A DNA stretch of 64,000 nt from contig NZ_CADDWI010000013.1 in the NCBI RefSeq assembly GCF_902809845.1, positions 496,001-560,000 of the forward strand. Direction: 5' to 3'. This document shows positions 1 to 64,000 of the stretch, in pieces (the first letter of the stretch is position 1; each line of letters starts with the position of its first letter). Under the pieces are notes generated by a model that had not been told where the DNA came from, did not search any database, and saw only the letters and a list, made by a program, of their open reading frames with translations. Made by a program: the position numbers and the translations under genes. This DNA is from Chelativorans sp. Marseille-P2723 (GTDB lineage Bacteria; Pseudomonadota; Alphaproteobacteria; Rhizobiales; Rhizobiaceae).

Positions 1-1
1 A

Positions 2-805
2 GGCACGCTTGACCCGCTTGCCTCGGGCATGCTGCCGATCGCTCTGGGTGACGCAACCAAGACCGTGCCCTATGTCATGGAAGGGGCCAAGGTTTACCGT
101 TTCACGGTCTCATGGGGCGAAGAACGCTCAACGGACGATCTAGAAGGGCCGGTCGTCAGGACATCGGACAAACGCCCGTCCGAGGCGGAAATTCAGGCTC
201 TGCTGCCGCGCTATACCGGGCTAATCATGCAAACCCCGCCGCAATTTTCGGCGGTAAAGATTGGCGGCGAGCGTGCCTATGATCTGGCCCGCGAGGGCGA
301 GACAGTGGAGATCGCCGCGCGCGAGGTGGAAATCGGCCGCCTCGATCTCCTTTCCATTCCTGAATCTGGAAAGGCCGTGTTCGAGGTGGAATGCGGCAAA
401 GGAACCTATGTTCGCTCACTGGCGCGCGATATGGGACGCGATCTCGGCTGCTTCGGGCATGTGGCCGACCTACGCCGCACCGAGGTCTATCCGTTTGGTG
501 AGGAGCAGCTTGTGCCTCTGAGGAAGCTGGAGGAGGCGGCAGAGGCAGCCGGGGAAGAGCGCGAGCGCTTCTCAGCGCTTGACGCCTTCCTGCTCAATAC
601 GGCAGCCGCCCTTGACGGTTTGCCGGAGATTGCATTGAGCGACGATGCCGCCAGTCGGCTGAGGCTCGGCAATCCGGTGATCGTCCGCGGACGAGATGCC
701 CCGCTCGATGCTCCAGAGGCATGGGCGAGCGCCAGGGGCCGCCTTGTTGCGATTGGATTTGTTGAAGCTGGTATGTTCAAGCCGAAACGGGTATTTGGCG
801 TCTGA
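2..805 (+). CDS. truB: tRNA pseudouridine(55) synthase TruB (5' truncated by window edge)
   Basis: TruB converts U55 of tRNAs to pseudouridine in the T-loop. The reading frame is open from base 2, and its first residues are GTLDPLASG, the TruB motif that holds the catalytic aspartate. The true start therefore lies left of the window, and the first ATG at 29 is internal. Further family landmarks are a [12 protein letters not shown] segment and [15 protein letters not shown] in the catalytic domain, followed by a C-terminal domain ending at FGV. In many alphaproteobacteria truB belongs to the rbfA-truB-rpsO-pnp group. Here rpsO and pnp follow, but a sensor kinase is interposed. Identity is secure; only the N-terminus is missing. 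Confidence 0.95.
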
Positions 806-886
806 TTGTCGCGTTCCCACAAGCCATAGTGCAACGCTTGCTCGTCTTCGGCGTTGAACACAAATCCGGGTTGGATTTTTGGTGCC

Positions 887-2632
887 ATGCCACGGGGAGA
901 GACGGATACCGATACCAGCAGTCCCGACGCGAAGCATCACGTTGGGGCTGGCTTGCTTAAACGGCTGGCGGGCCCAAAGCCGATCGGCTTTTTCCTGTTC
1001 CTGCTGATCCTGGCCACCATTATTCCCGCGCTTGCGGTATCGCTTGCTCTGCTTCAACGCAATGACGCTGCACAGCGCGAGGTTGTGGAGACGCTCGCTT
1101 CAGCAATGGCCAGTTCCATTGCCGAGGCGATCGACCGGGAACTTAGCGGAATGATAACGACGCTGCGCGTGCTTTCCACAACGCCCTCCCTGGCTTCGGG
1201 TCGATATGAGGATTTCTACAGTCGTGCAAAATCGGCGCTGGTAGGCAGCGGCGCACATCTCGTCTTGCTTGATGAAGAGATGCGGCAGCTTCTGAATACA
1301 AGGGTTCCCTATGGTGAATCGCTTGGCCGCACGTCCGATCCCGGATCGGCCCTTCAGGCGCTCCAGTCTGGCGATATTGCGATCTCCGGCGTCTTCTATG
1401 GGAAAACTTCGGGCACATGGGTCTTTAACGTCATACTTCCCTTCCTTGCGGAAGGACACCCGCCGCGCCTTTTGGTTCTGTCGCGCGACGCGGACACCAT
1501 CACGGACACGCTGTCCCAGCAGATGCTGCGTGGCGGCTGGAACGCCTCGCTGGTGGACCGCGGCGACACTGTCATAGCTTCGTCTTTCGCACCGGCCGAT
1601 GTAGGCAAGCCGTTCTTTCTCGATCTGGAAGCTTCATCGCCGCAGGTGGCGCGTCTGGGAGAAGACAGCGCACCCCAATCCTTTGTAACGATCGTTAAAC
1701 AATCCAATCTCAGCGGGTGGCAGGTGGCCGTCTGGGCACCATCGGCCATTATCGAAGAGCCGATGCGTAGGACGCTTTGGCAGCTTCTCGCCGGAACGCT
1801 TCTGACCATCGCCATCGGCACCGGCGCTGCATGGATATTAGGCCGCAGAATCGCCAAGCCCGTGCGCCACCTTGCCATCGATGCCCGCCGTCTGGGCGCC
1901 GGAGAGGCCATCGTTGCGGTACCCTATCCGATTTCCGAGGTGGCCACTGTGTCGACTGCACTGGCCGAGGCCGCCGCAGACCGGAAGACGGCGGAAAACG
2001 AGATCCGGCTGCTCATGCGTGAAGTCGCACATCGGGCAAAGAACCAGCTCACCGTCGTGGCGTCCATGGCAAAACAAACGGCGCGCAATGCCCGCTCGCT
2101 GCCTGCCTTTCTCGACACGTTCCAGAAACGCCTCTACGGGCTTGCTCGCTCCACGGACCTCCTGATCGCAGGCGGCGCAAGCGGCGTCGTTCTTCGGGAG
2201 CTCCTCATCGCCCAGATTGAGCCTTTCCGCCCGGATGATCCGAAGCGCTTGGATCTTTCCGGTCCTACATTCCGGCTATCTACCCAGGCGGCGCAAACCA
2301 TCGGCCTTGCCATCCACGAAATGGCGACCAATGCAGCCAAGTATGGAGCCTACTCCGTTCGCGGCGGGCAGCTTTCCGTTTCCTGGAAGGTCGAGGACGA
2401 TGTGTTGGTGATCACTTGGCGCGAACAGGGAGCGCAACTGCCTCGCAAGCCGGTCAAGCGCGGCTTCGGCACGGAGATCATCGAGCGCATGCTCGGCGGC
2501 ACCCTCGATGCCGAAATCTGCCGCACCTTTCACGACGACGGGTTGGAATGCGTTTTCCGCATGCCCGTGCACCAGATCGTTCCTGACAGGATCGTAGAGA
2601 CCGGCCAGCAGGACAAGCTTCTTTCGTCCTGA
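887..2632 (+). CDS. HWE-family sensor histidine kinase, membrane-bound
   Basis: This is a sensor kinase of the HWE subfamily, common in rhizobia. Order of parts: transmembrane helix about residues 34-56, an extracytoplasmic sensor region of about 240 residues (Cache-like in layout), a second transmembrane helix about 297-318, a HAMP-like linker, and a kinase core with EVAHRAKNQL (phospho-acceptor His near residue 382). An N-box, HEMATNAAKYGAYS, and ITWREQG, the W-x-E signature that names the family, follow. I start at ATG 887; an in-frame TTG at 854 would add 11 residues, and neither has a strong Shine-Dalgarno. No response regulator is adjacent, so its partner is unknown. It lies between truB and rpsO, which are neighbours in many relatives. 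Confidence 0.85.
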   Translation: MPRGETDTDTSSPDAKHHVGAGLLKRLAGPKPIGFFLFLLILATIIPALAVSLALLQRNDAAQREVVETLASAMASSIAEAIDRELSGMITTLRVLSTTPSLASGRYEDFYSRAKSALVGSGAHLVLLDEEMRQLLNTRVPYGESLGRTSDPGSALQALQSGDIAISGVFYGKTSGTWVFNVILPFLAEGHPPRLLVLSRDADTITDTLSQQMLRGGWNASLVDRGDTVIASSFAPADVGKPFFLDLEASSPQVARLGEDSAPQSFVTIVKQSNLSGWQVAVWAPSAIIEEPMRRTLWQLLAGTLLTIAIGTGAAWILGRRIAKPVRHLAIDARRLGAGEAIVAVPYPISEVATVSTALAEAAADRKTAENEIRLLMREVAHRAKNQLTVVASMAKQTARNARSLPAFLDTFQKRLYGLARSTDLLIAGGASGVVLRELLIAQIEPFRPDDPKRLDLSGPTFRLSTQAAQTIGLAIHEMATNAAKYGAYSVRGGQLSVSWKVEDDVLVITWREQGAQLPRKPVKRGFGTEIIERMLGGTLDAEICRTFHDDGLECVFRMPVHQIVPDRIVETGQQDKLLSS

Positions 2633-2767
2633 ATCCTTTTGCTGGCAATTTACACCATTATGCACTATATGCGCCGCAACATCGCGCTGCCTGCGCAATG
2701 TACGGCCCTTGCTGGACGACATCCCGGCCATGGGCGGCTGTTCCCTATCAGGAAGAAAGGAAAGCTG

Positions 2768-3037
2768 ATGTCGATTACTGCCGAGCGCAAGCAGGAGATT
2801 TTGAAGGAATTCGCGACAGCTAATGGCGACACTGGTTCGCCTGAAGTCCAGGTCGCACTCCTGACCGAGCGCATCAAGAACCTGACCGAGCATTTCAAGG
2901 ACCACAAGAAGGATAATCATTCCAGGCGTGGTCTTCTCAAGCTCGTCTCGCAGCGCCGTCGTCTGCTCGACTACGTCAAGCGGAAGGATGAGAACCGCTA
3001 CCAGACGTTGATCGAAAGGCTCGGACTGCGTCGATAA
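2768..3037 (+). CDS. rpsO: 30S ribosomal protein S15
   Basis: S15 is a primary binder of 16S rRNA helices h20-h22 and also contributes to an intersubunit bridge. The 89-residue product has the usual length and the family blocks [31 protein letters not shown] and [12 protein letters not shown]. The frame stays open upstream to about 2639, but the protein begins at ATG 2768, which is preceded by a purine-rich GGAAGAAAGGAAAG ribosome-binding region and matches the family N-terminus MSITAERK. It is followed by a strong hairpin and then pnp. S15 autoregulation is known in other bacteria; no operator was identified here. Confidence 0.97.
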
Positions 3038-3083
3038 GCTTTGGCGGCGGGCGGTTCCTTTCAGGAGCGCCCGCCGCCGGCTT
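3036..3083 (+). terminator. Strong GC hairpin after rpsO
   Basis: An 11-bp perfect stem (GGCGGCGGGCG at 3043-3053 with CGCCCGCCGCC at 3068-3078) can be extended by AAGC/GCTT across a small internal loop. There is no U-tract, so it may act as an attenuator or a 3'-end stabilising or processing hairpin rather than as a classical terminator. Confidence 0.55.
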
Positions 3084-3086
3084 AAT

Positions 3087-3112
3087 GGCTTTCCGGAAAA
3101 TGACGGAAAGCC
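3087..3112 (+). promoter_or_regulatory. Second hairpin in the pnp leader
   Basis: A perfect 9-bp inverted repeat, GGCTTTCCG (3087-3095) and CGGAAAGCC (3104-3112), has an 8-nt A-rich loop. It lies about 160 nt upstream of the pnp start, inside the rpsO-pnp spacer. In E. coli the pnp leader hairpin is cut by RNase III and PNPase autoregulates through it. Equivalent function here is inferred from position only. Confidence 0.45.
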
Positions 3113-3270
3113 GTTGACGGACAGGTCATGGGGCAGGATTGCAGGATGCTTGACCGCCGCTTTTCACGGCGCATGAAGCAAGCCTCCCGTTGTCTTGCCC
3201 ATGGCTCGTCCTCGAAGGAAGAGAAAGCGGGTTCCGCTTCCGTGCGGGCTCCGAAAGTTAAGGACAAGAC

Positions 3271-5421
3271 ATGTTCAATCAACATAAAGTTGAATTTGAG
3301 TGGGGTGGGCGTCCGCTTACCCTAGAAACGGGCAAGGTCGCTCGTCAGGCAGACGGCGCGGTGCTTGCCACTTATGGCGAAACCGTGGTGCTTGCCACAG
3401 TTGTTTCAGCCAATGAGCCGAAGCCGGGTATCGACTTCTTTCCCCTGACGGTCAACTATCAGGAGAAGACCTTCGCGGCTGGCAAGATCCCGGGCGGCTA
3501 TTTCAAGCGCGAGGGGCGCCCGAGTGAGAAGGAGACCCTGGTCTCCCGCCTTATCGACCGGCCGATTCGTCCCCTTTTCGTAGAGGGATACAAGAACGAC
3601 ACCCAAGTGGTCGTCACCGTTCTTCAGCACGATCTAGAGAACGATCCGGATATCGTGTCCATGGTTGCCGCATCGGCGGCGCTGACGCTATCCGGCGTTC
3701 CCTTCATGGGGCCTGTCGGGGCAGCACGCGTCGGTTACATCGGCGGCCAGTATGTGCTCAATCCTCATCTGGATGAGATGGAGGAGACGAAGCTTGACCT
3801 CGTCGTCGCCGGCACGAACGATGCTGTTCTGATGGTGGAATCGGAAGCGCACGAGCTTCCAGAGGATGTCATGCTGGGCGCGGTGATGTTCGGTCACCAG
3901 AGCTTCCAGCCCGTCATCGACGCTATCATCAAGCTTGCCGAAGTGGCTGCGAAGGAACCGCGGGAATTCCTTCCCGAGGATCTGTCCGAGCTGGAAGGCG
4001 AGATGCTTAAGGTGATCGAGGCAGACCTGCGCGAAGCCTACAAGATCACCAACAAGCAGGCGCGCTACGATGCTGTCGATGCGGCCAAGGCGAAGGTGAA
4101 GGAGGCGTTCCTTCCTGCTGAATCAGCCGAGGAAGCGAAGTGGACTCCCGAGCAGGTAGCCACTGTCTTCAAGGCGCTTCAGGCCAAGATCGTACGCTGG
4201 AACATTCTAGACACCGGCCTTCGCATCGACGGGCGCGACCTTAAGAGCGTCCGTCCGATCGTCGCGGAAGTGGGTGTGCTTCCCCGCACACACGGATCGG
4301 CGCTCTTTACGCGCGGCGAGACGCAGGCACTTGTGGTCGCCACGCTCGGCACCGGCGAGGACGAGCAGTATATCGACTCCCTGACCGGCACCTATAAGGA
4401 GACGTTCCTCCTGCATTACAACTTCCCGCCCTATTCGGTCGGCGAGACGGGCAGAATGGGCTCTCCCGGACGGCGGGAGGTCGGTCATGGCAAGCTTGCT
4501 TGGCGCGCGGTGCACCCCTTGCTGCCGACGGGTGAGCAGTTCCCCTACACCATCCGCGTCGTATCCGAGATTACCGAGTCGAACGGTTCCTCGTCGATGG
4601 CCACGGTATGCGGCACCTCACTGGCGCTTATGGATGCGGGCGTTCCGCTGGCAAAACCCGTCGCGGGTATCGCCATGGGCCTCATCAAGGAGGATGAGCG
4701 CTTTGCCGTGCTTACCGATATCCTAGGTGACGAGGACCATCTGGGCGATATGGACTTCAAGGTGTCCGGAACCGCCGAGGGCGTGACCTCGCTGCAGATG
4801 GACATCAAGATCACCGGCATTACCGAGGAGATCATGAAGGTCGCCCTTGAACAGGCAAGGGACGGGCGCCTGCATATCCTTGAGGAAATGGGCAAGGCTC
4901 TTTCGGTAAGCCGCGGCGAGCTCGGCGAGTTCGCACCGCGCATTGAAGTGATGCACATCCCGACCGACAAGATCCGCGACGTGATCGGCACGGGCGGCAA
5001 GGTCATCCGCGAGATCGTCGAAAAGACGGGCGCCAAGATCAATATCGAGGATGATGGTACGGTGAAGATCGCTTCTTCCAATGCCAAGGAGATCGAGGCG
5101 GCGAAGAAGTGGATTCACTCTATTACCGCCGAGCCAGAGGTTGGCGAGATCTATGAAGGCACGGTTGTGAAGACCGCCGATTTTGGCGCCTTCGTGAATT
5201 TCTTCGGCCCGCGGGACGGCCTGGTCCATATTTCGCAGCTTGCGCCGGAACGGGTGCAGAAGACTACGGATATCGTCAAGGAAGGCGATAAGGTCTTCGT
5301 CAAGCTCATGGGCTTCGACGAGCGTGGAAAGGTCCGGCTCTCCATGAAGGTGGTCGATCAGAAAACCGGCCAAGAGATCCCGCGCGAGAAGAAGGAAGAG
5401 GCTCAGGAAGCCGAACACTGA
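3271..5421 (+). CDS. pnp: Polyribonucleotide nucleotidyltransferase (PNPase)
   Basis: PNPase is a phosphorolytic 3'-5' exoribonuclease and a component of RNA degradosomes. The 716 residues show the two RNase PH-like domains (first ending about residue 210, second about 320-545) separated by a helical linker. A KH domain follows, with [23 protein letters not shown] near residue 570, and then an S1 domain ([16 protein letters not shown], near 630-690). Length and architecture are normal. ATG 3271 is preceded by AAGGAC as Shine-Dalgarno. The gene follows rpsO as in most bacteria, after a 233-bp leader with two hairpins. Confidence 0.98.
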
Positions 5422-5442
5422 AGCCATCACCCGCCGGGGATG

Positions 5443-5476
5443 ATAGGGGCGCGGTCTTGCCGCGCCCTATGTGTTT
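5443..5476 (+). terminator. Probable terminator after pnp
   Basis: A stem formed by ATAGGGGCGCGG and CCGCGCCCTAT, with one bulged G and a TCTTG loop, is followed by GTGTTT. It starts 21 nt after the pnp stop. The short T-rich tail makes it a moderate rho-independent candidate. Confidence 0.6.
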
Positions 5477-5536
5477 CAGGATCATGTGGACCATCCGCAC
5501 CGGTTCACCAGCCGCAGAGGAGCTTCATGCATTTTC

Positions 5537-6550
5537 ATGAACGATGCGCTTCCCAGCCTTCTGTTTCCGTTCAAACGAGGAATGATCGACACTCCGCGCT
5601 CAGGCCAGCGCCTTCTTATTCTGGGCGCCGCGGCAGGATTTCGGCTGCCTCCGGAGTTCTCAGCTGAGCTTCAACTCGTGCAAGGGTTCCGGCCGGACTT
5701 TCTTGCCCTGACGAAAGCGGGTTTTCCCGTCACGCCGCTTCCAGAAGGCGATGGCTACGATGGAGCCTTTGTGCTTCTTGGCCGCCATCGTCGTGAAAAT
5801 TCACAGAGGCTGTCTGCCGCCCTCCAATGCGTACGTCCCGGCGGCCTGGTTATCGCTGCGGGCATGAAAAAGGATGGAGCCCAGAGCGTAGCCAAGCGAA
5901 TGGCCCATCTGCTGCCACTTGAAGAGCAGCTTGCAAAGCATCACGGTGTTGTCTTCTGGCTGCGAAGGCCCGCCCAGCTTGACGAAGACGTGCTTGCGGA
6001 ACTTTCGTTGCCGCCGCTCGCCACTACGGAAGGATATGCGACGGCAGCGGGGAGCTTTTCGGAAGGCGCGGTCGATCCCGGCTCCTACCTTCTGGCAGAG
6101 TCGCTTCCTGGCGATATTTCAGGCGCTGTTGCCGATTACGCCGCCGGCTGGGGATATCTCTCCTTGCGCCTGGCGGAGCGGTTTTCACTCGCCACGCTCG
6201 ATCTTTACGAAGCCCATCATGCCTCGCTGGAGGCTGCCCGGCAGAATCTTGCCGTCCATGCACCCGGAGCGTCCTGCCGCTTCTTCTGGCATGATCTACT
6301 GGCAGAGACGATTTCGCATCGCTATGACGCCATCGTCATGAATCCGCCATTCCACCGTAGCCGTGCTGCCGAGCCGGATATGGGCTCTGCCATGGTTGCG
6401 GCCGCGGCAAAGGCGCTGAAGCCGGGCGGACAGCTTTTTCTCGTCGCAAACCGCGGCTTGCCTTATGAAAAGGTGATGGAAGTTGCATTCGCCCGCTGCG
6501 GCGAACTGGTGCGAAGTGCAGGTTACAAGGTGCTTTGGGCAGAGAGGTAG
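5537..6550 (+). CDS. Class I SAM-dependent methyltransferase, RsmC-like
   Basis: The 337-residue protein has two halves, as in RsmC, the 16S rRNA m2G1207 methyltransferase: a degenerate N-terminal methyltransferase-like half and a catalytic C-terminal half. In the latter, DYAAGWGYLSLRLAE occupies the SAM-binding position, and AIVMNPPFH carries the NPPF motif of N-methyltransferases acting on exocyclic amino groups. The frame extends to an ATG at 5471, but ATG 5537 gives MNDALPSLLFPF, which fits relatives better and avoids reading through the pnp terminator. The target RNA cannot be told from sequence. It is a single gene, with decayed IS sequence downstream. Confidence 0.8.
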   Translation: MNDALPSLLFPFKRGMIDTPRSGQRLLILGAAAGFRLPPEFSAELQLVQGFRPDFLALTKAGFPVTPLPEGDGYDGAFVLLGRHRRENSQRLSAALQCVRPGGLVIAAGMKKDGAQSVAKRMAHLLPLEEQLAKHHGVVFWLRRPAQLDEDVLAELSLPPLATTEGYATAAGSFSEGAVDPGSYLLAESLPGDISGAVADYAAGWGYLSLRLAERFSLATLDLYEAHHASLEAARQNLAVHAPGASCRFFWHDLLAETISHRYDAIVMNPPFHRSRAAEPDMGSAMVAAAAKALKPGGQLFLVANRGLPYEKVMEVAFARCGELVRSAGYKVLWAER

Positions 6551-6755
6551 GGCCTTTTCAGGAATAATACCGGTTACAAAAGCTTGAAGCCTGGCGGTGT
6601 TTCCGTGAGATACTGACAGGATCTGAGAGGCTTTGTTGCACCCCTCTGGAGGGTAGCCAAATCTTTAAGGCAGTTCAGGTCCTAGCTGGATCGTTGGCTT
6701 ACGTTTCGGCTGTTAGGTGATTGAGGATGCTGGCTGGATTGGAGGCCAGCATCGG
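6551..6755. other. Intergenic stretch upstream of an IS remnant
   Basis: No coding capacity is recognised. It holds a 9-bp perfect inverted repeat, GATGCTGGC (6726-6734) and GCCAGCATC (6745-6753), immediately before the transposase-like sequence. A GGCTTTGTTGCAC string near 6630 resembles ends seen in some IS5/IS903 elements, but no matching partner was found. Confidence 0.4.
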
Positions 6756-7440
6756 ATGATGCGACCTCTTTCCGATGATCTTCACAAGCGTGTTGTTGGG
6801 ACGGTACAGGTCTGCGAAAGCTGCCGGTGGCGGTGCGGTTCGGCGTTACTGGTATCATTCTGCGATGAAGTGGCCCCAGCCCTTGAGCAGGCCCCGCCGA
6901 CATTGCCCCGGCGGCAAGGATTGCGTGCCGTTCAGCCCGGTCTTTATCCGGCATGGCTGTGTTTCATCGAGGAAACCTGGATCAAGAACAATATTGTGGC
7001 GCTCTGTGGCTGGGTGCCAAAGGGCAAGCTCCTGCGCCCTTTGCCCGCATAGAACTGGAAGACGCTGATCTTGCTCAACCGCGTTGCGCCACGACCGGCT
7101 GACCGCGCCTCGCGTCCTCGATGGTCGATCAACGGCCAGTGCTTCCGTGCCTATGCCAGGCAGCAGTTGTGCCGGTTCTTCAGCCCGGTGATATCGTCAT
7201 CAAGGACAACCTGCGAGCCCAAAAGTCCGCCGCCGTCCGGCAGGATCAAAGCCGCCGGCACCAGGCTGTGGCATCTGCCTCAATCCAAAGCCCTTACCAG
7301 GATCAAGCACCGGATGTGGGTGGGCGGAAGCAAAACATCGAGGAGACATGGCGGCACATGGCAGGTCCCCGCGCCCCCATCCAGCACGGCGAGCATCGAC
7401 GACTCCATCTTGGCGGAGATGCCTCCGCCAAAACCTCAAA
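6756..7440 (+). pseudogene. Decayed IS630-family transposase
   Basis: Pieces of an IS630-type DDE transposase occur in order but in different frames. MRPLSDDLHKRVV, the typical N-terminal helix-turn-helix start, lies at 6756. A FIEETWIKNNIVALCGWVPKG block (family FIDETW, catalytic Asp changed to Glu) lies near 6960-7030. INGQCFRAYARQQL follows near 7130, then QPGDIVIKDNLRAQKSAAVR near 7180-7240, which keeps the second catalytic Asp. A possible EETWRHM stretch lies near 7340. Several frameshifts and an internal deletion between the N-terminus and the first catalytic block make it non-functional. No terminal repeats could be assigned. It ends against the fabI stop. Confidence 0.7.
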
Positions 7441-7444
7441 GGCT

Positions 7445-8272
7445 CTATTTCACCTCGCCCCTTTCGGCCGCTTCACCGGAGCGCTTCAACTCCTCCAGCA
7501 CAGGCATGGAGACAATATTGTATCCAGAGTCCACATAGTGGATCTCGCCCGTCACGCCGGAGGAAAGGCTGGAAAGCAGATAGAGCGCCGAGCCGCCGAT
7601 CTCATCAAGGGTGACGGTACGACGCAAGGGCGAGTTACGCTGCTGGTAGCTGTACATATGGCGGGCATCCGAGATTCCCGCTCCGGCAAGGGTGCGCATC
7701 GGCCCGGCCGATATGGCGTTCACCCGGATTCCTTGCGGACCGTAGTCATTCGCCAGATAGCGAACGCTTGCTTCCAGGCCGGCCTTGGCAACTCCCATCA
7801 CGTTATAATTGGGCATCACGCGGGTCGAACCCGCATAGGTGAGCGTGAGAAGGCTGCCGCCCTTCTCCATCATCGCGGCCGCGTAACGCGCTACTTCCGT
7901 AAAGGAGTAGCAGGAGATAATCATGGTGCGAATAAAATTGTCGCGCGTGGTGTTCGCGTAAAGGCCCTTAAGTTCGTTCTTGTCCGAAAAACCGATGGCA
8001 TGGACAAGGAAGTCGAGTGCTCCCCACTCGTCGGCGAGCACCTCGAATACCTTGGCGATGGAGGCGCTGTCCTCCACGTCGCAAGGCAAGAGCAGCTTCG
8101 ATCCGACTTGTTCGGAAAGAGGCTTCACGCGGCGGCCAAAAGCTTCGCCCTGATAGGTGAAGGCGAGTTCCGCTCCGTGCGCGGAAAGTGTCTTTGCAAT
8201 TCCCCATGCGATCGAATGATCATTAGCGACGCCCATGATGAGGCCGCGCTTGCCCTGCATCAACAATTCCAT
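7445..8272 (-). CDS. fabI: Enoyl-[acyl-carrier-protein] reductase (NADH) FabI
   Basis: FabI carries out the last reduction of the fatty-acid elongation cycle, trans-2-enoyl-ACP to acyl-ACP, and is the triclosan target. The protein has 275 residues. It has the nucleotide-binding start GLIMGVANDHSIAWGIA and the catalytic residues Tyr146, Tyr156 and Lys163, at the same numbering as E. coli FabI. The frame is open further upstream into fabB, but ATG 8272 follows GAGGAAAGG and gives the family N-terminus MELLMQGKRG. It is the last gene of fabA-fabB-fabI, 10 bp after fabB. Downstream is only the IS remnant. Confidence 0.96.
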   Translation of the reverse strand: MELLMQGKRGLIMGVANDHSIAWGIAKTLSAHGAELAFTYQGEAFGRRVKPLSEQVGSKLLLPCDVEDSASIAKVFEVLADEWGALDFLVHAIGFSDKNELKGLYANTTRDNFIRTMIISCYSFTEVARYAAAMMEKGGSLLTLTYAGSTRVMPNYNVMGVAKAGLEASVRYLANDYGPQGIRVNAISAGPMRTLAGAGISDARHMYSYQQRNSPLRRTVTLDEIGGSALYLLSSLSSGVTGEIHYVDSGYNIVSMPVLEELKRSGEAAERGEVK

Positions 8273-8282
8273 AAACCTTTCC

Positions 8283-9503
8283 TCAACCCGCATAACGCTG
8301 GAAGACCAACGTCGCATTCGTGCCGCCGAAGCCGAACGAATTCGACAGGATGGTGTCGATCTTGGCATCGTCGATGCGCTCACGCACGATCGGCACGCCC
8401 TCGAACTCCGGGTCGAGTTCTTCGATATGGGCGCTTTCGCCGATGAAGCCGGCTTGCATCATCAGAAGGCCGTAAATGGACTCCTGCACGCCAGCCGCCC
8501 CCAGCGAATGGCCGGTCAGCGACTTTGTGGAAGCGATATTCGGCATATCGTCGCCAAACACCTCGCGGATGGCTGCCACTTCGCGGGAATCGCCCACCTC
8601 CGTCGCGGTGCCATGCGTGTTGATGTAGTCCACCTTCCCATCAACGGTGGAAAGCGCCTGGCGCATGCAGCGCACGGCGCCCTCGCCGGAAGGCGCAACC
8701 ATGTCAAAGCCGTCGGAGGTGGCGCCATAGCCCACCACCTCGCCATAGATCTTTGCACCCCGCGCCTTGGCGTGCTCCAGTTCTTCCAGCACCAAGACGC
8801 CGGCTCCGCCCGCAATCACGAACCCGTCGCGTCTCACGTCATAGGCGCGGGAGGCTGTGGCGGGCGTGTCGTTGAACTTGGACGACATAGCTCCCATGGC
8901 GTCGAAGAGGTTTGACATGGTCCAGTCGAGATCCTCGTGGCCGCCGGCGAAGATGACGTCCTGCTTGCCCCACTGGATGAGCTCGAAGGCATTGCCGATA
9001 CAGTGGGCGGAGGTGGAGCAGGCCGAAGTGATCGTATAATTCACCCCATGGATCTTGAACCAGGTGGCCAGCGTTGCCGAAGCGGTCGATGACATCGCCT
9101 TTGGAACGGCGAAGGGGCCGATGCGCCTCGGGCTGCCCTTTTCACGCGTTATGTCCGCAGCTTCCACTATGGTGCGCGTGGAGGGGCCCCCGGAACCCAT
9201 AATTATGCCGGTGCGTTCGTTGCTGATGTCTTTCTCATCAAGGCCCGAATCGGCAATCGCCTGCTCCATGGCGACGTGATTCCAGGCGCCCCCCTTGGAA
9301 AGAAAGCGCATGGCGCGCCGGTCCACGAGCTCTGTAGGGTCGAGCGTCGGCGCGCCCCAGACATGGCAGCGGAAGCCGTGATCGGCGAAATCCTGAGAAA
9401 AAGTGATACCTGACTTCGCACCGCGCAGCGATGCCGTGACTTCATCGGCGTTGTTGCCGATGGATGATACAATGCCGACACCGGTGACTACAACGCGTCT
9501 CAT
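8283..9503 (-). CDS. fabB: 3-oxoacyl-[acyl-carrier-protein] synthase I FabB
   Basis: FabB is a condensing enzyme of fatty-acid synthesis, needed with FabA for unsaturated fatty acids. The 406-residue product carries the Cys-His-His triad: Cys162 in SACSTSAHC, His297 in NTHGTAT and His332 in LTGHSLGA, with the C-terminal [10 protein letters not shown] loop. Length and start ([16 protein letters not shown]) match the family. The pairing with fabA upstream and fabI downstream is typical of Rhizobiales and supports FabB over FabF. A 150-bp gap to fabA contains a long inverted repeat. Confidence 0.96.
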
Positions 9504-9553
9504 GTGGCTCTCCCTAGACTTCAGCGCGGCGGATCGCCCGCATACTTTCGAAC

Positions 9554-9599
9554 ACTAAGGTCATTTCAGAATTTCATGGAACTTTGAAATGATCTTAGT
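9554..9599 (-). promoter_or_regulatory. 15-bp inverted repeat between fabA and fabB
   Basis: ACTAAGGTCATTTCA (9554-9568) pairs with TGAAATGATCTTAGT (9585-9599), with a single G-U/mismatch position and a 16-nt loop. It lies in the spacer between fabA and fabB, with no U-tract after it on the coding strand. It could be an mRNA processing or attenuation hairpin, or a protein-binding site. Function is unknown. Confidence 0.45.
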
Positions 9600-9653
9600 T
9601 CCTGATTCTGGGGAACTCCCTGCGGAAAAACGTATCCGCTTCCTCGAATTCCT

Positions 9654-10172
9654 CTAGGCGGCAGTATCCTGCTTGAACAAGCCGACACGCAGATCCGCCG
9701 CCCTGTAAATGGTCTCCCCATCAGCCTTAAGCCAGCCGTCGCCGGTGCCGAGCACCAGTCGGCCTCGCATCACCCGTTTGAAGTCCACCCCGTATTCAAC
9801 CTTCTTGTTCTTCGGCGTGACCATGCCGCTGAACTTCACCTCGCCGGTGGAGATCGCGCGGCCCCTTCCGGGCTCGCCGAGCCAGCCGAGGAAGAAACCG
9901 GTCATCTGCCACATGGCATCCAGCCCAAGGCATCCTGGCATCACGGGATCGCCGATGAAATGGCAGGGGAAGAACCACAAGTCCGGCTTTATGTCGAGCT
10001 CAGCGCGGATAAAGCCTTTTCCAAATTCGCCCCCTTCCGCGCTGACCTCGGTAATCCTGTCGAACATCAGCATAGGTGGAGCAGGAAGCTGGGCGTTTCC
10101 CGGCCCGAACAATTCGCCGCGGGCGCAGGCCAGAAGGTCTTCGTAATCGTAGCTGGTTTTTGTTTGCGCCAT
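9654..10172 (-). CDS. fabA: 3-hydroxydecanoyl-[ACP] dehydratase/isomerase FabA
   Basis: FabA dehydrates 3-hydroxydecanoyl-ACP and isomerises the trans-2 product to cis-3, which starts unsaturated fatty-acid synthesis. The hot-dog-fold protein has 172 residues from ATG 10172, with catalytic His71 ([14 protein letters not shown]) and Asp85 (LGLDAMWQ), close to E. coli His70/Asp84. An ATG three codons upstream (10181) is an alternative; the shorter form fits the usual M-A-x-K start of relatives. It is the first gene of the fab group and divergent from irr, a neighbourhood seen in Brucella and rhizobia. Confidence 0.95.
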
Positions 10173-10446
10173 GAATCCCATTCTCGTTCACGCCCGTGCA
10201 CCGGGCTGGTTTTGCCATTCCCTGTCCCAAAGCCTGCACGTGCTGCCGGCCCGGGTGCTGAATCCGGAACTCTCTATCACAGCTTCTTTCAGGTAGGAAA
10301 CCGCTTCGAGCCGAATCTAGCCTTTGGTCGCGCCCGCCAGACCTGCTATTGATTGGCATGACACCCCGGAATATATGTGAATACAAGATCAGGCGCTCCT
10401 TAAGCGCCATTTTGAACAGAATTGGGCCAAAAGCAGGAAAGCTTTC

Positions 10447-10911
10447 TTGACAGCTGCCGCCGCCGAAATATCAGTCTCTGCGCTGGAGAAGCGCGTGCGC
10501 GCTTCAGGGTTGCGCCCGACCCGGCAGCGCATCGCGCTGGCCGAATTGCTCTTTTCCAATGGCGACCGTCACGTCTCGGCAGAAGAACTGCACGAAGAAG
10601 CACTGAAGGCGGGCGTCCGTGTTTCACTGGCCACCATCTACAACACCCTGCATCAATTCACCGCGGCGGGAATGCTGCGCATCCTGCCGATAGAAGGGTC
10701 GAAGACGTATTTCGACACCAACACGTCGGACCATCACCATTACTTCCTGGAGGGTGAAAACCGCCTCGTCGACATTCCTGACGGTTCAGTTGACGTAGCC
10801 CGCCTTCCGTCACCGCCTGAAGACATGGAAATTTCCCATGTCGACATTCTCATCCGCCTCCGTCCCAAAGGCGAGAGGCGGAAACATTCTCTTTCAGCCC
10901 GCAAAGCGTGA
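10447..10911 (+). CDS. irr: Fur-family iron response regulator Irr
   Basis: Irr is the heme-responsive Fur-family repressor that replaces Fur as main iron regulator in Rhizobiales. It acts under iron limitation on heme and iron-storage genes. The 154-residue protein shows the Irr start GLRPTRQRIALAELLF, a winged-helix with SLATIYNTLHQF, and His96-His98 in SDHHHYF, the heme/metal-binding HHH motif. It lacks the N-terminal GCPWH heme motif of Bradyrhizobium Irr and so resembles the Rhizobium/Brucella type. The start is TTG 10447, preceded by AGGAAAG at good spacing. It is divergent from fabA and convergent with the deaminase gene. Confidence 0.92.
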   Translation: MTAAAAEISVSALEKRVRASGLRPTRQRIALAELLFSNGDRHVSAEELHEEALKAGVRVSLATIYNTLHQFTAAGMLRILPIEGSKTYFDTNTSDHHHYFLEGENRLVDIPDGSVDVARLPSPPEDMEISHVDILIRLRPKGERRKHSLSARKA

Positions 10912-10932
10912 AGCTGCCGGCGCGTCACCCGG

Positions 10933-11901
10933 CTACGCTTTCGCCAAGCGCGCAAGGAGCGCGGTGCGGGTTTCCTCGTCCACGAAGGCGGCTTCCACCG
11001 CCGTGCGCGTGACTGCGTCCAGCGCTGCGTCATCAAATCCGAGATACTGGGCGGCGACTTCATACTCACGGGCCAGACTGGTCCTAAAATGCGGGGGGTC
11101 GTCGGAGTTGAGCGTCACAAGACACCCCGCCGCCCGCAATTGCGGCAGCGGATGACTGGCGAAATTCGGGAAGAGCTTCAGCGCCACGTTCGAGACGGGA
11201 CAGACTTCCAGCACTACTTTTTCTTCCGCGATCCGGCGTAGGAGGTCGGGCTTCGTTGCTGCCTGCACCCCATGGCCGATGCGGGAAGGATTAATGTGGT
11301 TCAAGGCGTCTTCCACACTGTCCGCTCCGCCGAATTCGCCGGCATGGACCGTGATTCCGAGGCCCGCTTCGCGGGCAATCTGGAAGGCGCGTGCAAAATC
11401 GCGGGGGCGGCCGACGCGCTCATCTCCGGCCATCCCAAAACCCGTCACCAAGGGGTGGCCGCAGCCGGCGGCAAAACGCGCCGCCTGCTCGACGGCCTCC
11501 ACTCCGTAGTGGCGGACGCCGGTAACGATCATCCGCGCTTCGATCCCGGTCGATGAGCGGGCGCGCCTGATCCCCTCGGTAAGTCCCTCCGTATAGGCTT
11601 CCGGCGAAAGCCCTGCCCGCATGGCATGGTCCGGAGATGTGAAGAATTCCGCGTAAATAGCGCCCCCTTGCGCAAGACCCGTCAGGTGCGTTTCCGCAAG
11701 GAGTGCATAATCCTCCGGTGTGCGGAAAAGGCTTGCGGCCCGATCATAGGCTAGAAGAAAGGTTGTGAAATCCTGCCAATAGTAGGACCGGTCCCGAATT
11801 AAGGAGGAAACATCCACTCCATATCTCTGCGCCTGCGCCTCAACGAGCGCTGGGGATGCCGCTCCCTCTATGTGACAGTGCAATTCCGCCTTGAGAACCA
11901 T
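10933..11901 (-). CDS. add: Adenosine deaminase
   Basis: This is an amidohydrolase-superfamily enzyme that deaminates adenosine (or adenine) in purine salvage. The 322 residues contain all metal and catalytic landmarks: ELHCHIEG (His8, His10), TVHAGE (His186, Glu189), RIGHG (His210) and NSDDPP (Asp267, Asp268). Adenine deaminases of the ADE type share the fold and the SDDP motif, so the base/nucleoside preference is likely but not proven. It is the last gene of a minus-strand group after phnN (45-bp gap), and its stop lies 22 bp from the convergent irr stop. Confidence 0.85.
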
Positions 11902-11946
11902 TCGTGCCGCCTTGAGTACTCCGCAGGGCGCAAGCGCGCCTGCCGT

Positions 11947-12576
11947 TCAGAGCGTATCACAAACGTCGCTGCGAGCAGCCGCCCTGCGCAGCAGCTCAAG
12001 AAAGCGATCTCCGGCGATTTCCAGCGGGCCAGAATTGTCGATCTCCAAAGCCCCGGCAACGGCAAGCTCGTTGGTACTGCCACGGGCTAGGCGGGCCAGC
12101 ACTGCCCGCCTTGTCTCACGCCCGCGGCTGGCGAGGCGCGCCGCCAGGACTTCCCTCGGCGCGCTGATGATTACCGGGATGACATTTGCATAACGCTTGC
12201 CGATCTCCTCGATCACGGCACGTGAAACATTCGCTACCACCACGCGATTCTGCCGCATCTCTTCGTCCAGCACGGCAGGAAGACCGTAGCAGAGGCCGTT
12301 TGCGCGCCAGGCAAGCGCGAAGCTTCCTGCCGCCTCAAGGCGTTCAAACTTCGCCTTCGATACGGTATCGTGTTCTTCGTCCCCGGGATCGGAAGGCCGG
12401 GTGATCACACGTCTTGCAAAGACGATATCGCGTTCAAGCCTGCCCAGTCTGCTGCGGGCATAGGCGAGGACGGAATCCTTGCCGCTGCCGGAAGGGCCTG
12501 CGACGGCGACAAAGACGCCCTGTCTCAAGGGGAATGTCCCCTCGTGGCGCGACTTTTCGAACAAAGCCCGAATCAT
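11947..12576 (-). CDS. phnN: Ribose 1,5-bisphosphate phosphokinase PhnN
   Basis: PhnN phosphorylates ribose 1,5-bisphosphate to PRPP, the last step of C-P lyase phosphonate breakdown and an alternative PRPP route. The 209-residue protein is guanylate-kinase-like, with P-loop GPSGSGKD at residues 27-34 and an RRVITRPSDPGDEEHD segment typical of PhnN. Its start codon overlaps the phnM stop by one base (TGATG), so the two are translationally coupled. The C-P lyase core genes phnGHIJKL are not in the window. Confidence 0.92.
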   Translation of the reverse strand: MIRALFEKSRHEGTFPLRQGVFVAVAGPSGSGKDSVLAYARSRLGRLERDIVFARRVITRPSDPGDEEHDTVSKAKFERLEAAGSFALAWRANGLCYGLPAVLDEEMRQNRVVVANVSRAVIEEIGKRYANVIPVIISAPREVLAARLASRGRETRRAVLARLARGSTNELAVAGALEIDNSGPLEIAGDRFLELLRRAAARSDVCDTL

Positions 12577-13715
12577 CAGGCAATGCGGCGCCCCTCGCGC
12601 CAGACCGTACGCACGACCGGGATGCCGTCATCAAGCCGCACGCGCACCAGATCGGCGCGCCGCCCGATCTCAATTGCGCCCCGGTCCTTAAAACCGACGG
12701 CCTCCGCAGGGTTCTTCGAGACCATGGCAACCGCTTCCGGAAGGCTGATGCTATCCACTACCTCGCCCAGGAAGAAGGCGGCCTGGACAAGGCTAAAGGG
12801 AATGTAATCGGAGGAAAGGATATCGAGGTGACCTCTTTCGGCAAGTTCCCGCGCGGAGACATTGCCGGAATGCGAAGCACCACGCACCACATTAGGTGCA
12901 CCCATCAGGACCGCCATCCCAGCCTCCTTGGAGGCGCTGGCCGCAGCTGCTGTGGTAGGGAATTCTGCCACAAGCACACCATCGGCGGCCGCCTCCTCCA
13001 CATGGGCGATCGTGGCGTCGTCGTGGCTCGCCAAAATAATGCCATTTGCGCGACAAACCTCCGAAATGGAACGCCTGTTGGCTGGCGAATTTTCCTCTGA
13101 CTCTGCGATCCGGCGCTCGCAGAAGCGCCGGAACTCCTCATCCGACATGTTCATGTACACTTTGTAGTACGCGGCATAGGTTTCGAGGTCAGTGAATTGC
13201 CGCTGGCCCGGAGCATGATCCATCAACGAAACGAGCTTCAGGTGGGGGTCGTTCTCGAAAAGGGCAAAACCTTCAAGGCAATCCGGGGCCGATACTTCGC
13301 AGCGAAGATGAATGAAGTGTTCGGCGCGCAAGCGGTCCTTTGCCGCGCTCTCTTCAATCGCGTCTGCAAGCCGTCGCATTTCGCTTACGTCCACATCCGC
13401 ATCTTCATCCAGGCCGACACGCAGCGCGTCGAGAACAGTGGTAATTCCCGATGCGGCCACCTGCGCATCATGCGCAAGGACGGAAGCCACCGGATTCCAC
13501 CGTACCCTCGGCCGGGGAGAATAGTGCCGCTCCAGGTGATCGGTATGGAGTTCGACCAGACCGGGAATGAGGAAATCGCCTTCCATATCGGCACCCCCCT
13601 CCATCTGGCTCGGACCCACATCCGCGATATGCCCATCCCGAATGAGAACACTGCCGTCGATCACTTCATCCGGCAGCACGACGCGGGCATTCTTCAGTAC
13701 AAGTTCACCTGGCAT
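12576..13715 (-). CDS. phnM: Alpha-D-ribose 1-methylphosphonate 5-triphosphate diphosphatase PhnM
   Basis: PhnM removes pyrophosphate from ribose 1-phosphonate 5-triphosphate in the C-P lyase pathway. This amidohydrolase-fold protein has 379 residues, with the metal motif VELHTDHLERHYSPRP (residues 54-69), a VASVLAHDAQVAASGITTV block and the usual RRADLVRV C-terminus. The frame is open upstream to 13832, inside the previous gene. ATG 13715 is chosen because it starts one base after the DUF1045 stop and gives the family start MPGELVLKNA. It is coupled to phnN downstream. Confidence 0.92.
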   Translation of the reverse strand: MPGELVLKNARVVLPDEVIDGSVLIRDGHIADVGPSQMEGGADMEGDFLIPGLVELHTDHLERHYSPRPRVRWNPVASVLAHDAQVAASGITTVLDALRVGLDEDADVDVSEMRRLADAIEESAAKDRLRAEHFIHLRCEVSAPDCLEGFALFENDPHLKLVSLMDHAPGQRQFTDLETYAAYYKVYMNMSDEEFRRFCERRIAESEENSPANRRSISEVCRANGIILASHDDATIAHVEEAAADGVLVAEFPTTAAAASASKEAGMAVLMGAPNVVRGASHSGNVSARELAERGHLDILSSDYIPFSLVQAAFFLGEVVDSISLPEAVAMVSKNPAEAVGFKDRGAIEIGRRADLVRVRLDDGIPVVRTVWREGRRIA

Positions 13716-13716
13716 A

Positions 13717-14424
13717 TTATGCAATCTTTCTTGCCCTCTCTCCGCCAATTGCGTGGAGGGATCTAACGTGGAACGGTGCCCCCGGCTCCGGTTCGACGAA
13801 AAGAGCAAGCGAGGCGATCTTGAGGGGCGCAAAAAGAAGGGGCCCGAAAAAAGATGAGATCGCCGCTTCCATCCGTTCTGCTTCCTGTTCGGGAACCGGC
13901 CCGCTTAAAGTCATGTGGAAGCGGAACTCATCGAGCACGTAAGGGTAGCCCCATTTATGGAGGTTCTTGAGTTGCGCTGGCGTCAGCCGTTCAGGGTTGC
14001 GGCGCTCGACTTCTTCCGGTGTCAGCGGCGCACGGAATGACTCGAACTGGGTGACGGCATCCGCAGCAAGCTCATCGAGCCGTTGCGAGCGCGCGGCGGG
14101 CACGATAGCGAAGAAACGACCAAGCCGCGCAAGCGCGATGCCGTCCAATGTGAACGCTTCCCGCTCCGCCGCGAAGCGGGAAAGTGCGGAAACAAGCTCG
14201 CTCTCGCTTCTGCCAGCGGCAAGGCGAAAAGGCGCTTTCAGCGTGGCATGAAAGCCATAGCGGCGGGCAGCCGCCGTATGGAAGGCAATTTCGGCGGCTG
14301 TAAAGGAACCCACGGCGACGGGTGGATGCATCGCGCCCGTAAAAGCGCTGCGCCCGAGCCAACGTTCGGCATGCTGCGTCAGCGCATCTTCTTTTTCTGG
14401 CGTGAAATAGATCGCATACCGCAC
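13717..14424 (-). CDS. DUF1045 phosphonate-metabolism protein, 2H phosphoesterase fold
   Basis: The 235-residue protein belongs to the DUF1045 family found beside phosphonate genes. It has two H-x-T motifs, HATLK (His59, Thr61) and HMTLSG (His170, Thr172), the signature of 2H phosphoesterases that open cyclic phosphates. It is the first gene of DUF1045-phnM-phnN, its stop one base before phnM. No phnP is present, and PhnP opens the 5-phosphoribosyl 1,2-cyclic phosphate made by C-P lyase. A 2H enzyme could fill that step; this is inference. Confidence 0.85.
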   Translation of the reverse strand: MRYAIYFTPEKEDALTQHAERWLGRSAFTGAMHPPVAVGSFTAAEIAFHTAAARRYGFHATLKAPFRLAAGRSESELVSALSRFAAEREAFTLDGIALARLGRFFAIVPAARSQRLDELAADAVTQFESFRAPLTPEEVERRNPERLTPAQLKNLHKWGYPYVLDEFRFHMTLSGPVPEQEAERMEAAISSFFGPLLFAPLKIASLALFVEPEPGAPFHVRSLHAIGGERARKIA

Positions 14425-14742
14425 TGATTCATTCCTCGCAGATCGCGACGCATAGACGATTTGCGTGACAGATTGTCGAAGTCTGCCGAAGAGTACCTTT
14501 GGGGCCGCCAGTGGCCATATTCGCCTACGGGCGTTCCATGATCAATGGAATTCAGCCATTTTGGAGGCATGCCGTCGCCCCCCAGCGTAGCATTGATATA
14601 TGCTTCCCGACCTAGGACCACAAGGAGGATGAGCCAGTGGCTGGCCATCGGCTAGATCAGCGCCCGGGAAACAGGGGTACCGATTCTCGTCTGGAAATTT
14701 CGAAAAAACAAAAGCCTGACCTAACGAGCTGCGTGCCACCCG
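14425..14742. other. 318-bp intergenic region between DUF1045 gene and hutU
   Basis: No gene is recognised. Both neighbours are on the minus strand, so the right part holds the 3' end of the hut transcript and the left part presumably the promoter of the DUF1045-phnMN group. A T-rich tract on the minus strand (14701-14712) follows a weak TAACG/CGTTA stem just after hutU and could be a poor rho-independent terminator. Confidence 0.4.
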
Positions 14743-16416
14743 TTAACTCAGGATGCCCGGCAGATTGAGCTTATGTTGCCGGGCACATTCCAGCGCCTCT
14801 TCGTAGCCGGCATCCGAATGCCGCATGACGCCGGTTGCGGGATCGTTCCACAACACCCGTTCGAGGCGGCGCGCGGATGCTTCCGTTCCATCGGCACAGA
14901 TCACCATCCCCGCGTGTTGGGAAAAACCCATGCCGACGCCGCCGCCGTGATGGAGCGACACCCAGGTTGCGCCCGAAGCGCAGTTAAGGAGTGCGTTAAG
15001 AAGCGGCCAGTCGGACACCGCATCCGAGCCATCCTTCATGGCTTCCGTCTCGCGGTTAGGCGAGGCGACAGAGCCGGAATCGAGATGATCCCGGCCGATC
15101 ACCACGGGCGCCTTCAGCTCTCCCTTCGTTACCATCTCGTTGAAGGCGAGGCCAAGCCGGTGACGGTCGCCCAGGCCCACCCAGCAGATTCGCGCCGGCA
15201 GACCCTGAAAGGCTATGCGCTCTCGCGCCATATCGAGCCAATGGTGAAGGTGCTCATTGTCCGGAAGAAGCTCCTTAACCTTTTCGTCCGTGCGGTAGAT
15301 GTCCTCCGGATCGCCGGAAAGGGCCGCCCAGCGGAACGGTCCGATGCCGCGGCAAAAGAGAGGGCGGATGTATGCCGGCACAAAGCCAGGGAAGGCGAAT
15401 GCGTCTTCGCAGCCTTCTTCCTTCGCCACCTGGCGGATATTGTTGCCATAATCCACCGTCGGGATGCCCCTGTTCCAAAAGGCAAGCATGGCTTCCACAT
15501 GCTCGCGGATCGAGGCGCGGGCTGCCTTCTCCACTGCCTTCGGATCGCTCTCGCGCTTTTCTTTCCACTTGGCGAGCGACCATCCCTTGGGAAGATAGCC
15601 GTTGATCGGGTCGTGCGCGGAAGTCTGGTCCGTGACGATGTCTGGCCGAGCGCCACGCCGCACCAGTTCCGGCAAGATCTCGGAGGCATTGCCTGAAAGC
15701 CCGACCGACTTCGCCGCGCCCGCTTTCGTCCAGCGCTCGATCATGGCCAATGCCTCGTCAAGGCTTGCCGTCTTCTCATCGAGATATCGGGTGCGCAGGC
15801 GAAAATCGATGCGGCTTTCATCGCATTCGATGGCAAGGCAGCAGGCCCCGGCCATCACCGCAGCCAGTGGCTGCGCCCCGCCCATACCGCCAAGACCGGC
15901 GGTCAGGATCCAGCGGCCCTTGAGGTTGCCGCCATAGTGCTGGCGGCCTGCCTCGGCAAAGGTCTCGTAGGTGCCCTGAACGATGCCCTGTGTACCGATA
16001 TAGATCCATGAGCCTGCCGTCATCTGGCCGTACATCATCAGGCCAGCCCGATCGAGCTTGTTGAAATGGTCCCACGTAGCCCAGTAGGGCACGAGGTTGG
16101 AATTGGCGATGAGCACGCGCGGGGAGTCCCGGTGCGTGCGGAACACGCCCACCGGCTTGCCGGATTGGACAAGCAGCGTCTCATCCTCCTCAAGCGTCTT
16201 GAGCGTTGCGATAATGCGGTCAAAATCGTCCCAGGTGCGCGCCGCCCGCCCAATGCCGCCATAGACCACCAGTTCGTTCGGATTTTCCGCCACGCCAGGG
16301 TCGAGATTGTTCATGAGCATGCGAAGCGGCGCTTCGGTGAGCCAGCTCTTGGTATTGAGTTCAGTGCCCCGGGGGGCTCGCACCTCACGGATATTGTGGC
16401 GCGGATTGGTCATCAA
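14743..16416 (-). CDS. hutU: Urocanate hydratase HutU
   Basis: HutU hydrates urocanate to imidazolone propionate using tightly bound NAD+, the second step of histidine breakdown. The 557-residue protein has normal length, the NAD-binding [11 protein letters not shown] segment, [12 protein letters not shown], and the C-terminal [19 protein letters not shown] block. It starts with ATGATG; the first ATG overlaps the hutG stop by four bases. It is last in the minus-strand order hutI-hutH-hutG-hutU. Confidence 0.97.
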
Positions 16417-17213
16417 GAGTCCTCTTTCATGGAAAGGGCGATTTCCTCCAGCCGCTCGAGCACGGTTTTGAGATGGATGCGCAGGCGCCCGGCCTTCTCC
16501 TCGTCATAGGCGAATGGGTCGCTCTCTCTTTCGAGGTGCGTGTGCTGGGCAAGCTCCATCTGGATGGCGTGCACGCCATCCTGCGGACTGCCATAGTGGC
16601 GGGTGGTCCAGCCGCCGCGGAAACGGCCGTTGACGACGTGGGTGTATCCTTCTGCGGCGGCGCAGATTTCCGCCACTGCGCGCTCGAAGGCGTCGGCGCA
16701 GGTGTGGCCACCGTCCGTGCCGATGTTGAAATCGGGCAGCGTTCCTTCGAACAGGAAGGGGCAGCGCGAGCGGATGGAATGGCAGTCATAGAGCACGGCG
16801 ATACCGTGTAGCGCCCTCACGCGCTCAATCTGCGCTTCCACGGCCGCGTGATAGGGCCGGTGGAAGGCGGTGAGCCGCCGCGCGATCTCCGCATCGTCGG
16901 GTTCTTCCTGCCAGATCGGCTGGTTGTCGAAATCACTAAGCGGGACGAGGCCCGTCGTGTTCTGCCCTGGATAAAGGCTTTTGCCGGTGGGGTCGCGGTT
17001 GGCATCGATGCAATAACGGTGGAAGACAGCGCGCACGGTCGTCACGTTCGGCAGAAGATCCCGATAGAGCCGGTCAACGTGCCAGTCCGTATCGCGCAGC
17101 TTTCGCCCTTCATCGTTCAGCCGTACCCAAATGTCTTCCGGCACCAAGGTTCCCGCATGCGGGAAGCCGAGGATGACAGGCGAAGAGCCTTCGACGACTT
17201 CCACAGGCTTCAT
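16413..17213 (-). CDS. hutG: N-formylglutamate deformylase HutG
   Basis: HutG hydrolyses N-formyl-L-glutamate to glutamate and formate, the final step of the two-step (HutF plus HutG) branch. The 266-residue FGase-fold protein has [20 protein letters not shown] and VLYDCHSI, which supply the conserved metal-binding His/Asp residues. It overlaps hutH and hutU by four bases on either side. Its presence with hutF, and the absence of a formiminoglutamase, shows that histidine is degraded via formylglutamate here. Confidence 0.95.
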
Positions 17214-18751
17214 TGTTCGCTCTTCAGTTCCGGCAAGATGTTTGGGGAGACGCTGGCATTGAGACGTCCGGAACGCACCAACTCGATAGCCGCTTCGAGA
17301 TCGGATGCCATGAAGCGGTCATCGCCAAGCGCCGGCACTGCAACGCGGATAGCCGCATGCGCCTTCTGCAGCTCGGCGCTGGTCTTCAGCGGCGCGCGCA
17401 GATCGATGCCTTGCGCGGCGGTGACCGCCTCGATACCGATGATGCCAAAGAGATTGTCGGTCATTGCAAGCAGCCGGCGCGCCCCATGACAGGCCATGGA
17501 CACATGGTCTTCCTGATTGGCGGAGGTCGGTGTGGAATCGACCGAGGCGGGGTGCGCCATCTGCCTATTTTCCGACATCAGCGCAGCGGAGGTCACCTCG
17601 GCGATCATCAGCCCGGAGTTTAGGCCAGGGCGAGGCGTCAGGAAGGGCGGCAGGTCAAAGGAAAGAGCAGGGTCAACGAGCAGTGCAATGCGGCGCTGAG
17701 CAATAGAGCCGATCTCGCAGATCGCCAATGCGATCTGGTCCGCCGCAAGCGCGACCGGCTCGGCATGGAAATTGCCGCCCGAGACCACCGAACCATCCGA
17801 TAGCACAAGCGGATTGTCGGTGACCGCATTGGCCTCGATTTCCAGGGTGCGCGCAGCCTGTCGCAAAAGGTCAAGGCAGGCTCCATCCACCTGCGGCTGG
17901 CAGCGGATGCAATAAGGGTCCTGCACCCGCTCGTCGCCCTCGCGGTGGCTTTCGCGGATCTCCGATCCCTCCAGCAGCTTCCAGAGGGCAGCCGCCGTGT
18001 CGATCTGTCCCTGATGTCCACGCAGGGCGTGTATTTCCGGATGGAAGGGCGCGGATGAGCCCATGGCCGCGTCGGTGGAGATCGCGCCGGTGATCAAAGC
18101 CGCGCGGGCCGCACGGTGGGCGCGGAAGAGCCCCGCAAGCGCCAGCGCAGTGGAGACTTGCGTGCCATTGATGAGCGCCAGACCCTCCTTGGCCTGAAGC
18201 GTGACGGGATCAAGCCCGGCCTTTTCCAGGGCGTTGCGGCCGGCAAGCCTTTCGCCCTTATACCAGGCCTCGCCCTCGCCTATCATCACCGCCGTCATGT
18301 GTGCGAGCGGGGCAAGGTCGCCCGAGGCGCCAACCGAACCCTTTTCCGGAATGACAGGGATGACGCGGCGTAAAAGCATCTCTTCCAGCAGGCGGATGAT
18401 CTCCAGCCGCACGCCAGATGCGCCTCTCCCCAGCGACATCAGCTTCAGTACCATGATGAGGCGCACGATTGCCGGGCTCATGGGCGCGCCCACGCCGCAG
18501 CAGTGGGAGAGGATGAGGTTGCGCTGCAAGGTGGTAACCTCAGAGGCAGCTATGCGCACGCTGGCGAGCTTGCCGAACCCCGTATTGACGCCGTAGACGG
18601 CCGCTTCCCCGCCTGCGATCTCGGCGATGCGTCTTGCGGAAACCTTGATCGCCTCATGGCAGGAAGGATCGAGCCGCACCGGCATCTGCTCGCGCCAGAT
18701 GCGCTCCAGCGTCTGAATGGTGACTTTGCCTGGCGTGATGACCAGTGTCAT
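17210..18751 (-). CDS. hutH: Histidine ammonia-lyase HutH
   Basis: HutH removes ammonia from histidine to give urocanate, the committed step. The 513-residue product has [13 protein letters not shown] (residues 53-65) and the [14 protein letters not shown] segment in which Ala142-Ser143-Gly144 cyclise to the MIO prosthetic group. [10 protein letters not shown] lies in the C-terminal half. Length is standard. It is coupled by a four-base ATGA overlap to hutI upstream and hutG downstream. Confidence 0.97.
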
Positions 18752-19956
18752 GCAACGTCTCCAACGATAAGGCGGTCGAGCGGATTGAAGCCGATGCGAT
18801 AGGCAAGCTCCGCGGGATGCTCGACGTTCCAGACAGCTATTTCCGCTCGCTTGCCGGGCTCCACCGTGCCGAGTGCCTCGGCAAGGCCAAGTGCCCGCGC
18901 GGCCTGCCGCGTCGCGCCGGCAAGCGCTTCCTCCGGCGTCAGGCGGAAGAGCGTGCAGGCCATGTTGAGCGCCAGAAGCAAAGAAGTAAGCGGCGAGGTT
19001 CCGGGATTGCAGTCGGTTGCCACAGCAATCGGCACTCCCGCCCGCCGCAGGCTTGCGACAGGCGGAACGCTCGTCTCGCGCAGCGTGTAGAAGGCACCCG
19101 GAAGTAGTACGGCTACAGTGCCGGCCTTGGCCATGGCCGCCACGCCTTCCTCTTCCAGATATTCCAGATGATCCGCAGAAAGCGCCCCAAACCGCGCGGC
19201 AAGCTTCGCCCCGCCCGAATCGGAAAGCTGCTCCGCATGAAGCTTGACGGGCAGGCCAAGGGCCCGTGCCTTCTCGAACACCCTGGCCATCTGCTCCGGC
19301 GAGAAGGCGATGCCCTCGCAGAAACCGTCCACGGCGTCTGCAAGCCCTTCGGCGTGTGCAGCCTCCATCCCCGGCAGCACGACTTCATGGATGTAAGCAT
19401 CGCGTCTGCCCTTATATTCGACCGGCACCGCATGGGCGGCAAGGTAGCTGGTCCTCACCCGAACGCCCCGCAAGGCTGCAAGCCGGCGCGCAGCGCGCAG
19501 CATCTTCAATTCGTCTTCGATGGAAAGCCCATAACCCGACTTTATCTCCACCGTCGCGACGCCTTCTGCCATAAGCTTGTTAAGGCGCGGCAGCGCCGCC
19601 GCAACAAGCTCATCCTCGCTCAAGGCGCGGGTGGCAGCCACCGTCGAGACAATGCCGCCGCCCGCCTGCGCGATTTCCTCATAGCTCGCGCCCTTGAGGC
19701 GCATCTCGAACTCGCTTGCCCGTTCGCCGCCGAAGACAAGATGGGTGTGGCAGTCGATCAGCGCAGGCGTTACAAGCCGCCCTTCGAGCCGCACCTGCTC
19801 CGCCCTTGCCCATTCAGCCGGCAAGCCGGCACGCGCACCTGCCCAAGCGATGTGCCCGCCTTCCACGGCGATCGCTGCATCCTCAATCAATCCATAAGGC
19901 TGAGCGCCGGGAACCATGGTGGCCAGCCGGGCTTCCGTAATCAGGAGTCGCTTCAT
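18748..19956 (-). CDS. hutI: Imidazolonepropionase HutI
   Basis: HutI hydrolyses imidazolone propionate to N-formimino-L-glutamate. The 402-residue amidohydrolase has [12 protein letters not shown] (His70, His72), [16 protein letters not shown], and [14 protein letters not shown] with the catalytic Asp. It is the first gene of the minus-strand hut unit, starting 79 bp from the divergent hutF. The spacer holds two HutC-type operator sites. Confidence 0.97.
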
Positions 19957-19975
19957 CGCTGCTCTTGCCTGCCCT

Positions 19976-20009
19976 ATGTCTAGACGTTAAAATATATGTC
20001 TATACAAAT
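19976..20009. promoter_or_regulatory. Twin HutC-type operators between hutI and hutF
   Basis: Two near-palindromic sites, ATGTCTAGACGT (19976-19987) and ATGTCTATACAA (19996-20007), lie on the same strand with starts exactly 20 bp apart, about two helical turns. The TGTCTA-TACA type half-sites resemble operators of HutC-family GntR repressors. They occupy the 79-bp spacer between divergent hutI and hutF, so one repressor dimer pair could control both directions. Urocanate is the usual inducer of HutC. Confidence 0.7.
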
Positions 20010-20035
20010 CATTTTTAAGCCAGGATCGGCGCCCC

Positions 20036-21400
20036 ATGCAAGAGATTTTCGCGCACACTGCCCTCACCCCTGCCGGCTGGCGAAACAATGTCCGCCTGAC
20101 AATCGACGATGAAGGGCGCATTGCCTCCATCTCGTCCGATGCACGTTCCGGCGGTGCCCTTGAGGTTCCGGTCCTCCTTCCTGCGATCTTGAACCTTCAC
20201 AGCCATACCTTCCAGCGCGGCTTTGCGGGCCTTGCCGAGCGCCGCAGCATGGAAGGCCATGACAGTTTCTGGACGTGGCGCGAGGTGATGTACCGATTCC
20301 TCGACCAGCTTCACCCGGAAGATGTCCAGACCATTGCAGCCTTCGCTTTTATGGAAATGCAGGAAGCGGGCTTTTGTGCCGTGGCAGAGTTTCATTATCT
20401 GCATCACCAGCGAGGCGGCGAGGCTTATGCTGATATTGCCGAGCTTTCCTCACGCATTGTCGAGGCGGCACACGAGACAGGTATCGGCCTTACGCTGCTG
20501 CCGGTCTTTTACCACTATGGCGGCGCTGACCGCCGCCCGCTCAAGGGCGGGCAATTGCGCTTCGGTAATGCTATGGATGATTTTGCAAGGCTGATAGAAG
20601 GTGCTGAGAGGCACCTTTCCCGGCTTTCCCCGGATGCACGACTTGGCCTTTCTGCCCATTCCCTGCGTGCTGCAACCATCGAGCAGGTTGGCGCGGTCGC
20701 ATCCTTGCGGCCGGATGCACCCATCCATATGCACATTGCCGAACAGGTGCCGGAGGTGGAGGAAGTGCTTCAGGTCTTCGGCAAGCGCCCTGTCGAATAT
20801 CTGCTGCGTGAAATCGACGTGGACGAGCGCTGGTGCCTCATCCATTCCACCCACATGAATGCCCTTGAGACGGAGGCGCTTGCCCGTTCCGGCGCCGTGG
20901 CAGGGCTCTGCCCCGTAACGGAAGCCAATTTGGGCGACGGCATTTTCAATGCGCTCTCATTCCGCCAGGCGCAGGGCATATTCGGCATCGGTACCGATTC
21001 CAACATTCGCATTTCCGTGGCCGAGGAATTGCGCCAGCTTGAATATTCGCAGCGGCTGAAGCAACACGCCCGTGCTCTCATGGCCGAGCCAGGGCAGTCC
21101 TGCGGGCGATCCCTCTACGAGGCGGCGTTGGCGGGCGGAACGCGGGCGCTCGGACGCGATAGCGGTTCTCTGGAAGTGGGGAGATGGGCGGACATGGTGG
21201 CAATTGATCCTGGTGGGCTCACCGCGGTCGTGGGGAAGGATGCCATTCTGGAAAGCTGGATCTTCTGCGGAGGCAATGACGCCGTGACCGACCTGTGGTC
21301 CGCGGGCCGGCACATGGTGCGCGGAGGGCGGCACGTCGCACGTGAGGCGATCACACATCGCTACCTGGCAACGGTCCGCCGCCTGGTGCAAGCGCTATGA
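20036..21400 (+). CDS. hutF: Formimidoylglutamate deiminase HutF
   Basis: HutF deiminates N-formimino-L-glutamate to N-formyl-L-glutamate plus ammonia, the substrate for HutG. The 454-residue amidohydrolase shows NLHSHTFQRGFAGL (His55, His57), MHIAEQVPEV, LIHSTHM and GTDSNIRISVAEELR. Length and motifs fit the HutF family rather than guanine deaminase. It diverges from hutI, and its stop overlaps hutC by four bases. Confidence 0.96.
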   Translation: MQEIFAHTALTPAGWRNNVRLTIDDEGRIASISSDARSGGALEVPVLLPAILNLHSHTFQRGFAGLAERRSMEGHDSFWTWREVMYRFLDQLHPEDVQTIAAFAFMEMQEAGFCAVAEFHYLHHQRGGEAYADIAELSSRIVEAAHETGIGLTLLPVFYHYGGADRRPLKGGQLRFGNAMDDFARLIEGAERHLSRLSPDARLGLSAHSLRAATIEQVGAVASLRPDAPIHMHIAEQVPEVEEVLQVFGKRPVEYLLREIDVDERWCLIHSTHMNALETEALARSGAVAGLCPVTEANLGDGIFNALSFRQAQGIFGIGTDSNIRISVAEELRQLEYSQRLKQHARALMAEPGQSCGRSLYEAALAGGTRALGRDSGSLEVGRWADMVAIDPGGLTAVVGKDAILESWIFCGGNDAVTDLWSAGRHMVRGGRHVAREAITHRYLATVRRLVQAL

Positions 21401-22092
21401 GCGAGCGCGCCTCCTTCCGGGTCATACGCGACGAGATTGCGCGGCGAATCTCCGGGCGGCTCTGGCTTCCCGGCGCGCTTATTCCCAACGAGGAGCTTTT
21501 AGCGCGTGAATTCGGCGCAGCCCGTGCAACCGTCAACCGCGCCCTGCAGGAACTTGCGCGTGCCGGGCTGATCGAGCGCCGGCGCAGGGCAGGAACCCGC
21601 GTCGCGCTTCATCCGGTGCGCGAGGCACGTTTCGTCATTCCCGTCGTGCGGCAGGAAATCGAGGCGAAGGGGGCGGCTTATCAATACCGACTGCTTTCGC
21701 GCATCGAGAAAGCCGCTCCCGAGCTGGTACGCGCGAGACTAGGGCTTGCTGAAGAGACGCCCTGTCTTCATGTGCGCTGTCTGCACCTTGCAGACCGCAC
21801 CCCCTATCAATTTGAGGAACGGTGGATCAATCTCGAAGCCGTTCCGAAGGCCCGGGAGGCAGATTTCAACGCCACGAGCCCCAATGAATGGCTGGTGGAG
21901 AACGCGCCTTTTACGGAGGCGGAATTCACCTTTTGCGCCGCTGCGGCGGGACCGGAAGAAGCGGCCTTGCTTCAACTCAATGAAGCCGCACCCGTCTTTG
22001 TCGGTGAGCGGATTACCTGGCTTGGCGAGCGGCCCATAACCCTGGTGCGGATGATGCATCCGCCGTCCCACCGGATGGTGACGCGACTTTGA
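21397..22092 (+). CDS. hutC: Histidine utilisation repressor HutC (GntR family)
   Basis: This is a GntR-family repressor of the HutC subfamily. Residues 1-75 form a winged helix (LLAREFGAARATVNRALQEL then GLIERRRRAGTRVA), followed by a UTRA ligand-binding domain to residue 231. Co-translation with hutF through an ATGA overlap and the operator pair in the hutI-hutF spacer support direct control of hut, with autoregulation through hutF. No histidine or urocanate transporter gene is present in this locus. Confidence 0.93.
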   Translation: MSERASFRVIRDEIARRISGRLWLPGALIPNEELLAREFGAARATVNRALQELARAGLIERRRRAGTRVALHPVREARFVIPVVRQEIEAKGAAYQYRLLSRIEKAAPELVRARLGLAEETPCLHVRCLHLADRTPYQFEERWINLEAVPKAREADFNATSPNEWLVENAPFTEAEFTFCAAAAGPEEAALLQLNEAAPVFVGERITWLGERPITLVRMMHPPSHRMVTRL

Positions 22093-22163
22093 AATAGGGA
22101 CAGGCATCTCGACAACATTCCGCTGAAAAGCTAGTCGGGAGCATCACCGCCGCAGAGGAAGCC

Positions 22164-22835
22164 ATGTCCGCCCGTCCGATACTCATTGCCCCATCCATCC
22201 TGTCTGCCGATTTCTCACGTCTTGGCGAAGAAGTGGAGGCCGTGGCCGCCGCTGGCGCGGACTGGATCCATCTTGACATCATGGACGGCCATTTTGTGCC
22301 CAACATCACCTTTGGGCCACCTGTAGTGAAGACGATCCGCGATCGCACCGACAAGATTTTTGACTGCCATCTGATGATTGCTCCGGCCGATCCTTATCTT
22401 GCGGCTTTCGCCGAGGCAGGCTGCGACATCATCACGGTCCACGCAGAGGCCGGACCCCATCTGCATCGTTCGTTGCAGACAATCCGCAAGCTCGGCCGAA
22501 AGGCAGGCGTGTCGCTCAATCCTGCGACCCCGGTGAGCGCGATCGAGCACGTGCTTGACGAGGTGGATCTCATCCTCGTCATGACTGTCAATCCCGGCTT
22601 TGGCGGCCAGGCGTTCATACCCGCAATGCTGGACAAGATCCGTCGCGTAAAGGCGCTTGTGGGCCATAGGCCCATAGACATCGAGGTGGACGGTGGCATT
22701 GCCCCCGAGACGGCCGGCGCGGTGGTCAAGGCCGGCGCTAATGTGCTCGTGGCGGGCTCCGCTGTCTTCAAGGGCAGCGGAGGGGCAGCCTATCAGGAAA
22801 CCATTAGCGGGTTGAGAAAGGCTGCGGGAAGCTAG
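22164..22835 (+). CDS. rpe: Ribulose-phosphate 3-epimerase
   Basis: Rpe interconverts ribulose 5-phosphate and xylulose 5-phosphate in the pentose-phosphate pathway and Calvin cycle. The 223-residue TIM-barrel protein has the metal-binding [26 protein letters not shown] and the phosphate-binding EVDGGI and VAGSAVFKG segments. Length is normal. It stands alone, 71 bp after hutC, and converges with uppP. Confidence 0.97.
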
Positions 22836-22856
22836 TGGAGTTGCTGGAAGAATGGC

Positions 22857-23663
22857 TTATCCCAGCAGGAGAAGCGTCACCATGCCAACCGTGCCGACGA
22901 AAATCCGCCACCAGCCGAACAGGCTGTAACCGCGCCGCGAAACATAGGCGAGAAGGCGGCGGACAACAAAAAGCGCAGCGACGAAGGCGGCGATGAAGCC
23001 TGCGCCAATGATCTTCACATCAGCCGTGGTCAGCAAATTGTAGTTCTTGTAAAGGTCGTAAGCGAAGGCCCCCGCCATGGTCGGCATGGCGAGAAAGAAG
23101 GAAAACTCCGCCGCTGCACGTTTGTCGGCACCCAGCAACAGCCCGCCGACAATTGTCGCGCCAGAGCGTGAAGTGCCGGGAACCATCGAAAGGCACTGAA
23201 AAAGGCCGATCTTGAAATAGACGGGAAGGGGAAACTGCGTGATGTCGTCATAACGGGGCTCCTTCGCCCAACGGTCGACCCACAGCAGCACGATACCACC
23301 AAGCACGAGCATGATGCAGATCAGCAGAGGCGTCTCAAAGAGCACTGCCTTTATGATATTATAGGCAGCAGCACCAATGACCATCGCAGGAAAAAAGGCG
23401 ATCAGAATGCCGATCACGAAGCGCTGCGTTGCGCGGTCATGCGGCAGGTCGATCACCATCTGCCGCAGCCTGGCGGCATAGACGGTCAAAATGGCGGCGA
23501 TGGCGCCAAGCTGGATGAGGACTTCAAAAGCCTTTCCGGTAGATTGAAAGCCTAGAAAGTGTCCAGCCAGAAGAATATGTCCCGTGGAAGATACGGGAAT
23601 GAATTCGGTAAGTCCCTCAAGAATGCCCAGCAGGATCGCTTCCACAATGGTCTGGTCTGGCAC
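22857..23663 (-). CDS. uppP: Undecaprenyl-diphosphatase UppP (BacA)
   Basis: UppP is a polytopic inner-membrane phosphatase that recycles undecaprenyl pyrophosphate for cell-wall synthesis and affects bacitracin resistance. The product has hydrophobic segments throughout and the two active-site motifs [14 protein letters not shown] and PGTSRSG. I start at GTG 23663 (268 residues), because a strong AGGAG lies five bases before it and relatives begin about ten residues before ILEGLTEF. An ATG at 23726 would add 21 unlike residues. It converges with rpe. Confidence 0.95.
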
Positions 23664-23836
23664 GCCTTCTCCTATGGTTTCGTGGGAATCGGTCACTTGC
23701 GGTGGGTTGCTTGTCAGGTCCCGCATCTACACCTATAGCTCGGGCGCATGGCAGTGGAATCAGGCTGCGAGGATTACCGCCGCAAGCACGAATTGACCAG
23801 AGCGCCATGGGGCTGTCCGCATCGAAAAGGGCAACA

Positions 23837-24526
23837 ATGCTGACGCTGTTTCATCATCCGCTATATGCTTCCTGCCGTTTCGTACGCCTGATTTTTGGCG
23901 AGTATGGCGAAGAATTGGCCCTTATCGAGGAACGGCCCTGGGCAAGGAGAAAGGAGTTTCTGGCACTCAATCCGGCCGGTTCCATTCCCGTCCTGCTTGC
24001 CGAAGGCGACCATGCCATAGTGGGCGCCACGGCTATTGCGGAATATGTCGACGAAACGCGAGGCGCGTTCCAGCGTAAACGGCGGCTGATGGCAGAGGAC
24101 TCACTCGCCCGGGCGGAAATCCGCAGGCTGGTCGACTGGTATCTGATCAAGGTCGAAGACGAGGTGACAAAGCATCTGGTGCGGGAGCGCGCGCTCAAGC
24201 CTCTCATGGACGCCGAGGGCGGACGCGCACCCGATTCGGCAGCGATACGCGCCGCTCGCGCCAATGTGCGCCAGCACATGAAGTACACCAACTGGCTGGC
24301 GGCTACGCGTGATTGGCTTGCCGGACCGCAGCTTTCCTATGCGGACGCGGCGGCCGCTGCCGTCCTGTCCGTTCTCGATTATCTGGGAGAGATCGATTGG
24401 CGCGAGTATGAGGCTGCGCGCGACTGGTACAGCCGCATGAAATCGCGCCCCTCTTTCCGACCTTTGTTGAGCGACCGTGTGCGCGGCCTCTCACCCGCCT
24501 CCCACTATGCCGATCTGGATTTCTGA
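23837..24526 (+). CDS. Glutathione S-transferase family protein
   Basis: The 229-residue protein has an N-terminal thioredoxin-like domain ([23 protein letters not shown], then NPAGSIPVL with the cis-Pro and a [11 protein letters not shown] helix) and an all-helical C-terminal domain. This is the GST layout. The SCRF segment near residue 12 may supply the active-site Ser/Cys. The substrate is unknown. The frame extends upstream to 23702, but ATG 23837 gives the GST start. Its stop overlaps the queG start by one base (TGATG). Confidence 0.85.
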
Positions 24527-25677
24527 TGACTGCTGTGCGGTCACGGCCGGAACGCCTTCGCGCGCTGATCGAGATGGAGGCGTGCGCGGCGGGCTTCGAT
24601 GTGGTGACGATAGCTTCGCCCGAAGCAGCGCCCATGGCCCCGGGGCGCCTTGCGCATTTCCTGAAGGAAGGCCGCCACGGAACCATGGCCTGGATGGAAG
24701 AGACGGCAATGCGCCGCGCCCATCCGCGCGCTCTCTGGCCGGATGTACGTTCCATCATCATGCTGGGCATGAATTACGGGCCTGGCCATGATCCGCTCGC
24801 CGTGCTTGCGCGCCGGGATCGCGGTGCCATCTCGGTCTATGCACAGAACCGCGACTATCACGATGTCATCAAGGGGCGGCTGAAGCAGATCGCCGGGAAG
24901 GTTGCGGCCAGGACAGGCGCGCAGGTGAAGGTTTTCGTCGATACCGCGCCGGTGATGGAAAAGCCGCTGGCGGCAGGTTCCGGTCTCGGCTGGCAGGGCA
25001 AGCACACAAACCTTGTGAGCAGGGAGTTTGGTTCGTGGCTTTTTCTTGGTTCCATTTTCACCACCGCGGAGCTTGCGGCAGATCGGCCGGAGAAAGATCA
25101 TTGCGGCTCCTGCCGCGCCTGTCTGGACATCTGCCCGACCGAAGCCTTTCCGGCGCCGTACCAGCTCGATGCCCGCCGCTGCATTTCCTATCTTACCATC
25201 GAGCACAAAGGGCCCATTCCCCAGGAGTTCCGGGAAAGAATGGGCAACCGCATCTATGGCTGCGACGATTGTCTTGCCGTCTGCCCGTGGAACAAGTTTG
25301 CGCGCGAAGCCTCTGAGGCGAAGCTGAAGGCGCGCGAGGAGCTGAAGGCTCCACCGCTATCTGAACTTTTGGAGCTGGACGATGCAGCTTTCCGCGCCTT
25401 TTTCTCAGGCTCGCCCGTAAAGCGGATCGGCCGCGACCGCTTCCTTCGCAACGTGCTTATCGCTGCTGGAAATTCGGGCGAGAAGAGCCTTGTTCCCGCT
25501 TGCAGGCGCCTCGCCGAGGATCCAGCCCCTCTGGTTCGCGGGGCGGCCATCTGGGCACTTTCTCGGCTGATGGAGCCGCACGCCTTCGAGGCGCTGCGGG
25601 ACCTTCAGCAATACGAGACGGACACGGACGTTCAAGGGGAGTGGAAACACGCCCTCGGATGGATGGCTGGCCGATGA
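24526..25677 (+). CDS. queG: Epoxyqueuosine reductase QueG
   Basis: QueG is a cobalamin-dependent iron-sulfur enzyme that reduces epoxyqueuosine to queuosine in tRNA. The 383 residues include two 4Fe-4S cluster motifs, [12 protein letters not shown] (near residue 193) and [14 protein letters not shown] (near 245). Upstream are MLGMNYGPG and [12 protein letters not shown], typical of the cobalamin-binding reductase part. The C-terminus has HEAT-like repeats ([28 protein letters not shown]). It overlaps the genes on both sides. Confidence 0.95.
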
Positions 25678-26576
25678 AACGGAAGGCTCTCATATTCGGA
25701 GCAGGCTATTCAGGTCGCGCCATCGCGCGCGAGCTTCTTCCCGAATTCGACCTTGTGGCAGGCACCACGCGCAGCTGTGAGCGGGCAAGTATGCTTTCGC
25801 GTGAAGGCATCCATCCCCTTATCTATGACGGAAATGGCTTTTCCGGCGCAACAAGAACGATTCTGGAAGAAACAACTCATCTGATCGTCACGGTTGGCCC
25901 AGGCAAGGAGGGCGAGCCCGTCCTGGCGGATTTTGAGCGCGTCCTCCAATCCATGCCTTGCCTGAAATGGGCGGCCTACCTCTCCACCGTGGGCGTTTAT
26001 GGAGATCATGGCTGCGCCTGGGTGGACGAGGAAAGCGAATGTCGGCCAGTTTCCCCGCGCTCCCTTATGCGTCTGGAGGCGGAGAAGGCCTGGATGGCGT
26101 TTGGCCGGGCACAGGCCGTTCCCGTTGCCGTTCTCAGGCTTCCCGGCATTTACGGCCCCGGCCGCAATGCTCTTGACAACCTCGCCGCGGGAACTGCCCG
26201 ACGCATCGTCAAGCCCGGCCAGGTTTTCAACCGCATCCATGTGGACGATATCGCAGGCGCGCTCCATCATCTGATGAACCGCAACGCCAGCGGGATCTTC
26301 AACATCGCCGATGACGAGCCCGCACCGCCGCAGGACGTGGTGGCCTATGCGGCGAAGCTGGCCGGCCTCGAGCCTCCGCCCGAGATTCCGTTTGACGAAG
26401 CGCAAATGACGCCGATGGCACGCTCCTTTTATAGCGAGTGCAAAAGGGTTTCCAACACGAAGCTGAAAGCCTCCGGATATCGGCTGCGTTATCCCCATTA
26501 CCGCATGGGGCTGGAAGTATTGTGGCAGGCGAAACGGAAAGAATGGATGCCGCAAATATGCTATGATTCGCGATGA
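25674..26576 (+). CDS. NAD-dependent epimerase/dehydratase-like SDR protein
   Basis: The 300-residue protein has an N-terminal Rossmann start, [17 protein letters not shown], and a [11 protein letters not shown] segment in the position of the extended-SDR Ser-Tyr region. [12 protein letters not shown] and [13 protein letters not shown] are hallmarks of the NAD-epimerase family (YeeZ-like). The canonical Y-x3-K is not evident, so it may be an atypical member. ATG 25674 overlaps the queG stop by four bases. Substrate is unknown. Confidence 0.8.
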
Positions 26577-26599
26577 TCCTGCCCCCCCAGGAGGGAACG

Positions 26600-27637
26600 A
26601 TGCGGCTATCTCATCTCGTGCGGCTTGGTGCCGCCTGCCTTGCTTTTGCGCTTTCATGGGGAGAGCCGGCAAAGGCCGAGCCGCTGGCGAAGGATCTTTT
26701 CGGCGCCAAGAGGTTGCCTGCGGCCACCCCGCCTGCCGTTTACGGCTTTTACTCCAAGGGCTGCTTTTCAGGCGGCATCGCGATTGCCGCGGATGGCCCG
26801 CACTGGCAGGCAATGCGCCTTTCGCGCAACCGCCGCTGGGGCCATCCGGAACTGGTGCGCCTCATCGAGAAACTCTCGCGTGAAGCTGCCCAGGATGGGT
26901 GGCCAGGCCTGCTCGTAGGCGATCTCTCCCAGCCGCGCGGCGGGCCGATGCTTTCCGGCCATGCCTCACACCAGATCGGGCTGGATGCCGACATATGGTT
27001 CACGCCCATGCCGGTGAAGCGCATGAGCGTGGCCGAACGTGAGCGCGTAAGCGCTGTCTCAATGCTGCGGGACAACTCCCTTTATGTCGATGATCGCAAG
27101 TGGACCAGCGCCCATGAAGCGGTACTGAGGCGTGCTGCGAGCTATCCCGAAGTGGAACGCATACTTGTGCATCCGGGGATCAAGAAGAAGCTGTGCGACA
27201 CGGTCCGCGGCGAGCGGAGCTGGTTGAGGAAGGTCCGCCCCTTCTGGGGCCATGATTATCATTTCCATCTCCGCATCGGTTGCCCGGACGGCTCCCCCGG
27301 CTGCACGCCTCAGACCCCTCCTCCTCCCGGTGAGGGTTGCGACAGCTCGCTTGCCTGGTGGTTCACCGAAGAACCATGGAAACCTGCCGCGGGTCCGGCA
27401 AAGCCCAGGGCGCGCGACGTGATGAGAATGTCCGCCTTGCCCACTGCCTGCCAGGCGGTGCTGGACGCTCCTTCCCCGCCATCCGAAGCGACAGTGACGC
27501 TGACGGGTTCGGGCGCGTTACCGGCCATCGCGGCTACAATGCCTCCGGTTCCGGCCGGGAGCGTGGACCCCGCTTCTTATCTGCTTTCTCTCCAGCCGGA
27601 GCAGCTTCCCGTGCCGAGCCCACGGCCAGCGCATTAA
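26600..27637 (+). CDS. mepA: Penicillin-insensitive murein endopeptidase MepA
   Basis: MepA is a periplasmic LAS-type zinc endopeptidase that cuts D-Ala-mDAP cross-links of peptidoglycan. The 345-residue product has a cleavable signal peptide (about residues 1-26, ending ...PAKA), SGHASHQIGLDADIW (His121/His124, Asp131) and GHDYHFHLRIGC (His218-His223) for zinc. A proline-rich tail continues to the C-terminus. ATG 26600 follows a strong CAGGAGGGAA ribosome-binding site; the frame upstream to 26573 lacks one. It follows the SDR gene by 23 bp. Confidence 0.94.
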   Translation: MRLSHLVRLGAACLAFALSWGEPAKAEPLAKDLFGAKRLPAATPPAVYGFYSKGCFSGGIAIAADGPHWQAMRLSRNRRWGHPELVRLIEKLSREAAQDGWPGLLVGDLSQPRGGPMLSGHASHQIGLDADIWFTPMPVKRMSVAERERVSAVSMLRDNSLYVDDRKWTSAHEAVLRRAASYPEVERILVHPGIKKKLCDTVRGERSWLRKVRPFWGHDYHFHLRIGCPDGSPGCTPQTPPPPGEGCDSSLAWWFTEEPWKPAAGPAKPRARDVMRMSALPTACQAVLDAPSPPSEATVTLTGSGALPAIAATMPPVPAGSVDPASYLLSLQPEQLPVPSPRPAH

Positions 27638-27710
27638 AACCTGGAGCTAGAAACTGGCGGCCTGAATGCTATGTGGATCGTGGCGGAACTGGTTTAAGGG
27701 AGGGCTTTGC

Positions 27711-27809
27711 ATGGCCGCGACGCTCGCTTATACAATCGCTTCAACCGATTTAAACCAGCCCGCAAACATGCTCGGACAAGACCTTTGGCAAGACCGCGCG
27801 TCGCGCTAA
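27711..27809 (+). CDS. Small 32-codon ORF with strong RBS, overlapping the mgsA start (tentative)
   Basis: An ATG at 27711 is preceded by GGGAGGG at 6-nt spacing, the best ribosome-binding site in this gap. It opens a 32-codon frame ending with TAA at 27809, 25 bp inside mgsA in another frame. It may be a leader peptide that couples ribosomes to the weak TTG start of mgsA, or a chance frame. No homologue is recognised. Confidence 0.3.
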
Positions 27810-28186
27810 TAGCGCATGATCAGAAGAAGGACGACATTGTGAGCTTCGCCCGCGATCACGCGCTTTATCTTGCCGGTTGCGATTTGGTAGCCACAGGCAC
27901 GACGGGCAGGCATATCGCCGAAGCCTGTCCCGATCTTCAGATCCGGTGCCTGAAAAGCGGCCCGCTGGGCGGCGATCAGCAAATCGGTGCGCTGATTGCG
28001 GAACGCGGGATCGATTTTCTGATCTTTTTCGTCGATCCGCTTACCTCCATGCCTCATGACGTGGATGTCAAGGCATTGATGCGGCTGGCGATCGTCTATG
28101 ATATTCCTATGGCGCTGAATCGTGCCACGGCCGAGGCGCTTCTGCGGCAGGAACAGGCAGGCGCCTCCCCAGGACCCCGGAATTGA
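27785..28186 (+). CDS. mgsA: Methylglyoxal synthase
   Basis: MgsA converts dihydroxyacetone phosphate to methylglyoxal plus phosphate, a glycolytic overflow bypass. The protein has [14 protein letters not shown] at its start, [21 protein letters not shown] and [22 protein letters not shown], which carry the catalytic Asp and phosphate-binding residues. There is no ATG in a suitable place. TTG 27785 gives [12 protein letters not shown] (133 residues), in line with relatives; TTG 27707 is an alternative. It is followed 18 bp later by glk. Confidence 0.93.
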
Positions 28187-28204
28187 GGAGGCTTGAAAGG
28201 CCAG

Positions 28205-29230
28205 ATGGTTTATCAGACGGATCTTGATGCAGTGTTGGATTTTCCAATCCTGATCGGGGATATCGGGGGCACAAACGCGCGCTTTGCCATCGTCGTCGAC
28301 TCCTACGCGGAGCCGCGGGAATTTCCCGTGTTGTTTACCGCCGATTTCCCGACGATCGACGACGCCATCCAGAGTGTCTTGGACCAGACCAGCTTGCTGC
28401 CGCGGTCTACCGTGCTGGCGGTCGCAGGCCCGGTGGATGGCGACGAAATCGATCTTACCAACAGCGATTGGGTAGTGCGGCCGAAGCAGATGATGAAGAC
28501 ATTCGGCTTCGGCGATGTGATCGTCCTCAACGACTTCGAGGCCCAGGCGCTAGCGGTCGTGGCGCTTGGAGAGGCGCATCTGGAAAAGATCGGCGGTGGA
28601 AGCGCAGAAACGGTCGGCAGTCGTGTTGTTCTGGGTCCGGGAACCGGGCTTGGAGTGGCTGGCCTTGTGCACGCACAGCACACCTGGATTCCCCTCCCCG
28701 GCGAAGGAGGCCATATCGACCTTGGACCGCGCACGGAACGTGACTACGAGATTTTTCCGCATCTTGAGAGGATTGAGGGGCGCATTTCCGCCGAACAGGT
28801 TCTCTGCGGCCGGGGCCTTGTCAATCTCTATCGCGCGATAGCGGCGGCAGACGGAAAGGAAGCGCCCTTCTCCGACCCTGCCGAAATCACCTCGGCCGGG
28901 CTTGAGCGCAGCAATCCGCTTGCAACAGAGACGCTCGATCTTTTTGTTACCTATCTCGGCCGCGTCGCGGGCGATCTCGGTCTCATCTTCATGAGCCAGG
29001 GCGGTGTATTCCTCACCGGTGGTATTGTCCAAAAGATCGTCCCTGCGCTACGGAATGGCGTTTTCCGCGCCGCATTCGAGGACAAGGCTCCGCATAGGAC
29101 CTTGATGGCGGAGATACCCGTGTATGTCATTACCCATCCCATGGCCGCAGTCTGCGGCCTGGGGGCTTACGCGCGCACGCCCGGGCGCTTCGGCGTGGAA
29201 ACGGCGGGGCGGCGCTGGCGGGCACGTTGA
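28205..29230 (+). CDS. glk: Glucokinase
   Basis: Glk phosphorylates glucose with ATP. The 341-residue product has the bacterial Glk ATP motif [15 protein letters not shown] (from residue 16), [12 protein letters not shown] with the catalytic Asp, [11 protein letters not shown] and [16 protein letters not shown] 28205 follows AAAGG; an in-frame TTG at 28193 sits too close to GAGGAGG to use it well. Together with mgsA next to it, this forms a small carbon-metabolism pair. Confidence 0.95.
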
Positions 29231-29341
29231 GGAACTGACCCGCGCGAAAGAACCGGCCAATTGCATGTCGGCTCGTGATAGGGCATAGGCTGCTGCCATT
29301 CGCATATTGCGCGGTGCCGGCGGCAAAACGGACAAGCATTC

Positions 29342-31195
29342 TTGGCAAGGAAAAAACTCAAAGCACAGGATGACGCCGACAAGGTGTTAGCTGTCGTCCA
29401 TCGCGTCTTCCGGGAGAATTTTCGCGATTTCCTCCCGCAATACGGTCTTGCCGCGCTCTGCATGCTGGTGATTTCCGCGACCACCGCCTATAGCGCCTAC
29501 ATACTCAAGCCCATAGTCGATGACGGATTCGTGGACGCTGAATGGTCCACGCTTTACTGGCACTGCGGGGTCCTTGTCATCGTCTACATCCTGCGCGGTT
29601 TTGCCGTCTACGGACAAACAGTGATTCTTGCCCAGATCGGCAACAACATCGTCGCCCGTTATCAGCGGCGCCTGTTCGAGCATTTGATGCGCCTCGACAT
29701 AGGTTTCTTTACGGCAAGCCGCTCCGGCCAGCTTTCGGCCCGGATCGCGCAGAATGTCACGGGCATACGCGATCTGCTGAACATGACGATCGCCGCCGCC
29801 GCGCGCGACGTGGTCACCCTGGTAAGCCTCGTTGGGGTGATGATCTATATGGATCCCTTGCTGTCGCTCGTAGCCTTCCTCATCGGCCCGCCGATGATCT
29901 ACGCCATCAACTACCTGACGCGGCGTCTGCGCAAGATCACGCGGGAGGCGGTGGAGATCAATTCGCGCTTTCTCGGTGCCATGCAGGAAGCGGTGCAGGG
30001 CATTGCCATTGTCAAGGCCTTCACCATGGAGGAGGCGCTTTCGGCAAAGATGGGAGCCCTCATCCACCGCGCGGAGGAACGCTCCAACAAGATCGCCCGC
30101 GTGTCGGAGCGGCTAACGCCCGTAACGGAGATTCTTGTCGGCATTTCCGTCGCCGCGGTGCTCGTCTATGCGGGCTGGCGAGCCGCCAACCAGGGCGTGC
30201 CGCCCGGCTCCGTGATTGCCTTCATCGGCGCCATGATCTTTGCCTACGATCCCGTCCGCAAGCTGGCGCGCCTTCAGGTCAATCTTGAGCGAGCACTGGT
30301 CAATGCCCGCATGATCTACGAAATTCTCGATCTCGAACCGCAGCAGGGCGACATGCCTGGTGCTTTGCCGCTTCAGGTATCTTCCGGGCATGTCCGCTTC
30401 GAAAATGTGAGCTTTTCCTATGCCGAGCAGATGCCAGTGCTGCGGGGCGTGGATTTTGCGGCCGGGGGGAGGAAGACCACCGCCATCGTCGGCCACTCCG
30501 GCGCGGGCAAATCGACACTTTTCGCGCTTTTGCAGAGATTCTACGATCTGGACAATGGCACGATCTACATTGACGGGCAGGATATCAGCCGCGTGACGAA
30601 GCATTCGCTGCGCTCGGCCGTCGCTTATGTCTCACAGCATCCGTATCTCTTCGAAGGCTCGATCCGTGACAATATCCGCTACGGTCGTCCCGATGCCAGT
30701 GACGCGGAAGTGGAGGAGGCGGCCCGGCTTGCCAATGCAGAGGAATTCATCCTGCAGCAGCTTCAGGGCTATGACACGCTCTTGGGCGAAAATGGCGTGA
30801 CGCTTTCCGGTGGACAGCGCCAGCGCATCTCCATCGCCCGCGCCATCGTGCGCGATGCGCCCATCCTGCTTCTGGACGAGGCAACCTCGGCTCTTGACAA
30901 CGAGTCCGAAGCCAAGGTGCAGCAGGCGCTTGAGCGGATGATGAAGAAGCGGACCACGCTTGTCATCGCCCACCGCATCTCCACGGTCGTCAATGCCGAC
31001 CATATTGTGGTGCTGGAGGATGGAAGGCTGGTGGAGGAAGGTACCCATTCAGCGCTTGTTAGGATGCCCCACGGCGTCTATGCCCGCTTTTACCGGATGC
31101 AGATGGAAAGAGGGCAGGACCTTCTTGACAATGCCGGAGGCGTGGACACGAAAAACGATGAAGTCGCGACGGAAATGATGGAGCAGCGCCGATGA
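29342..31195 (+). CDS. MsbA-like ABC exporter half-transporter
   Basis: This is a fused permease-ATPase of the lipid/multidrug exporter class. Residues about 1-330 form six hydrophobic segments. The C-terminal ATPase has Walker [10 protein letters not shown] (from residue 384), signature LSGGQRQR (near 488), Walker [13 protein letters not shown] and the switch His in VIAHRIST. The start is TTG 29342; there is no ATG near it. The cargo cannot be told; lipid or drug export is likely by family. It is coupled to dapB by a four-base overlap. Confidence 0.88.
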
Positions 31196-32001
31196 GCGAT
31201 ATGGGCTTGGTGGTTGTCGGGGCGGGTGGCCGCATGGGCCAGATGCTCATACGCACCATCCATGGGATGGACGGCGTGCGCTTGGCAGCCGCGATCGAGC
31301 GCACCGGCTCGCCATATCTCGGCCGGGATGCCGGAGAGGTTGCCGGCATCGGCACCATCGATGTTTCGATCGGCGATGACCCGCTGACAGCCTTTGCCCA
31401 GGCCGACGGGGTGCTCGACTTCACTGCGCCCGCAGCTACGGTTGAATTTTCCGGCTATGCCGCACAGGCCCGGATCGTTCACGTAATCGGCACAACAGGC
31501 TTCTCAGCCGAGGAAGAGGCGGCAATCTCGGCGGCAGCGCGTCATGCCACGGTGGTCAAATCCGGCAATATGAGCCTGGGTGTCAATCTTCTTGCCGTCC
31601 TCGTACGTCAGGCTACGCAGGCGCTGGCAGATGATTTCGACATCGAGGTTGTCGAAATGCATCACCGCCACAAGGTGGACGCGCCTTCCGGCACGGCGCT
31701 GCTTCTGGGCCAGGCTGCCGCCGAGGGCCGTGGCGTAAAGCTGGAGGATGTAAGCGTGCGCGCACGTGACGGACATACCGGCCAGCGGGAGACGGGCAAG
31801 ATCGGCTTTGCCTCCCTGCGCGGCGGCTCCGTCGTGGGCGAGCATTCGGTCATTCTGGCTGGCGCGGGCGAGCGTATTGTGCTTTCCCACCACGCGGAGG
31901 ACCGCGTGATCTTCGCCCGTGGCGCGGTGAAGGCAGCACTTTGGGCGCGGGAGCGCAAGCCCGGCCTCTACTCGATGCTCGATGTCCTCGGCCTTGCCTG
32001 A
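31192..32001 (+). CDS. dapB: 4-hydroxy-tetrahydrodipicolinate reductase DapB
   Basis: DapB reduces hydroxytetrahydrodipicolinate in the diaminopimelate-lysine pathway. The 269 residues show the NAD(P) site [20 protein letters not shown], and the signature [19 protein letters not shown] with the catalytic His pair and Lys. Length is usual. It overlaps the exporter gene by four bases and precedes gpmA by 29 bp. Confidence 0.97.
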
Positions 32002-32030
32002 ATTCGTCTCAAAGCTTTAAGGGAGTAACC

Positions 32031-32651
32031 ATGTCCGGAACCCTAATTCTCGTCCGTCACGGCCAGAGCGAATGGAACCTTAAGAACCTGTTTACCGGCT
32101 GGCGCGACGTTGCCCTGTCGGAACGCGGGCACGAGGAGGCGAAAGCCGCCGGACAGCGAATCAAGGCAAAGGGGCTGAAACCTGACGTTGCCTTCACTTC
32201 TGCGCTCAAGCGCGCCCAGATGACGAACGACCACATTCTCGACGTGCTCGGGCTTTCCTCGCTCGAAGTGATCCGCGACCAAGCGCTCAACGAACGCGAC
32301 TACGGAGATCTTGTCGGCCTCAACAAGGACGATGCACGCAAGAAATGGGGCGACGAACAGGTGCATATCTGGCGCCGCTCCTACGATGTCCCGCCGCCGG
32401 GCGGCGAAAGCCTGAAGGATACGGGCGCGCGCGTGTGGCCTTATTACATCCGGATGATACTGCCGCGCGCTCTGCGCGGGCAGACGGTGCTCGTTTCGGC
32501 ACACGGCAATTCGCTGCGCGCGCTCGTCATGGTGCTGGACGGTCTTGCCGGCGACGAGGTCGCAAAGCTTGAGCTCGCTACAGGCGTTCCTCTCATCTAC
32601 CGGCTGAATGCCGATTCCACCGTCGCCTCCAAAGAAATCCTGGAGGGTTGA
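32031..32651 (+). CDS. gpmA: 2,3-bisphosphoglycerate-dependent phosphoglycerate mutase
   Basis: GpmA interconverts 3- and 2-phosphoglycerate in glycolysis. The 206-residue protein has [10 protein letters not shown] with the phospho-acceptor His10, ERDYGDLVG, and [10 protein letters not shown] with the second catalytic His. It is the short alphaproteobacterial form. The frame extends upstream into dapB, but ATG 32031 follows GGGAG and gives the family start [11 protein letters not shown]. Confidence 0.96.
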
Positions 32652-32848
32652 GGCGGGGCGGTGGGCCATCATTGACCTGCCGGGAGCGTATCATTTAGGG
32701 GCTGGCAACGCATCTGCCGCCCCATCTCCTCGAAGCCGGCTCAATAATGCGCAGCGGCTTCATCGAAACCCGGCCTTCGCGCAAAAACCCAAAAGTTCAC
32801 AAGCTGCGGCGGTCTTTCCCGCTCAGGGCCAAAATCTTACAAATCGCG

Positions 32849-32877
32849 TTGACACAACGCGCAGCGCCGCTTACATC
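32849..32877 (+). promoter_or_regulatory. Promoter of tRNA-Leu
   Basis: A consensus -35 TTGACA (32849-32854), a 17-bp spacer and -10 TACATC (32872-32877) place the start point a few bases before the tRNA at 32891. Both boxes fit alphaproteobacterial sigma-70 promoters. Confidence 0.75.
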
Positions 32878-32890
32878 GGCTGCGCACCCA

Positions 32891-32975
32891 GCCCAGGTGG
32901 CGGAATTGGTAGACGCGCTGGTTTCAGGTACCAGTGACGCAAGTCGTGGAGGTTCGAGTCCTCTCCTGGGCACCA
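32891..32975 (+). tRNA. tRNA-Leu (anticodon CAG)
   Basis: This is an 85-nt class II tRNA. The acceptor stem is GCCCAGG/CCTGGGC with discriminator A and encoded CCA. The D arm contains GGTAGAC, and the anticodon stem CTGGT/ACCAG encloses TTCAGGT, so the anticodon is CAG. A long variable arm (TGACGCAAGTCGT) and a T arm with GGTTCGAGTCC complete it. It decodes CUG. Decayed IS sequences follow immediately. Confidence 0.97.
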
Positions 32976-33059
32976 TTGCCTCATTCCTATCCGCTCTTTA
33001 CTTGCCGTAGGTCTCCCGCACGCAACGATCTTGCCCAGAGAGAAATGTTCTCCGTCGTT

Positions 33060-33410
33060 TCGGCCGACGAAAGGCGGTTGAACTCCAAATTTTCACGCCG
33101 TCTATGACGCCGATGGCCAATCGCTGGTCGTGCTGTCGGAATGCCAGATGAGCGGCGTCGGTCGCAAGGTTCATGCTCACCGCGCTGCTCCGACCTCATC
33201 GACGAAAAAGGAGGCGGCACCGATTTGGCTTCGCAAGCGCTCCGCCCGATGAAAAGCCACAAGCAGCCGGTTGCTACGACGAAACGCTTTATCCCAGCGC
33301 CGCATACGACGTTCGCCAAGCTCACGAACTGGCGCATCGCGATCCGCTGCGACCGCTGTAACTAAATCTTCCTTTCGGCAGTCGTCATCTTGGCTCTGAT
33401 CAAAGAATCC
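33060..33410 (+). pseudogene. Decayed IS5-family (IS427-like) transposase, C-terminal part
   Basis: Two blocks resemble the end of an IS5-type transposase. FHAVYDADGQSLVVLSECQMS starts at 33091 (family form: HAV-D--G-PL-LLL-EGQMSD). After a frameshift and deletions, TTFAKLTNWRIAIRCDRCN and IFLSAVVILALI (33310-33400) match the family end NMFAKLKDWRRIATRYDRCA--F-SAI-LAA. A stop sits inside the last block. No intact frame or terminal repeat was found. Confidence 0.6.
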
Positions 33411-33479
33411 TGCGCCTAGCACATCGGAAAAAAATTCGCTTTCGGTCCGGTTGAAATCCACCGTGATTGAAGGTGGATC

Positions 33480-34094
33480 ATGGGCAAGATCTATTCGTCA
33501 GATCTGCGCGAGCAGGATGTTGCGTTTGCCGAGGCGGCTTCATTAGCACTAGCCATTATCTTGACGTTAGCGCGAGCTTCGCGGCCAAGCTGACGCGACA
33601 TTGAGGCAGTACGGGGCGGCAGGGCGGGCGCGTCAAGAGCGTCCGCTGGACTTCCGGTTCCTCGCTTCGAAGCTTTTCCAATCGGAGCGGCCGATGGCCA
33701 AGGCCGCAGCCAGCGGCACAAGGCTCCTTGCCAACGCGCCTTCGTTCATTGGAAAAGTCAGACCTTCATAGCCTGCCTGCGCTGTCTGGCTAATCCCTGC
33801 CCTAGGTGATCGCGAAAACGATCAACCTTGCGGCTTTCGACACTTGCGACGCCTCTCAACTCGCGCCGATACTGACGAAGGGCCGCGTCGTCATCCTCGG
33901 CAACCTTGCAATTTACAAGAGCAGCGCGGCGCATGGTTCCTGTTCAGTTAGCCTTCGCCAAACTCAAGACACACCCGCGCGCCGCCGCAGCCAGAACCTT
34001 CAAGGGCCTTTGGAGAGCAATCGGAACATCTGCAACCTCTTCAGCAAAACCGGATGCTGGAGCTTTCTCAAGAAGCCGATACGCGTCCCGTTAA
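33480..34094 (+). pseudogene. Decayed IS630-family transposase, second type
   Basis: The start is MGKIYSSDLRE at 33480, then a shifted HYLDVSASFAAKL helix-turn-helix block. A large gap removes the first catalytic Asp region. HWKSQTFIACLRC (near 33750), TINLAAFDTCDASQLAPILTKGRVVILGNLAIYKS (33806-33930) and LAFAKLKTHPRAAAARTFKGLWRAIG ending YASR-stop at 34094 follow in shifted frames. The second catalytic Asp is replaced by Gly (VILGNL). It belongs to a different subgroup from the 6.8-kb copy. Confidence 0.7.
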
Positions 34095-34106
34095 ATGGCC
34101 GTTGCT

Positions 34107-35297
34107 CTAGTGCAGTCGCTCTATGGCGAGCGCGGTTGCTTCGCCGCCCCCGATGCAAAGCGAGGCAATGCCGCGCTTCAGATCGTACTTTTCCAGAGCA
34201 GCCAACAAAGTCACAATCACGCGGGCCCCCGAGGCACCGATCGGATGTCCAAGGGCACAGGCGCCGCCGTGAACGTTCACCTTGTCTCGCGGAAGCCCGA
34301 GATCCTGGATGGCAGCCATTGCCACGACCGCAAAGGCTTCGTTGATCTCAAAAAGATCGACATCCTTCAGATCCCAACCGGTCTTCGAGCACAAAGCCTT
34401 GATCGCGCCGATGGGAGCGGTCGGGAACAGGTTCGGCGCGTCCGCATACGTTGCGTGACCCGCAATGGCGGCAAGCGGGGTGATCCCCCGTTGCTCCGCC
34501 TCCGAACGGCGCATCAGCATGAGAGCTGCGGCACCATCAGAGATCGAACTGGAGTTTGCTGCCGTGACGCTTCCTCCTTCGCGGAAAGCGGGTTTAAGCG
34601 TGGGGATTTTTTCCAGCTTTACCTTGAATGGCTGTTCATCCTGGGCGACTTCCCGTTCTGCCTTGCCGGACCCGACCTTGAGAGGAACGATTTCCGACGC
34701 GAAGCTACCATCTTCGATAGCCTTGCGGGCTCTGGTAAGCGAGGACAAGGCGTATTCGTCCTGCGCCTCGCGGGTAAATTGGTAGCTCTCGGCGCATTTC
34801 TCGGCGAAGGTGCCCATGAGCTTGCCCTTATCATAGGCATCTTCGAGGCCGTCCAGGAACATGTGATCCATGACGCTCCCGTGTCCCATGCGGTATCCGT
34901 CGCGCGCGCGGTCCAGCAAGTATGGGGCGTTGGTCATGCTCTCCATGCCTCCCGCCATCGCCACGTTCGCGCTGCCCGCTGCAATGAGGTCATGCGCGAA
35001 CATGACCGCTTTCATTCCCGAGCCGCACATCTTGTTTACGGTCGTTGCGCCCGCCGCGAGCGGAAGGCCGGCCTCGATTGCAGCTTGCCGCGCCGGAGCC
35101 TGCCGCAGCCCTGCCGAGAGGACGCAGCCAAAAACGACCTCATCGACGTTCTCGGGAGCAACGCCTGATCTTTCAACAGCCGCACGGATCGCGCTCGCTC
35201 CCAACTGCGGAGCGGTCAAATCCTTCAAGTCACCCTGGAACCTTCCCATTGGCGTCCGGGCGGCAGAGGCGATAACGATGGGGTCATGTTTGGTCAT
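34107..35297 (-). CDS. Acetyl-CoA C-acyltransferase (thiolase)
   Basis: This thiolase cleaves a 3-oxoacyl-CoA with CoA, releasing acetyl-CoA. The 396 residues contain nucleophile Cys91 in [32 protein letters not shown] with the catalytic His, and Cys381 in [12 protein letters not shown] 35297 follows GGAAAGAAG; the frame extends nine codons further. It is last in the minus-strand acyl-CoA operon and fits the terminal cleavage step. Sequence alone does not separate degradative thiolase from PhaA-type condensing activity. Confidence 0.9.
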
Positions 35298-35333
35298 TGC
35301 TTCTTTCCTGTTCCGATCGAGCATTAAACGGCA

Positions 35334-36101
35334 TCAGCGCGGTGCCATGCGAATCCCGCCGTCAAGGCGGATGACTTCGCCGTTGAGCATCGGATTCTCG
35401 CAGATATGCTTCGCGAGCGCGGCGTACTCCGCTGGCCTGCCAAGGCGTGGCGGAAACGGGATGCTACTGCCCAGGGACTTCTGGACCTCTGCAGGCAATC
35501 CCGCGACCATCGGAGTCTCGAAGATGCCCGGAGCGATGGTGGCAACGCGGATGCCATAACGCGCAAGCTCGCGCATGACTGGCAATGTAAGAGAAACAAC
35601 GCCTCCTTTCGAGGCCGCATACGCGGCCTGCCCGATCTGGCCGTCAAACGCGGCGATCGATGCGGTGTTTATAATGACGCCCCGTTCACCATCCTCATTA
35701 GGCTCTTCCTTCACCATTGCATCGGCTGCAAGCCGGATCATGTTGAATGTACCGATGAGGTTGATGCTGATCGCCCGGGCGAAGCTGTCCAGGCGATGCG
35801 GGCCTTCGCGTCCGACCACTCTCTCCCCTGGTGCAATTCCCGCACAGTTGATGAGCCCGTTGACGTGGGCAAACCTATCGAGAGCCAACTTCACGGCGGC
35901 CTGACCGCCGGCCTCTTCCGTCACGTCGGCATGTGCAGCGACAGCAATGTCCCCCAGTTCCGATGCCACCGATTCGACCGCGTCACGATTGATGTCCACA
36001 AGGACCAGCCGAGCCCCTTCCTCCGCGAAGGAGTGCGCCACTGCCGCGCCAAGGCCTGAGCCAGCACCGGTGACGATAAAAACCCCGTTCTTGATCTGCA
36101 T
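35334..36101 (-). CDS. SDR oxidoreductase, 3-hydroxyacyl-CoA dehydrogenase type 2-like
   Basis: The 255-residue classical SDR has the cofactor site [13 protein letters not shown], an INCAG segment, [22 protein letters not shown] with the Ser and Tyr-x3-Lys, and the APGIFETPM loop. The overall pattern is that of HSD10/3-hydroxyacyl-CoA dehydrogenase type 2. ATG 36101 follows GGAGA at good spacing; a GTG five codons earlier is the alternative. Its place before the thiolase gene suggests oxidation of a 3-hydroxyacyl-CoA to the 3-oxo form. Confidence 0.85.
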
Positions 36102-36231
36102 GAATGTTATCTCCACTTGATGGGCGTTACGGCCAAGGTCGAAATGGCGAATGCGAGGCCCTTTAGCGCCCCAGGACTATGCTTGCGCAAGGCGGTTCGA
36201 CGTGAACAGCGCAGGCGTTGCGCCATATTGC

Positions 36232-37026
36232 TCAACCGTGGTTTGCGACTGGCATGGCACCGGAAATGGGGGACCGGAAGTCCAGATTAGCAAGGTCGCA
36301 ACCGCGCTGGAAATCCCCGATGTGTCGATCCATCCAAAGCCGCGCTTCCCGCTCGTTACCGCTGCTGATCGCTTCGTATATCTTGCGATGAGCCAGCAGA
36401 AGGCGTTCACCGGCATTGAGGCGGGCCATTACCTTCGCAAACGCAGGGTAGAACAGTTCTCCAACCGTTTCCCGGCTCATCTGCAGGGCATTGTTCCCGG
36501 TTGCTGCGGCAAGCAAATTGTGGAACTCGATGTCCAGTTCCACAAGCGCGCTGACATCGTCTATTGCCGCCTCGCTGCGGCGGATATTGTCTTCGATCAG
36601 CTTGAGGTCCGGTTCGGTTGCCTTTAAGGCCGCCGTTGCCGCGCATGCGGGCTCAATCGCGCTCAGAACTTCCCAAAGCTGCTCGAAAGTCGTCTCCTGC
36701 AGCAGGAAAGCGGTCTTCATCTGGGCGCTGATTTCCTTTGCCTGAGGCGCGGTGATGCGCAGCCGGTTGCGGCCCTTTTCCCGCCGGATCAGCCCACGTT
36801 GCTCCAAAACGCGGATTGCCTCTCGTACGGTCGACCGGCTGACGCCAAAATGATCGGCGAGCGAAAGCTCACTAGGCAACGACTCGCCGACAGGCAGTTC
36901 GCCGGCAAGTATCCGGCGCTCAAGAACGCGCGCGACAGCTCGAAAGGCCGGAAGTGTGCGATCCCTGCTTTCGACCCTTATGGTGGCAACGGCATCTTTC
37001 CCCTCGGAAGCATTCTGCCAAGTCAT
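36232..37026 (-). CDS. GntR-family regulator with FCD domain (FadR-like)
   Basis: The 264-residue protein has a GntR winged helix at about residues 28-95 (LPSELSLADHFGVSRSTVREAIRVLEQRGLIRREKGRNRLRI) and an all-helical FCD domain to about 240, with ELDIEFHNLLAAATGN, HRKIYEAI and a later MDRHI supplying likely metal-binding His/Asp residues. It is embedded in the acyl-CoA operon, overlapping the synthetase gene by four bases. FCD-type regulators bind short TGTC/GACA palindromes, and TTGTCAGACAA sites lie before this operon and before the ABC importer at 55 kb. It is the best candidate repressor, by inference. Confidence 0.88.
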   Translation of the reverse strand: MTWQNASEGKDAVATIRVESRDRTLPAFRAVARVLERRILAGELPVGESLPSELSLADHFGVSRSTVREAIRVLEQRGLIRREKGRNRLRITAPQAKEISAQMKTAFLLQETTFEQLWEVLSAIEPACAATAALKATEPDLKLIEDNIRRSEAAIDDVSALVELDIEFHNLLAAATGNNALQMSRETVGELFYPAFAKVMARLNAGERLLLAHRKIYEAISSGNEREARLWMDRHIGDFQRGCDLANLDFRSPISGAMPVANHG

Positions 37027-38666
37027 GCCAAACGCGCCTCGTTAGCCGCTCTCTCACGCAGTTCGCTTCGCTTCACCTTGCCGGTCAGCGTCTTGGGCAG
37101 CGAATCGACAAAGACAATTTCCCGCGGATACTTGTAGGGGGCCGTCTGCGCCTTGCAGTAGTCCTGCAGTGCGCGCACCAGGGAAGCGTCAGCCTCCTTC
37201 ATGTCCCTTGGCTGAATAAAGGCCATTACAATCTCGCCGCGCGCCGGGTCGGGTTTCCCGACCACGGCACACTCCTGCACCGCGGGATGCGCAAGCAGCA
37301 CGTCCTCGACCTCGCTCGGGCCGATACGATAACCAGCCGAATTGATGATGTCGTCCATGCGGCCGGCATACCAAAGGTAACCTTCACTGTCCTTCACGCC
37401 CCGGTCGCCGGTTATGTACCAGCGGCCAGCAGGTCCATCGCGGAAACAGGTTTCCGTCCTCTCCGGCTCTTTCCAGTAACCCAGCATGAGCTGCGGGTTG
37501 GGAGTGAGGAGCGCAATGTCTCCTTCCTCTCCTGGGGGCAGCTCGCGCCCTTCTTCATCGACAATGGCAATGGTGCTGCCAGGCGAGGGACGGCCCATGG
37601 AGCCTGGTTTGACCGGCTCGCCAGGATAGTTGAGCACCAGCATCAGTGCTTCGGTTTGGCCATAGGCCTCGCAAACCGGCATGCCGACCGCTTCTATCCA
37701 TTTCCGGTTGATTGTCGCGCTTACTGCCTCACCAGCCGAAACGGTGCGGCGCAAGGCGGAAAGGTCAAAGCCCGCTCCGGCTTCCTCGGCCACCCGCGCA
37801 AGTTCCGTCGCAGGCGCGCAATAGACATTGACGCGGTGACGCTCCAGCATCCGCAGCCTTTCTGCCGGGTCGAACGGGCCGTCGTAAAACAGCGAGCACG
37901 CGCCGCGGGCCCACGGACCGAACAGGATGCTCGTGCCAGCCTTGCTCCAACCGGTGTCGGCTGTGCACCAGATCAGGTCGCCGGGCTCCAGATCCAGCCA
38001 ATAGGCGGCCGAGACCCACCAAGAATAAAGTGCGCGCGATGAGTGTAACACTCCCTTGGGGTTTCCTGTGGAACCGGAGGTGTAGTACATAATTGCCGGG
38101 TCTTCGGCGGCGACGGCTGGCGGCTCGAACTGTGCCGGCGCGCCGGCAATGACCTCGTCAAATTCGTCCCAACCCTTTGTCGCCCCGACACTGACGCGGA
38201 TGTCGAGCGCGTCGGCCATAGCCGCGAATTTCCCCGTCTGCTCGGCACGGCAGATGACGGCGCGCGCGCCAGAATTGCTAATGCGGTAGGCCAAGTCCTT
38301 CTCGGTCAGCATTTCGATGCAGGGAATGGGCACCGCACCAAGCTTGAGGGCCGCCACGACGGCAATCTGCCATTCGGGGATGCGCGGCAGCATGACGATA
38401 ACGAAGTCGCCCTTGTTGACGCCCCGCGCGCGCAATCCATTGGCAAGCCGGTCGGTCAGGCTGGCAATGTCGGAAAAGGTGAAGCGTCGAACCTGCCCGG
38501 AGGCGTTCTGGGCGATCAATGCCGGTCCGTCATGGTCGCGCGCCATGCGGTCGACCACATCGATGCCGAAATTGAACTGTGCCGGCACCTCCCACCGGAA
38601 TGCTTGGTGGAACGTCTCATAGCTTGCATCGCCGCGCACGAGCGGCACTCCACCCTTCGTCTTCAT
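37023..38666 (-). CDS. Acyl-CoA synthetase (ACSM-like, AMP-forming)
   Basis: The 547-residue adenylate-forming ligase has P-loop YYTSGSTGNPKG, an EAYGQTE block, YITGDRG, GRMDDIINSAGYRIGPSEVE, and the C-terminal catalytic Lys in KTLTGKVKRSEL. The N-terminus (FRWEVPAQFNFGIDVVD) is typical of the medium-chain ACSM group. It would activate a carboxylic acid to its CoA thioester at the pathway entry, like LvaE in levulinate catabolism. Its start overlaps the CoA-transferase stop by one base. Confidence 0.88.
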   Translation of the reverse strand: MKTKGGVPLVRGDASYETFHQAFRWEVPAQFNFGIDVVDRMARDHDGPALIAQNASGQVRRFTFSDIASLTDRLANGLRARGVNKGDFVIVMLPRIPEWQIAVVAALKLGAVPIPCIEMLTEKDLAYRISNSGARAVICRAEQTGKFAAMADALDIRVSVGATKGWDEFDEVIAGAPAQFEPPAVAAEDPAIMYYTSGSTGNPKGVLHSSRALYSWWVSAAYWLDLEPGDLIWCTADTGWSKAGTSILFGPWARGACSLFYDGPFDPAERLRMLERHRVNVYCAPATELARVAEEAGAGFDLSALRRTVSAGEAVSATINRKWIEAVGMPVCEAYGQTEALMLVLNYPGEPVKPGSMGRPSPGSTIAIVDEEGRELPPGEEGDIALLTPNPQLMLGYWKEPERTETCFRDGPAGRWYITGDRGVKDSEGYLWYAGRMDDIINSAGYRIGPSEVEDVLLAHPAVQECAVVGKPDPARGEIVMAFIQPRDMKEADASLVRALQDYCKAQTAPYKYPREIVFVDSLPKTLTGKVKRSELRERAANEARLA

Positions 38667-39865
38667 CAGATCGCTCCTTCTTGGCGTAGCGCCTGGATTT
38701 CCTCCTGCGAGTAGCCGGCGGCTGCCAGCACCGCATCATTGTGCTGCCCCAGAAGCGGCGGTGGATCGCGCATCTCGCAGGGCGTTTCTGACAATTTTAT
38801 CGGGAAGCCGAGCTGAGGAATGCGACCCTCCACCGGATGGTCGATGTGCTGGAGCATTTTGCGATGGACGAGCTGGGGATGGCGGAAAGCTTCTTCCATC
38901 GAATTGACGGGGGACAGCGGAATGTCGGCCTCCTCCGCGAGAGCGACCCATTCGTCGCGGGAGCGCTCAAGCATGGTGCGAGCAATGCAGGCGCGCTGGC
39001 GGTCAGCATCCTCGCCTTCAGGATAGTGTGTGCGCATGTCAGCCGGCAGGTTGATCAGCTCGCAGAACCGGTCCCAGAAGTGGGCTTCCAGCGCTCCCAG
39101 CGCGACGTGACGGCCGTCGGCGCATAGATAAATCCCATAGCATGGCGCCTGGCCAATGAAAGGCCGCTCACCGCCCTTCGGCTCGATGCCGCCGAAAAGA
39201 TAGTCGGCGCCGTGCAGCGCAAGCCAGGCCACCGTTCCGTCAGTCATAGAAATGTCGACGAACTGGCCTTCTCCGGTGCGGTCGCGAGAACGCAGCGCCG
39301 CAAGGATGCCGGTCGTTGCCATCAGTGAGCCGCCTCCCACGTCGGCGATGGAAAGGCCGGGCACAGATGGGCCCTCGCCAGGCCGTGCGAACAGTTGCAG
39401 GGCGCCTGCAATGGCAAGGTAGTTAAGATCGTGCCCGACAGACAGGCGCATCGGGCCGTCCTGGCCGTAGCCGGAGATGGCACAATAGATGAGGCCCGGA
39501 TTGTCCTTGCGCAGCGTCTCGTAAGACAGGTCGAGCCGTTCCATCACGCCTGGCCGGAAGCCTTCGAGCACTACATCGGCCTTTGCCGCCAGACGGCGGA
39601 ACGCCGCCTTTGCACGTCCATTCTTGAGGTTCAGTGTAACGCTTTTCTTGTTACGGTTCAAAAGCAGGAAGGAGCCGGACTCCTCCTTGGCCTTCGGCTC
39701 CCACGAGCGGTTGTAATCGCCTCCGTCCGGGTGCTCGATCTTGATGACCTCCGCACCCATGTCGGCAAGAATCTGCGAGCAGAATGCGCCGGGCAGCAGA
39801 CGGGTGAGGTCCAGCACAACCACGCCTTCCAAAGCGAGCCGTTTCGTCTCCGGTTGCGCGCTCAT
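38666..39865 (-). CDS. CaiB/BaiF-type (class III) CoA-transferase
   Basis: The 399-residue protein has the family N-terminus LEGVVVLDLTRLLPGAFCSQILADMGAEVIKIE, then SVTLNLKN, GFRPGVMERL and YCAISGYGQDGP. Family members move CoA between an acyl-CoA and a carboxylic acid, or act as racemases. ATG 39865 overlaps the SDR stop (ATGA); four more in-frame codons lie upstream. The operon thus holds two ways to load CoA, this transferase and the synthetase. Confidence 0.88.
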   Translation of the reverse strand: MSAQPETKRLALEGVVVLDLTRLLPGAFCSQILADMGAEVIKIEHPDGGDYNRSWEPKAKEESGSFLLLNRNKKSVTLNLKNGRAKAAFRRLAAKADVVLEGFRPGVMERLDLSYETLRKDNPGLIYCAISGYGQDGPMRLSVGHDLNYLAIAGALQLFARPGEGPSVPGLSIADVGGGSLMATTGILAALRSRDRTGEGQFVDISMTDGTVAWLALHGADYLFGGIEPKGGERPFIGQAPCYGIYLCADGRHVALGALEAHFWDRFCELINLPADMRTHYPEGEDADRQRACIARTMLERSRDEWVALAEEADIPLSPVNSMEEAFRHPQLVHRKMLQHIDHPVEGRIPQLGFPIKLSETPCEMRDPPPLLGQHNDAVLAAAGYSQEEIQALRQEGAI

Positions 39866-40638
39866 GCCGCCGTCCATCCGCCATCAACCCCGATGGTCTG
39901 GCCGGTGACGTAAAGCGAGGCGTCGGATGCAAGGTAGACCACCGCCCCAGCAATCTCGTCGGGATGAGCGAAGCGGCGCATCGGCGTCCGCTGCGTGATC
40001 CGTTCCGACAGCACCGGATGCTCTGAAAGGCCGGCGGTCAGATCGGTTTCGACATAAGCCGGAGCAACGGTATTGACGCGTACACCCTTCGGCGCCCAGT
40101 CGATGGCAAGTGAACGGGTGAAGAGTTCCACGCCGCCCTTCGAGGCGCAATAGGGGCCCGTCTTTCCAAGGCCAACCCTGCCGCCGATCGAGGATATCGT
40201 CACGATGCTGCCGGAGCCGGCGGTGAGCATGCCGCGGCCGAAGGCCCGGCAGGTCAGGAACACGCCTGTCAGATTGGTGGCGATGATCTCGTTCCATTCG
40301 GCAAGCGTCGTGTCCTCCACCCTCTTGTAGATGGCGTTCACGCCCGCATTGTTGACCAGCACCTTTGCTACGCCGTGCCGCTTTTCAACGGCCCGCGCCA
40401 GGCGCTCCACATCATCCTCGCTGGAGACATCCGCCGTGATTGCATCGACCTTGCCTCCTGCATGGCTGATCTCTTCCGCAGCGGCATCGAGCGTCGTCTG
40501 GGTCCGCCCGGTGATAACGACCGTCGCTCCATGCGCAGCCAGGGCGGTGGCGATGGATTTGCCGATGCCGCGCCCGCCGCCCGTCACGACACAGACGCGT
40601 CCGCTCAGGTCGAACATGGTTTTCAGATCGATGCTCAT
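39862..40638 (-). CDS. SDR family oxidoreductase (FabG/3-hydroxybutyrate dehydrogenase-like)
   Basis: The 258-residue SDR has VTGGGRGIGKSIA, VNNAGVNAIYK, ISSIGGRVGLGKTGPYCASKGG (Ser and Tyr-x3-Lys) and the C-terminal DGGWTA. Its substrate is unknown. In the levulinate operon a comparable SDR, LvaD, interconverts 4-oxo- and 4-hydroxyacyl-CoA, and by position this gene is the candidate for that role. It overlaps the dehydrogenase stop by one base (TAATG). Confidence 0.85.
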   Translation of the reverse strand: MSIDLKTMFDLSGRVCVVTGGGRGIGKSIATALAAHGATVVITGRTQTTLDAAAEEISHAGGKVDAITADVSSEDDVERLARAVEKRHGVAKVLVNNAGVNAIYKRVEDTTLAEWNEIIATNLTGVFLTCRAFGRGMLTAGSGSIVTISSIGGRVGLGKTGPYCASKGGVELFTRSLAIDWAPKGVRVNTVAPAYVETDLTAGLSEHPVLSERITQRTPMRRFAHPDEIAGAVVYLASDASLYVTGQTIGVDGGWTAA

Positions 40639-41807
40639 TAACGCTTCTCCCGCATGCGCCGAGCAAGTGCCCAGCGATGAACCTCCGATGGCCCGTCATA
40701 AACCCTGAAAGCACGCACATCGCGGAAGAACCGTTCAACCACCGTGTCGCGCGTCAGGCCGAGTCCGCCGAGAATCTGGACGCAACGGTCGGCCACGCGC
40801 CAGATTGCCTCTGAGCAGATCACCTTGGCGCGGGAGCTTTCCGCACTGGCGCGCTCCCCCTGGTCGAGAAGCCAGGCAGTGTGCCAGATGGCGAGCCTTG
40901 CCGTGTAGATGTCCATGTCGTTGTCCGCCAGCATGAAGCCGATGCCTTCGTGCTCGACGAGCTGCTTGCCGAAAGCTGTGCGACGGTTAGCGTAATCGCG
41001 GGCAATGTCCTGAGCCCGCACCGCTGCGCCAAGCCAGCGCATGCAATGGGTGAGGCGGGCTGGCGCGAGGCGAACCTGGGCATAGCGAAAGCCTTCTCCG
41101 TCTGCACCCAGCACGTCTTCTTCCGGCACGAAGAGGTCGTCGAAGCGGACAACCCAGTGGCCGCCGGTAAAGGTGGAATCCATCGTGTCGAGCTGACGTT
41201 CCAGAACGATCTCCGGCCTGGGCATGTCGGCGAGGAACATGGTGGCTTTGCCCTCATGCTCACCTGAGGCCATCTTCGCCATGACGATGGTGAAGGCAGC
41301 GTCCTGAGCGCCTGTAATGAGCCATTTGCGCCCGCGAATGCGATAGCCGCCGTCTACCGGCTCGGCCAACGTTTCCAGAAGCGACGGGTCGGCGCCTGCG
41401 CCCATTGGCTCGGTCATCGCAAAACAGGAACGTGCCTCGCCGGTAGCAAGCGGCTTCAGCCAACGCTCCCGCTGCCGCTCGTCGGCAACGACATCCAGCA
41501 AATGGATATTGCCTTCGTCGGGCGCGGCGCAATGAAGGGCGATCGGGCCGAGCATAGAGTATCCGGCAGCCTCGAATGCGATGGCCCGCCCGAAATGGCT
41601 GAGATCGCGGCCGCCATACTCGGACGGGGCATGCGGCGCGAGAACGCCGTGCTTGCGGGCCAGATCCACGAGTTCGCGCCGGAAGTCCTCGGTCGGTCCA
41701 TGGTCGGTCCAGCGCGGGTCCTTTTCCAGGGGGATGATCTGGTTGCGCACGAACGCGCCGATTTCTTCTGCAAGCTCAGCCAGCTCCGGCGGCACAGTGA
41801 AATCCAT
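40638..41807 (-). CDS. Acyl-CoA dehydrogenase, ACAD10/11-type
   Basis: The 389-residue flavoprotein has ACAD blocks CFAMTEPMGAGADPS and RKWLITGAQDA, RTAFGKQL, QILGGLGLTRDT for FAD contact, and YDGPSEVHRWALAR at the C-terminus. Its immediate partner is an APH-like kinase gene 11 bp upstream. In human ACAD10/ACAD11 these two domains are fused, and in Pseudomonas LvaA/LvaC they are separate. Both convert 4-hydroxyacyl-CoA through a 4-phospho intermediate. That chemistry is inferred for this pair. Confidence 0.88.
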   Translation of the reverse strand: MDFTVPPELAELAEEIGAFVRNQIIPLEKDPRWTDHGPTEDFRRELVDLARKHGVLAPHAPSEYGGRDLSHFGRAIAFEAAGYSMLGPIALHCAAPDEGNIHLLDVVADERQRERWLKPLATGEARSCFAMTEPMGAGADPSLLETLAEPVDGGYRIRGRKWLITGAQDAAFTIVMAKMASGEHEGKATMFLADMPRPEIVLERQLDTMDSTFTGGHWVVRFDDLFVPEEDVLGADGEGFRYAQVRLAPARLTHCMRWLGAAVRAQDIARDYANRRTAFGKQLVEHEGIGFMLADNDMDIYTARLAIWHTAWLLDQGERASAESSRAKVICSEAIWRVADRCVQILGGLGLTRDTVVERFFRDVRAFRVYDGPSEVHRWALARRMREKR

Positions 41808-41818
41808 TAAATTTCTCC

Positions 41819-42889
41819 TTAAAGTGGCTGATCCAGGGAGGCTAGGGTGAAATCGATGAGGTCGGCACCGAGCCGGGCGAACCCCGCATAAGCATCGTCG
41901 CCGGCGATCCCGTTGACCCAGTTGCGATGCAATTGGAGAAACACCACGCCTAGCTTCAACATCGCAAGGATACGCCAGACCGGCAGATCATCAATCGGCC
42001 GGCCGGTTGCCCGCGCATAGGCATCGGCGACCTGAGCCCGGCTCAGGAAGCCGGGGTTCGCAGTAGGCATCTGCGCCAGCAGATGCATGCATTCAGGATC
42101 GGCGGGCTCGGTCCAGTAGCTGAGCAGCGTGGCCAGATCCATCAATGGATCGCCGCGGGTCCCCATATCCCAGTCAAGAACCGTCGTGATGCGGCAGTTC
42201 TCGCCGAGCATACAGTTATCAAGCTTGAAATCGGAGTGAAGCAGAGTGGGAGGCAGTGCCTCCGGCTGCTTGCGCTCCAGCCATGTGCCGATTTTTTCAA
42301 TTGCCTTGAGCGTCGAGTCATCCTGCGCAACAGCAGCCCCGCGGCGCATCCAGCCAGCAGTTGTCCGGGCGAAAAAACCCTCAGGCCGCCCGAAATCGCC
42401 CAGTCCGACTGCTTCCGCATCGACTGCATGCAAGGCGGCTAGAGTTTCCACGAGGCTGATTGAGAGGGCGTTGCACATTTGCGCGTCGAACTCGGGCGGC
42501 AGCTTGTCGCCCCGGATCGACAGGCCGGACCGGTATTCGAGCAACTGGAAAGGCACCCCGATCACCGACAGCTCATCGCACAGGTGGAAGCTCCTGGGCG
42601 CCTGGGGAAATGCCTCTCCCAGCCTCGACAAGACGCGATGCTCGCGGACCATGTCATGCGCCCCGGGCGGGAGGTCCCCCATCGGTGGCCGCCGCAGGAC
42701 CGCCTTCTCGCCATTCACCCGAACGAGGTAGTTCAGGTTGGATAGTCCGCCCGAAAGCTGGATCGCGCCGGCTGCACGGTCGAGTTCAATGCCATGTTGT
42801 GCAAGATGGAGGGCAACAGCTTCTACATCGAGTCCGAAAGCCCCCCTGCCATCACTCGATCGGGCTTCATCCACAACAGACGAGGTCAC
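41819..42889 (-). CDS. APH-family phosphotransferase (4-hydroxyacyl-CoA kinase candidate)
   Basis: The 356-residue protein has a kinase-like fold of the aminoglycoside-phosphotransferase class, with LSGGLSNLNYLV in the nucleotide-loop position, VLRRPP, the catalytic loop LLHSDFKLDN (family HGD-x4-N, here HSD) and the metal motif VLDWDMGTRGDP. The start is GTG 42889 after GGAGAAG. It is the first gene of the operon, and a TTGTCAGACAA palindrome lies 16 bp upstream. Pairing with an ACAD10/11-type dehydrogenase argues for phosphorylation of a 4-hydroxyacyl-CoA, not antibiotic resistance. Confidence 0.85.
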   Translation of the reverse strand: MTSSVVDEARSSDGRGAFGLDVEAVALHLAQHGIELDRAAGAIQLSGGLSNLNYLVRVNGEKAVLRRPPMGDLPPGAHDMVREHRVLSRLGEAFPQAPRSFHLCDELSVIGVPFQLLEYRSGLSIRGDKLPPEFDAQMCNALSISLVETLAALHAVDAEAVGLGDFGRPEGFFARTTAGWMRRGAAVAQDDSTLKAIEKIGTWLERKQPEALPPTLLHSDFKLDNCMLGENCRITTVLDWDMGTRGDPLMDLATLLSYWTEPADPECMHLLAQMPTANPGFLSRAQVADAYARATGRPIDDLPVWRILAMLKLGVVFLQLHRNWVNGIAGDDAYAGFARLGADLIDFTLASLDQPL

Positions 42890-42904
42890 AAAGCTTCTCC
42901 ATAA

Positions 42905-42915
42905 TTGTCAGACAA
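42905..42915. promoter_or_regulatory. TTGTCAGACAA operator 1 (acyl-CoA operon)
   Basis: A perfect 11-bp palindrome with a central A lies 16 bp upstream of the kinase start codon and just downstream of the putative -10. The same 11 bp occur at 55072-55082. The TGTC-GACA form suits an FCD-type GntR repressor. Confidence 0.65.
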
Positions 42916-42916
42916 A

Positions 42917-42945
42917 AAGTTGACCACATGTTAGAACGTTGTCAA
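42917..42945 (-). promoter_or_regulatory. Putative promoter of the acyl-CoA operon
   Basis: On the minus strand, -35 TTGACA (42945-42940), a 17-bp spacer and CAACTT (42922-42917) precede the operator by one base. The -10 is weak, but the arrangement repeats at the two other operator-bearing promoters. Confidence 0.5.
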
Positions 42946-42997
42946 TCCGAATCTGAACCTTCCGGCAAAATCAACACAGAGTGGCATCGAAAGTGTC

Positions 42998-43026
42998 TTG
43001 TCGAGCCCTTTGGACGGAGCTACCTT
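42998..43026 (+). promoter_or_regulatory. Putative promoter of sulfurtransferase-metC
   Basis: A -35 TTGTCG (42998-43003), a 17-bp spacer and TACCTT (43021-43026) are followed by overlapping TGTC/GACA palindromes. It is divergent from the acyl-CoA operon promoter, about 55 bp away. Confidence 0.45.
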
Positions 43027-43045
43027 GTCGACAACTGTCAGACAA
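43025..43045. promoter_or_regulatory. Tandem palindromes TTGTCGACAA and CTGTCAGACAA (operator 2)
   Basis: TTGTCGACAA (43025-43034, perfect palindrome without a centre base) abuts CTGTCAGACAA (43035-43045, core TGTCAGACA). They cover the end of the putative -10 and the start-point region of the sulfurtransferase gene. The second core is identical to operators 1, 3 and 4. Confidence 0.6.
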
Positions 43046-43081
43046 TAAAAGAATGATAGCTGCACATTCAGGAGGATTCAG

Positions 43082-43924
43082 ATGGACGCATTTCTGGTTG
43101 AGCCACAATGGCTGGAGGAGAGGCTGGGCGACCCGGGCGTCGTGATTCTGGATTGCTCCTGGTATATCCCGGAGTTGGAGAAGAGCGCCCGCGCGGAGTT
43201 CGAGCAGGAGCACATTCCGGGCGCCCGTTTTTTCGATCTCGACAAGGGGTCGGATGAAACGTCTCCCTATGTGAACATGCTTCCTTCCGCGCAACGTTTC
43301 GCTGAGGTCGCGCGCGAACTCGGCATCGGGAACGACAGCCTCGTCGTCGTGTACGATTCCAGTTACGTGTCGGCACGCGTTTGGTGGATGTTCCGCATCT
43401 TTGGCCATGAAAAGGTGCGGGTTCTGAATGGCGGTTGGAAACGCTGGAAGGCCGAGGGGCGCCCTGTCGAACAGGGCCCAGCGGAGCAGCCTCCGCAATC
43501 GGACTTCATCGCACGCGAGCCAATTGGCCAGGTCGCAACTTGGCGCGATGTCCTCGATGCGATTCAAAATGGCGGAGCAGTGGTGGCGGACGCCCGCACC
43601 ACCGAGCGTTTTATCGGCGAACTGCCTTCGGGATATCCCGGCGTGGCGGGTGGGCACATGCCCGGCGCGATCAATGTCCCATGGGGCCGCATGATCCCGC
43701 AAAAAGGCGACTTTACATTCGTTTCGCCGGAGGAGGCAGAGGCAATCTTCCGTGACGCCGGGGTCGATATCGAGCGGCCTGTGATCACTACCTGCGGTTC
43801 GGGCGTGACCGCGGCCATTCTTGCTTTCCAGCTCGCGCGCCTCGGCAAGACCGATTGGAAAATTTACGATGGTTCCTGGCATGAATGGGGCCAGCGGGAT
43901 GATCTTCCAAAGGAGTCGATCTGA
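43082..43924 (+). CDS. sseA: 3-mercaptopyruvate sulfurtransferase
   Basis: This is a two-domain rhodanese-fold enzyme that moves sulfur from 3-mercaptopyruvate to thiols or cyanide. The 280 residues carry the active-site loop CGSGVTA (Cys238), which marks MST rather than thiosulfate sulfurtransferase (CRxGxT-type). The N-terminal inactive domain has LDCSWYIP and VYDSS. A VADARTTERF segment and a GHMPGAINVPWG segment lie in the second domain. ATG 43082 follows AGGAGG. The gene is followed one base after its stop by metC. Confidence 0.92.
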   Translation: MDAFLVEPQWLEERLGDPGVVILDCSWYIPELEKSARAEFEQEHIPGARFFDLDKGSDETSPYVNMLPSAQRFAEVARELGIGNDSLVVVYDSSYVSARVWWMFRIFGHEKVRVLNGGWKRWKAEGRPVEQGPAEQPPQSDFIAREPIGQVATWRDVLDAIQNGGAVVADARTTERFIGELPSGYPGVAGGHMPGAINVPWGRMIPQKGDFTFVSPEEAEAIFRDAGVDIERPVITTCGSGVTAAILAFQLARLGKTDWKIYDGSWHEWGQRDDLPKESI

Positions 43925-43925
43925 C

Positions 43926-45110
43926 ATGAATTCGGCAGACACGCCCCTCTCACTGGACAGCCTGCTGACCAAGATCGGCCGCGAGCATGGGAAAAGTGCA
44001 ACCGCGGTTAATCCTCCCGTACACCGCGCCTCGACCTTCCTGTTCAATACGCTCGACGATTTCGAGGCGGCGGCGGCGACGCCGTTTGACGGCCCGTTCT
44101 ATGGCCGCGTCGGTACGCCCACGACCTTTGCGTTTGAACAGGCGATATGCAAGCTCGAAGGGGGACATCGTACCATAGCGGCCGCTTCGGGGATGGCTGC
44201 TATTTCTGCCGCGCTGCTGGCGTTTCTTGACAGAGGCGACCATGTTCTGGTGGTCGACACCGTCTATGAACCTGTACGCCGCTTTTGCAACCGTATGCTG
44301 GCCCGGCTCGGTATTGAAACCACCTTTTACGATCCGGCCGTCGGGGCGGATATTGGCAGCCTTGTCCGGCCGGAAACGCGGGTAATCTATCTGGAATCGC
44401 CTGGCTCCGGCACGTTCGACATACAGGATATTCCGGCAATCGTGGAGGTGGCGCGCGAGCGCGGCATTCGCACGATCATTGACAATACCTGGGCAACGCC
44501 TGTCTTCCTGAAGCCCCTGTCGCTCGGCATCGACGTCTCGGTGCAGTCCGCCACCAAATACATTGTCGGACATTCGGATGCGATGCTGGGATCGGTGACG
44601 GCCACCGCCGAAACCTATGATGCGGTGCGTCAGGCTACACAAGATCTTGGTGCTGCTGCTGGTTCCGAGGAATGCAATCTCGGGCTCCGCGGACTACGCA
44701 CCCTGTCGGTGCGCCTGCGCCAGCACGAAGCTTCCGCACTTACTCTTGCAAAATGGCTGGAAACACGGGCGGAAGTGGCGCGTGTGCTCCATCCCGCGCT
44801 TTCCTCCTTCCCCGGCCATGAAATATGGAAGCGTGACTTCTCCGGTTCCTGCGGGCTGTTTGCTGTAGAGCTGGAGCCATGCGATCCGCAATCGGTGCGG
44901 GAGATGGTGAATGGGTTGCACCATTTCGGCATCGGCTTCAGTTGGGGCGGCTATGAGAGCCTCATCCTGCCGGTACATCCTGAAAAGACGCGACAGGTCA
45001 TGAAGTGGGATGGCAAGGGCCCTGTCCTGCGGCTTCACATTGGCCTTGAGGCGGTCGAGGACCTGCAGGCCGACCTCGCCGAGGGCCTCGGGAAACTGCG
45101 CCCGGCCTGA
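43926..45110 (+). CDS. metC: Cystathionine beta-lyase
   Basis: This PLP enzyme of the Cys/Met metabolism family splits cystathionine, or other cysteine S-conjugates, to pyruvate, ammonia and a thiol. The 394 residues contain FYGRVGTPTT, AAASGMAAIS, DNTWATPVF and the PLP lysine Lys211 in SATKYIVGHSD, as in E. coli MetC (Lys210). ATG 43926 lies one base after the sseA stop. The MST-MetC pairing suggests handling of sulfur from a cysteine-conjugate or thio compound, with methionine synthesis as the simpler alternative. Confidence 0.9.
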   Translation: MNSADTPLSLDSLLTKIGREHGKSATAVNPPVHRASTFLFNTLDDFEAAAATPFDGPFYGRVGTPTTFAFEQAICKLEGGHRTIAAASGMAAISAALLAFLDRGDHVLVVDTVYEPVRRFCNRMLARLGIETTFYDPAVGADIGSLVRPETRVIYLESPGSGTFDIQDIPAIVEVARERGIRTIIDNTWATPVFLKPLSLGIDVSVQSATKYIVGHSDAMLGSVTATAETYDAVRQATQDLGAAAGSEECNLGLRGLRTLSVRLRQHEASALTLAKWLETRAEVARVLHPALSSFPGHEIWKRDFSGSCGLFAVELEPCDPQSVREMVNGLHHFGIGFSWGGYESLILPVHPEKTRQVMKWDGKGPVLRLHIGLEAVEDLQADLAEGLGKLRPA

Positions 45111-45329
45111 TTAGAGGAGGCGGGGGAGGCGCTTTGCGTTGTCCCGCCTGCCCGTCATGCGACTCACTGCAAGAATTCTCGGCAAGCCGTGCCTCGCCTT
45201 GGTAACCGGAACTTTGCGGCCAGTGGGATAACGCAAATGCTTGCACTCAAAAGATTAGCGGCGGCTCCTCTCACCTCCGGTGAAAAGCGCCGCTTGCTCT
45301 AAAGAAAGTCACGAGGCTCTCCCTTGTCG

Positions 45330-45361
45330 CAAGACGGCAGTAAATGCAGCCTGCCGTCTTG
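45330..45361. terminator. Bidirectional hairpin between metC and the FAD oxidoreductase gene
   Basis: A perfect 11-bp stem, CAAGACGGCAG (45330-45340) and CTGCCGTCTTG (45351-45361), encloses a 10-nt loop in the 286-bp gap between two convergent genes. TATTT follows on the plus strand. A smaller AGGCGGG/CCCGCCT stem at 45118-45149 lies right after metC. Confidence 0.6.
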
Positions 45362-45396
45362 TATTTGCCCGCGTAGCGGATCTCACCTTGCGAGCG

Positions 45397-46728
45397 TCAG
45401 AAGCCGATCGGCCAATGAACAATCTCAGATCCGTCGATGAAGCGGCTGTGGCGGAATGGTTCCGGATCGACATGCGGGGTCTCTCCGGCAATCAGTTCAG
45501 CCATGAGCTGGCCTGCCGCCGGCGCAATTCCGAAGCCGTGTCCGGAAAAGCCTGTCGAGATAAAGAAGCCAGGAATTGCCTCCACCGGGGAAATCGTCGG
45601 GATCGCGTCGGGAGTGACATCGATCCAGGCACTCATTCTTTCGTTCACCACCATATTCGCGAATTGGGGGAACAGTTTCTTGATATTGATCGTCGCCTGA
45701 TCGAGAATCGCGTGTCCGGGCTCGGGACGCATGATGCGATACGTTTCGAAGGGCGAGCGTTGATCCAGCTTCCAGCTTCCGAGCATCATGATTTCTTGCC
45801 AGGTCCGTTTGCCGATGCGGAATTTCATCGCCCGCCACTCGTTCTTCAGTGCAGGGATGTAATCTTTGAAATAGCGGAAGCTGTCCGGCACGATGTCGAC
45901 AGGATGGGCCGAGCGCATGCCAACATTGTAGCCGCCGTCATTGCGCCGGCGGAAACCGAAGCCGTTGCCCGATCCGCACCCTTCCGGACCATTCGCGATG
46001 GGGCGCGTGCGCATAACCTGAGACAGCATTTTCAGCTGCGGGATCTTCACCTTGTGATGACGCGCAAACAGGCTTGACCAGATGCCGCCGGCCAGGACAA
46101 CAGTCTTGCAGCGGATACGGCCCTTTTCAGTCACCACTTCGGAAACGCGCCCGCCAGCGGTTTCAAAACCCCGTACCGCGCAGGCTTCTACGATATGCGC
46201 CCCGAGCTTGCGGGCACCTTCGGCGATGAGGCGGCTGGCTAGATGCGGCTCCGCATATCCGTCCGATGGCGTGTGCAGCCCGCCCGCAAAATTGCGCGTA
46301 TTGCCAGGAGCAAGTTCGTTGGCGCGCTCCCGATTGACGAAATGCGTGTCCAGATTGAATGGCTCCATGGCCTTCATCCAGGCTTCGTACTTCGCCATAT
46401 CCTCTTCTTTGTCGCAAAAATAAGTGATGCCACGCCGGCGGAAACCAACATCTGCCCCGATCACGGATGGAAGCTCGTCCCAAAGCTTCATTGCATGGAT
46501 CATCAATGGCATCTCGCGAATGTCGCGTCCCATCTTGCGCACCCAGCCCCAGTTGCGGCTGGACTGCTCTTCCCCGATGGTGCCTTTCTCACAAAGGACG
46601 GTGGGGATGCCGCGCTGGGCAAGGTGTAGTGCAGTGCATGCGCCGATGATGCCGCCACCGACGATGACGACCTCCGTTTCTTCGGGTACGACATGGAAAT
46701 GGTGAGTACTGGCAGTCTGGATATTCAT
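45397..46728 (-). CDS. FAD-dependent oxidoreductase (DAO/sarcosine oxidase-like)
   Basis: The 443-residue flavoprotein has a dinucleotide-binding motif VVIVGGGIIGACTALHLAQRG near residue 20, an EEQSSRNWGWVRKMGRD segment, a second FAD-contact region with VVLAGGIWSS, and a C-terminal STGFSGHGFGIAPAAGQL block. This is the layout of sarcosine oxidase beta or D-amino-acid dehydrogenase-like enzymes that oxidise C-N bonds. No signal peptide is seen. It is followed by its likely regulator, a LysR gene on the same strand upstream. Substrate is unknown. Confidence 0.85.
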   Translation of the reverse strand: MNIQTASTHHFHVVPEETEVVIVGGGIIGACTALHLAQRGIPTVLCEKGTIGEEQSSRNWGWVRKMGRDIREMPLMIHAMKLWDELPSVIGADVGFRRRGITYFCDKEEDMAKYEAWMKAMEPFNLDTHFVNRERANELAPGNTRNFAGGLHTPSDGYAEPHLASRLIAEGARKLGAHIVEACAVRGFETAGGRVSEVVTEKGRIRCKTVVLAGGIWSSLFARHHKVKIPQLKMLSQVMRTRPIANGPEGCGSGNGFGFRRRNDGGYNVGMRSAHPVDIVPDSFRYFKDYIPALKNEWRAMKFRIGKRTWQEIMMLGSWKLDQRSPFETYRIMRPEPGHAILDQATINIKKLFPQFANMVVNERMSAWIDVTPDAIPTISPVEAIPGFFISTGFSGHGFGIAPAAGQLMAELIAGETPHVDPEPFRHSRFIDGSEIVHWPIGF

Positions 46729-46754
46729 CGAAAAGCCTAATTTCAGAGGTGGAT

Positions 46755-47693
46755 TTAAGGTGTCTTCTTTTTGCTACGTGCCTCGGCTGCGCGGCGGCGC
46801 GCTTTGATCCCCTCCACATATTCGATGAGGAAGTCGTAGAACTGCTTCGCTGCCACGGACATTTCGTCCGGATCGCCTACGACGCCGAGAACGATGGGGA
46901 TGGCGGGAGTAAAAGGGCGGAAGGCAAGATCCGGATTGCGCCTCAAATGCGGCGAGTAGGGACTGACGATCGATAAGCCGAGACCCGCCGCCACGAGATT
47001 GCACACCGCTTCGTGCGTGGTTGCCTCGATCATCATCACGCGATCGATGCCTTCACGATCAAAGAGCGTATCCACTTCGAAGCGGAACGGGGTACCGCGC
47101 GGAAAGCTGATGAAGGGTTGATTTGCAAGGTCGGCTGCGCGGATCTCATCACGTGAAGCCAGCTCGTGGTCGGCACGGAAGACGCACATAGCCGGCCTGG
47201 ACAGGAGTTCGCGTACAGGGATGGACGAATTCGGCAAAGGCAGCGTTCCAACGCCTATGTCGGAGCGGCGAGCGGCAACCCATTCGGCGATTCCATCCTG
47301 TGACTGCGTATCGAGTCTGATTTCAATGTCAGGAAACCGGGTGCCGAACTTGGCGATGATCTCGGGCAGCAGGCCGTTGGCATAGAGGCCCATCGCAACG
47401 ATTGAAACCGTTCCTGATGTGAGGTTGCGAATGGCGTGGACTTGATGGTTCAAGTCCTCAAGGCCGACGAAAAGTTTTTCTACCTGTTCGAAAAGGCGCC
47501 TGGCGTCTTCGGTGGCCTCTGCACCGTTTCGCTGGCGCCGAAACAATTTAAAGCCCACCGCCTCCTGAAAGTCCATCATCAGACGGCTCACAGCAGGTTG
47601 AGAAATGCCCAGCAGTTCCGCAGCCTTGGTCATGCTGCCGAGCGTGACAACAGCGCGGAACGCCTCAACCTGCCTGATATTGAACCGTTTCAC
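46755..47693 (-). CDS. LysR-family transcriptional regulator
   Basis: The 312-residue product has a LysR helix-turn-helix (FNIRQVEAFRAVVTLGSMTKAAELLGISQPAVSRLM, residues 4-39) and a substrate-binding domain. GTG 47693 is chosen because GGAGAAAG precedes it and MKRFNIRQ is the usual start; a frame to 47741 also exists. It lies between the FAD oxidase gene (same strand, 26 bp downstream) and the divergent molybdoenzyme gene, so it may control both. The 200-bp spacer contains LysR-type inverted repeats. Confidence 0.88.
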   Translation of the reverse strand: MKRFNIRQVEAFRAVVTLGSMTKAAELLGISQPAVSRLMMDFQEAVGFKLFRRQRNGAEATEDARRLFEQVEKLFVGLEDLNHQVHAIRNLTSGTVSIVAMGLYANGLLPEIIAKFGTRFPDIEIRLDTQSQDGIAEWVAARRSDIGVGTLPLPNSSIPVRELLSRPAMCVFRADHELASRDEIRAADLANQPFISFPRGTPFRFEVDTLFDREGIDRVMMIEATTHEAVCNLVAAGLGLSIVSPYSPHLRRNPDLAFRPFTPAIPIVLGVVGDPDEMSVAAKQFYDFLIEYVEGIKARRRAAEARSKKKTP

Positions 47694-47761
47694 TGTGACT
47701 TTCTCCGAACGGTATTGCCGCTCCATGACAAGGCACGCCATTGCAGCGCACCGTTTTTTCG

Positions 47762-47816
47762 TGACATAACATTTCCGTCAAAATTACGCAACTTGACGTT
47801 TCAAATATTATGTCTT
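47762..47816. promoter_or_regulatory. Nested inverted repeats in the LysR/molybdoenzyme spacer
   Basis: CGTCAA...TTGACG (11-nt gap) lies inside GACATAA...TTATGTC, both roughly centred near 47790 in the divergent spacer. Dyad symmetry with A/T-rich flanks in front of a LysR-controlled gene is the usual form of LysR recognition and activation sites. Confidence 0.45.
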
Positions 47817-47849
47817 AACGTTCCAGCCAAAGGATCGAGAGGAGGGGCC

Positions 47850-47894
47850 ATGTCCAGATTGCCTGCGATATCCGATGAGAAAGGCGCACGTTAA
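47850..47894 (+). CDS. 14-codon leader ORF before the molybdoenzyme gene (tentative)
   Basis: ATG 47850 follows a very strong GAGAGGAGGGG ribosome-binding site, but opens only 14 codons, ending TAA at 47892-47894. The last A is the first base of the molybdoenzyme ATG (TAATG). It may serve for translational coupling, or be the original N-terminus cut off by a frameshift. Its peptide is not recognised. Confidence 0.4.
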   Translation: MSRLPAISDEKGAR

Positions 47895-50194
47895 TGGCGG
47901 TCCTGCGCTCACTCTCGCATTGGGGCGCGTTCCGGGCTGAGGTCGTCGACGGAGAGCTTGTTTCCGTATCACCCTTCGAGCATGACCCGCATCCCACTCC
48001 GCTGATCGGTGTCTGGCCGGAAATGTTGACGTCGCCCATGCGTGTGGAGCGTCCGGTCATTCGCAAGGGGTGGCTGGCCGGCGATGGCGGCGCCAGAAGG
48101 GGCGAAGACGATTTCGTGGCTGTCCCATGGGACGAGGCCCTGGATATCGCTGCAGCGGAGATACGCCGCGTGCGTGAAGAGCACGGCAACCAAGCGCTTT
48201 TCGCCGGTTCCTATGGGTGGTCAAGCGCGGGCAGGGTGCATCATGCGCGGACACTGATACGCCGTTTCTACAATACGCTTGGCGGGTTCACGGATCAGAC
48301 GACCAACTACAGCTACGGTGCTGCTATGGCGTTCCTGCCTCGCGTCGTCGGCGTGACGAACGCGATCGGCTCGTCCGTCACCTCCTTCGCGACAATACGC
48401 GATCATTGTGATGTCATGCTCGCGCTGGGCGGCATCCCAAAGAAGAACTGGGAAGTGAATTCCGGGGGCTTCGGCCAGCATCGCTATGAAACATTCCTGA
48501 ACGGCGTTGCCGGCCGCACGCGCATCGTCAATGTCAGCCCCTATCGCGGCGATGTCGATCCGCGCTTCCCGTGCGAATGGCTGCCAATCCGGCCGAACAC
48601 TGATACCGCATTGCTGCTTGCGATCATGCAGGTATTGGTGAGCGACGGGAGCCACGATCAGGAGTTTCTGGACCGCTACTGCAGCGGTGCCGAAAGCCTG
48701 ATTGCCTATTTGGTAGGCGAGACGGACGGGGAAGCCAAGACGCCTTCCTGGGCTGAAGCCATTACCGGCATTCCTGCGCAGGAAATCGCCGCGCTCGCGC
48801 GCAGCCTTGTCGGCAAGCGCGTACTTGTTACCGCCAACTGGAGTCTGCAGCGAGCCCGTCATGGGGAGCAGCCTTATTGGGCTACCGTGGCGCTTGCTGC
48901 GATGCTTGGCCAGATCGGCCTTCCGGGCGGCGGGTTCGCGTTCGGCTATGGCTCGTCAAACGGCATGGGCAATCCGCGCTACGCCACGCCGCTCTACGGC
49001 CTCCCGACCGGGGAAAATGGAACGGGATTCGCCATTCCTTGCGCGCGCGTAAGCGACCTTCTCCTCAATGCCGGCCAGTCCTTCCGCTTCGACGGAAAGG
49101 ACTATACATATCCGAAGATCGAACTGGTTCACTGGGCTGGCGGCAATCCATTCCATCACCACCAGGATCTCAACCGCCTGCGTGAAGCTTTCCGCCAGCC
49201 GCAGACGGTGATCGTCAATGAATGCTACTGGACGGCCACCGCGCGCCATGCCGACATCGTATTGCCGGCCACAACATCGCTTGAACGCAACGATATCGGC
49301 GGTGCCTCGCGCGATCCTTTCATCCTCGCCATGCACAAATTGGTGCCGCCGGTGGGCCAATCCCGCGATGATTACGAGATCTTCGCCGCCCTGGCTGCAC
49401 GCCTTGGCGCTGAGGAGGCGTTTACCGAAGGACGGTCGGCGGATGAATGGGTGCGTTTTGCCTGGGCGCAAATCAGCAGCAATCTGTCGAGCCGGGGCAT
49501 CGAACCGCCCAGCTTCGAAGAATTCTGGGAAACGGGTTATTTCGAAATGCCCGAGCCCAGGGAGAATTATGTGATGTTCGCGGATTTCCGCGACGACCCA
49601 GTTGCAAACCGGCTGCCGACACCGTCGGGCCGGATTGAGCTTGGCAGTACCCGGATCAGGGAGATGACCGATGGGGCACAGCCAGGCCATCCCGTCTGGC
49701 TCGATCCTGAGGAATGGCTCGGCGCCGACTTGGCGCGGACCTATCCCATCCATCTGCTGACGCCACAGCCGGAGCGCCGGCTGCACGGCCAGATGGACTG
49801 GAGCGCCCACAGCCGCGAAGGAAAGGTCCGCGAGCGCGAGGTCATGCGGATTCATCCCGAGGATGCCGCAATGCGGGGGATCAATGATGGCGATGCGGTT
49901 CGCCTCTTCAACGAACGTGGCTCCTGCTTCGCGATTGCTAGCCTCGACGATGGCCTGACGCGCGGCGTTGCCTTGCTGCCGACCGGAGCGACCTACGATC
50001 CCGATGGCACGGGGGACCGCAACAGCAATCCCAATGTGCTCACGCGCGATATCGGCACCTCCGAGCTCGGGCAGGGCTGTGCTGCCCAATCATGCCTTGT
50101 TGAGGTCGAAAAATTTGCCGGCGAACTGCCGCCGCTCAGAGTCAATCGTCCGCCGGTGCAGCATGAAGGCGGCGACTTCAAATTGGTTAAATGA
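47894..50194 (+). CDS. Molybdopterin oxidoreductase, BisC/TorA-like
   Basis: The 766-residue protein belongs to the DMSO-reductase family, closest in pattern to biotin-sulfoxide/TMAO reductases: VRKGW-like VIRKGWLAGDGG, PWDEALDIAAAEI, GSYGWSSAGRVHHARTLIRRF (the region holding the Mo-ligand Ser), NQ-type HWAGGNPFHHHQDLNRL, and the C-terminal LLTPQPERRLHGQMDWS. There is no N-terminal 4Fe-4S motif and no Tat signal, so it is a cytoplasmic BisC-type enzyme. Such enzymes reduce S- or N-oxides. Its stop overlaps the VOC gene by four bases. Confidence 0.87.
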   Translation: MAVLRSLSHWGAFRAEVVDGELVSVSPFEHDPHPTPLIGVWPEMLTSPMRVERPVIRKGWLAGDGGARRGEDDFVAVPWDEALDIAAAEIRRVREEHGNQALFAGSYGWSSAGRVHHARTLIRRFYNTLGGFTDQTTNYSYGAAMAFLPRVVGVTNAIGSSVTSFATIRDHCDVMLALGGIPKKNWEVNSGGFGQHRYETFLNGVAGRTRIVNVSPYRGDVDPRFPCEWLPIRPNTDTALLLAIMQVLVSDGSHDQEFLDRYCSGAESLIAYLVGETDGEAKTPSWAEAITGIPAQEIAALARSLVGKRVLVTANWSLQRARHGEQPYWATVALAAMLGQIGLPGGGFAFGYGSSNGMGNPRYATPLYGLPTGENGTGFAIPCARVSDLLLNAGQSFRFDGKDYTYPKIELVHWAGGNPFHHHQDLNRLREAFRQPQTVIVNECYWTATARHADIVLPATTSLERNDIGGASRDPFILAMHKLVPPVGQSRDDYEIFAALAARLGAEEAFTEGRSADEWVRFAWAQISSNLSSRGIEPPSFEEFWETGYFEMPEPRENYVMFADFRDDPVANRLPTPSGRIELGSTRIREMTDGAQPGHPVWLDPEEWLGADLARTYPIHLLTPQPERRLHGQMDWSAHSREGKVREREVMRIHPEDAAMRGINDGDAVRLFNERGSCFAIASLDDGLTRGVALLPTGATYDPDGTGDRNSNPNVLTRDIGTSELGQGCAAQSCLVEVEKFAGELPPLRVNRPPVQHEGGDFKLVK

Positions 50195-50991
50195 CGAGAA
50201 GGACCGGAAGATTGAATCTGCCATTTGATCATGTGGTTACGCTGGTGCACGATCTGGAGAAGGCGGCCGCCGACTTCACGAGGCTGGGCTTTACGGTTCT
50301 GGAGCGGGCGGACCTGAACGCCAGCCACGGTTCGACGGTATTTCGCTTCATCTCGCTGGCGGATGGGTCCTATATACTGCTCACCGCCTTCAGCAGCCCG
50401 GAGGCAATGTCGAAGCACAGGCTCGGCCCCTGCCTTGAGGCTGGGGAGGGCCATGCGGACTGGTCCTTCACCGTTGGGGACGCGAATGCTCTTGCGGCAG
50501 AACTGAAACAGGCCGGCTTTCCCATCAGCGGCCCCGTCGAGGTAGCGAACGTTGTGGAAGGTGGCCACAAATGGGGCCTCGACCTGCTGATGCTGGGCAG
50601 GGGCGCCGGTGGCGATCATGCATTGCCCTTCGTGGTTTCCGATAATGAAGGGCGCGAGCACCGCATTCCCGGACCATCGGATCATGCCAATGGCGCAAAC
50701 GCGATGCTCGGTATCCGTCTTTCTACCGAAAACGTGGATGACGTGATCAAGACGCTTGTGGCGATCGGCGGCAAGGAGGCCGGTGAATCGCCAGACAATC
50801 CAGGCGACCGCCGCATCGGATTTGGAAAAACGTGGATCGATGTCGCGCCAGCCAACGTCGCCGGCGCCCCGGCAGGCGGGCGAATCCTGGAGGTCGTGCT
50901 TGCTTCAACTGATCCAGACCTGCCGGCCGGCGGCAAGGTGCTGGATCTGGCCCTGTCACATGGCGGCGCGATCCGCCTCGTTCGTGCATGA
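50191..50991 (+). CDS. VOC-superfamily protein, glyoxalase-like domain
   Basis: The 266-residue protein has two repeated beta-alpha-beta-beta-beta modules, starting LPFDHVVTLVHDLEKAAADFTRLGF and, in the second half, GANAMLGIRLSTENVDDVIKTL. This matches Glyoxalase_3-type VOC proteins. His14 (FDHVV) and a Glu-rich position in each module could bind metal. Reaction is unknown; ring-opening, isomerisation or a structural role are possible. It is embedded by four-base overlaps between the molybdoenzyme and the amidohydrolase, so it very likely serves the same pathway. Confidence 0.8.
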   Translation: MTRRTGRLNLPFDHVVTLVHDLEKAAADFTRLGFTVLERADLNASHGSTVFRFISLADGSYILLTAFSSPEAMSKHRLGPCLEAGEGHADWSFTVGDANALAAELKQAGFPISGPVEVANVVEGGHKWGLDLLMLGRGAGGDHALPFVVSDNEGREHRIPGPSDHANGANAMLGIRLSTENVDDVIKTLVAIGGKEAGESPDNPGDRRIGFGKTWIDVAPANVAGAPAGGRILEVVLASTDPDLPAGGKVLDLALSHGGAIRLVRA

Positions 50992-51692
50992 GGGCTGGGG
51001 CGATGATAACCTCCGACAAGACGATGAAGGAAATCTTTGAGGCGTATAAGAGCGCCCCGAAGCTTCCGCCATTCGGCATCGGCGAGCGCGTCGCCCTGCT
51101 CAATGTGGACCTGCAGCGTCGCTACACCGATACTGCCACCTTCCCGACTGCCTATGAGGCGGACCCCCGGCAGCTCTCGCTGGTGAATGAACTTTCGCGC
51201 ACTGTGCGTTCCCTCGGCATGCCGGTGATCTGGACCTATGTGGCCTATCTTCGCGGCGGTGTGGACTGCGGCTGGTGGGGCGTGCGAAGCAAATCCGAAC
51301 TGGCTTTGCAGAATGTCGGGCACGGCTCGGAACAGGCGGAAATAGATCCTCGTCTCGAAATTGACCGCGAACGGGACCTTGTACTGCACAAGCGTATGGC
51401 GTCGGCATTCTTCGAGACCCACCTGTCATCCTACCTGACCTTCAATCGGGTGGACACTGTAATCGTGACCGGAGGGGCCACGTCAGGATGCGTCCGCGCA
51501 ACCGTTGTGGACGCTATGTCCCATGGCTATCGCGTCGTGGTGCCGGAGGAATGCGTGGCCGATCGTGAGGACTGGGCTCACTACGCATCGCTTTACGACA
51601 TCGCCGTCAAGTACGGTGACGTTGTACCGACGAGCAAACTGATCGCCGATCTGGGCGGCCTTGCCACAGCGGAGCTTTCCGATGCTGTCTGA
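50988..51692 (+). CDS. Cysteine hydrolase, isochorismatase/N-carbamoylsarcosine amidase family
   Basis: The 234-residue protein has the Asp-Lys-Cys triad of cysteine amidohydrolases: Asp41 (LLNVDLQ), Lys135 (VLHKRMASAF) and Cys168 (GGATSGCVRATVVDAMSHGY). It resembles N-carbamoylsarcosine amidase and related ureidoacid or amide hydrolases more than isochorismatase. It would release ammonia, or CO2 plus ammonia, from an amide or carbamoyl group. It overlaps the VOC gene by four bases and the next gene by 11. Confidence 0.87.
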   Translation: MRAGAMITSDKTMKEIFEAYKSAPKLPPFGIGERVALLNVDLQRRYTDTATFPTAYEADPRQLSLVNELSRTVRSLGMPVIWTYVAYLRGGVDCGWWGVRSKSELALQNVGHGSEQAEIDPRLEIDRERDLVLHKRMASAFFETHLSSYLTFNRVDTVIVTGGATSGCVRATVVDAMSHGYRVVVPEECVADREDWAHYASLYDIAVKYGDVVPTSKLIADLGGLATAELSDAV

Positions 51693-52602
51693 ACCGTTCA
51701 ACTATGATTACGCGCCCTATCTGAACCGGCCCAAGATCGTCTGGCCGGGCGGCAAGCGCCTGGCGTTCTGGGTGGCGCCCAATATCGAGTTCTATGAGTA
51801 TGCCCCGCCGCCAAGTGCTGCCCGCAGCGTCTGGTATCGGCCGGAGCCGGACATTCTGAACTATTCAATGCGCGACTACGGGAACCGCGTCGGCTTCGAC
51901 CGCATGGCAGACGTCATGGCGAAATATGGCGTGCGCGGCTCGGTGTCACTCAACGTGGCGCTGTGCGATCATTTTCCCGAGATCATCGAACGCTGCTGCG
52001 AGCTCGATTGGGAACTCTTCAGCCACGGCATCTACAACACGCGCTATCTTTACGGGATGACGGAAGAACAGCAGCGTGAAATCATCCGCGACAGCCGTGA
52101 AACGATCAAGCGCGTCTCCGGCCAGAGTCTCGACGGATGGCTGTCGCCCGCCATCTCGAACGAGGCGACGACGCAGGACCTGCTCGCCGAGGAGGGCCTG
52201 CTGTATACGCTCGACCTGTTCCACGACGACCAGCCGATGCCGGTGAAGACGCGGTCGGGGAAACGCTTCGTCAGCGTGCCTTACATGATGGACGTCAATG
52301 ACGTCCCTGTGCTGAACTTCCGCAATATTTCGCCGCAGGACTATCTGCAGCTCATCAAGGACCATTTCGACCAGCTCTATGAGGAGGGCGAGGAAAGCGG
52401 CACTGTCATGTGCCTGCCGCTTCACCCCTACCTCATCGGACAGCCGCACAGGCTGTGGCTCCTGGACGAGGCGCTCAAATACATCACGTCGCACGATGGC
52501 GTGTGGCTGGCGACCGGTCGGGAAATCGCAAAATGGTACCTTGATAATCATTATGACGAGGCCCAGTCCTTCATCGACAGTGTGAAAGGGGCGGCGGCAT
52601 GA
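51682..52602 (+). CDS. PuuE-like polysaccharide-deacetylase-fold hydrolase, copy 1
   Basis: The 306-residue NodB-fold protein has RDYGNRVGFDRMADVMAKYGVRGSVSLN, ELFSHGIYNTRYLYGMTEEQQREII and GWLSPAISNEATTQDLLAEEG. These are typical of the PuuE group, which includes the cofactor-free allantoinase. The Asp pair of metal-dependent deacetylases is absent (APNIEFYEY). ATG 51682 follows GGAG and lies inside the preceding gene's end. Hydrolysis of a cyclic ureide or amide is a reasonable guess; the substrate is unknown. Confidence 0.82.
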   Translation: MLSEPFNYDYAPYLNRPKIVWPGGKRLAFWVAPNIEFYEYAPPPSAARSVWYRPEPDILNYSMRDYGNRVGFDRMADVMAKYGVRGSVSLNVALCDHFPEIIERCCELDWELFSHGIYNTRYLYGMTEEQQREIIRDSRETIKRVSGQSLDGWLSPAISNEATTQDLLAEEGLLYTLDLFHDDQPMPVKTRSGKRFVSVPYMMDVNDVPVLNFRNISPQDYLQLIKDHFDQLYEEGEESGTVMCLPLHPYLIGQPHRLWLLDEALKYITSHDGVWLATGREIAKWYLDNHYDEAQSFIDSVKGAAA

Positions 52603-53528
52603 CTATTGAGCCGAGCTACTTCGAATATCCGCATCGTGGTCCCGGCATGGATCACGACCGATATGAGTACAGGCGGCTGGCGACGGCAAAGCCGGTAACG
52701 TGGCCCAATGGCGCAAAGCTGTTGGTTTGGGTGACGCTTCACCTGGAGCATTTTCCGCTGAACATGCCGTCCAAACCTTTTATTCCGGCTGGCGGCATGA
52801 GCAGGCCGGGTCTCAGCGTCTGGGACTATACCCAGCGCGATTACGGAAACCGGGTCGGTTTCTACCGCCTGATGAAGCTGTTTGACCGTCACGGGATCAA
52901 GCCAACCGTCGCGATGAACTCGCAAGTGGCGGTTCGCTATCCGTACCTGCTCGATCGCATTGTCGAGCGAAGCTGGGAGATCGCTGCCAGTGGCACCGAT
53001 ATGGGGCATCTGCATTATGGCGGGCTCGACGAAGCAGCCGAACGCGAACAGGTGCAACGCTCTTTCGCCGAGCTGCGCCGCTTGTCGGGTCAGGCCGTAA
53101 CCGGGTGGCATTCGCCCGCCCATTCCCAATCCCAGAATACGCCAGACCTGGTTGCCGAGGCGGGCGCCCTCTATATCGCGGACTGGATCAATGACGATAT
53201 GCCGTACAGCTTCTCGACGGCAAACGCCACGTTGACGCAAATGCCGCTGTCTTACGATCTTTCCGATCGGAAGATCCTCTACCAGCAGGCGCTGCCCTCC
53301 GCCGTCTATGCGCATCAGATCGAAATGGCCTGCCAGTGTCTGCGGCAGGAGGCGGACACGCGAGGCGGACGCATACTGTCACTTTCCCTCAGCCCATGGG
53401 TTGCGGGACTGCCGGCGCAGATCCGCACGATAGACAACTTGCTCGGCCGCATCCTGGCAACACCGGATACGCGCGCGGCGACCGGCGAGGAGATTCGCGG
53501 CTACTGGGTAGAAAGCACGTCGAAATAA
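52599..53528 (+). CDS. PuuE-like polysaccharide-deacetylase-fold hydrolase, copy 2
   Basis: The 309-residue paralogue of the preceding gene shares the QRDYGNRVGFYRLMKLFDRHGIKPTVAMN start and a GWHSPAHSQSQNTPDLVAEAGALY segment. The region matching SHG in copy 1 reads ASGTDMGHLHYGG, so the first His of the fold's usual motif is lost or shifted. The two copies overlap by four bases. They may form a heteromer or act on successive intermediates. Confidence 0.8.
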   Translation: MTIEPSYFEYPHRGPGMDHDRYEYRRLATAKPVTWPNGAKLLVWVTLHLEHFPLNMPSKPFIPAGGMSRPGLSVWDYTQRDYGNRVGFYRLMKLFDRHGIKPTVAMNSQVAVRYPYLLDRIVERSWEIAASGTDMGHLHYGGLDEAAEREQVQRSFAELRRLSGQAVTGWHSPAHSQSQNTPDLVAEAGALYIADWINDDMPYSFSTANATLTQMPLSYDLSDRKILYQQALPSAVYAHQIEMACQCLRQEADTRGGRILSLSLSPWVAGLPAQIRTIDNLLGRILATPDTRAATGEEIRGYWVESTSK

Positions 53529-53559
53529 GACGCGCCTCTGCGCGATGAGAGAGCATGTA

Positions 53560-54912
53560 ATGAGCAAGTGCCAAGAGATCGCGAAGCGTCAGGCAGGTCC
53601 GACCGCGCAAGCGGATGCCGCCTTCGGGCTGACCGCATCCGAAGCCGCCGCCTCCATTGCAAGGGGAGAGCTGACCGCATCTGCCCTTGCAGAAAGCTGC
53701 ATTGCGCGCACTCTTTCCCGCGATGAGAATGTGCGCGCGTGGACCGTGTTCGATCCGGAAATGGTCCGGAAGCAGGCTGCCGCGCGGGACGCGGAGCCTG
53801 CAAAGGGCGCTCTGCATGGCGTTCCGGTCGGCATCAAGGACATTCTGTTTACCCACGACCTGCCGACGACCTATAATTCGCCGCATTTCACATCGCATCA
53901 CCCAAAGATGGATGCGGCGGTGGTCGCCCTGTTGCGGGCTGCCGGAGCGGTAATCTTCGGTAAGAATGACACCGTGGAATTCGCTGTGAACGGACGGCGC
54001 GCCCGGACACGCAACCCGCATGATCCGTCACGCACTCCCGGTGGTTCGTCCAGCGGTTCTGCTGCTGCGGTCGCTGATTTCCAGGTGCCCCTTTCAATCG
54101 GGACGCAGACCGGCGGTTCCGTTATCCGGCCTGGCTCCTATTGCGGCGTCTTTGCCATGAAGCCGACATGGAACGTCGTGTCGACAGAAGGCATGAAAGC
54201 TTGTGCGCCCAGCATCGACACGATCGGTTGGTACGGCCGCTCGGCAGCGGACATTGCCCTTCTTTGCGATGTCTTCTCGATCGAGGATGATGGTCATACC
54301 CTTCCTGAAGCGCTTGACGGCGCAAGGATTGCGATCTGCCATTCCCCCGTGTGGGACCAGGCCGAACCGGCAACGCGCGATGCTATGGAGCGCTGTACCG
54401 CCTTACTGAAAAAGGCGGGCGCAAAGATCGAGTGTCTTGAGCTTCCTGAGCCATTCGCCGGTTTGACCGGCGCCCATAAGGTGGTGATGCAGAGTGAAAT
54501 GCGCAGCACTTTCCTTCCGGAATTCATGGCGCTGGGCGATACACTCTATCCCGAGCTCGTAGCAACGATGCGCAATGAGGCCGGCTACAGCCGTGCGGAT
54601 CTGCGCCGGGCCTATAACCTGGCGGCGGAATGCCGCGCCCGATTTGACGAGCTTGCGGCGCCCTATGATGGCGTGATAACCCCAAGCACGGCCGGGGAGG
54701 CGCCGTTAGGACTGGAGAATACCGGCGCGGCGACCTTCAATCGAATATGGACTCTGCTACACACACCTTGCGTCAATGTGCCTGGCTTCTTCGGGCCGAA
54801 CGGAATGCCGGTTGGATTGACCGTTACCGCTCCGCGTTTTGCGGACAGGCGTGTCGTTGCGGTGGCGGGGCTTCTCAACACTCTGGTTAGCGATGCAGCC
54901 CATCAAAGTTGA
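53560..54912 (+). CDS. Amidase-signature family amidase, copy 1
   Basis: The 450-residue amidase has the Ser-cisSer-Lys triad: Lys93 (GVPVGIKDILF), the Ser run at 163-165 (GGSSSGSAAAVA) and nucleophile Ser187 (GTQTGGSVIRPGSYCG). ATG 53560 follows GAGAGAG; an ATG at 53545 is the alternative. It ends the run from the molybdoenzyme and is separated from the ABC importer by a 307-bp regulatory gap. Substrate is unknown. Confidence 0.88.
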   Translation: MSKCQEIAKRQAGPTAQADAAFGLTASEAAASIARGELTASALAESCIARTLSRDENVRAWTVFDPEMVRKQAAARDAEPAKGALHGVPVGIKDILFTHDLPTTYNSPHFTSHHPKMDAAVVALLRAAGAVIFGKNDTVEFAVNGRRARTRNPHDPSRTPGGSSSGSAAAVADFQVPLSIGTQTGGSVIRPGSYCGVFAMKPTWNVVSTEGMKACAPSIDTIGWYGRSAADIALLCDVFSIEDDGHTLPEALDGARIAICHSPVWDQAEPATRDAMERCTALLKKAGAKIECLELPEPFAGLTGAHKVVMQSEMRSTFLPEFMALGDTLYPELVATMRNEAGYSRADLRRAYNLAAECRARFDELAAPYDGVITPSTAGEAPLGLENTGAATFNRIWTLLHTPCVNVPGFFGPNGMPVGLTVTAPRFADRRVVAVAGLLNTLVSDAAHQS

Positions 54913-55040
54913 AACTTTGCCGGACAATGTTTCCGTTGTCGTGGGCAGGCAATGATGTTGTCTGTTAGCGGACAGCGGAGAATAGCATAATAAAAGCATA
55001 CGGTTAAACGACAAATTGGCCCGCACACGGAAAAACAGCC

Positions 55041-55069
55041 TTGACAGATTCAGGTTGCAATGTGAGCTT
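55041..55069 (+). promoter_or_regulatory. Putative promoter of the ABC importer operon
   Basis: A -35 TTGACA (55041-55046), a 17-bp spacer and GAGCTT (55064-55069) are followed two bases later by operator 3. The weak -10 ending CTT and the operator placement match the other two operator-bearing promoters. Confidence 0.5.
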
Positions 55070-55071
55070 TT

Positions 55072-55103
55072 TTGTCAGACAAGGGGGAGTTTTTGTCAGA
55101 CAG
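55072..55103. promoter_or_regulatory. TTGTCAGACAA operators 3 and 4 (ABC importer)
   Basis: TTGTCAGACAA (55072-55082), identical to operator 1, is followed by TTGTCAGACAG (55093-55103), 21 bp further, two helical turns. Both lie downstream of the putative -10, as expected for repression. A second FCD-type regulator elsewhere in the genome could also bind. Confidence 0.65.
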
Positions 55104-55219
55104 AATGACCAGTAGGCAGAGTGATTTGCTTTCCACCTGTCGCGAGCAGAGCACATCCAAGGGTAAGGACATCGAATTGCGTTTAAAGAGGCGCAATTTT
55201 GAAGAGGAGGTAAGTTAGG

Positions 55220-56851
55220 GTGAAGAAACAGATCTTTCATATCGACCGGCGCGGGTTTATTGCCGGTCTGGCATCCAGCGCAGCATTCCCGGCAGCTATC
55301 GGTTCTTCCGTTGGCTCGGCTTTCGCGCAGGGGCAGACACCCAAGCATGGCGGTACGCTAACCACGGTTGCTTGGCCAGGCACCACATACATGAATGCGG
55401 CGATCACCACTTCCGGGCCGGAATCGTTTCTCTCGCCCAAGTTCTTCGATGGCCTTCTGGGCTACGATTATGGGATGGTCGAGAAGCCTGCCTTGGCGAC
55501 CAGCTGGTCAATTTCGGAGGACGGCAAGCGCATCACCTTCAATTTGCGCGAGGGCGTGAAATGGCATGATGGCGAGCCCTTCACATCAAAGGACGTGGCC
55601 TTCACCTTCATGGAGGTCATCAAGGTCCATCATGGCCGTGGCCGCTCGCTCTTCGCCGATCTCGAAACGGTTGAGACACCGGACGATCTGACCGCGATCT
55701 TCGTTCTGTCAAGGCCCGCCCCTGCCATCATGAAGGCGCTTGATGGGCGCGAGTCGCCGATTCTGCCTGCCCACATTTACGAGGGCACGAACATCATGGA
55801 GAACCCGGCCAATACCAACCCGATTGGCACGGGCGCGTTCAAGCTCGCAAGCTATGAGCGCGGGGTTTCCATCGTCATGGAACGCAACCCGGACTACTGG
55901 GACGGAGACAAGCCCTATCTCGACCGGATCATCGTGCAGTATATTCCCGACGCCTCGACGCGCACGGCAATGCTGGAATCGGGCCAGGCTGACGTCGTAT
56001 TCCTCAACTTCCTGCCCGCGCTCGACACGCTGCGGCTTGCAGAATCTCCCGACTTCGAAATGGTTGAAGAGGGCTACGAGACGTCCGCCAGCAATCATCA
56101 GATGGACTTCAATCTTGACCGCGAGATCTTCAAGGACGCGCGGGTACGGCATGCCATTGCTCACGCCATTGACCGCCAATGGATCGTGGACAATGTCTGG
56201 CACGGCTTTGGCGTCGCGGGAGCTACGCCGCTCCACCACGAGCAGCGCGCGTTCTTCACGACCGAGGGCGTTCCGAGCTATCCCTATGACCTCGCCAAGG
56301 CTGAGGCCCTGCTCGATGAGGCTGGCTACCCGCGCGGCGCGAACGGCGTGCGCTTCGACCTGACCATCGATCCCACGCCCTATGGTGATGAATCGCTGAT
56401 TGCCGCCGAGTACATCCGTGAGCAGCTCCGCCAGATTGGCATCCGGCTTACGATCCGCACTCAGGACTATGCAGTCTTCATCAAGCGCTGCTGGACGGAC
56501 CGCGATTTCGACCTGTGCCTCTACACCGCGGCGATGGGTGCCGATCCCACGATCGGAGTTCAGCGCTTTTACTGGTCGAAGAACTTCAAGCCCGGCGTCG
56601 CATTCTCCAACGCCTCGAATTACTCCAATCCGGAAGTCGACGAGCTGCTGGAAGCCGCGCAGGTCGAACTCGATCCGGAGAAGCGCAAGGAGCAGTTTGC
56701 AAAGTTCCAGCAGATCGCAATGACCGACCTTCCGACGCTGCCAGTCGTCCACACGACCCGCGCCACAATTGCGTGGCGGAAGGTCAAGGATCACACGGTT
56801 GATGCCGTAGGCGCCTTAGGCAATCTGGCAAACTGCTGGATCGAGGAGTAA
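55220..56851 (+). CDS. ABC transporter substrate-binding protein, peptide/nickel type (family 5)
   Basis: The 543-residue periplasmic binding protein of the DppA/OppA class begins with a Tat-type signal (DRRGFIAGLASSAAF, Arg10-Arg11, likely cleavage after AFA near residue 36). It shows the family blocks LREGVKWHDGEPFTSKDVAFTF and NPIGTGAFKL. The GTG start follows AGGAGGT. Ligands of this class are peptides or other medium-size compounds; the catabolic neighbourhood suggests an amide-rich substrate. Confidence 0.92.
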   Translation: MKKQIFHIDRRGFIAGLASSAAFPAAIGSSVGSAFAQGQTPKHGGTLTTVAWPGTTYMNAAITTSGPESFLSPKFFDGLLGYDYGMVEKPALATSWSISEDGKRITFNLREGVKWHDGEPFTSKDVAFTFMEVIKVHHGRGRSLFADLETVETPDDLTAIFVLSRPAPAIMKALDGRESPILPAHIYEGTNIMENPANTNPIGTGAFKLASYERGVSIVMERNPDYWDGDKPYLDRIIVQYIPDASTRTAMLESGQADVVFLNFLPALDTLRLAESPDFEMVEEGYETSASNHQMDFNLDREIFKDARVRHAIAHAIDRQWIVDNVWHGFGVAGATPLHHEQRAFFTTEGVPSYPYDLAKAEALLDEAGYPRGANGVRFDLTIDPTPYGDESLIAAEYIREQLRQIGIRLTIRTQDYAVFIKRCWTDRDFDLCLYTAAMGADPTIGVQRFYWSKNFKPGVAFSNASNYSNPEVDELLEAAQVELDPEKRKEQFAKFQQIAMTDLPTLPVVHTTRATIAWRKVKDHTVDAVGALGNLANCWIEE

Positions 56852-56855
56852 AACC

Positions 56856-57887
56856 GTGAGTGCGAGCCCGACTTCAGCTACGAGGCAGACTGCTGTACCG
56901 TTCCACTTTCTCAGTGGTCCGCTTCCGCGCTATGTCCTGCGGCGGCTCAGCCAGGCAGTCCTGGTGTTGCTGCTGGTCATCGTCGGTAGCTTCTTCCTCT
57001 TGAAGATGGCACCTGGCGATCTAGTCGACGTGCTCGCCGGAAACTCTGATATGACCGCCGAGCAGATGGCCGCATTGCGCACGCAGTACGGCCTCGATCA
57101 GCCGCTTCTTGTTCAGCTTTTTCTCTACATGAAGCGGCTGGTCACGCTCGACTTCGGCTATTCTCCTCTGAACGCGGCTCCAGTTCTGGATGTCATTATG
57201 CAACGATGGCCGGTAACGGCCATCCTTGTCGCCTCTTCCGTCGTCGTCTCGATGACGCTTGGCGCTTTGCTCGGCGTCGTTTCCGCGCGCAATGCGGGCA
57301 AACCCATCGATCTGGCGATTTCGATGGTGATGTTGCTTTTTTACGCAACACCGTCCTTCGTCATTGCGATTTGCTTCATCCTGTTTTTCTCTGTGTTCCT
57401 GGGCGTAATGCCGATTGCGGGTTTTGCCACGGTGGGCACGCAAGCAACCGGGCTTGCTTATGCCTGGGATGTCGCAAAACATCTTGCCATGCCAGTGGCG
57501 GCATTATGCACATTCTACATCGCGATCTACGGGCGGATCGGGCGTGCTGCCATGCTTGAGGTGCTCAAGCTGGACTATGTTCGGACGGCACGGGCCAAGG
57601 GCATTTCCGAACGCCGCGTGATCTATGTGCACGCGCTTCGTAACGCCATGCTTCCGCTGGTCACCATGGCTGGCCTTCAAGTCAGCGCGCTGGTTGGCGG
57701 CGCTGTCCTGATTGAAACCATCTTCGGCCTGCCAGGCATGGGCCGGACTGCGTTCGACGCAGTTTTCGAGCGGGACACTAACCTTCTTTTGGGTGTCCTC
57801 TTCATCAGCTCCCTGAGCGTGGTGGTCGTCAATTTCATCATCGACCTGCTCTACATGGTCCTTGATCCCCGGGTTGAACTCACATGA
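56856..57887 (+). CDS. ABC transporter permease, DppB-like
   Basis: The 343-residue inner-membrane protein has about six hydrophobic segments, the N-terminal YVLRRLSQAVLVLLLVIVGSFFLLKMAPGD typical of DppB/OppB permeases, and the EAA-loop region DYVRTARAKGISERRVIYVHALRNAMLPLVT. The start is GTG 56856, four bases after the binding-protein stop. Its stop overlaps the second permease by four bases. Confidence 0.92.
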   Translation: MSASPTSATRQTAVPFHFLSGPLPRYVLRRLSQAVLVLLLVIVGSFFLLKMAPGDLVDVLAGNSDMTAEQMAALRTQYGLDQPLLVQLFLYMKRLVTLDFGYSPLNAAPVLDVIMQRWPVTAILVASSVVVSMTLGALLGVVSARNAGKPIDLAISMVMLLFYATPSFVIAICFILFFSVFLGVMPIAGFATVGTQATGLAYAWDVAKHLAMPVAALCTFYIAIYGRIGRAAMLEVLKLDYVRTARAKGISERRVIYVHALRNAMLPLVTMAGLQVSALVGGAVLIETIFGLPGMGRTAFDAVFERDTNLLLGVLFISSLSVVVVNFIIDLLYMVLDPRVELT

Positions 57888-58732
57888 ACTCTGGCAGCCA
57901 ATCTCTGATTGCAAGGCTCCTGCGCCATCCCAGCGGTCTGGTGGGACTGCTGCTCCTCCTTCTCGTGCTGGGGATGGCGTTGGGTGCTGGCTATTTCTAT
58001 CCATCCGGGCCGTGGAGCCTTTCCGGCTCGCCCCGCCTCTGGCCAGGCCAAAACCCGGCTTTGCCACTTGGCACGGATTCGCTCGGACGCGACCTTGCGG
58101 CGGGCCTTTTCCACGGTTCCCGCGTCTCTCTTGCAGTAGGCGCTGCAGCCGCGATCTTCTCCGTGGCTATCGGCACGATTATCGGTGGACTGAGTGGTTA
58201 CTACGGCGGCTGGATCGACGACGTGCTGATGCGGCTCACCGACGCGATGCAGACCATTCCTTCCTTCCTGTCTGCCATTGCGATTGTCGGCATCGTCGGA
58301 CCGTCTCTGGTAACCATCATCGTAGCCATCGCAATCGTTTCGTGGCCGATGATCGCAAGGCTTGTAAGAGCCGAGTTCCTGCGCTTGCGGACCTATGACT
58401 TCGTCCAGTCCTGCCGCATCATTGGAATGTCGGACCTGCGCATCATCTTCACACAGATACTGCCGAATTGTCTTGCGCCCATCATCGTCGCCTCCTCCGT
58501 TCTGGTCGCGACAGCGATCATTGTCGAGGCGAGCCTTTCGTTCCTGGGCCTCGGAGACCCGAACGCCATGAGCTGGGGCACCATGCTCGGCAATGGACGT
58601 GCAGCATTGCGCACAGCCTGGTACATGACGGCCATTCCCGCTGCGGCCTTGGTCCTGACCGTTCTTGCGCTCAACCTCCTTGGTGACGCGCTAAACGACG
58701 TCCTCAATCCACGCCTTAAGGAAAGATCATGA
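57884..58732 (+). CDS. ABC transporter permease, DppC-like
   Basis: The 282-residue second permease has the DppC pattern: a short cytoplasmic start, one hydrophobic segment, LGTDSLGRDLAAGLFHGSRVSLAVG, several further segments, and the EAA loop ARLVRAEFLRLRTYDFVQSCRIIGMSDLRI. It overlaps both neighbours by four bases, indicating a tightly coupled operon. Confidence 0.92.
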   Translation: MNSGSQSLIARLLRHPSGLVGLLLLLLVLGMALGAGYFYPSGPWSLSGSPRLWPGQNPALPLGTDSLGRDLAAGLFHGSRVSLAVGAAAAIFSVAIGTIIGGLSGYYGGWIDDVLMRLTDAMQTIPSFLSAIAIVGIVGPSLVTIIVAIAIVSWPMIARLVRAEFLRLRTYDFVQSCRIIGMSDLRIIFTQILPNCLAPIIVASSVLVATAIIVEASLSFLGLGDPNAMSWGTMLGNGRAALRTAWYMTAIPAAALVLTVLALNLLGDALNDVLNPRLKERS

Positions 58733-59712
58733 GCCTTACTCCTGCTGCTCCCTTGCTCAGCGTGGAGAATCTGTCGATCAGCTACGGCGATGCGGTTCCA
58801 CTGGTCGAGCAGGTTAACTTCACCGTTCGCCGGGGCGAGACGGTCGGGCTGGTTGGCGAGTCGGGTTGCGGAAAATCTTTGACGGCTTTGTCTGTCATGG
58901 GGCTTCTGTCGGAGAACCTCCGAACAGGCGGTGCGATTGAGCTCGAGGGCACGAATCTTATTAACCTCGATCAGAAAGCTCTTCGCCACTATCGCGGCAA
59001 CCGCATGGCCATGATCTTTCAGGAGCCGCTCACCGCTCTCAATCCCGTCCTGACGGTTGGGGCGCAGGTGGTTGAGGTGTTGCGCGCGCATCAGCCGATG
59101 AGCAAAGCAGAGGCGGAAAAGAGGGCTATCGAGCTGCTCGAACAGGTTCGCATTCCGGATGCCGCGGAGCGCTTTCATGACTATCCGCACCGTCTGTCTG
59201 GCGGCATGCGGCAGCGTGTTGTCATCGCAATAGCAATCGCCTGCAATCCATCGCTGCTGATCGCCGATGAACCAACCACGGCGCTGGACGTGACGGTCCA
59301 GGCCCAGATTCTCCAACTGCTGAAAACGCTGCAGCGCGAGGCTGACCTGGGGCTTCTGCTCATCACGCACGATCTCGGCGTCGTGCGGCAAGTCGCTGAC
59401 CGCATTGTGGTGATGTATGCCGGTGCGGTCGTGGAAGAGGGACCGGTCGATGCGGTGCTGGATAATCCCCGCCATCCCTATACTGCCGGCCTTCTTGCGG
59501 CACGTCCGCATGGAAGCTTTTCTGTACAGGGGCACCGGCTTCTGGACATCCACGGTGCTGTGCCTCCTCCCACGGCGCGCCCAGAGGGCTGTCTCTTCCA
59601 GCCGCGCTGCATTTATGCGCAGGACGATTGCAAGGCTGTACGCCCCCAATTCACGACGCTTGAAGCAGATCGTGCGGTGCGTTGTTTCCATCCCGTTGGC
59701 AGGCAAGACTGA
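58729..59712 (+). CDS. ABC transporter ATP-binding protein, DppD-like
   Basis: The 327-residue ATPase has Walker A GESGCGKS (near residue 43), signature LSGGMRQRV, Walker [13 protein letters not shown] and the switch His in LLITHDLG. The C-terminal oligopeptide-transporter extension has paired Cys residues ([14 protein letters not shown]) that may hold an iron-sulfur cluster, as in DppD. Confidence 0.93.
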
Positions 59713-59715
59713 ACA

Positions 59716-60732
59716 ATGACGACGGTACTCCAGACAGAGGACCTCAAGGTCCATCACAAGACGCCCCGGGGAATGCTCCGCGCTGTCGACGGCATCACCA
59801 TCCATGTCGACGCCGGCGAGACGCTGGGCCTGGTCGGCGAATCCGGCTGCGGGAAGTCCACGCTGGCACGGTGTATCGTCGGGATATCGCAGCCGACCGA
59901 AGGAAAGCTGACGCTCGACGGCGTCCAGGATGAAGGCAAAGGCATCAACCGCTTTGCGCGTGCACGTGCAGTGCAGATGGTGTTCCAGGATCCCAGCGGC
60001 GCGCTTAATCCACGCCTTAGCGTTGGGCGCATTATCGAAGAGCCGCTCATGGTTCACCGCATCGGCAGCAAGCGCGAGCGGCGCAAGCGCGTAGAAGAAA
60101 TTGCCAAGCAGGTCGGATTGGCATCTTACCATTTGAAACGCTTTCCACACGAAATGTCCGGTGGACAGCGCCAGCGTGTCAGCATTGCCCGGGCGTTGGC
60201 TCTGGAGCCCAGCCTGCTCGTCTGCGACGAAGCCGTATCGGCTCTGGACGTATCCGTTCAGGCGCAGGTTCTGAATCTTTTCATTGATCTGCAGAAGCGG
60301 CTTGGCCTGGCCTATCTCTTCATCTCCCATGACCTGGCGGTTGTGCGTTACATCTCGCACCGAATCGCCGTCATGTATCTTGGCCGCATCGTCGAGATCG
60401 GTCCGGCTGAAGCAGTCTGGTCGCGGCGAAATCACCCATATACGCGGGCGCTTATCAACGCGATCCCCGATCACGCGGTCGGAAAAGACAAGGTCGAATT
60501 GCTGGAGGGCGATGTACCGAGCCCGGTCAATCCGCCTTCCGGATGCACCTTCCGCACACGTTGCCCCTTCGCACGAGAGCGGTGCGCAGCAGAAGCTCCC
60601 GCCCTGCGCGATAGGGGTGGCGGATTGCAGGTCGCCTGCCATTTCGCCGAAGAGATCGAAGCGAGCAATGGGGTTGACCAAACCCATCTCGCCGATTCTG
60701 CCACGGCGAAGGAAGTTCGCTGCGCGTCATGA
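59716..60732 (+). CDS. ABC transporter ATP-binding protein, DppF-like
   Basis: The 338-residue second ATPase has Walker [10 protein letters not shown] (near residue 40), signature MSGGQRQRVSIARAL, Walker B LLVCDEAVSALD and LFISHDLAV. The C-terminal Cys-containing segment CTFRTRCPFARERCAAEAP is typical of the DppF/OppF group. It completes a five-gene importer and overlaps the following small gene by four bases, which ties transport to amide hydrolysis. Confidence 0.93.
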   Translation: MTTVLQTEDLKVHHKTPRGMLRAVDGITIHVDAGETLGLVGESGCGKSTLARCIVGISQPTEGKLTLDGVQDEGKGINRFARARAVQMVFQDPSGALNPRLSVGRIIEEPLMVHRIGSKRERRKRVEEIAKQVGLASYHLKRFPHEMSGGQRQRVSIARALALEPSLLVCDEAVSALDVSVQAQVLNLFIDLQKRLGLAYLFISHDLAVVRYISHRIAVMYLGRIVEIGPAEAVWSRRNHPYTRALINAIPDHAVGKDKVELLEGDVPSPVNPPSGCTFRTRCPFARERCAAEAPALRDRGGGLQVACHFAEEIEASNGVDQTHLADSATAKEVRCAS

Positions 60733-60950
60733 CCAATGACGTGGAACGGGATGGACTGCGTTTGATTCAGGAAGCGATAAGCTTCTGGTGGGGTATCGTC
60801 CCCGCCAACGCCGCCGCTCTTTCATTCGCCCGCGATGTCGAGGCTATCCCATCCGCCTTCGCGAAGCTGGATCCTTCCAATTTCGATGACGAGCCTGCCG
60901 ATTATCCGGCTGCGCTGGAGCAGTTTGCTGATCCTGTCGACCTGCCGTGA
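60729..60950 (+). CDS. Small AtzG-like protein, copy 1
   Basis: The 73-residue acidic protein overlaps the ATPase gene by four bases and lies 10 bp before an amidase gene. Its layout (helical N-terminal half, VPANAAALSFARDVEAI, then a loop ending in an acidic, Pro-rich tail) is like AtzG/DUF4089 proteins. These form a complex with the amidase AtzE (1-carboxybiuret hydrolase). Similarity is weak by eye; position is the stronger argument. Confidence 0.6.
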   Translation: MTNDVERDGLRLIQEAISFWWGIVPANAAALSFARDVEAIPSAFAKLDPSNFDDEPADYPAALEQFADPVDLP

Positions 60951-60960
60951 CCGCTGACCG

Positions 60961-62385
60961 ATGAACCACTCGATTGCGGATATGACGCTGGCGGAAGCTG
61001 CATCCGCCATTCAGCGCCGCGACCTTGGGGCGGAGGAGCTTGTTGCGGCGTGCTTCAAGCGGATCGAGCGTGACGAACCGGCAGTCAATGCATTCATCTG
61101 GCATGATCAAGAGGCAGCGCTTGCGGCCGCCCGTGAACTGGATCGGCAGAGCGCCGCCGCGAAAGAGCTGCCGCCGCTGCATGGAATTCCGCTTGCCCAC
61201 AAGGATATGTTCGCCAATCGGGGAAAGCTTGCGACCTGCGGTTCGAAGATACGCTCCGAGCACCGTCCCGAAGGCAGGGCAACTGCGGTCGCTCGGCTGG
61301 AGGAAGCCGGAGCGATCACGATCGGCGGCCTCAACATGGCGGAATTTGCACAAGGACCGACCGGCCACAATCCTCATTTCGGCGATTGCCGCAACCCATG
61401 GAATGCCGGCTATATAAGCGGGGGATCTTCCTCGGGGTCCGGTGCTGCGGTGGCCGCGCGCATGGTGTTCGGCTCGCTCGGTTCCGATACCGGAGGGTCT
61501 GTGCGCATACCTGCCGCCTGCTGCGGCGTAACTGGCCTGAAACCGACATGGTCGCGCGTGAGCAGGCATGGCGCAATGCCGCTATCTTTCTCCATGGACT
61601 GCATTGGCCCCTTGGCCCGTACGGCCGAAGATTGTGCAATCCTTTTGCAGGCGATCGCCGGTGCCGATGCGGCCGATGCAACGTCCAGTGCCCGGTCGGT
61701 GCCTGATTACAGGGCCGCGCTGAACGGCAATTTGCGGGGATTGCGCATTGGCATTCCGCGCAATGGCTTCGCCGCGGAAGTGGACGATGCAGTGCAGGCA
61801 GCGTTCGAAGACGCACTTGAGGTGCTGGAGGGGCGGGGCGCGAGCGTTTGCATGATCGATCTGCCCGCCATGGATACGCTTACCGCCTGTTCGGCAGTCG
61901 TCAGCCGGGTAGAGCTTGCCGCCTGCCATGCCCAATGGATGCGGGAGCGCGCAGACGATTATGCCAGCAGCGTCAGCGGCCGCATGTATCCCAACTACGC
62001 AATTCCAGGCGCGCTTTACGTCGAGGCGCTGCGCCGGCGTGCGTCGGTCTTGTCGGAGTTTGCCGGGCCGGTCTTTGCTAAGGTGGACCTGCTCGCCACG
62101 CCCACCATCGCGAAGATGATTCCGACCCGAGCCGAAACCGACATCGAAAGCGGAGCCGAGGGTGTTGTACGACGCTTCCTGTCGCCGTCCCAGAACACCA
62201 GGCAGTTCAGCTATCTTGGCCTACCCGCCATCAGCATTCCCTGCGGTTTCGATCCGCGTGGCCTGCCCATCGGCCTGCAACTGGCGGGGCGGCCATTCGC
62301 CGAAGCACGGCTGCTACGTACTGCCGATGCATTTCAACGCGACACAGAATGGCACCGGCATGCGCCGGCGCCGACCCCCATGTGA
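60961..62385 (+). CDS. Amidase-signature family amidase, copy 2 (AtzE-like)
   Basis: The 474-residue amidase has Lys81 (IPLAHKDMF), the Ser run at 156-158 (GGSSSGSGAAVAAR) and nucleophile Ser180 (GSDTGGSVRIPAACCG). It resembles AtzE and GatA-like hydrolases. It is preceded by a small AtzG-like gene, as AtzE is by AtzG, and followed by a second pair. Substrate is unknown; a carboxamide, carbamate or ureido group is likely. Confidence 0.88.
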   Translation: MNHSIADMTLAEAASAIQRRDLGAEELVAACFKRIERDEPAVNAFIWHDQEAALAAARELDRQSAAAKELPPLHGIPLAHKDMFANRGKLATCGSKIRSEHRPEGRATAVARLEEAGAITIGGLNMAEFAQGPTGHNPHFGDCRNPWNAGYISGGSSSGSGAAVAARMVFGSLGSDTGGSVRIPAACCGVTGLKPTWSRVSRHGAMPLSFSMDCIGPLARTAEDCAILLQAIAGADAADATSSARSVPDYRAALNGNLRGLRIGIPRNGFAAEVDDAVQAAFEDALEVLEGRGASVCMIDLPAMDTLTACSAVVSRVELAACHAQWMRERADDYASSVSGRMYPNYAIPGALYVEALRRRASVLSEFAGPVFAKVDLLATPTIAKMIPTRAETDIESGAEGVVRRFLSPSQNTRQFSYLGLPAISIPCGFDPRGLPIGLQLAGRPFAEARLLRTADAFQRDTEWHRHAPAPTPM

Positions 62386-62406
62386 ACACGAGAGGAGGGT
62401 GACGGA

Positions 62407-62607
62407 ATGGATGCTGCGATAGAACGGGAATTCATTGCAGGGTTTGCCCGCGCCGGGCTGAAGCTGCCGAAGGAGCGGTACGAGCTGATGGTCCAGGCCT
62501 ATGCCGGTTACCGCGAGCTTGCCGCCCTCCTGCACGAGGATGAAACACCTTTGACCGCCGAGCCTGCCGGGCTGGAGATCCCTGCCGTCCCGGAGAACAG
62601 GAAATGA
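62407..62607 (+). CDS. Small AtzG-like (DUF4089-type) protein, copy 2
   Basis: The 66-residue protein fits the AtzG/DUF4089 layout: FIAGFARAGLKLPKERYELMVQAYAGYRELAALL, then a short linker and a Pro/Glu-rich tail (TAEPAGLEIPAVPE). ATG 62407 follows GAGGAGG. It overlaps the third amidase gene by four bases (ATGA). In the AtzE complex the small subunit shapes the active site. The same role here is inferred. Confidence 0.65.
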   Translation: MDAAIEREFIAGFARAGLKLPKERYELMVQAYAGYRELAALLHEDETPLTAEPAGLEIPAVPENRK

Positions 62608-63992
62608 CAGCTCCGGTTCCCTCTCTCGCCGCTTCTGCCCGGATGATTGCCGAAGGGGCGGTCAGTTCACGCGATCTGGTCGAGGCATCGCTTGCACGGA
62701 TCAGTGCCGTCGATAGCACAGTCCACGCCTTTATCACAGTGACGGAGGAACGGGCGCGCGCCGCCGCAGAAAAAGCCGACGAAGAACTAAAGCGAGGGCA
62801 CCGCCGCGGGCCGCTGCATGGTGTCCCCGTTGCTCTCAAGGACAATATCGATGTGGAAGGCGTGTTGACCACTGCCCATTCCAAAATTCTGGCGAACAAC
62901 ATCGCGGCCTCCAGCGCCGGCGTAACCGAAAGGCTTGAAGCCGCGGGAATGATTGTCGTCGGCAAGTTGTCGCTACACGAGTTCGCCCGTGGCGCGCCCA
63001 CAGACGTCCTTCCTTGGCCGAACGCACTCAATCCGTGGAGTTCCCGCCATGCATGCGGAGGCTCCAGTTCTGGTTCGGCGGTCGCCGTCGCCGCCGGCAT
63101 GGTTCCGCTCGCTATTGGCACCGATACGGGCGGGTCGGTCCGATTTCCTGCCGCATGCAACGGCGTCGTTGGCCTCAAGCCCACCTATGGGGCGGTCAGC
63201 CGCCGCGGCGTGCTTCCGCTCAGCTTCAGCCTTGATTTTGTCGGGCCGATAGCGCGCACGGTAGAGGACTGCGCGCTGGCCATGCAGGCTATTGCTGGGC
63301 ACGATCCACAAGACCCCGGCTCGGCCAGTTTTACGCCGCAGGACTATCTGGCCGAAATCGGCAGTCCGCTTCGCGGGCTGAAGATCGGTGTTGCACACGA
63401 TTACAATGCCGAGTCCAGCGTAGACGCGGAAACCGCCGCGGCCGTGGCAGAAGCCGCACGGTGCTATGCCGAGCTGGGCGCGACGGTCGAAGAGGTAAAG
63501 CTTCCGCCGCGCGCATTGTTCGACGCCGCCACCTGGACGATCATCCTTGCCGAAGGTTTCGCCATCCACCGGCAGAACCTGGCATCCAGACCCGAGGATT
63601 ATGGGCGCACGGCGCGCGAGCGCCTGAGCATTGGCGCGCTGGTGACTGGCGGTGATCTTGTCCAGGCTTTGCGGGTTCGGCGCAGACTGACTGCCGAGCT
63701 CGACACCATTATCGAACGCTACGACGCCATCTTGTGTGCGACTGCATCGTCACCGCCGGTGCCGCTCGACAAGGTCGACGACGGTCCGTGGCGGCGCAGC
63801 CACCCGATTACCGCACCGTTCAATCTGACTGGCCATCCTGCTATTGCCGTGCCTGCTGGCTTCAGCGGCGATGGATTGCCGCTATCGATCCAGCTCGTCG
63901 GGCGCTTTTTCGATGAAGCGCGTCTATTCACGATCGCGCATGCCTATGAGCAAGCTCACAACTGGCACACTCGCCGGCCATCTCTGCCGTGA
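62604..63992 (+). CDS. Amidase-signature family amidase, copy 3 (AtzE-like)
   Basis: The 462-residue amidase has Lys79 (VPVALKDNID), the Ser run at 154-156 (CGGSSSGSAVAVAA) and nucleophile Ser178 (GTDTGGSVRFPAACNG), plus a PTYGAVSRRGVLPL block common to this family. It is coupled to the AtzG-like gene upstream. Its stop lies eight bases before the window's end, so the operon may continue beyond. Confidence 0.88.
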   Translation: MTAPVPSLAASARMIAEGAVSSRDLVEASLARISAVDSTVHAFITVTEERARAAAEKADEELKRGHRRGPLHGVPVALKDNIDVEGVLTTAHSKILANNIAASSAGVTERLEAAGMIVVGKLSLHEFARGAPTDVLPWPNALNPWSSRHACGGSSSGSAVAVAAGMVPLAIGTDTGGSVRFPAACNGVVGLKPTYGAVSRRGVLPLSFSLDFVGPIARTVEDCALAMQAIAGHDPQDPGSASFTPQDYLAEIGSPLRGLKIGVAHDYNAESSVDAETAAAVAEAARCYAELGATVEEVKLPPRALFDAATWTIILAEGFAIHRQNLASRPEDYGRTARERLSIGALVTGGDLVQALRVRRRLTAELDTIIERYDAILCATASSPPVPLDKVDDGPWRRSHPITAPFNLTGHPAIAVPAGFSGDGLPLSIQLVGRFFDEARLFTIAHAYEQAHNWHTRRPSLP

Positions 63993-64000
63993 CACGTCAT

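Follow-up and report, generated by a model that had tools for sequence, protein, structure and literature searches.

The closest described systems are FCD- or GntR-type regulators with a footprinted palindrome. AlkR, an FCD/VanR regulator of Pseudomonas aeruginosa SJTD-1, is a repressor released by long-chain acyl-CoA; its footprint, ATTGTCAGACAAT, contains the same 11-mer as the present locus and covers a -10 element, but its targets are alkane monooxygenase genes (PMC12042122). The GntR-family LhgR has an own-promoter footprint, TTGTCTGACAA, which is the present 11-mer read on the opposite strand, and an lhgO footprint, TAGTCTGACAA; it differs from the present case in its effector, L-2-hydroxyglutarate, and its target, lhgO (PMC8206213). 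The AlkR footprint bears out a statement in the preliminary description of this DNA, that FCD-type GntR regulators bind TGTC/GACA palindromes, and those of LhgR do so at the level of the GntR family. FadR-subfamily regulons likewise use TKGT/ACMA palindromes, in which 3 nt separate the GT from the AC, and in divergons the sites occur in pairs, each member frequently close to the operon it belongs to; the accessible part of that survey does not name the orthologous group of the present regulator [Suvorova et al. 2015, PMC4494728]. A literature search with the 11-mers gave AlkR, LhgR and CrgA as relevant matches (the rest were judged unrelated from the listing), while a search by general terms (five of the six terms FCD, GntR, Rhizobiales, TTGTC, regulon and catabolism) found nothing.

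In Chelativorans sp. Marseille-P2723, the window (the whole 64,000-nucleotide stretch analysed) carries the 11-mer TTGTCAGACAA at 42905-42915 (site A) and 55072-55082 (site C), with no further copy in the 3.77-Mb genome. One-mismatch copies lie at 43035-43045 (site B) and 55093-55103 (site D), around the core TGTCAGACA at 43036-43044 and 55094-55102, and the even palindrome TTGTCGACAA lies at 43025-43034. A sequence scan thereby reproduced the positions reported earlier for the exact 11-mer, the core and TTGTCGACAA. Site A is 15 nt from the phosphotransferase start codon (GTG), site B 36 nt from the sulfurtransferase ATG, and sites C and D 137 and 116 nt from the SBP5 GTG (Table 1). The sites had been called intergenic, which is true between Pfam-recognised genes; a mechanical ORF test places A and B within ORFs of 198 and 358 aa that belong to no known family, so the term rests on recognised genes for these two sites. 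In the window, TGTCNGACA occurs five times against 0.63 expected, a count that none of 100 shuffles reached; the fifth copy, at 44564, falls within metC. The genome scan for TTGTCWGACAA proposed earlier found two places, sites A and C, and none scattered elsewhere, and the same pattern read backwards, as a control, found none in the whole genome. The shorter TGTCAGACA has 16 places genome-wide, four of which are sites at these promoters; ten of the other 12 overlap ORFs of 120 aa or more and two are outside such ORFs.

Table 1. Coordinates (window numbering) of the genes, predicted promoters and predicted operators.
Feature	Position	Strand	Basis
FCD-type GntR regulator, last gene of acyl-CoA operon	36232..37026	-	Pfam FCD + GntR; proposed repressor of three units
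AMP-forming acyl-CoA ligase	37023..38666	-	Pfam AMP-binding
CoA-transferase family III	38666..39877	-	Pfam
SDR oxidoreductase, candidate LvaD-like step	39862..40638	-	Pfam
Acyl-CoA dehydrogenase, ACAD11/LvaC type	40638..41807	-	Best PDB match ACAD11, 6e-54
APH-family phosphotransferase, first operon gene, 4-hydroxyacyl-CoA kinase candidate	41819..42889	-	Pfam APH; PDB matches
Operator A (predicted), TTGTCTGACAA, acyl-CoA operon	42905..42915	-	Site at acyl-CoA promoter in 4/4 genomes
Predicted promoter TTGACA-17-CAACTT, acyl-CoA operon	42917..42945	-	1 nt before operator A
Predicted promoter TTGTCG-17-TACCTT, MST-metC, weak	42998..43026	+	Same box in Aquibium only
TTGTCGACAA, even palindrome over MST -10, possible extra site	43025..43034	.	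Without conservation
Operator B (predicted), CTGTCAGACAA, MST-metC	43035..43045	+	Related site in 4/4 genomes, two with 2 mismatches
3-Mercaptopyruvate-type sulfurtransferase (MST)	43082..43924	+	Rhodanese; NF008557 248.4 bits, cut-off 250
Cystathionine beta-lyase (metC-like)	43821..45110	+	TIGR01324 above cut-off
LysR-type regulator	46755-47741		Between units, conserved with them
Predicted promoter TTGACA-17-GAGCTT, importer operon	55041..55069	+	2 nt before operator C
Operator C (predicted), TTGTCAGACAA, importer operon	55072..55082	+	At most 1 mismatch at importer promoter, 5/5 genomes
Operator D (predicted), TTGTCAGACAG	55093..55103	+	21 bp (two helical turns) after C
Family-5 solute-binding protein (SBP5)	55220..56851	+	Pfam SBP_bac_5
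Importer: two permeases + two ATPases	56856..60732	+	Pfam

All three units recur in three further genomes, accompanied there by an FCD/GntR regulator that is 68-73% identical. A YTGTCNGACAA-like site is present at all 12 promoters (three units in four genomes), ten times with at most one mismatch; the two-mismatch sites are those of the MST promoters of Aquibium and of the Tepidamorphaceae MAG. The flanking intergenic DNA of shared sites is only 40-59% identical, and in Corticibacterium the acyl-CoA operon is relocated with its site retained. Among 6,144 palindromes, TTGTCNGACAA ranked first, occurring with at most one mismatch in 9/9 intergenic regions of the four genomes and exactly in five; across 300 dinucleotide shuffles, no palindrome covered more than four regions. 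A fifth, fragmentary genome has CTGTCTGACAA in the Amid1-SBP5 gap. The six sulfur/amide clusters compared comprise these four with the regulator and two, from G035 and Salipiger, that retain sulfur/amide genes and a LysR gene without this FCD regulator adjoining and have no motif; this absence is weak by itself because only 0.46 and 0.26 occurrences are expected there by chance. The Salipiger strain has an FCD gene (38.5% identical) on another plasmid. A PuuE-like match was found in 18 of 385 genomes of the class and 4 of 397 of the order (own genome included in both); from these, the G035 cluster was the one taken into the comparison, the weaker matches having 54-64% identity. Comamonas L126, which has isochorismatase and PuuE-like genes but in which sulfur genes were not seen, lacks a site.

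Taken alone, counts over the whole genomes of the relatives do not make the motif stand out: TGTCWGACAA gave 24 rows in the four genomes, the reversed control pattern gave 16, and in two of the four the control exceeded the motif. The TGTCWGACAA matches in G061-G064 are 19 distinct places, seven of them cluster promoters; nine of the other 12 fall in ORFs of 150 aa or more, L084 is outside such ORFs, and L087 and L092 are on cut loci. One place, L077, adjoins a weak FCD-like match. In these comparisons G069, which has the same cluster coordinates as G062, was counted with it once; L073 (4.9 kb), which stops short of the operon promoter, was dropped; and L115, which comes from G073 as well and holds a further C-centre site, was kept out of the counts.

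The promoter geometry proposed earlier, with a box, a 17-bp spacer and a CTT-ending hexamer upstream of or abutting the palindrome, was recovered at all three promoters. Across four genomes, the site at 8/8 acyl-CoA and importer promoters is preceded at a distance of 28-31 nt by a -35 box TTGAC, a placement with a chance of 0.0034 per site; the importer promoter of the fifth genome has no TTGAC, giving 8/9 over five genomes. With -10 hexamers fixed by the 17-nt spacing (most are poor matches), the operator starts 0-2 nt after the -10 in seven of these eight promoters and overlaps its last base in one. A site just after a TTGAC box at this spacing supports the reading of the palindrome as a probable repressor site next to a promoter. 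Of the three promoters, that of MST is the least clear, and its sites are the weakest: TTGAC occurs within 50 nt upstream of the MST sites in 0/4 genomes, and the TTGTCG-17 box in 2/4. The predicted promoter formed by this box and its hexamer overlaps TTGTCGACAA and lies 8 nt before the site-B 11-mer. TTGTCGACAA, which had been listed as a related site, is present but was rejected as a conserved one, as in each of three relatives the 60 nt that precede the B-like site hold nothing closer to it than a match with four mismatches.

The regulator of the acyl-CoA operon was confirmed as an FCD-type GntR protein, with an N-terminal GntR winged helix-turn-helix (HTH; PF00392, 1.7e-17) and a C-terminal FCD domain (PF07729, 3.2e-23). 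The FadR and VanR subclasses of such proteins are told apart by seven or six helices in the effector domain. Cross-genome conservation suggests that its operator has the TKGT-N3-ACMA form, as TTGT-CNG-ACAA. HTH position 38, equivalent to Arg-45 of FadR, is Arg in 17/17 aligned homologues, and position 28 is never Arg; the latter is as TTGT rather than TGGT predicts, and supports the proposed half-site. Gly at HTH position 59 misfits, as it would favour G at operator position 2. D165, H169, H213 and H235 are invariant in the same 17 homologues. Asp/His metal ligands in the effector pocket are typical of the metal-binding FCD type, and we take these four residues to be the ligands.

Sites also accompany more distant homologues. 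Of the aligned homologues, 12 fall outside the Ser group, at 40-54% identity; nine of them have an exact TTGTCNGACAA nearby, in neighbourhoods of 15-20 kb for which 0.003-0.022 exact sites are expected each; two have one-mismatch sites only and one has none. Four plasmid homologues (L122-L125), unaligned and thus outside the residue count, comprise two with an exact site, one with a one-mismatch site and one, Rhizorhabdus L123, with none.

Altogether, the conserved sites and the co-occurring regulator support the earlier proposal that the acyl-CoA operon, sulfurtransferase-metC and the ABC importer form one regulon, and it is highly probable that YTGTCNGACAA is the operator through which this regulator represses all three. 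Each subunit of a regulator dimer would read one TTGTC half-site. Without inducer, the dimer would sit just after the -10 of the acyl-CoA operon and of the importer, and near the sulfurtransferase-metC promoter, blocking transcription; autoregulation would follow because the acyl-CoA operon contains the regulator's own gene. A pathway intermediate, most likely a carboxylate or acyl-CoA held in the FCD domain, would release the regulator and switch on all three units together. At the importer, sites C and D could hold two dimers on one face and allow cooperation.

That another FCD regulator binds the sites, alone or additionally, so that the regulon is wider or different, is unlikely, though it is the strongest competitor. 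The genome encodes 12 FCD proteins, and the closest paralogues, C7:22611 (54% identical) and C13:117650 (40%), have the same Arg and lack Arg at position 28; one of them has TTGTCGGACAA in its vicinity, the other has one-mismatch sites. Set against this is the central base: exact sites near Ser-37 regulators have an A/T centre (5/5), whereas those near regulators with an aligned His or Asn at 37 have a C/G centre (11/12). Cupriavidus (Asn, T centre) breaks this rule, as does a one-mismatch operator, that of MST in Corticibacterium (C centre), and the Ser group is one clade, so we regard the central base as a lead to specificity. Also against another regulator, it is the cluster's own gene that is conserved with the sites in four genomes. 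Somewhat less probable still is that the regulator activates, or does both, as some FCD regulators are activators. The operator positions given above argue against it, being where a bound dimer would block polymerase, as does AlkR, which represses with the same motif over its -10 (PMC12042122).

The LysR-type regulator is a poor candidate for using the sites: its gene is located between the units and has been conserved along with them, but it is also retained in the G035 and Salipiger clusters, where the motif is absent, and its divergent promoter with the Mo enzyme has no TGTCNGACA. In addition, the P. aeruginosa LysR protein CrgA failed to bind a 46-bp fragment with the 11-mer, its sites lying elsewhere in that promoter (PMC6422896). 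Chance palindromes or a repeat element can be practically dismissed; Aquibium has two more exact 11-mers, within ORFs and away from cluster genes, and the relatives' genome-wide counts are near the control, but conservation at 12/12 promoters within such diverged flanks, and the shuffles, contradict this explanation.

The acyl-CoA operon itself looks like a 4-hydroxyacyl-CoA (lva/ACAD11-like) module. The best PDB match of the phosphotransferase is 9o56, named aminoglycoside phosphotransferase (3.5e-68), and its matches include the kinase domain of 8v3v (ACAD11; 5.1e-34). In the dehydrogenase, the equivalents of mouse ACAD11 R626/H634/R637/D753, the R/H/R and catalytic Asp signature (PMC12440821), are all identical in an alignment that allows an inferred one-residue numbering offset. 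The sulfur/amide module contains a BisC-family S/N-oxide reductase, distant PuuE-like and RutB-like hydrolases, amidases, a C-S lyase, a sulfurtransferase, the importer and its own LysR gene; the metC-like ORF probably starts downstream of 43821, as its family match begins at residue 49. A literature search on this gene combination found nothing related, judged from the listing.

We tentatively consider, as one joint reading that is more doubtful than the regulon itself and less likely than not, that the regulon governs a single composite, undescribed pathway and that the central base pair and residue 37 separate paralogous FCD regulators. The sulfur/amide module would then have become coupled to a separate 4-hydroxyacyl-CoA module through acquiring the operators of the latter, and an A/T or C/G centre with Ser or His/Asn before the recognition Arg may keep paralogues apart. 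The substrate would be expected to combine sulfur with a cyclic amide or ureide and with an acid chain that is gamma-oxygenated (or gamma-thio); from chemistry alone, a biotin-like molecule fits, and among the biotin catabolism matches listed, no title or abstract opening mentions a bacterial gene cluster. What began as a motif spotted by eye has become a predicted regulon of three operons, its regulator and sites named, joining genes that annotation alone would leave apart (the 4-hydroxyacyl-CoA module, the C-S lyase and the importer), and such grouping narrows the search for the substrate. Some of the bacteria compared have one module alone and some the other alone, which makes this locus an easily read example of two gene sets joined under one proposed repressor.

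Compared with the lva operon and ACAD10-ACAD11, as far as the available parts of those papers describe them (PMC6692424, PMC12440821), the acyl-CoA operon shares a kinase, an ACAD with the R/H/R/D residues, an SDR and an acyl-CoA ligase. It was likened to lva but not filed as such, because its six genes abut or overlap and leave no room for LvaB between them, and because its regulator is a GntR protein, not the sigma-54 regulator LvaR; it differs further in the added family-III CoA-transferase and the linkage to sulfur/amide genes. On the regulatory side, the operator type is already known, since the AlkR and LhgR footprints hold the same 11-mer, and what is new here is the predicted regulon.

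The preliminary description had joined three units of the window into one regulon through a single palindrome, with the FCD/GntR regulator as proposed repressor: the acyl-CoA operon, the sulfurtransferase (MST)-metC pair, and the family-5 ABC importer with its solute-binding protein SBP5. Both the observation and the regulon reading hold as a prediction from sequence. A YTGTCNGACAA-like site lies upstream of the phosphotransferase (the first acyl-CoA gene), the sulfurtransferase, and SBP5 in this genome, Aquibium sp., a Tepidamorphaceae MAG, and Corticibacterium sp. (12 of 12 promoters), and the described copies in the window were confirmed (table).

Predicted operators and genes of the window
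Feature	Coordinates	Strand	Sequence or content
Site A, acyl-CoA operon	42905-42915		11-mer TTGTCAGACAA
Site B, MST-metC	43035-43045		CTGTCAGACAA, one mismatch
Site C, importer	55072-55082		11-mer TTGTCAGACAA
Site D, importer	55093-55103		TTGTCAGACAG, one mismatch
FCD/GntR regulator	36232-37026	-	Last gene of acyl-CoA operon
Acyl-CoA operon			Leftward: APH-type phosphotransferase, acyl-CoA dehydrogenase, SDR, family-III CoA-transferase, AMP-forming acyl-CoA ligase, FCD/GntR regulator
MST-metC			Sulfurtransferase and cystathionine beta-lyase, divergent from acyl-CoA operon
Genes further right			FAD oxidase, then LysR regulator, BisC-like protein, glyoxalase-like protein, isochorismatase-type hydrolase, two PuuE-like hydrolases, amidase, family-5 ABC importer, two more amidases
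Sulfur/amide gene set	47894-54912		BisC-family-like S/N-oxide reductase, two PuuE-like hydrolases, RutB-like hydrolase, amidase
Histidine-utilisation-like genes	14743-19956		Urocanase, aromatic amino acid lyase family, amidohydrolase

The window contains five copies of TGTCNGACA, where 0.63 would be expected (at least five in 0 of 100 shuffles), the fifth copy being within metC. Across the whole 3.77-Mb genome, the proposed scan for TTGTCWGACAA found two places, both cluster sites in the window, and its reversed control none. The 9-mer TGTCAGACA has 16 genome places, four of them in the window cluster, and 10 of the remaining 12 fall on ORFs of 120 aa or more. However, ORFs (198 and 358 aa) overlap sites A and B as well, and this mechanical test therefore does not separate the cluster sites from the others; the claim that all sites are intergenic stands by recognised genes, on which the status of A and B rests, but not by the mechanical test. 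The centres of the two importer sites are separated by 21 bp. TTGTCGACAA lies 10.5 bp from site B, and no counterpart was found in the three relatives.

A pattern-based scan of a genome contig collection for relatives of the regulator gave four, at 67-73% identity: Aquibium sp., the Tepidamorphaceae MAG, Corticibacterium sp., and a small MAG contig. The regulator is rare, with a match at ≤1e-60 in 4 of 397 genomes sampled from the order, its own included. The first three relatives have all three units. Their sites and those of the window have at most one mismatch at 10 of the 12 promoters and two at the sulfurtransferase promoters of Aquibium (CTGTCTGACAT) and the Tepidamorphaceae MAG (CTGTCTGATAA); the aligned intergenic regions are 40-59% identical. 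In Corticibacterium, the acyl-CoA operon has moved beyond the amidases and is not divergent from the sulfurtransferase, and each unit has its own site. A fifth genome has CTGTCTGACAA in the amidase-SBP5 gap. In Aquibium, the importer operator is preceded, at a distance of 174 bp, by another site, CTGTCCGACAA (L105:5770). Just before the moved operon of Corticibacterium, the match to the third amidase gene (L107:3330-4484) is split into three pieces, which looks like a broken gene or a misassembly.

Nine intergenic regions from the four genomes were scored for every palindrome with 5-bp arms and a gap of 0-5 bp (6,144 in all). The top palindrome, TTGTCNGACAA, is present with at most one mismatch in all nine (exact in five), the runners-up (5 to 8 regions) are its nested forms or a one-letter variant, and 5,749 palindromes are present in no region; after dinucleotide shuffling (300 shuffles), the highest-scoring palindrome was present in 2 to 4 regions. 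Because the regions were picked with the motif already known, for lying before the three units, and some boundaries were placed by eye from tblastn ends, this ranking tests conservation and not blind discovery. TGTCWGACAA gave 24 rows in four genomes among the relatives against 16 for the reversed pattern, the control being higher in two of the four, and 7 of its 19 distinct places are cluster promoters. Genome-wide counts in the relatives are unremarkable on their own; position, not abundance, is the evidence.

A promoter box and 17-bp spacer had also been described before each palindrome, and in the window this was confirmed. In all eight acyl-CoA and importer promoters across the four genomes, the operator is preceded by a TTGAC that begins 28-31 nt upstream (probability 0.0034 at a random window place); it is absent from the fifth genome's importer promoter, giving 8 of 9 over five genomes. 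With the -10 hexamers defined by 17-nt spacing from TTGAC, their end falls 0-2 nt before the operator in seven of eight and overlaps its first base in one. Only GATAAT of Corticibacterium is close to the textbook hexamer, and AAGAAA of the MAG is poor. The sulfurtransferase promoters are different, with TTGTCG-17 in 2 of 4 genomes (this one and Aquibium) and TTGAC within 50 nt upstream in none of the four.

Across further genomes, the site tends to accompany the regulator. In G035, a genome of the same family, one stretch holds SBP5, permeases, ATPases, amidase, both PuuE-like genes, isochorismatase, glyoxalase, Mo enzyme, LysR, FAD oxidase, and metC; the 38.9 kb examined include neither the acyl-CoA operon nor MST, nor TTGTCNGACAA within one mismatch, and the genome has no close regulator (best match E 2.8e-17). 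On plasmid pPABY2 of Salipiger abyssi, the sulfur/amide genes have no adjacent regulator, and the 28.9 kb examined there contain no site. Since 0.46 and 0.26 matches are expected by chance from base composition in these two stretches, the absence is supportive, not strong. The same Salipiger strain carries, on another plasmid, a 38.5% identical FCD gene next to phosphotransferase and acyl-CoA dehydrogenase genes; a one-mismatch site precedes this FCD gene by 115 bp. Genome G073 (locus L114) has a 46% identical regulator and the same acyl-CoA operon, with TTGTCGGACAA before the phosphotransferase and no sulfur/amide genes in the stretches examined, and on a Cupriavidus plasmid TTGTCTGACAA lies between regulator and operon. 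Twelve of the aligned homologues do not belong to the close group; of these, nine have an exact TTGTCNGACAA within the 15-20 kb around each (0.003-0.022 expected each), two have one-mismatch sites only, and one (G112, whose stretch ends at a contig end) has none.

For the regulator residues, we numbered the HTH from a table in Suvorova et al. (PMC4494728), with the invariant Glu as 27 and the invariant Arg as 38. In that paper, Arg at position 28 is associated with G at the second TKGT base, A/T then being avoided. In FadR, Thr-44 (equivalent of position 37) touches bases. In our alignment, Arg occupies position 28 in 0 of 17 homologues and position 38 in all 17, as expected for a TTGT operator; Gly at position 59 of the regulator would count against TTGT and favour G. 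At position 37, just before Arg 38, the five close orthologues carry Ser, whereas the other 12 homologues carry His or Asn, and exact sites have an A/T centre near the Ser-37 regulators (5/5) and C/G near the His/Asn-37 regulators (11/12). This apparent correlation is a lead: the Ser group forms a single clade, and sites with one mismatch depart from the pattern, the Corticibacterium MST operator having a C centre. Two FCD paralogues in the window's own genome, L061 (C7:22611) and L062 (C13:117650), are 54% and 40% identical; nearby TTGTC-type sites (one-mismatch at L061, one exact at L062) have a C/G centre, not A/T, a difference that may stem from having His instead of Ser directly ahead of the recognition Arg.

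The best solved match of the phosphotransferase is 9o56, named aminoglycoside phosphotransferase, followed by the kinase half of ACAD11. ACAD11 is also the best solved match of the acyl-CoA dehydrogenase. All four residues described as common to ACAD10/11 and LvaC in PMC12440821 (Arg, His, Arg, and the catalytic Asp) align in the dehydrogenase. Together, kinase, dehydrogenase, SDR, and ligase look like an lva-type route, which converts 4-oxo or 4-hydroxy acids to 3-hydroxyacyl-CoA (as summarised in PMC6692424). The best NCBIfam match of the BisC-like protein, to the BisC family of S/N-oxide reductases, scores 888.6 bits, short of the 1017.55 cut-off. The isochorismatase-type hydrolase matches RutB and biuret hydrolase weakly, and the two hydrolases to its right match allantoinase PuuE distantly; the PDB matches of the PuuE-like enzyme include allantoinase. 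The importer's matches name no ligand. Judging from these genes, the substrate would combine sulfur with a cyclic amide and a C4-oxygenated acid; a biotin-like compound is our guess. Most of the sulfur/amide set is also on pPABY2 (L120), plus hydantoinase/oxoprolinase A and B genes, and a second isochorismatase-PuuE-PuuE set (53%, 63%, and 40% identical) lies in the window's own genome (L152, C13:657000-676900) near a short GntR-like match.

The literature searched for the motif, regulator terms, and the sulfur/amide gene combination yielded no earlier paper on the predicted regulon. At the P. aeruginosa promoter where AlkR acts, the LysR regulator CrgA acts as well, but CrgA failed to bind a fragment carrying just the 11-mer (PMC6422896). 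The operator type is already known from AlkR (PMC12042122) and LhgR (PMC8206213); thus, the predicted regulon would be new, while its kind is known.
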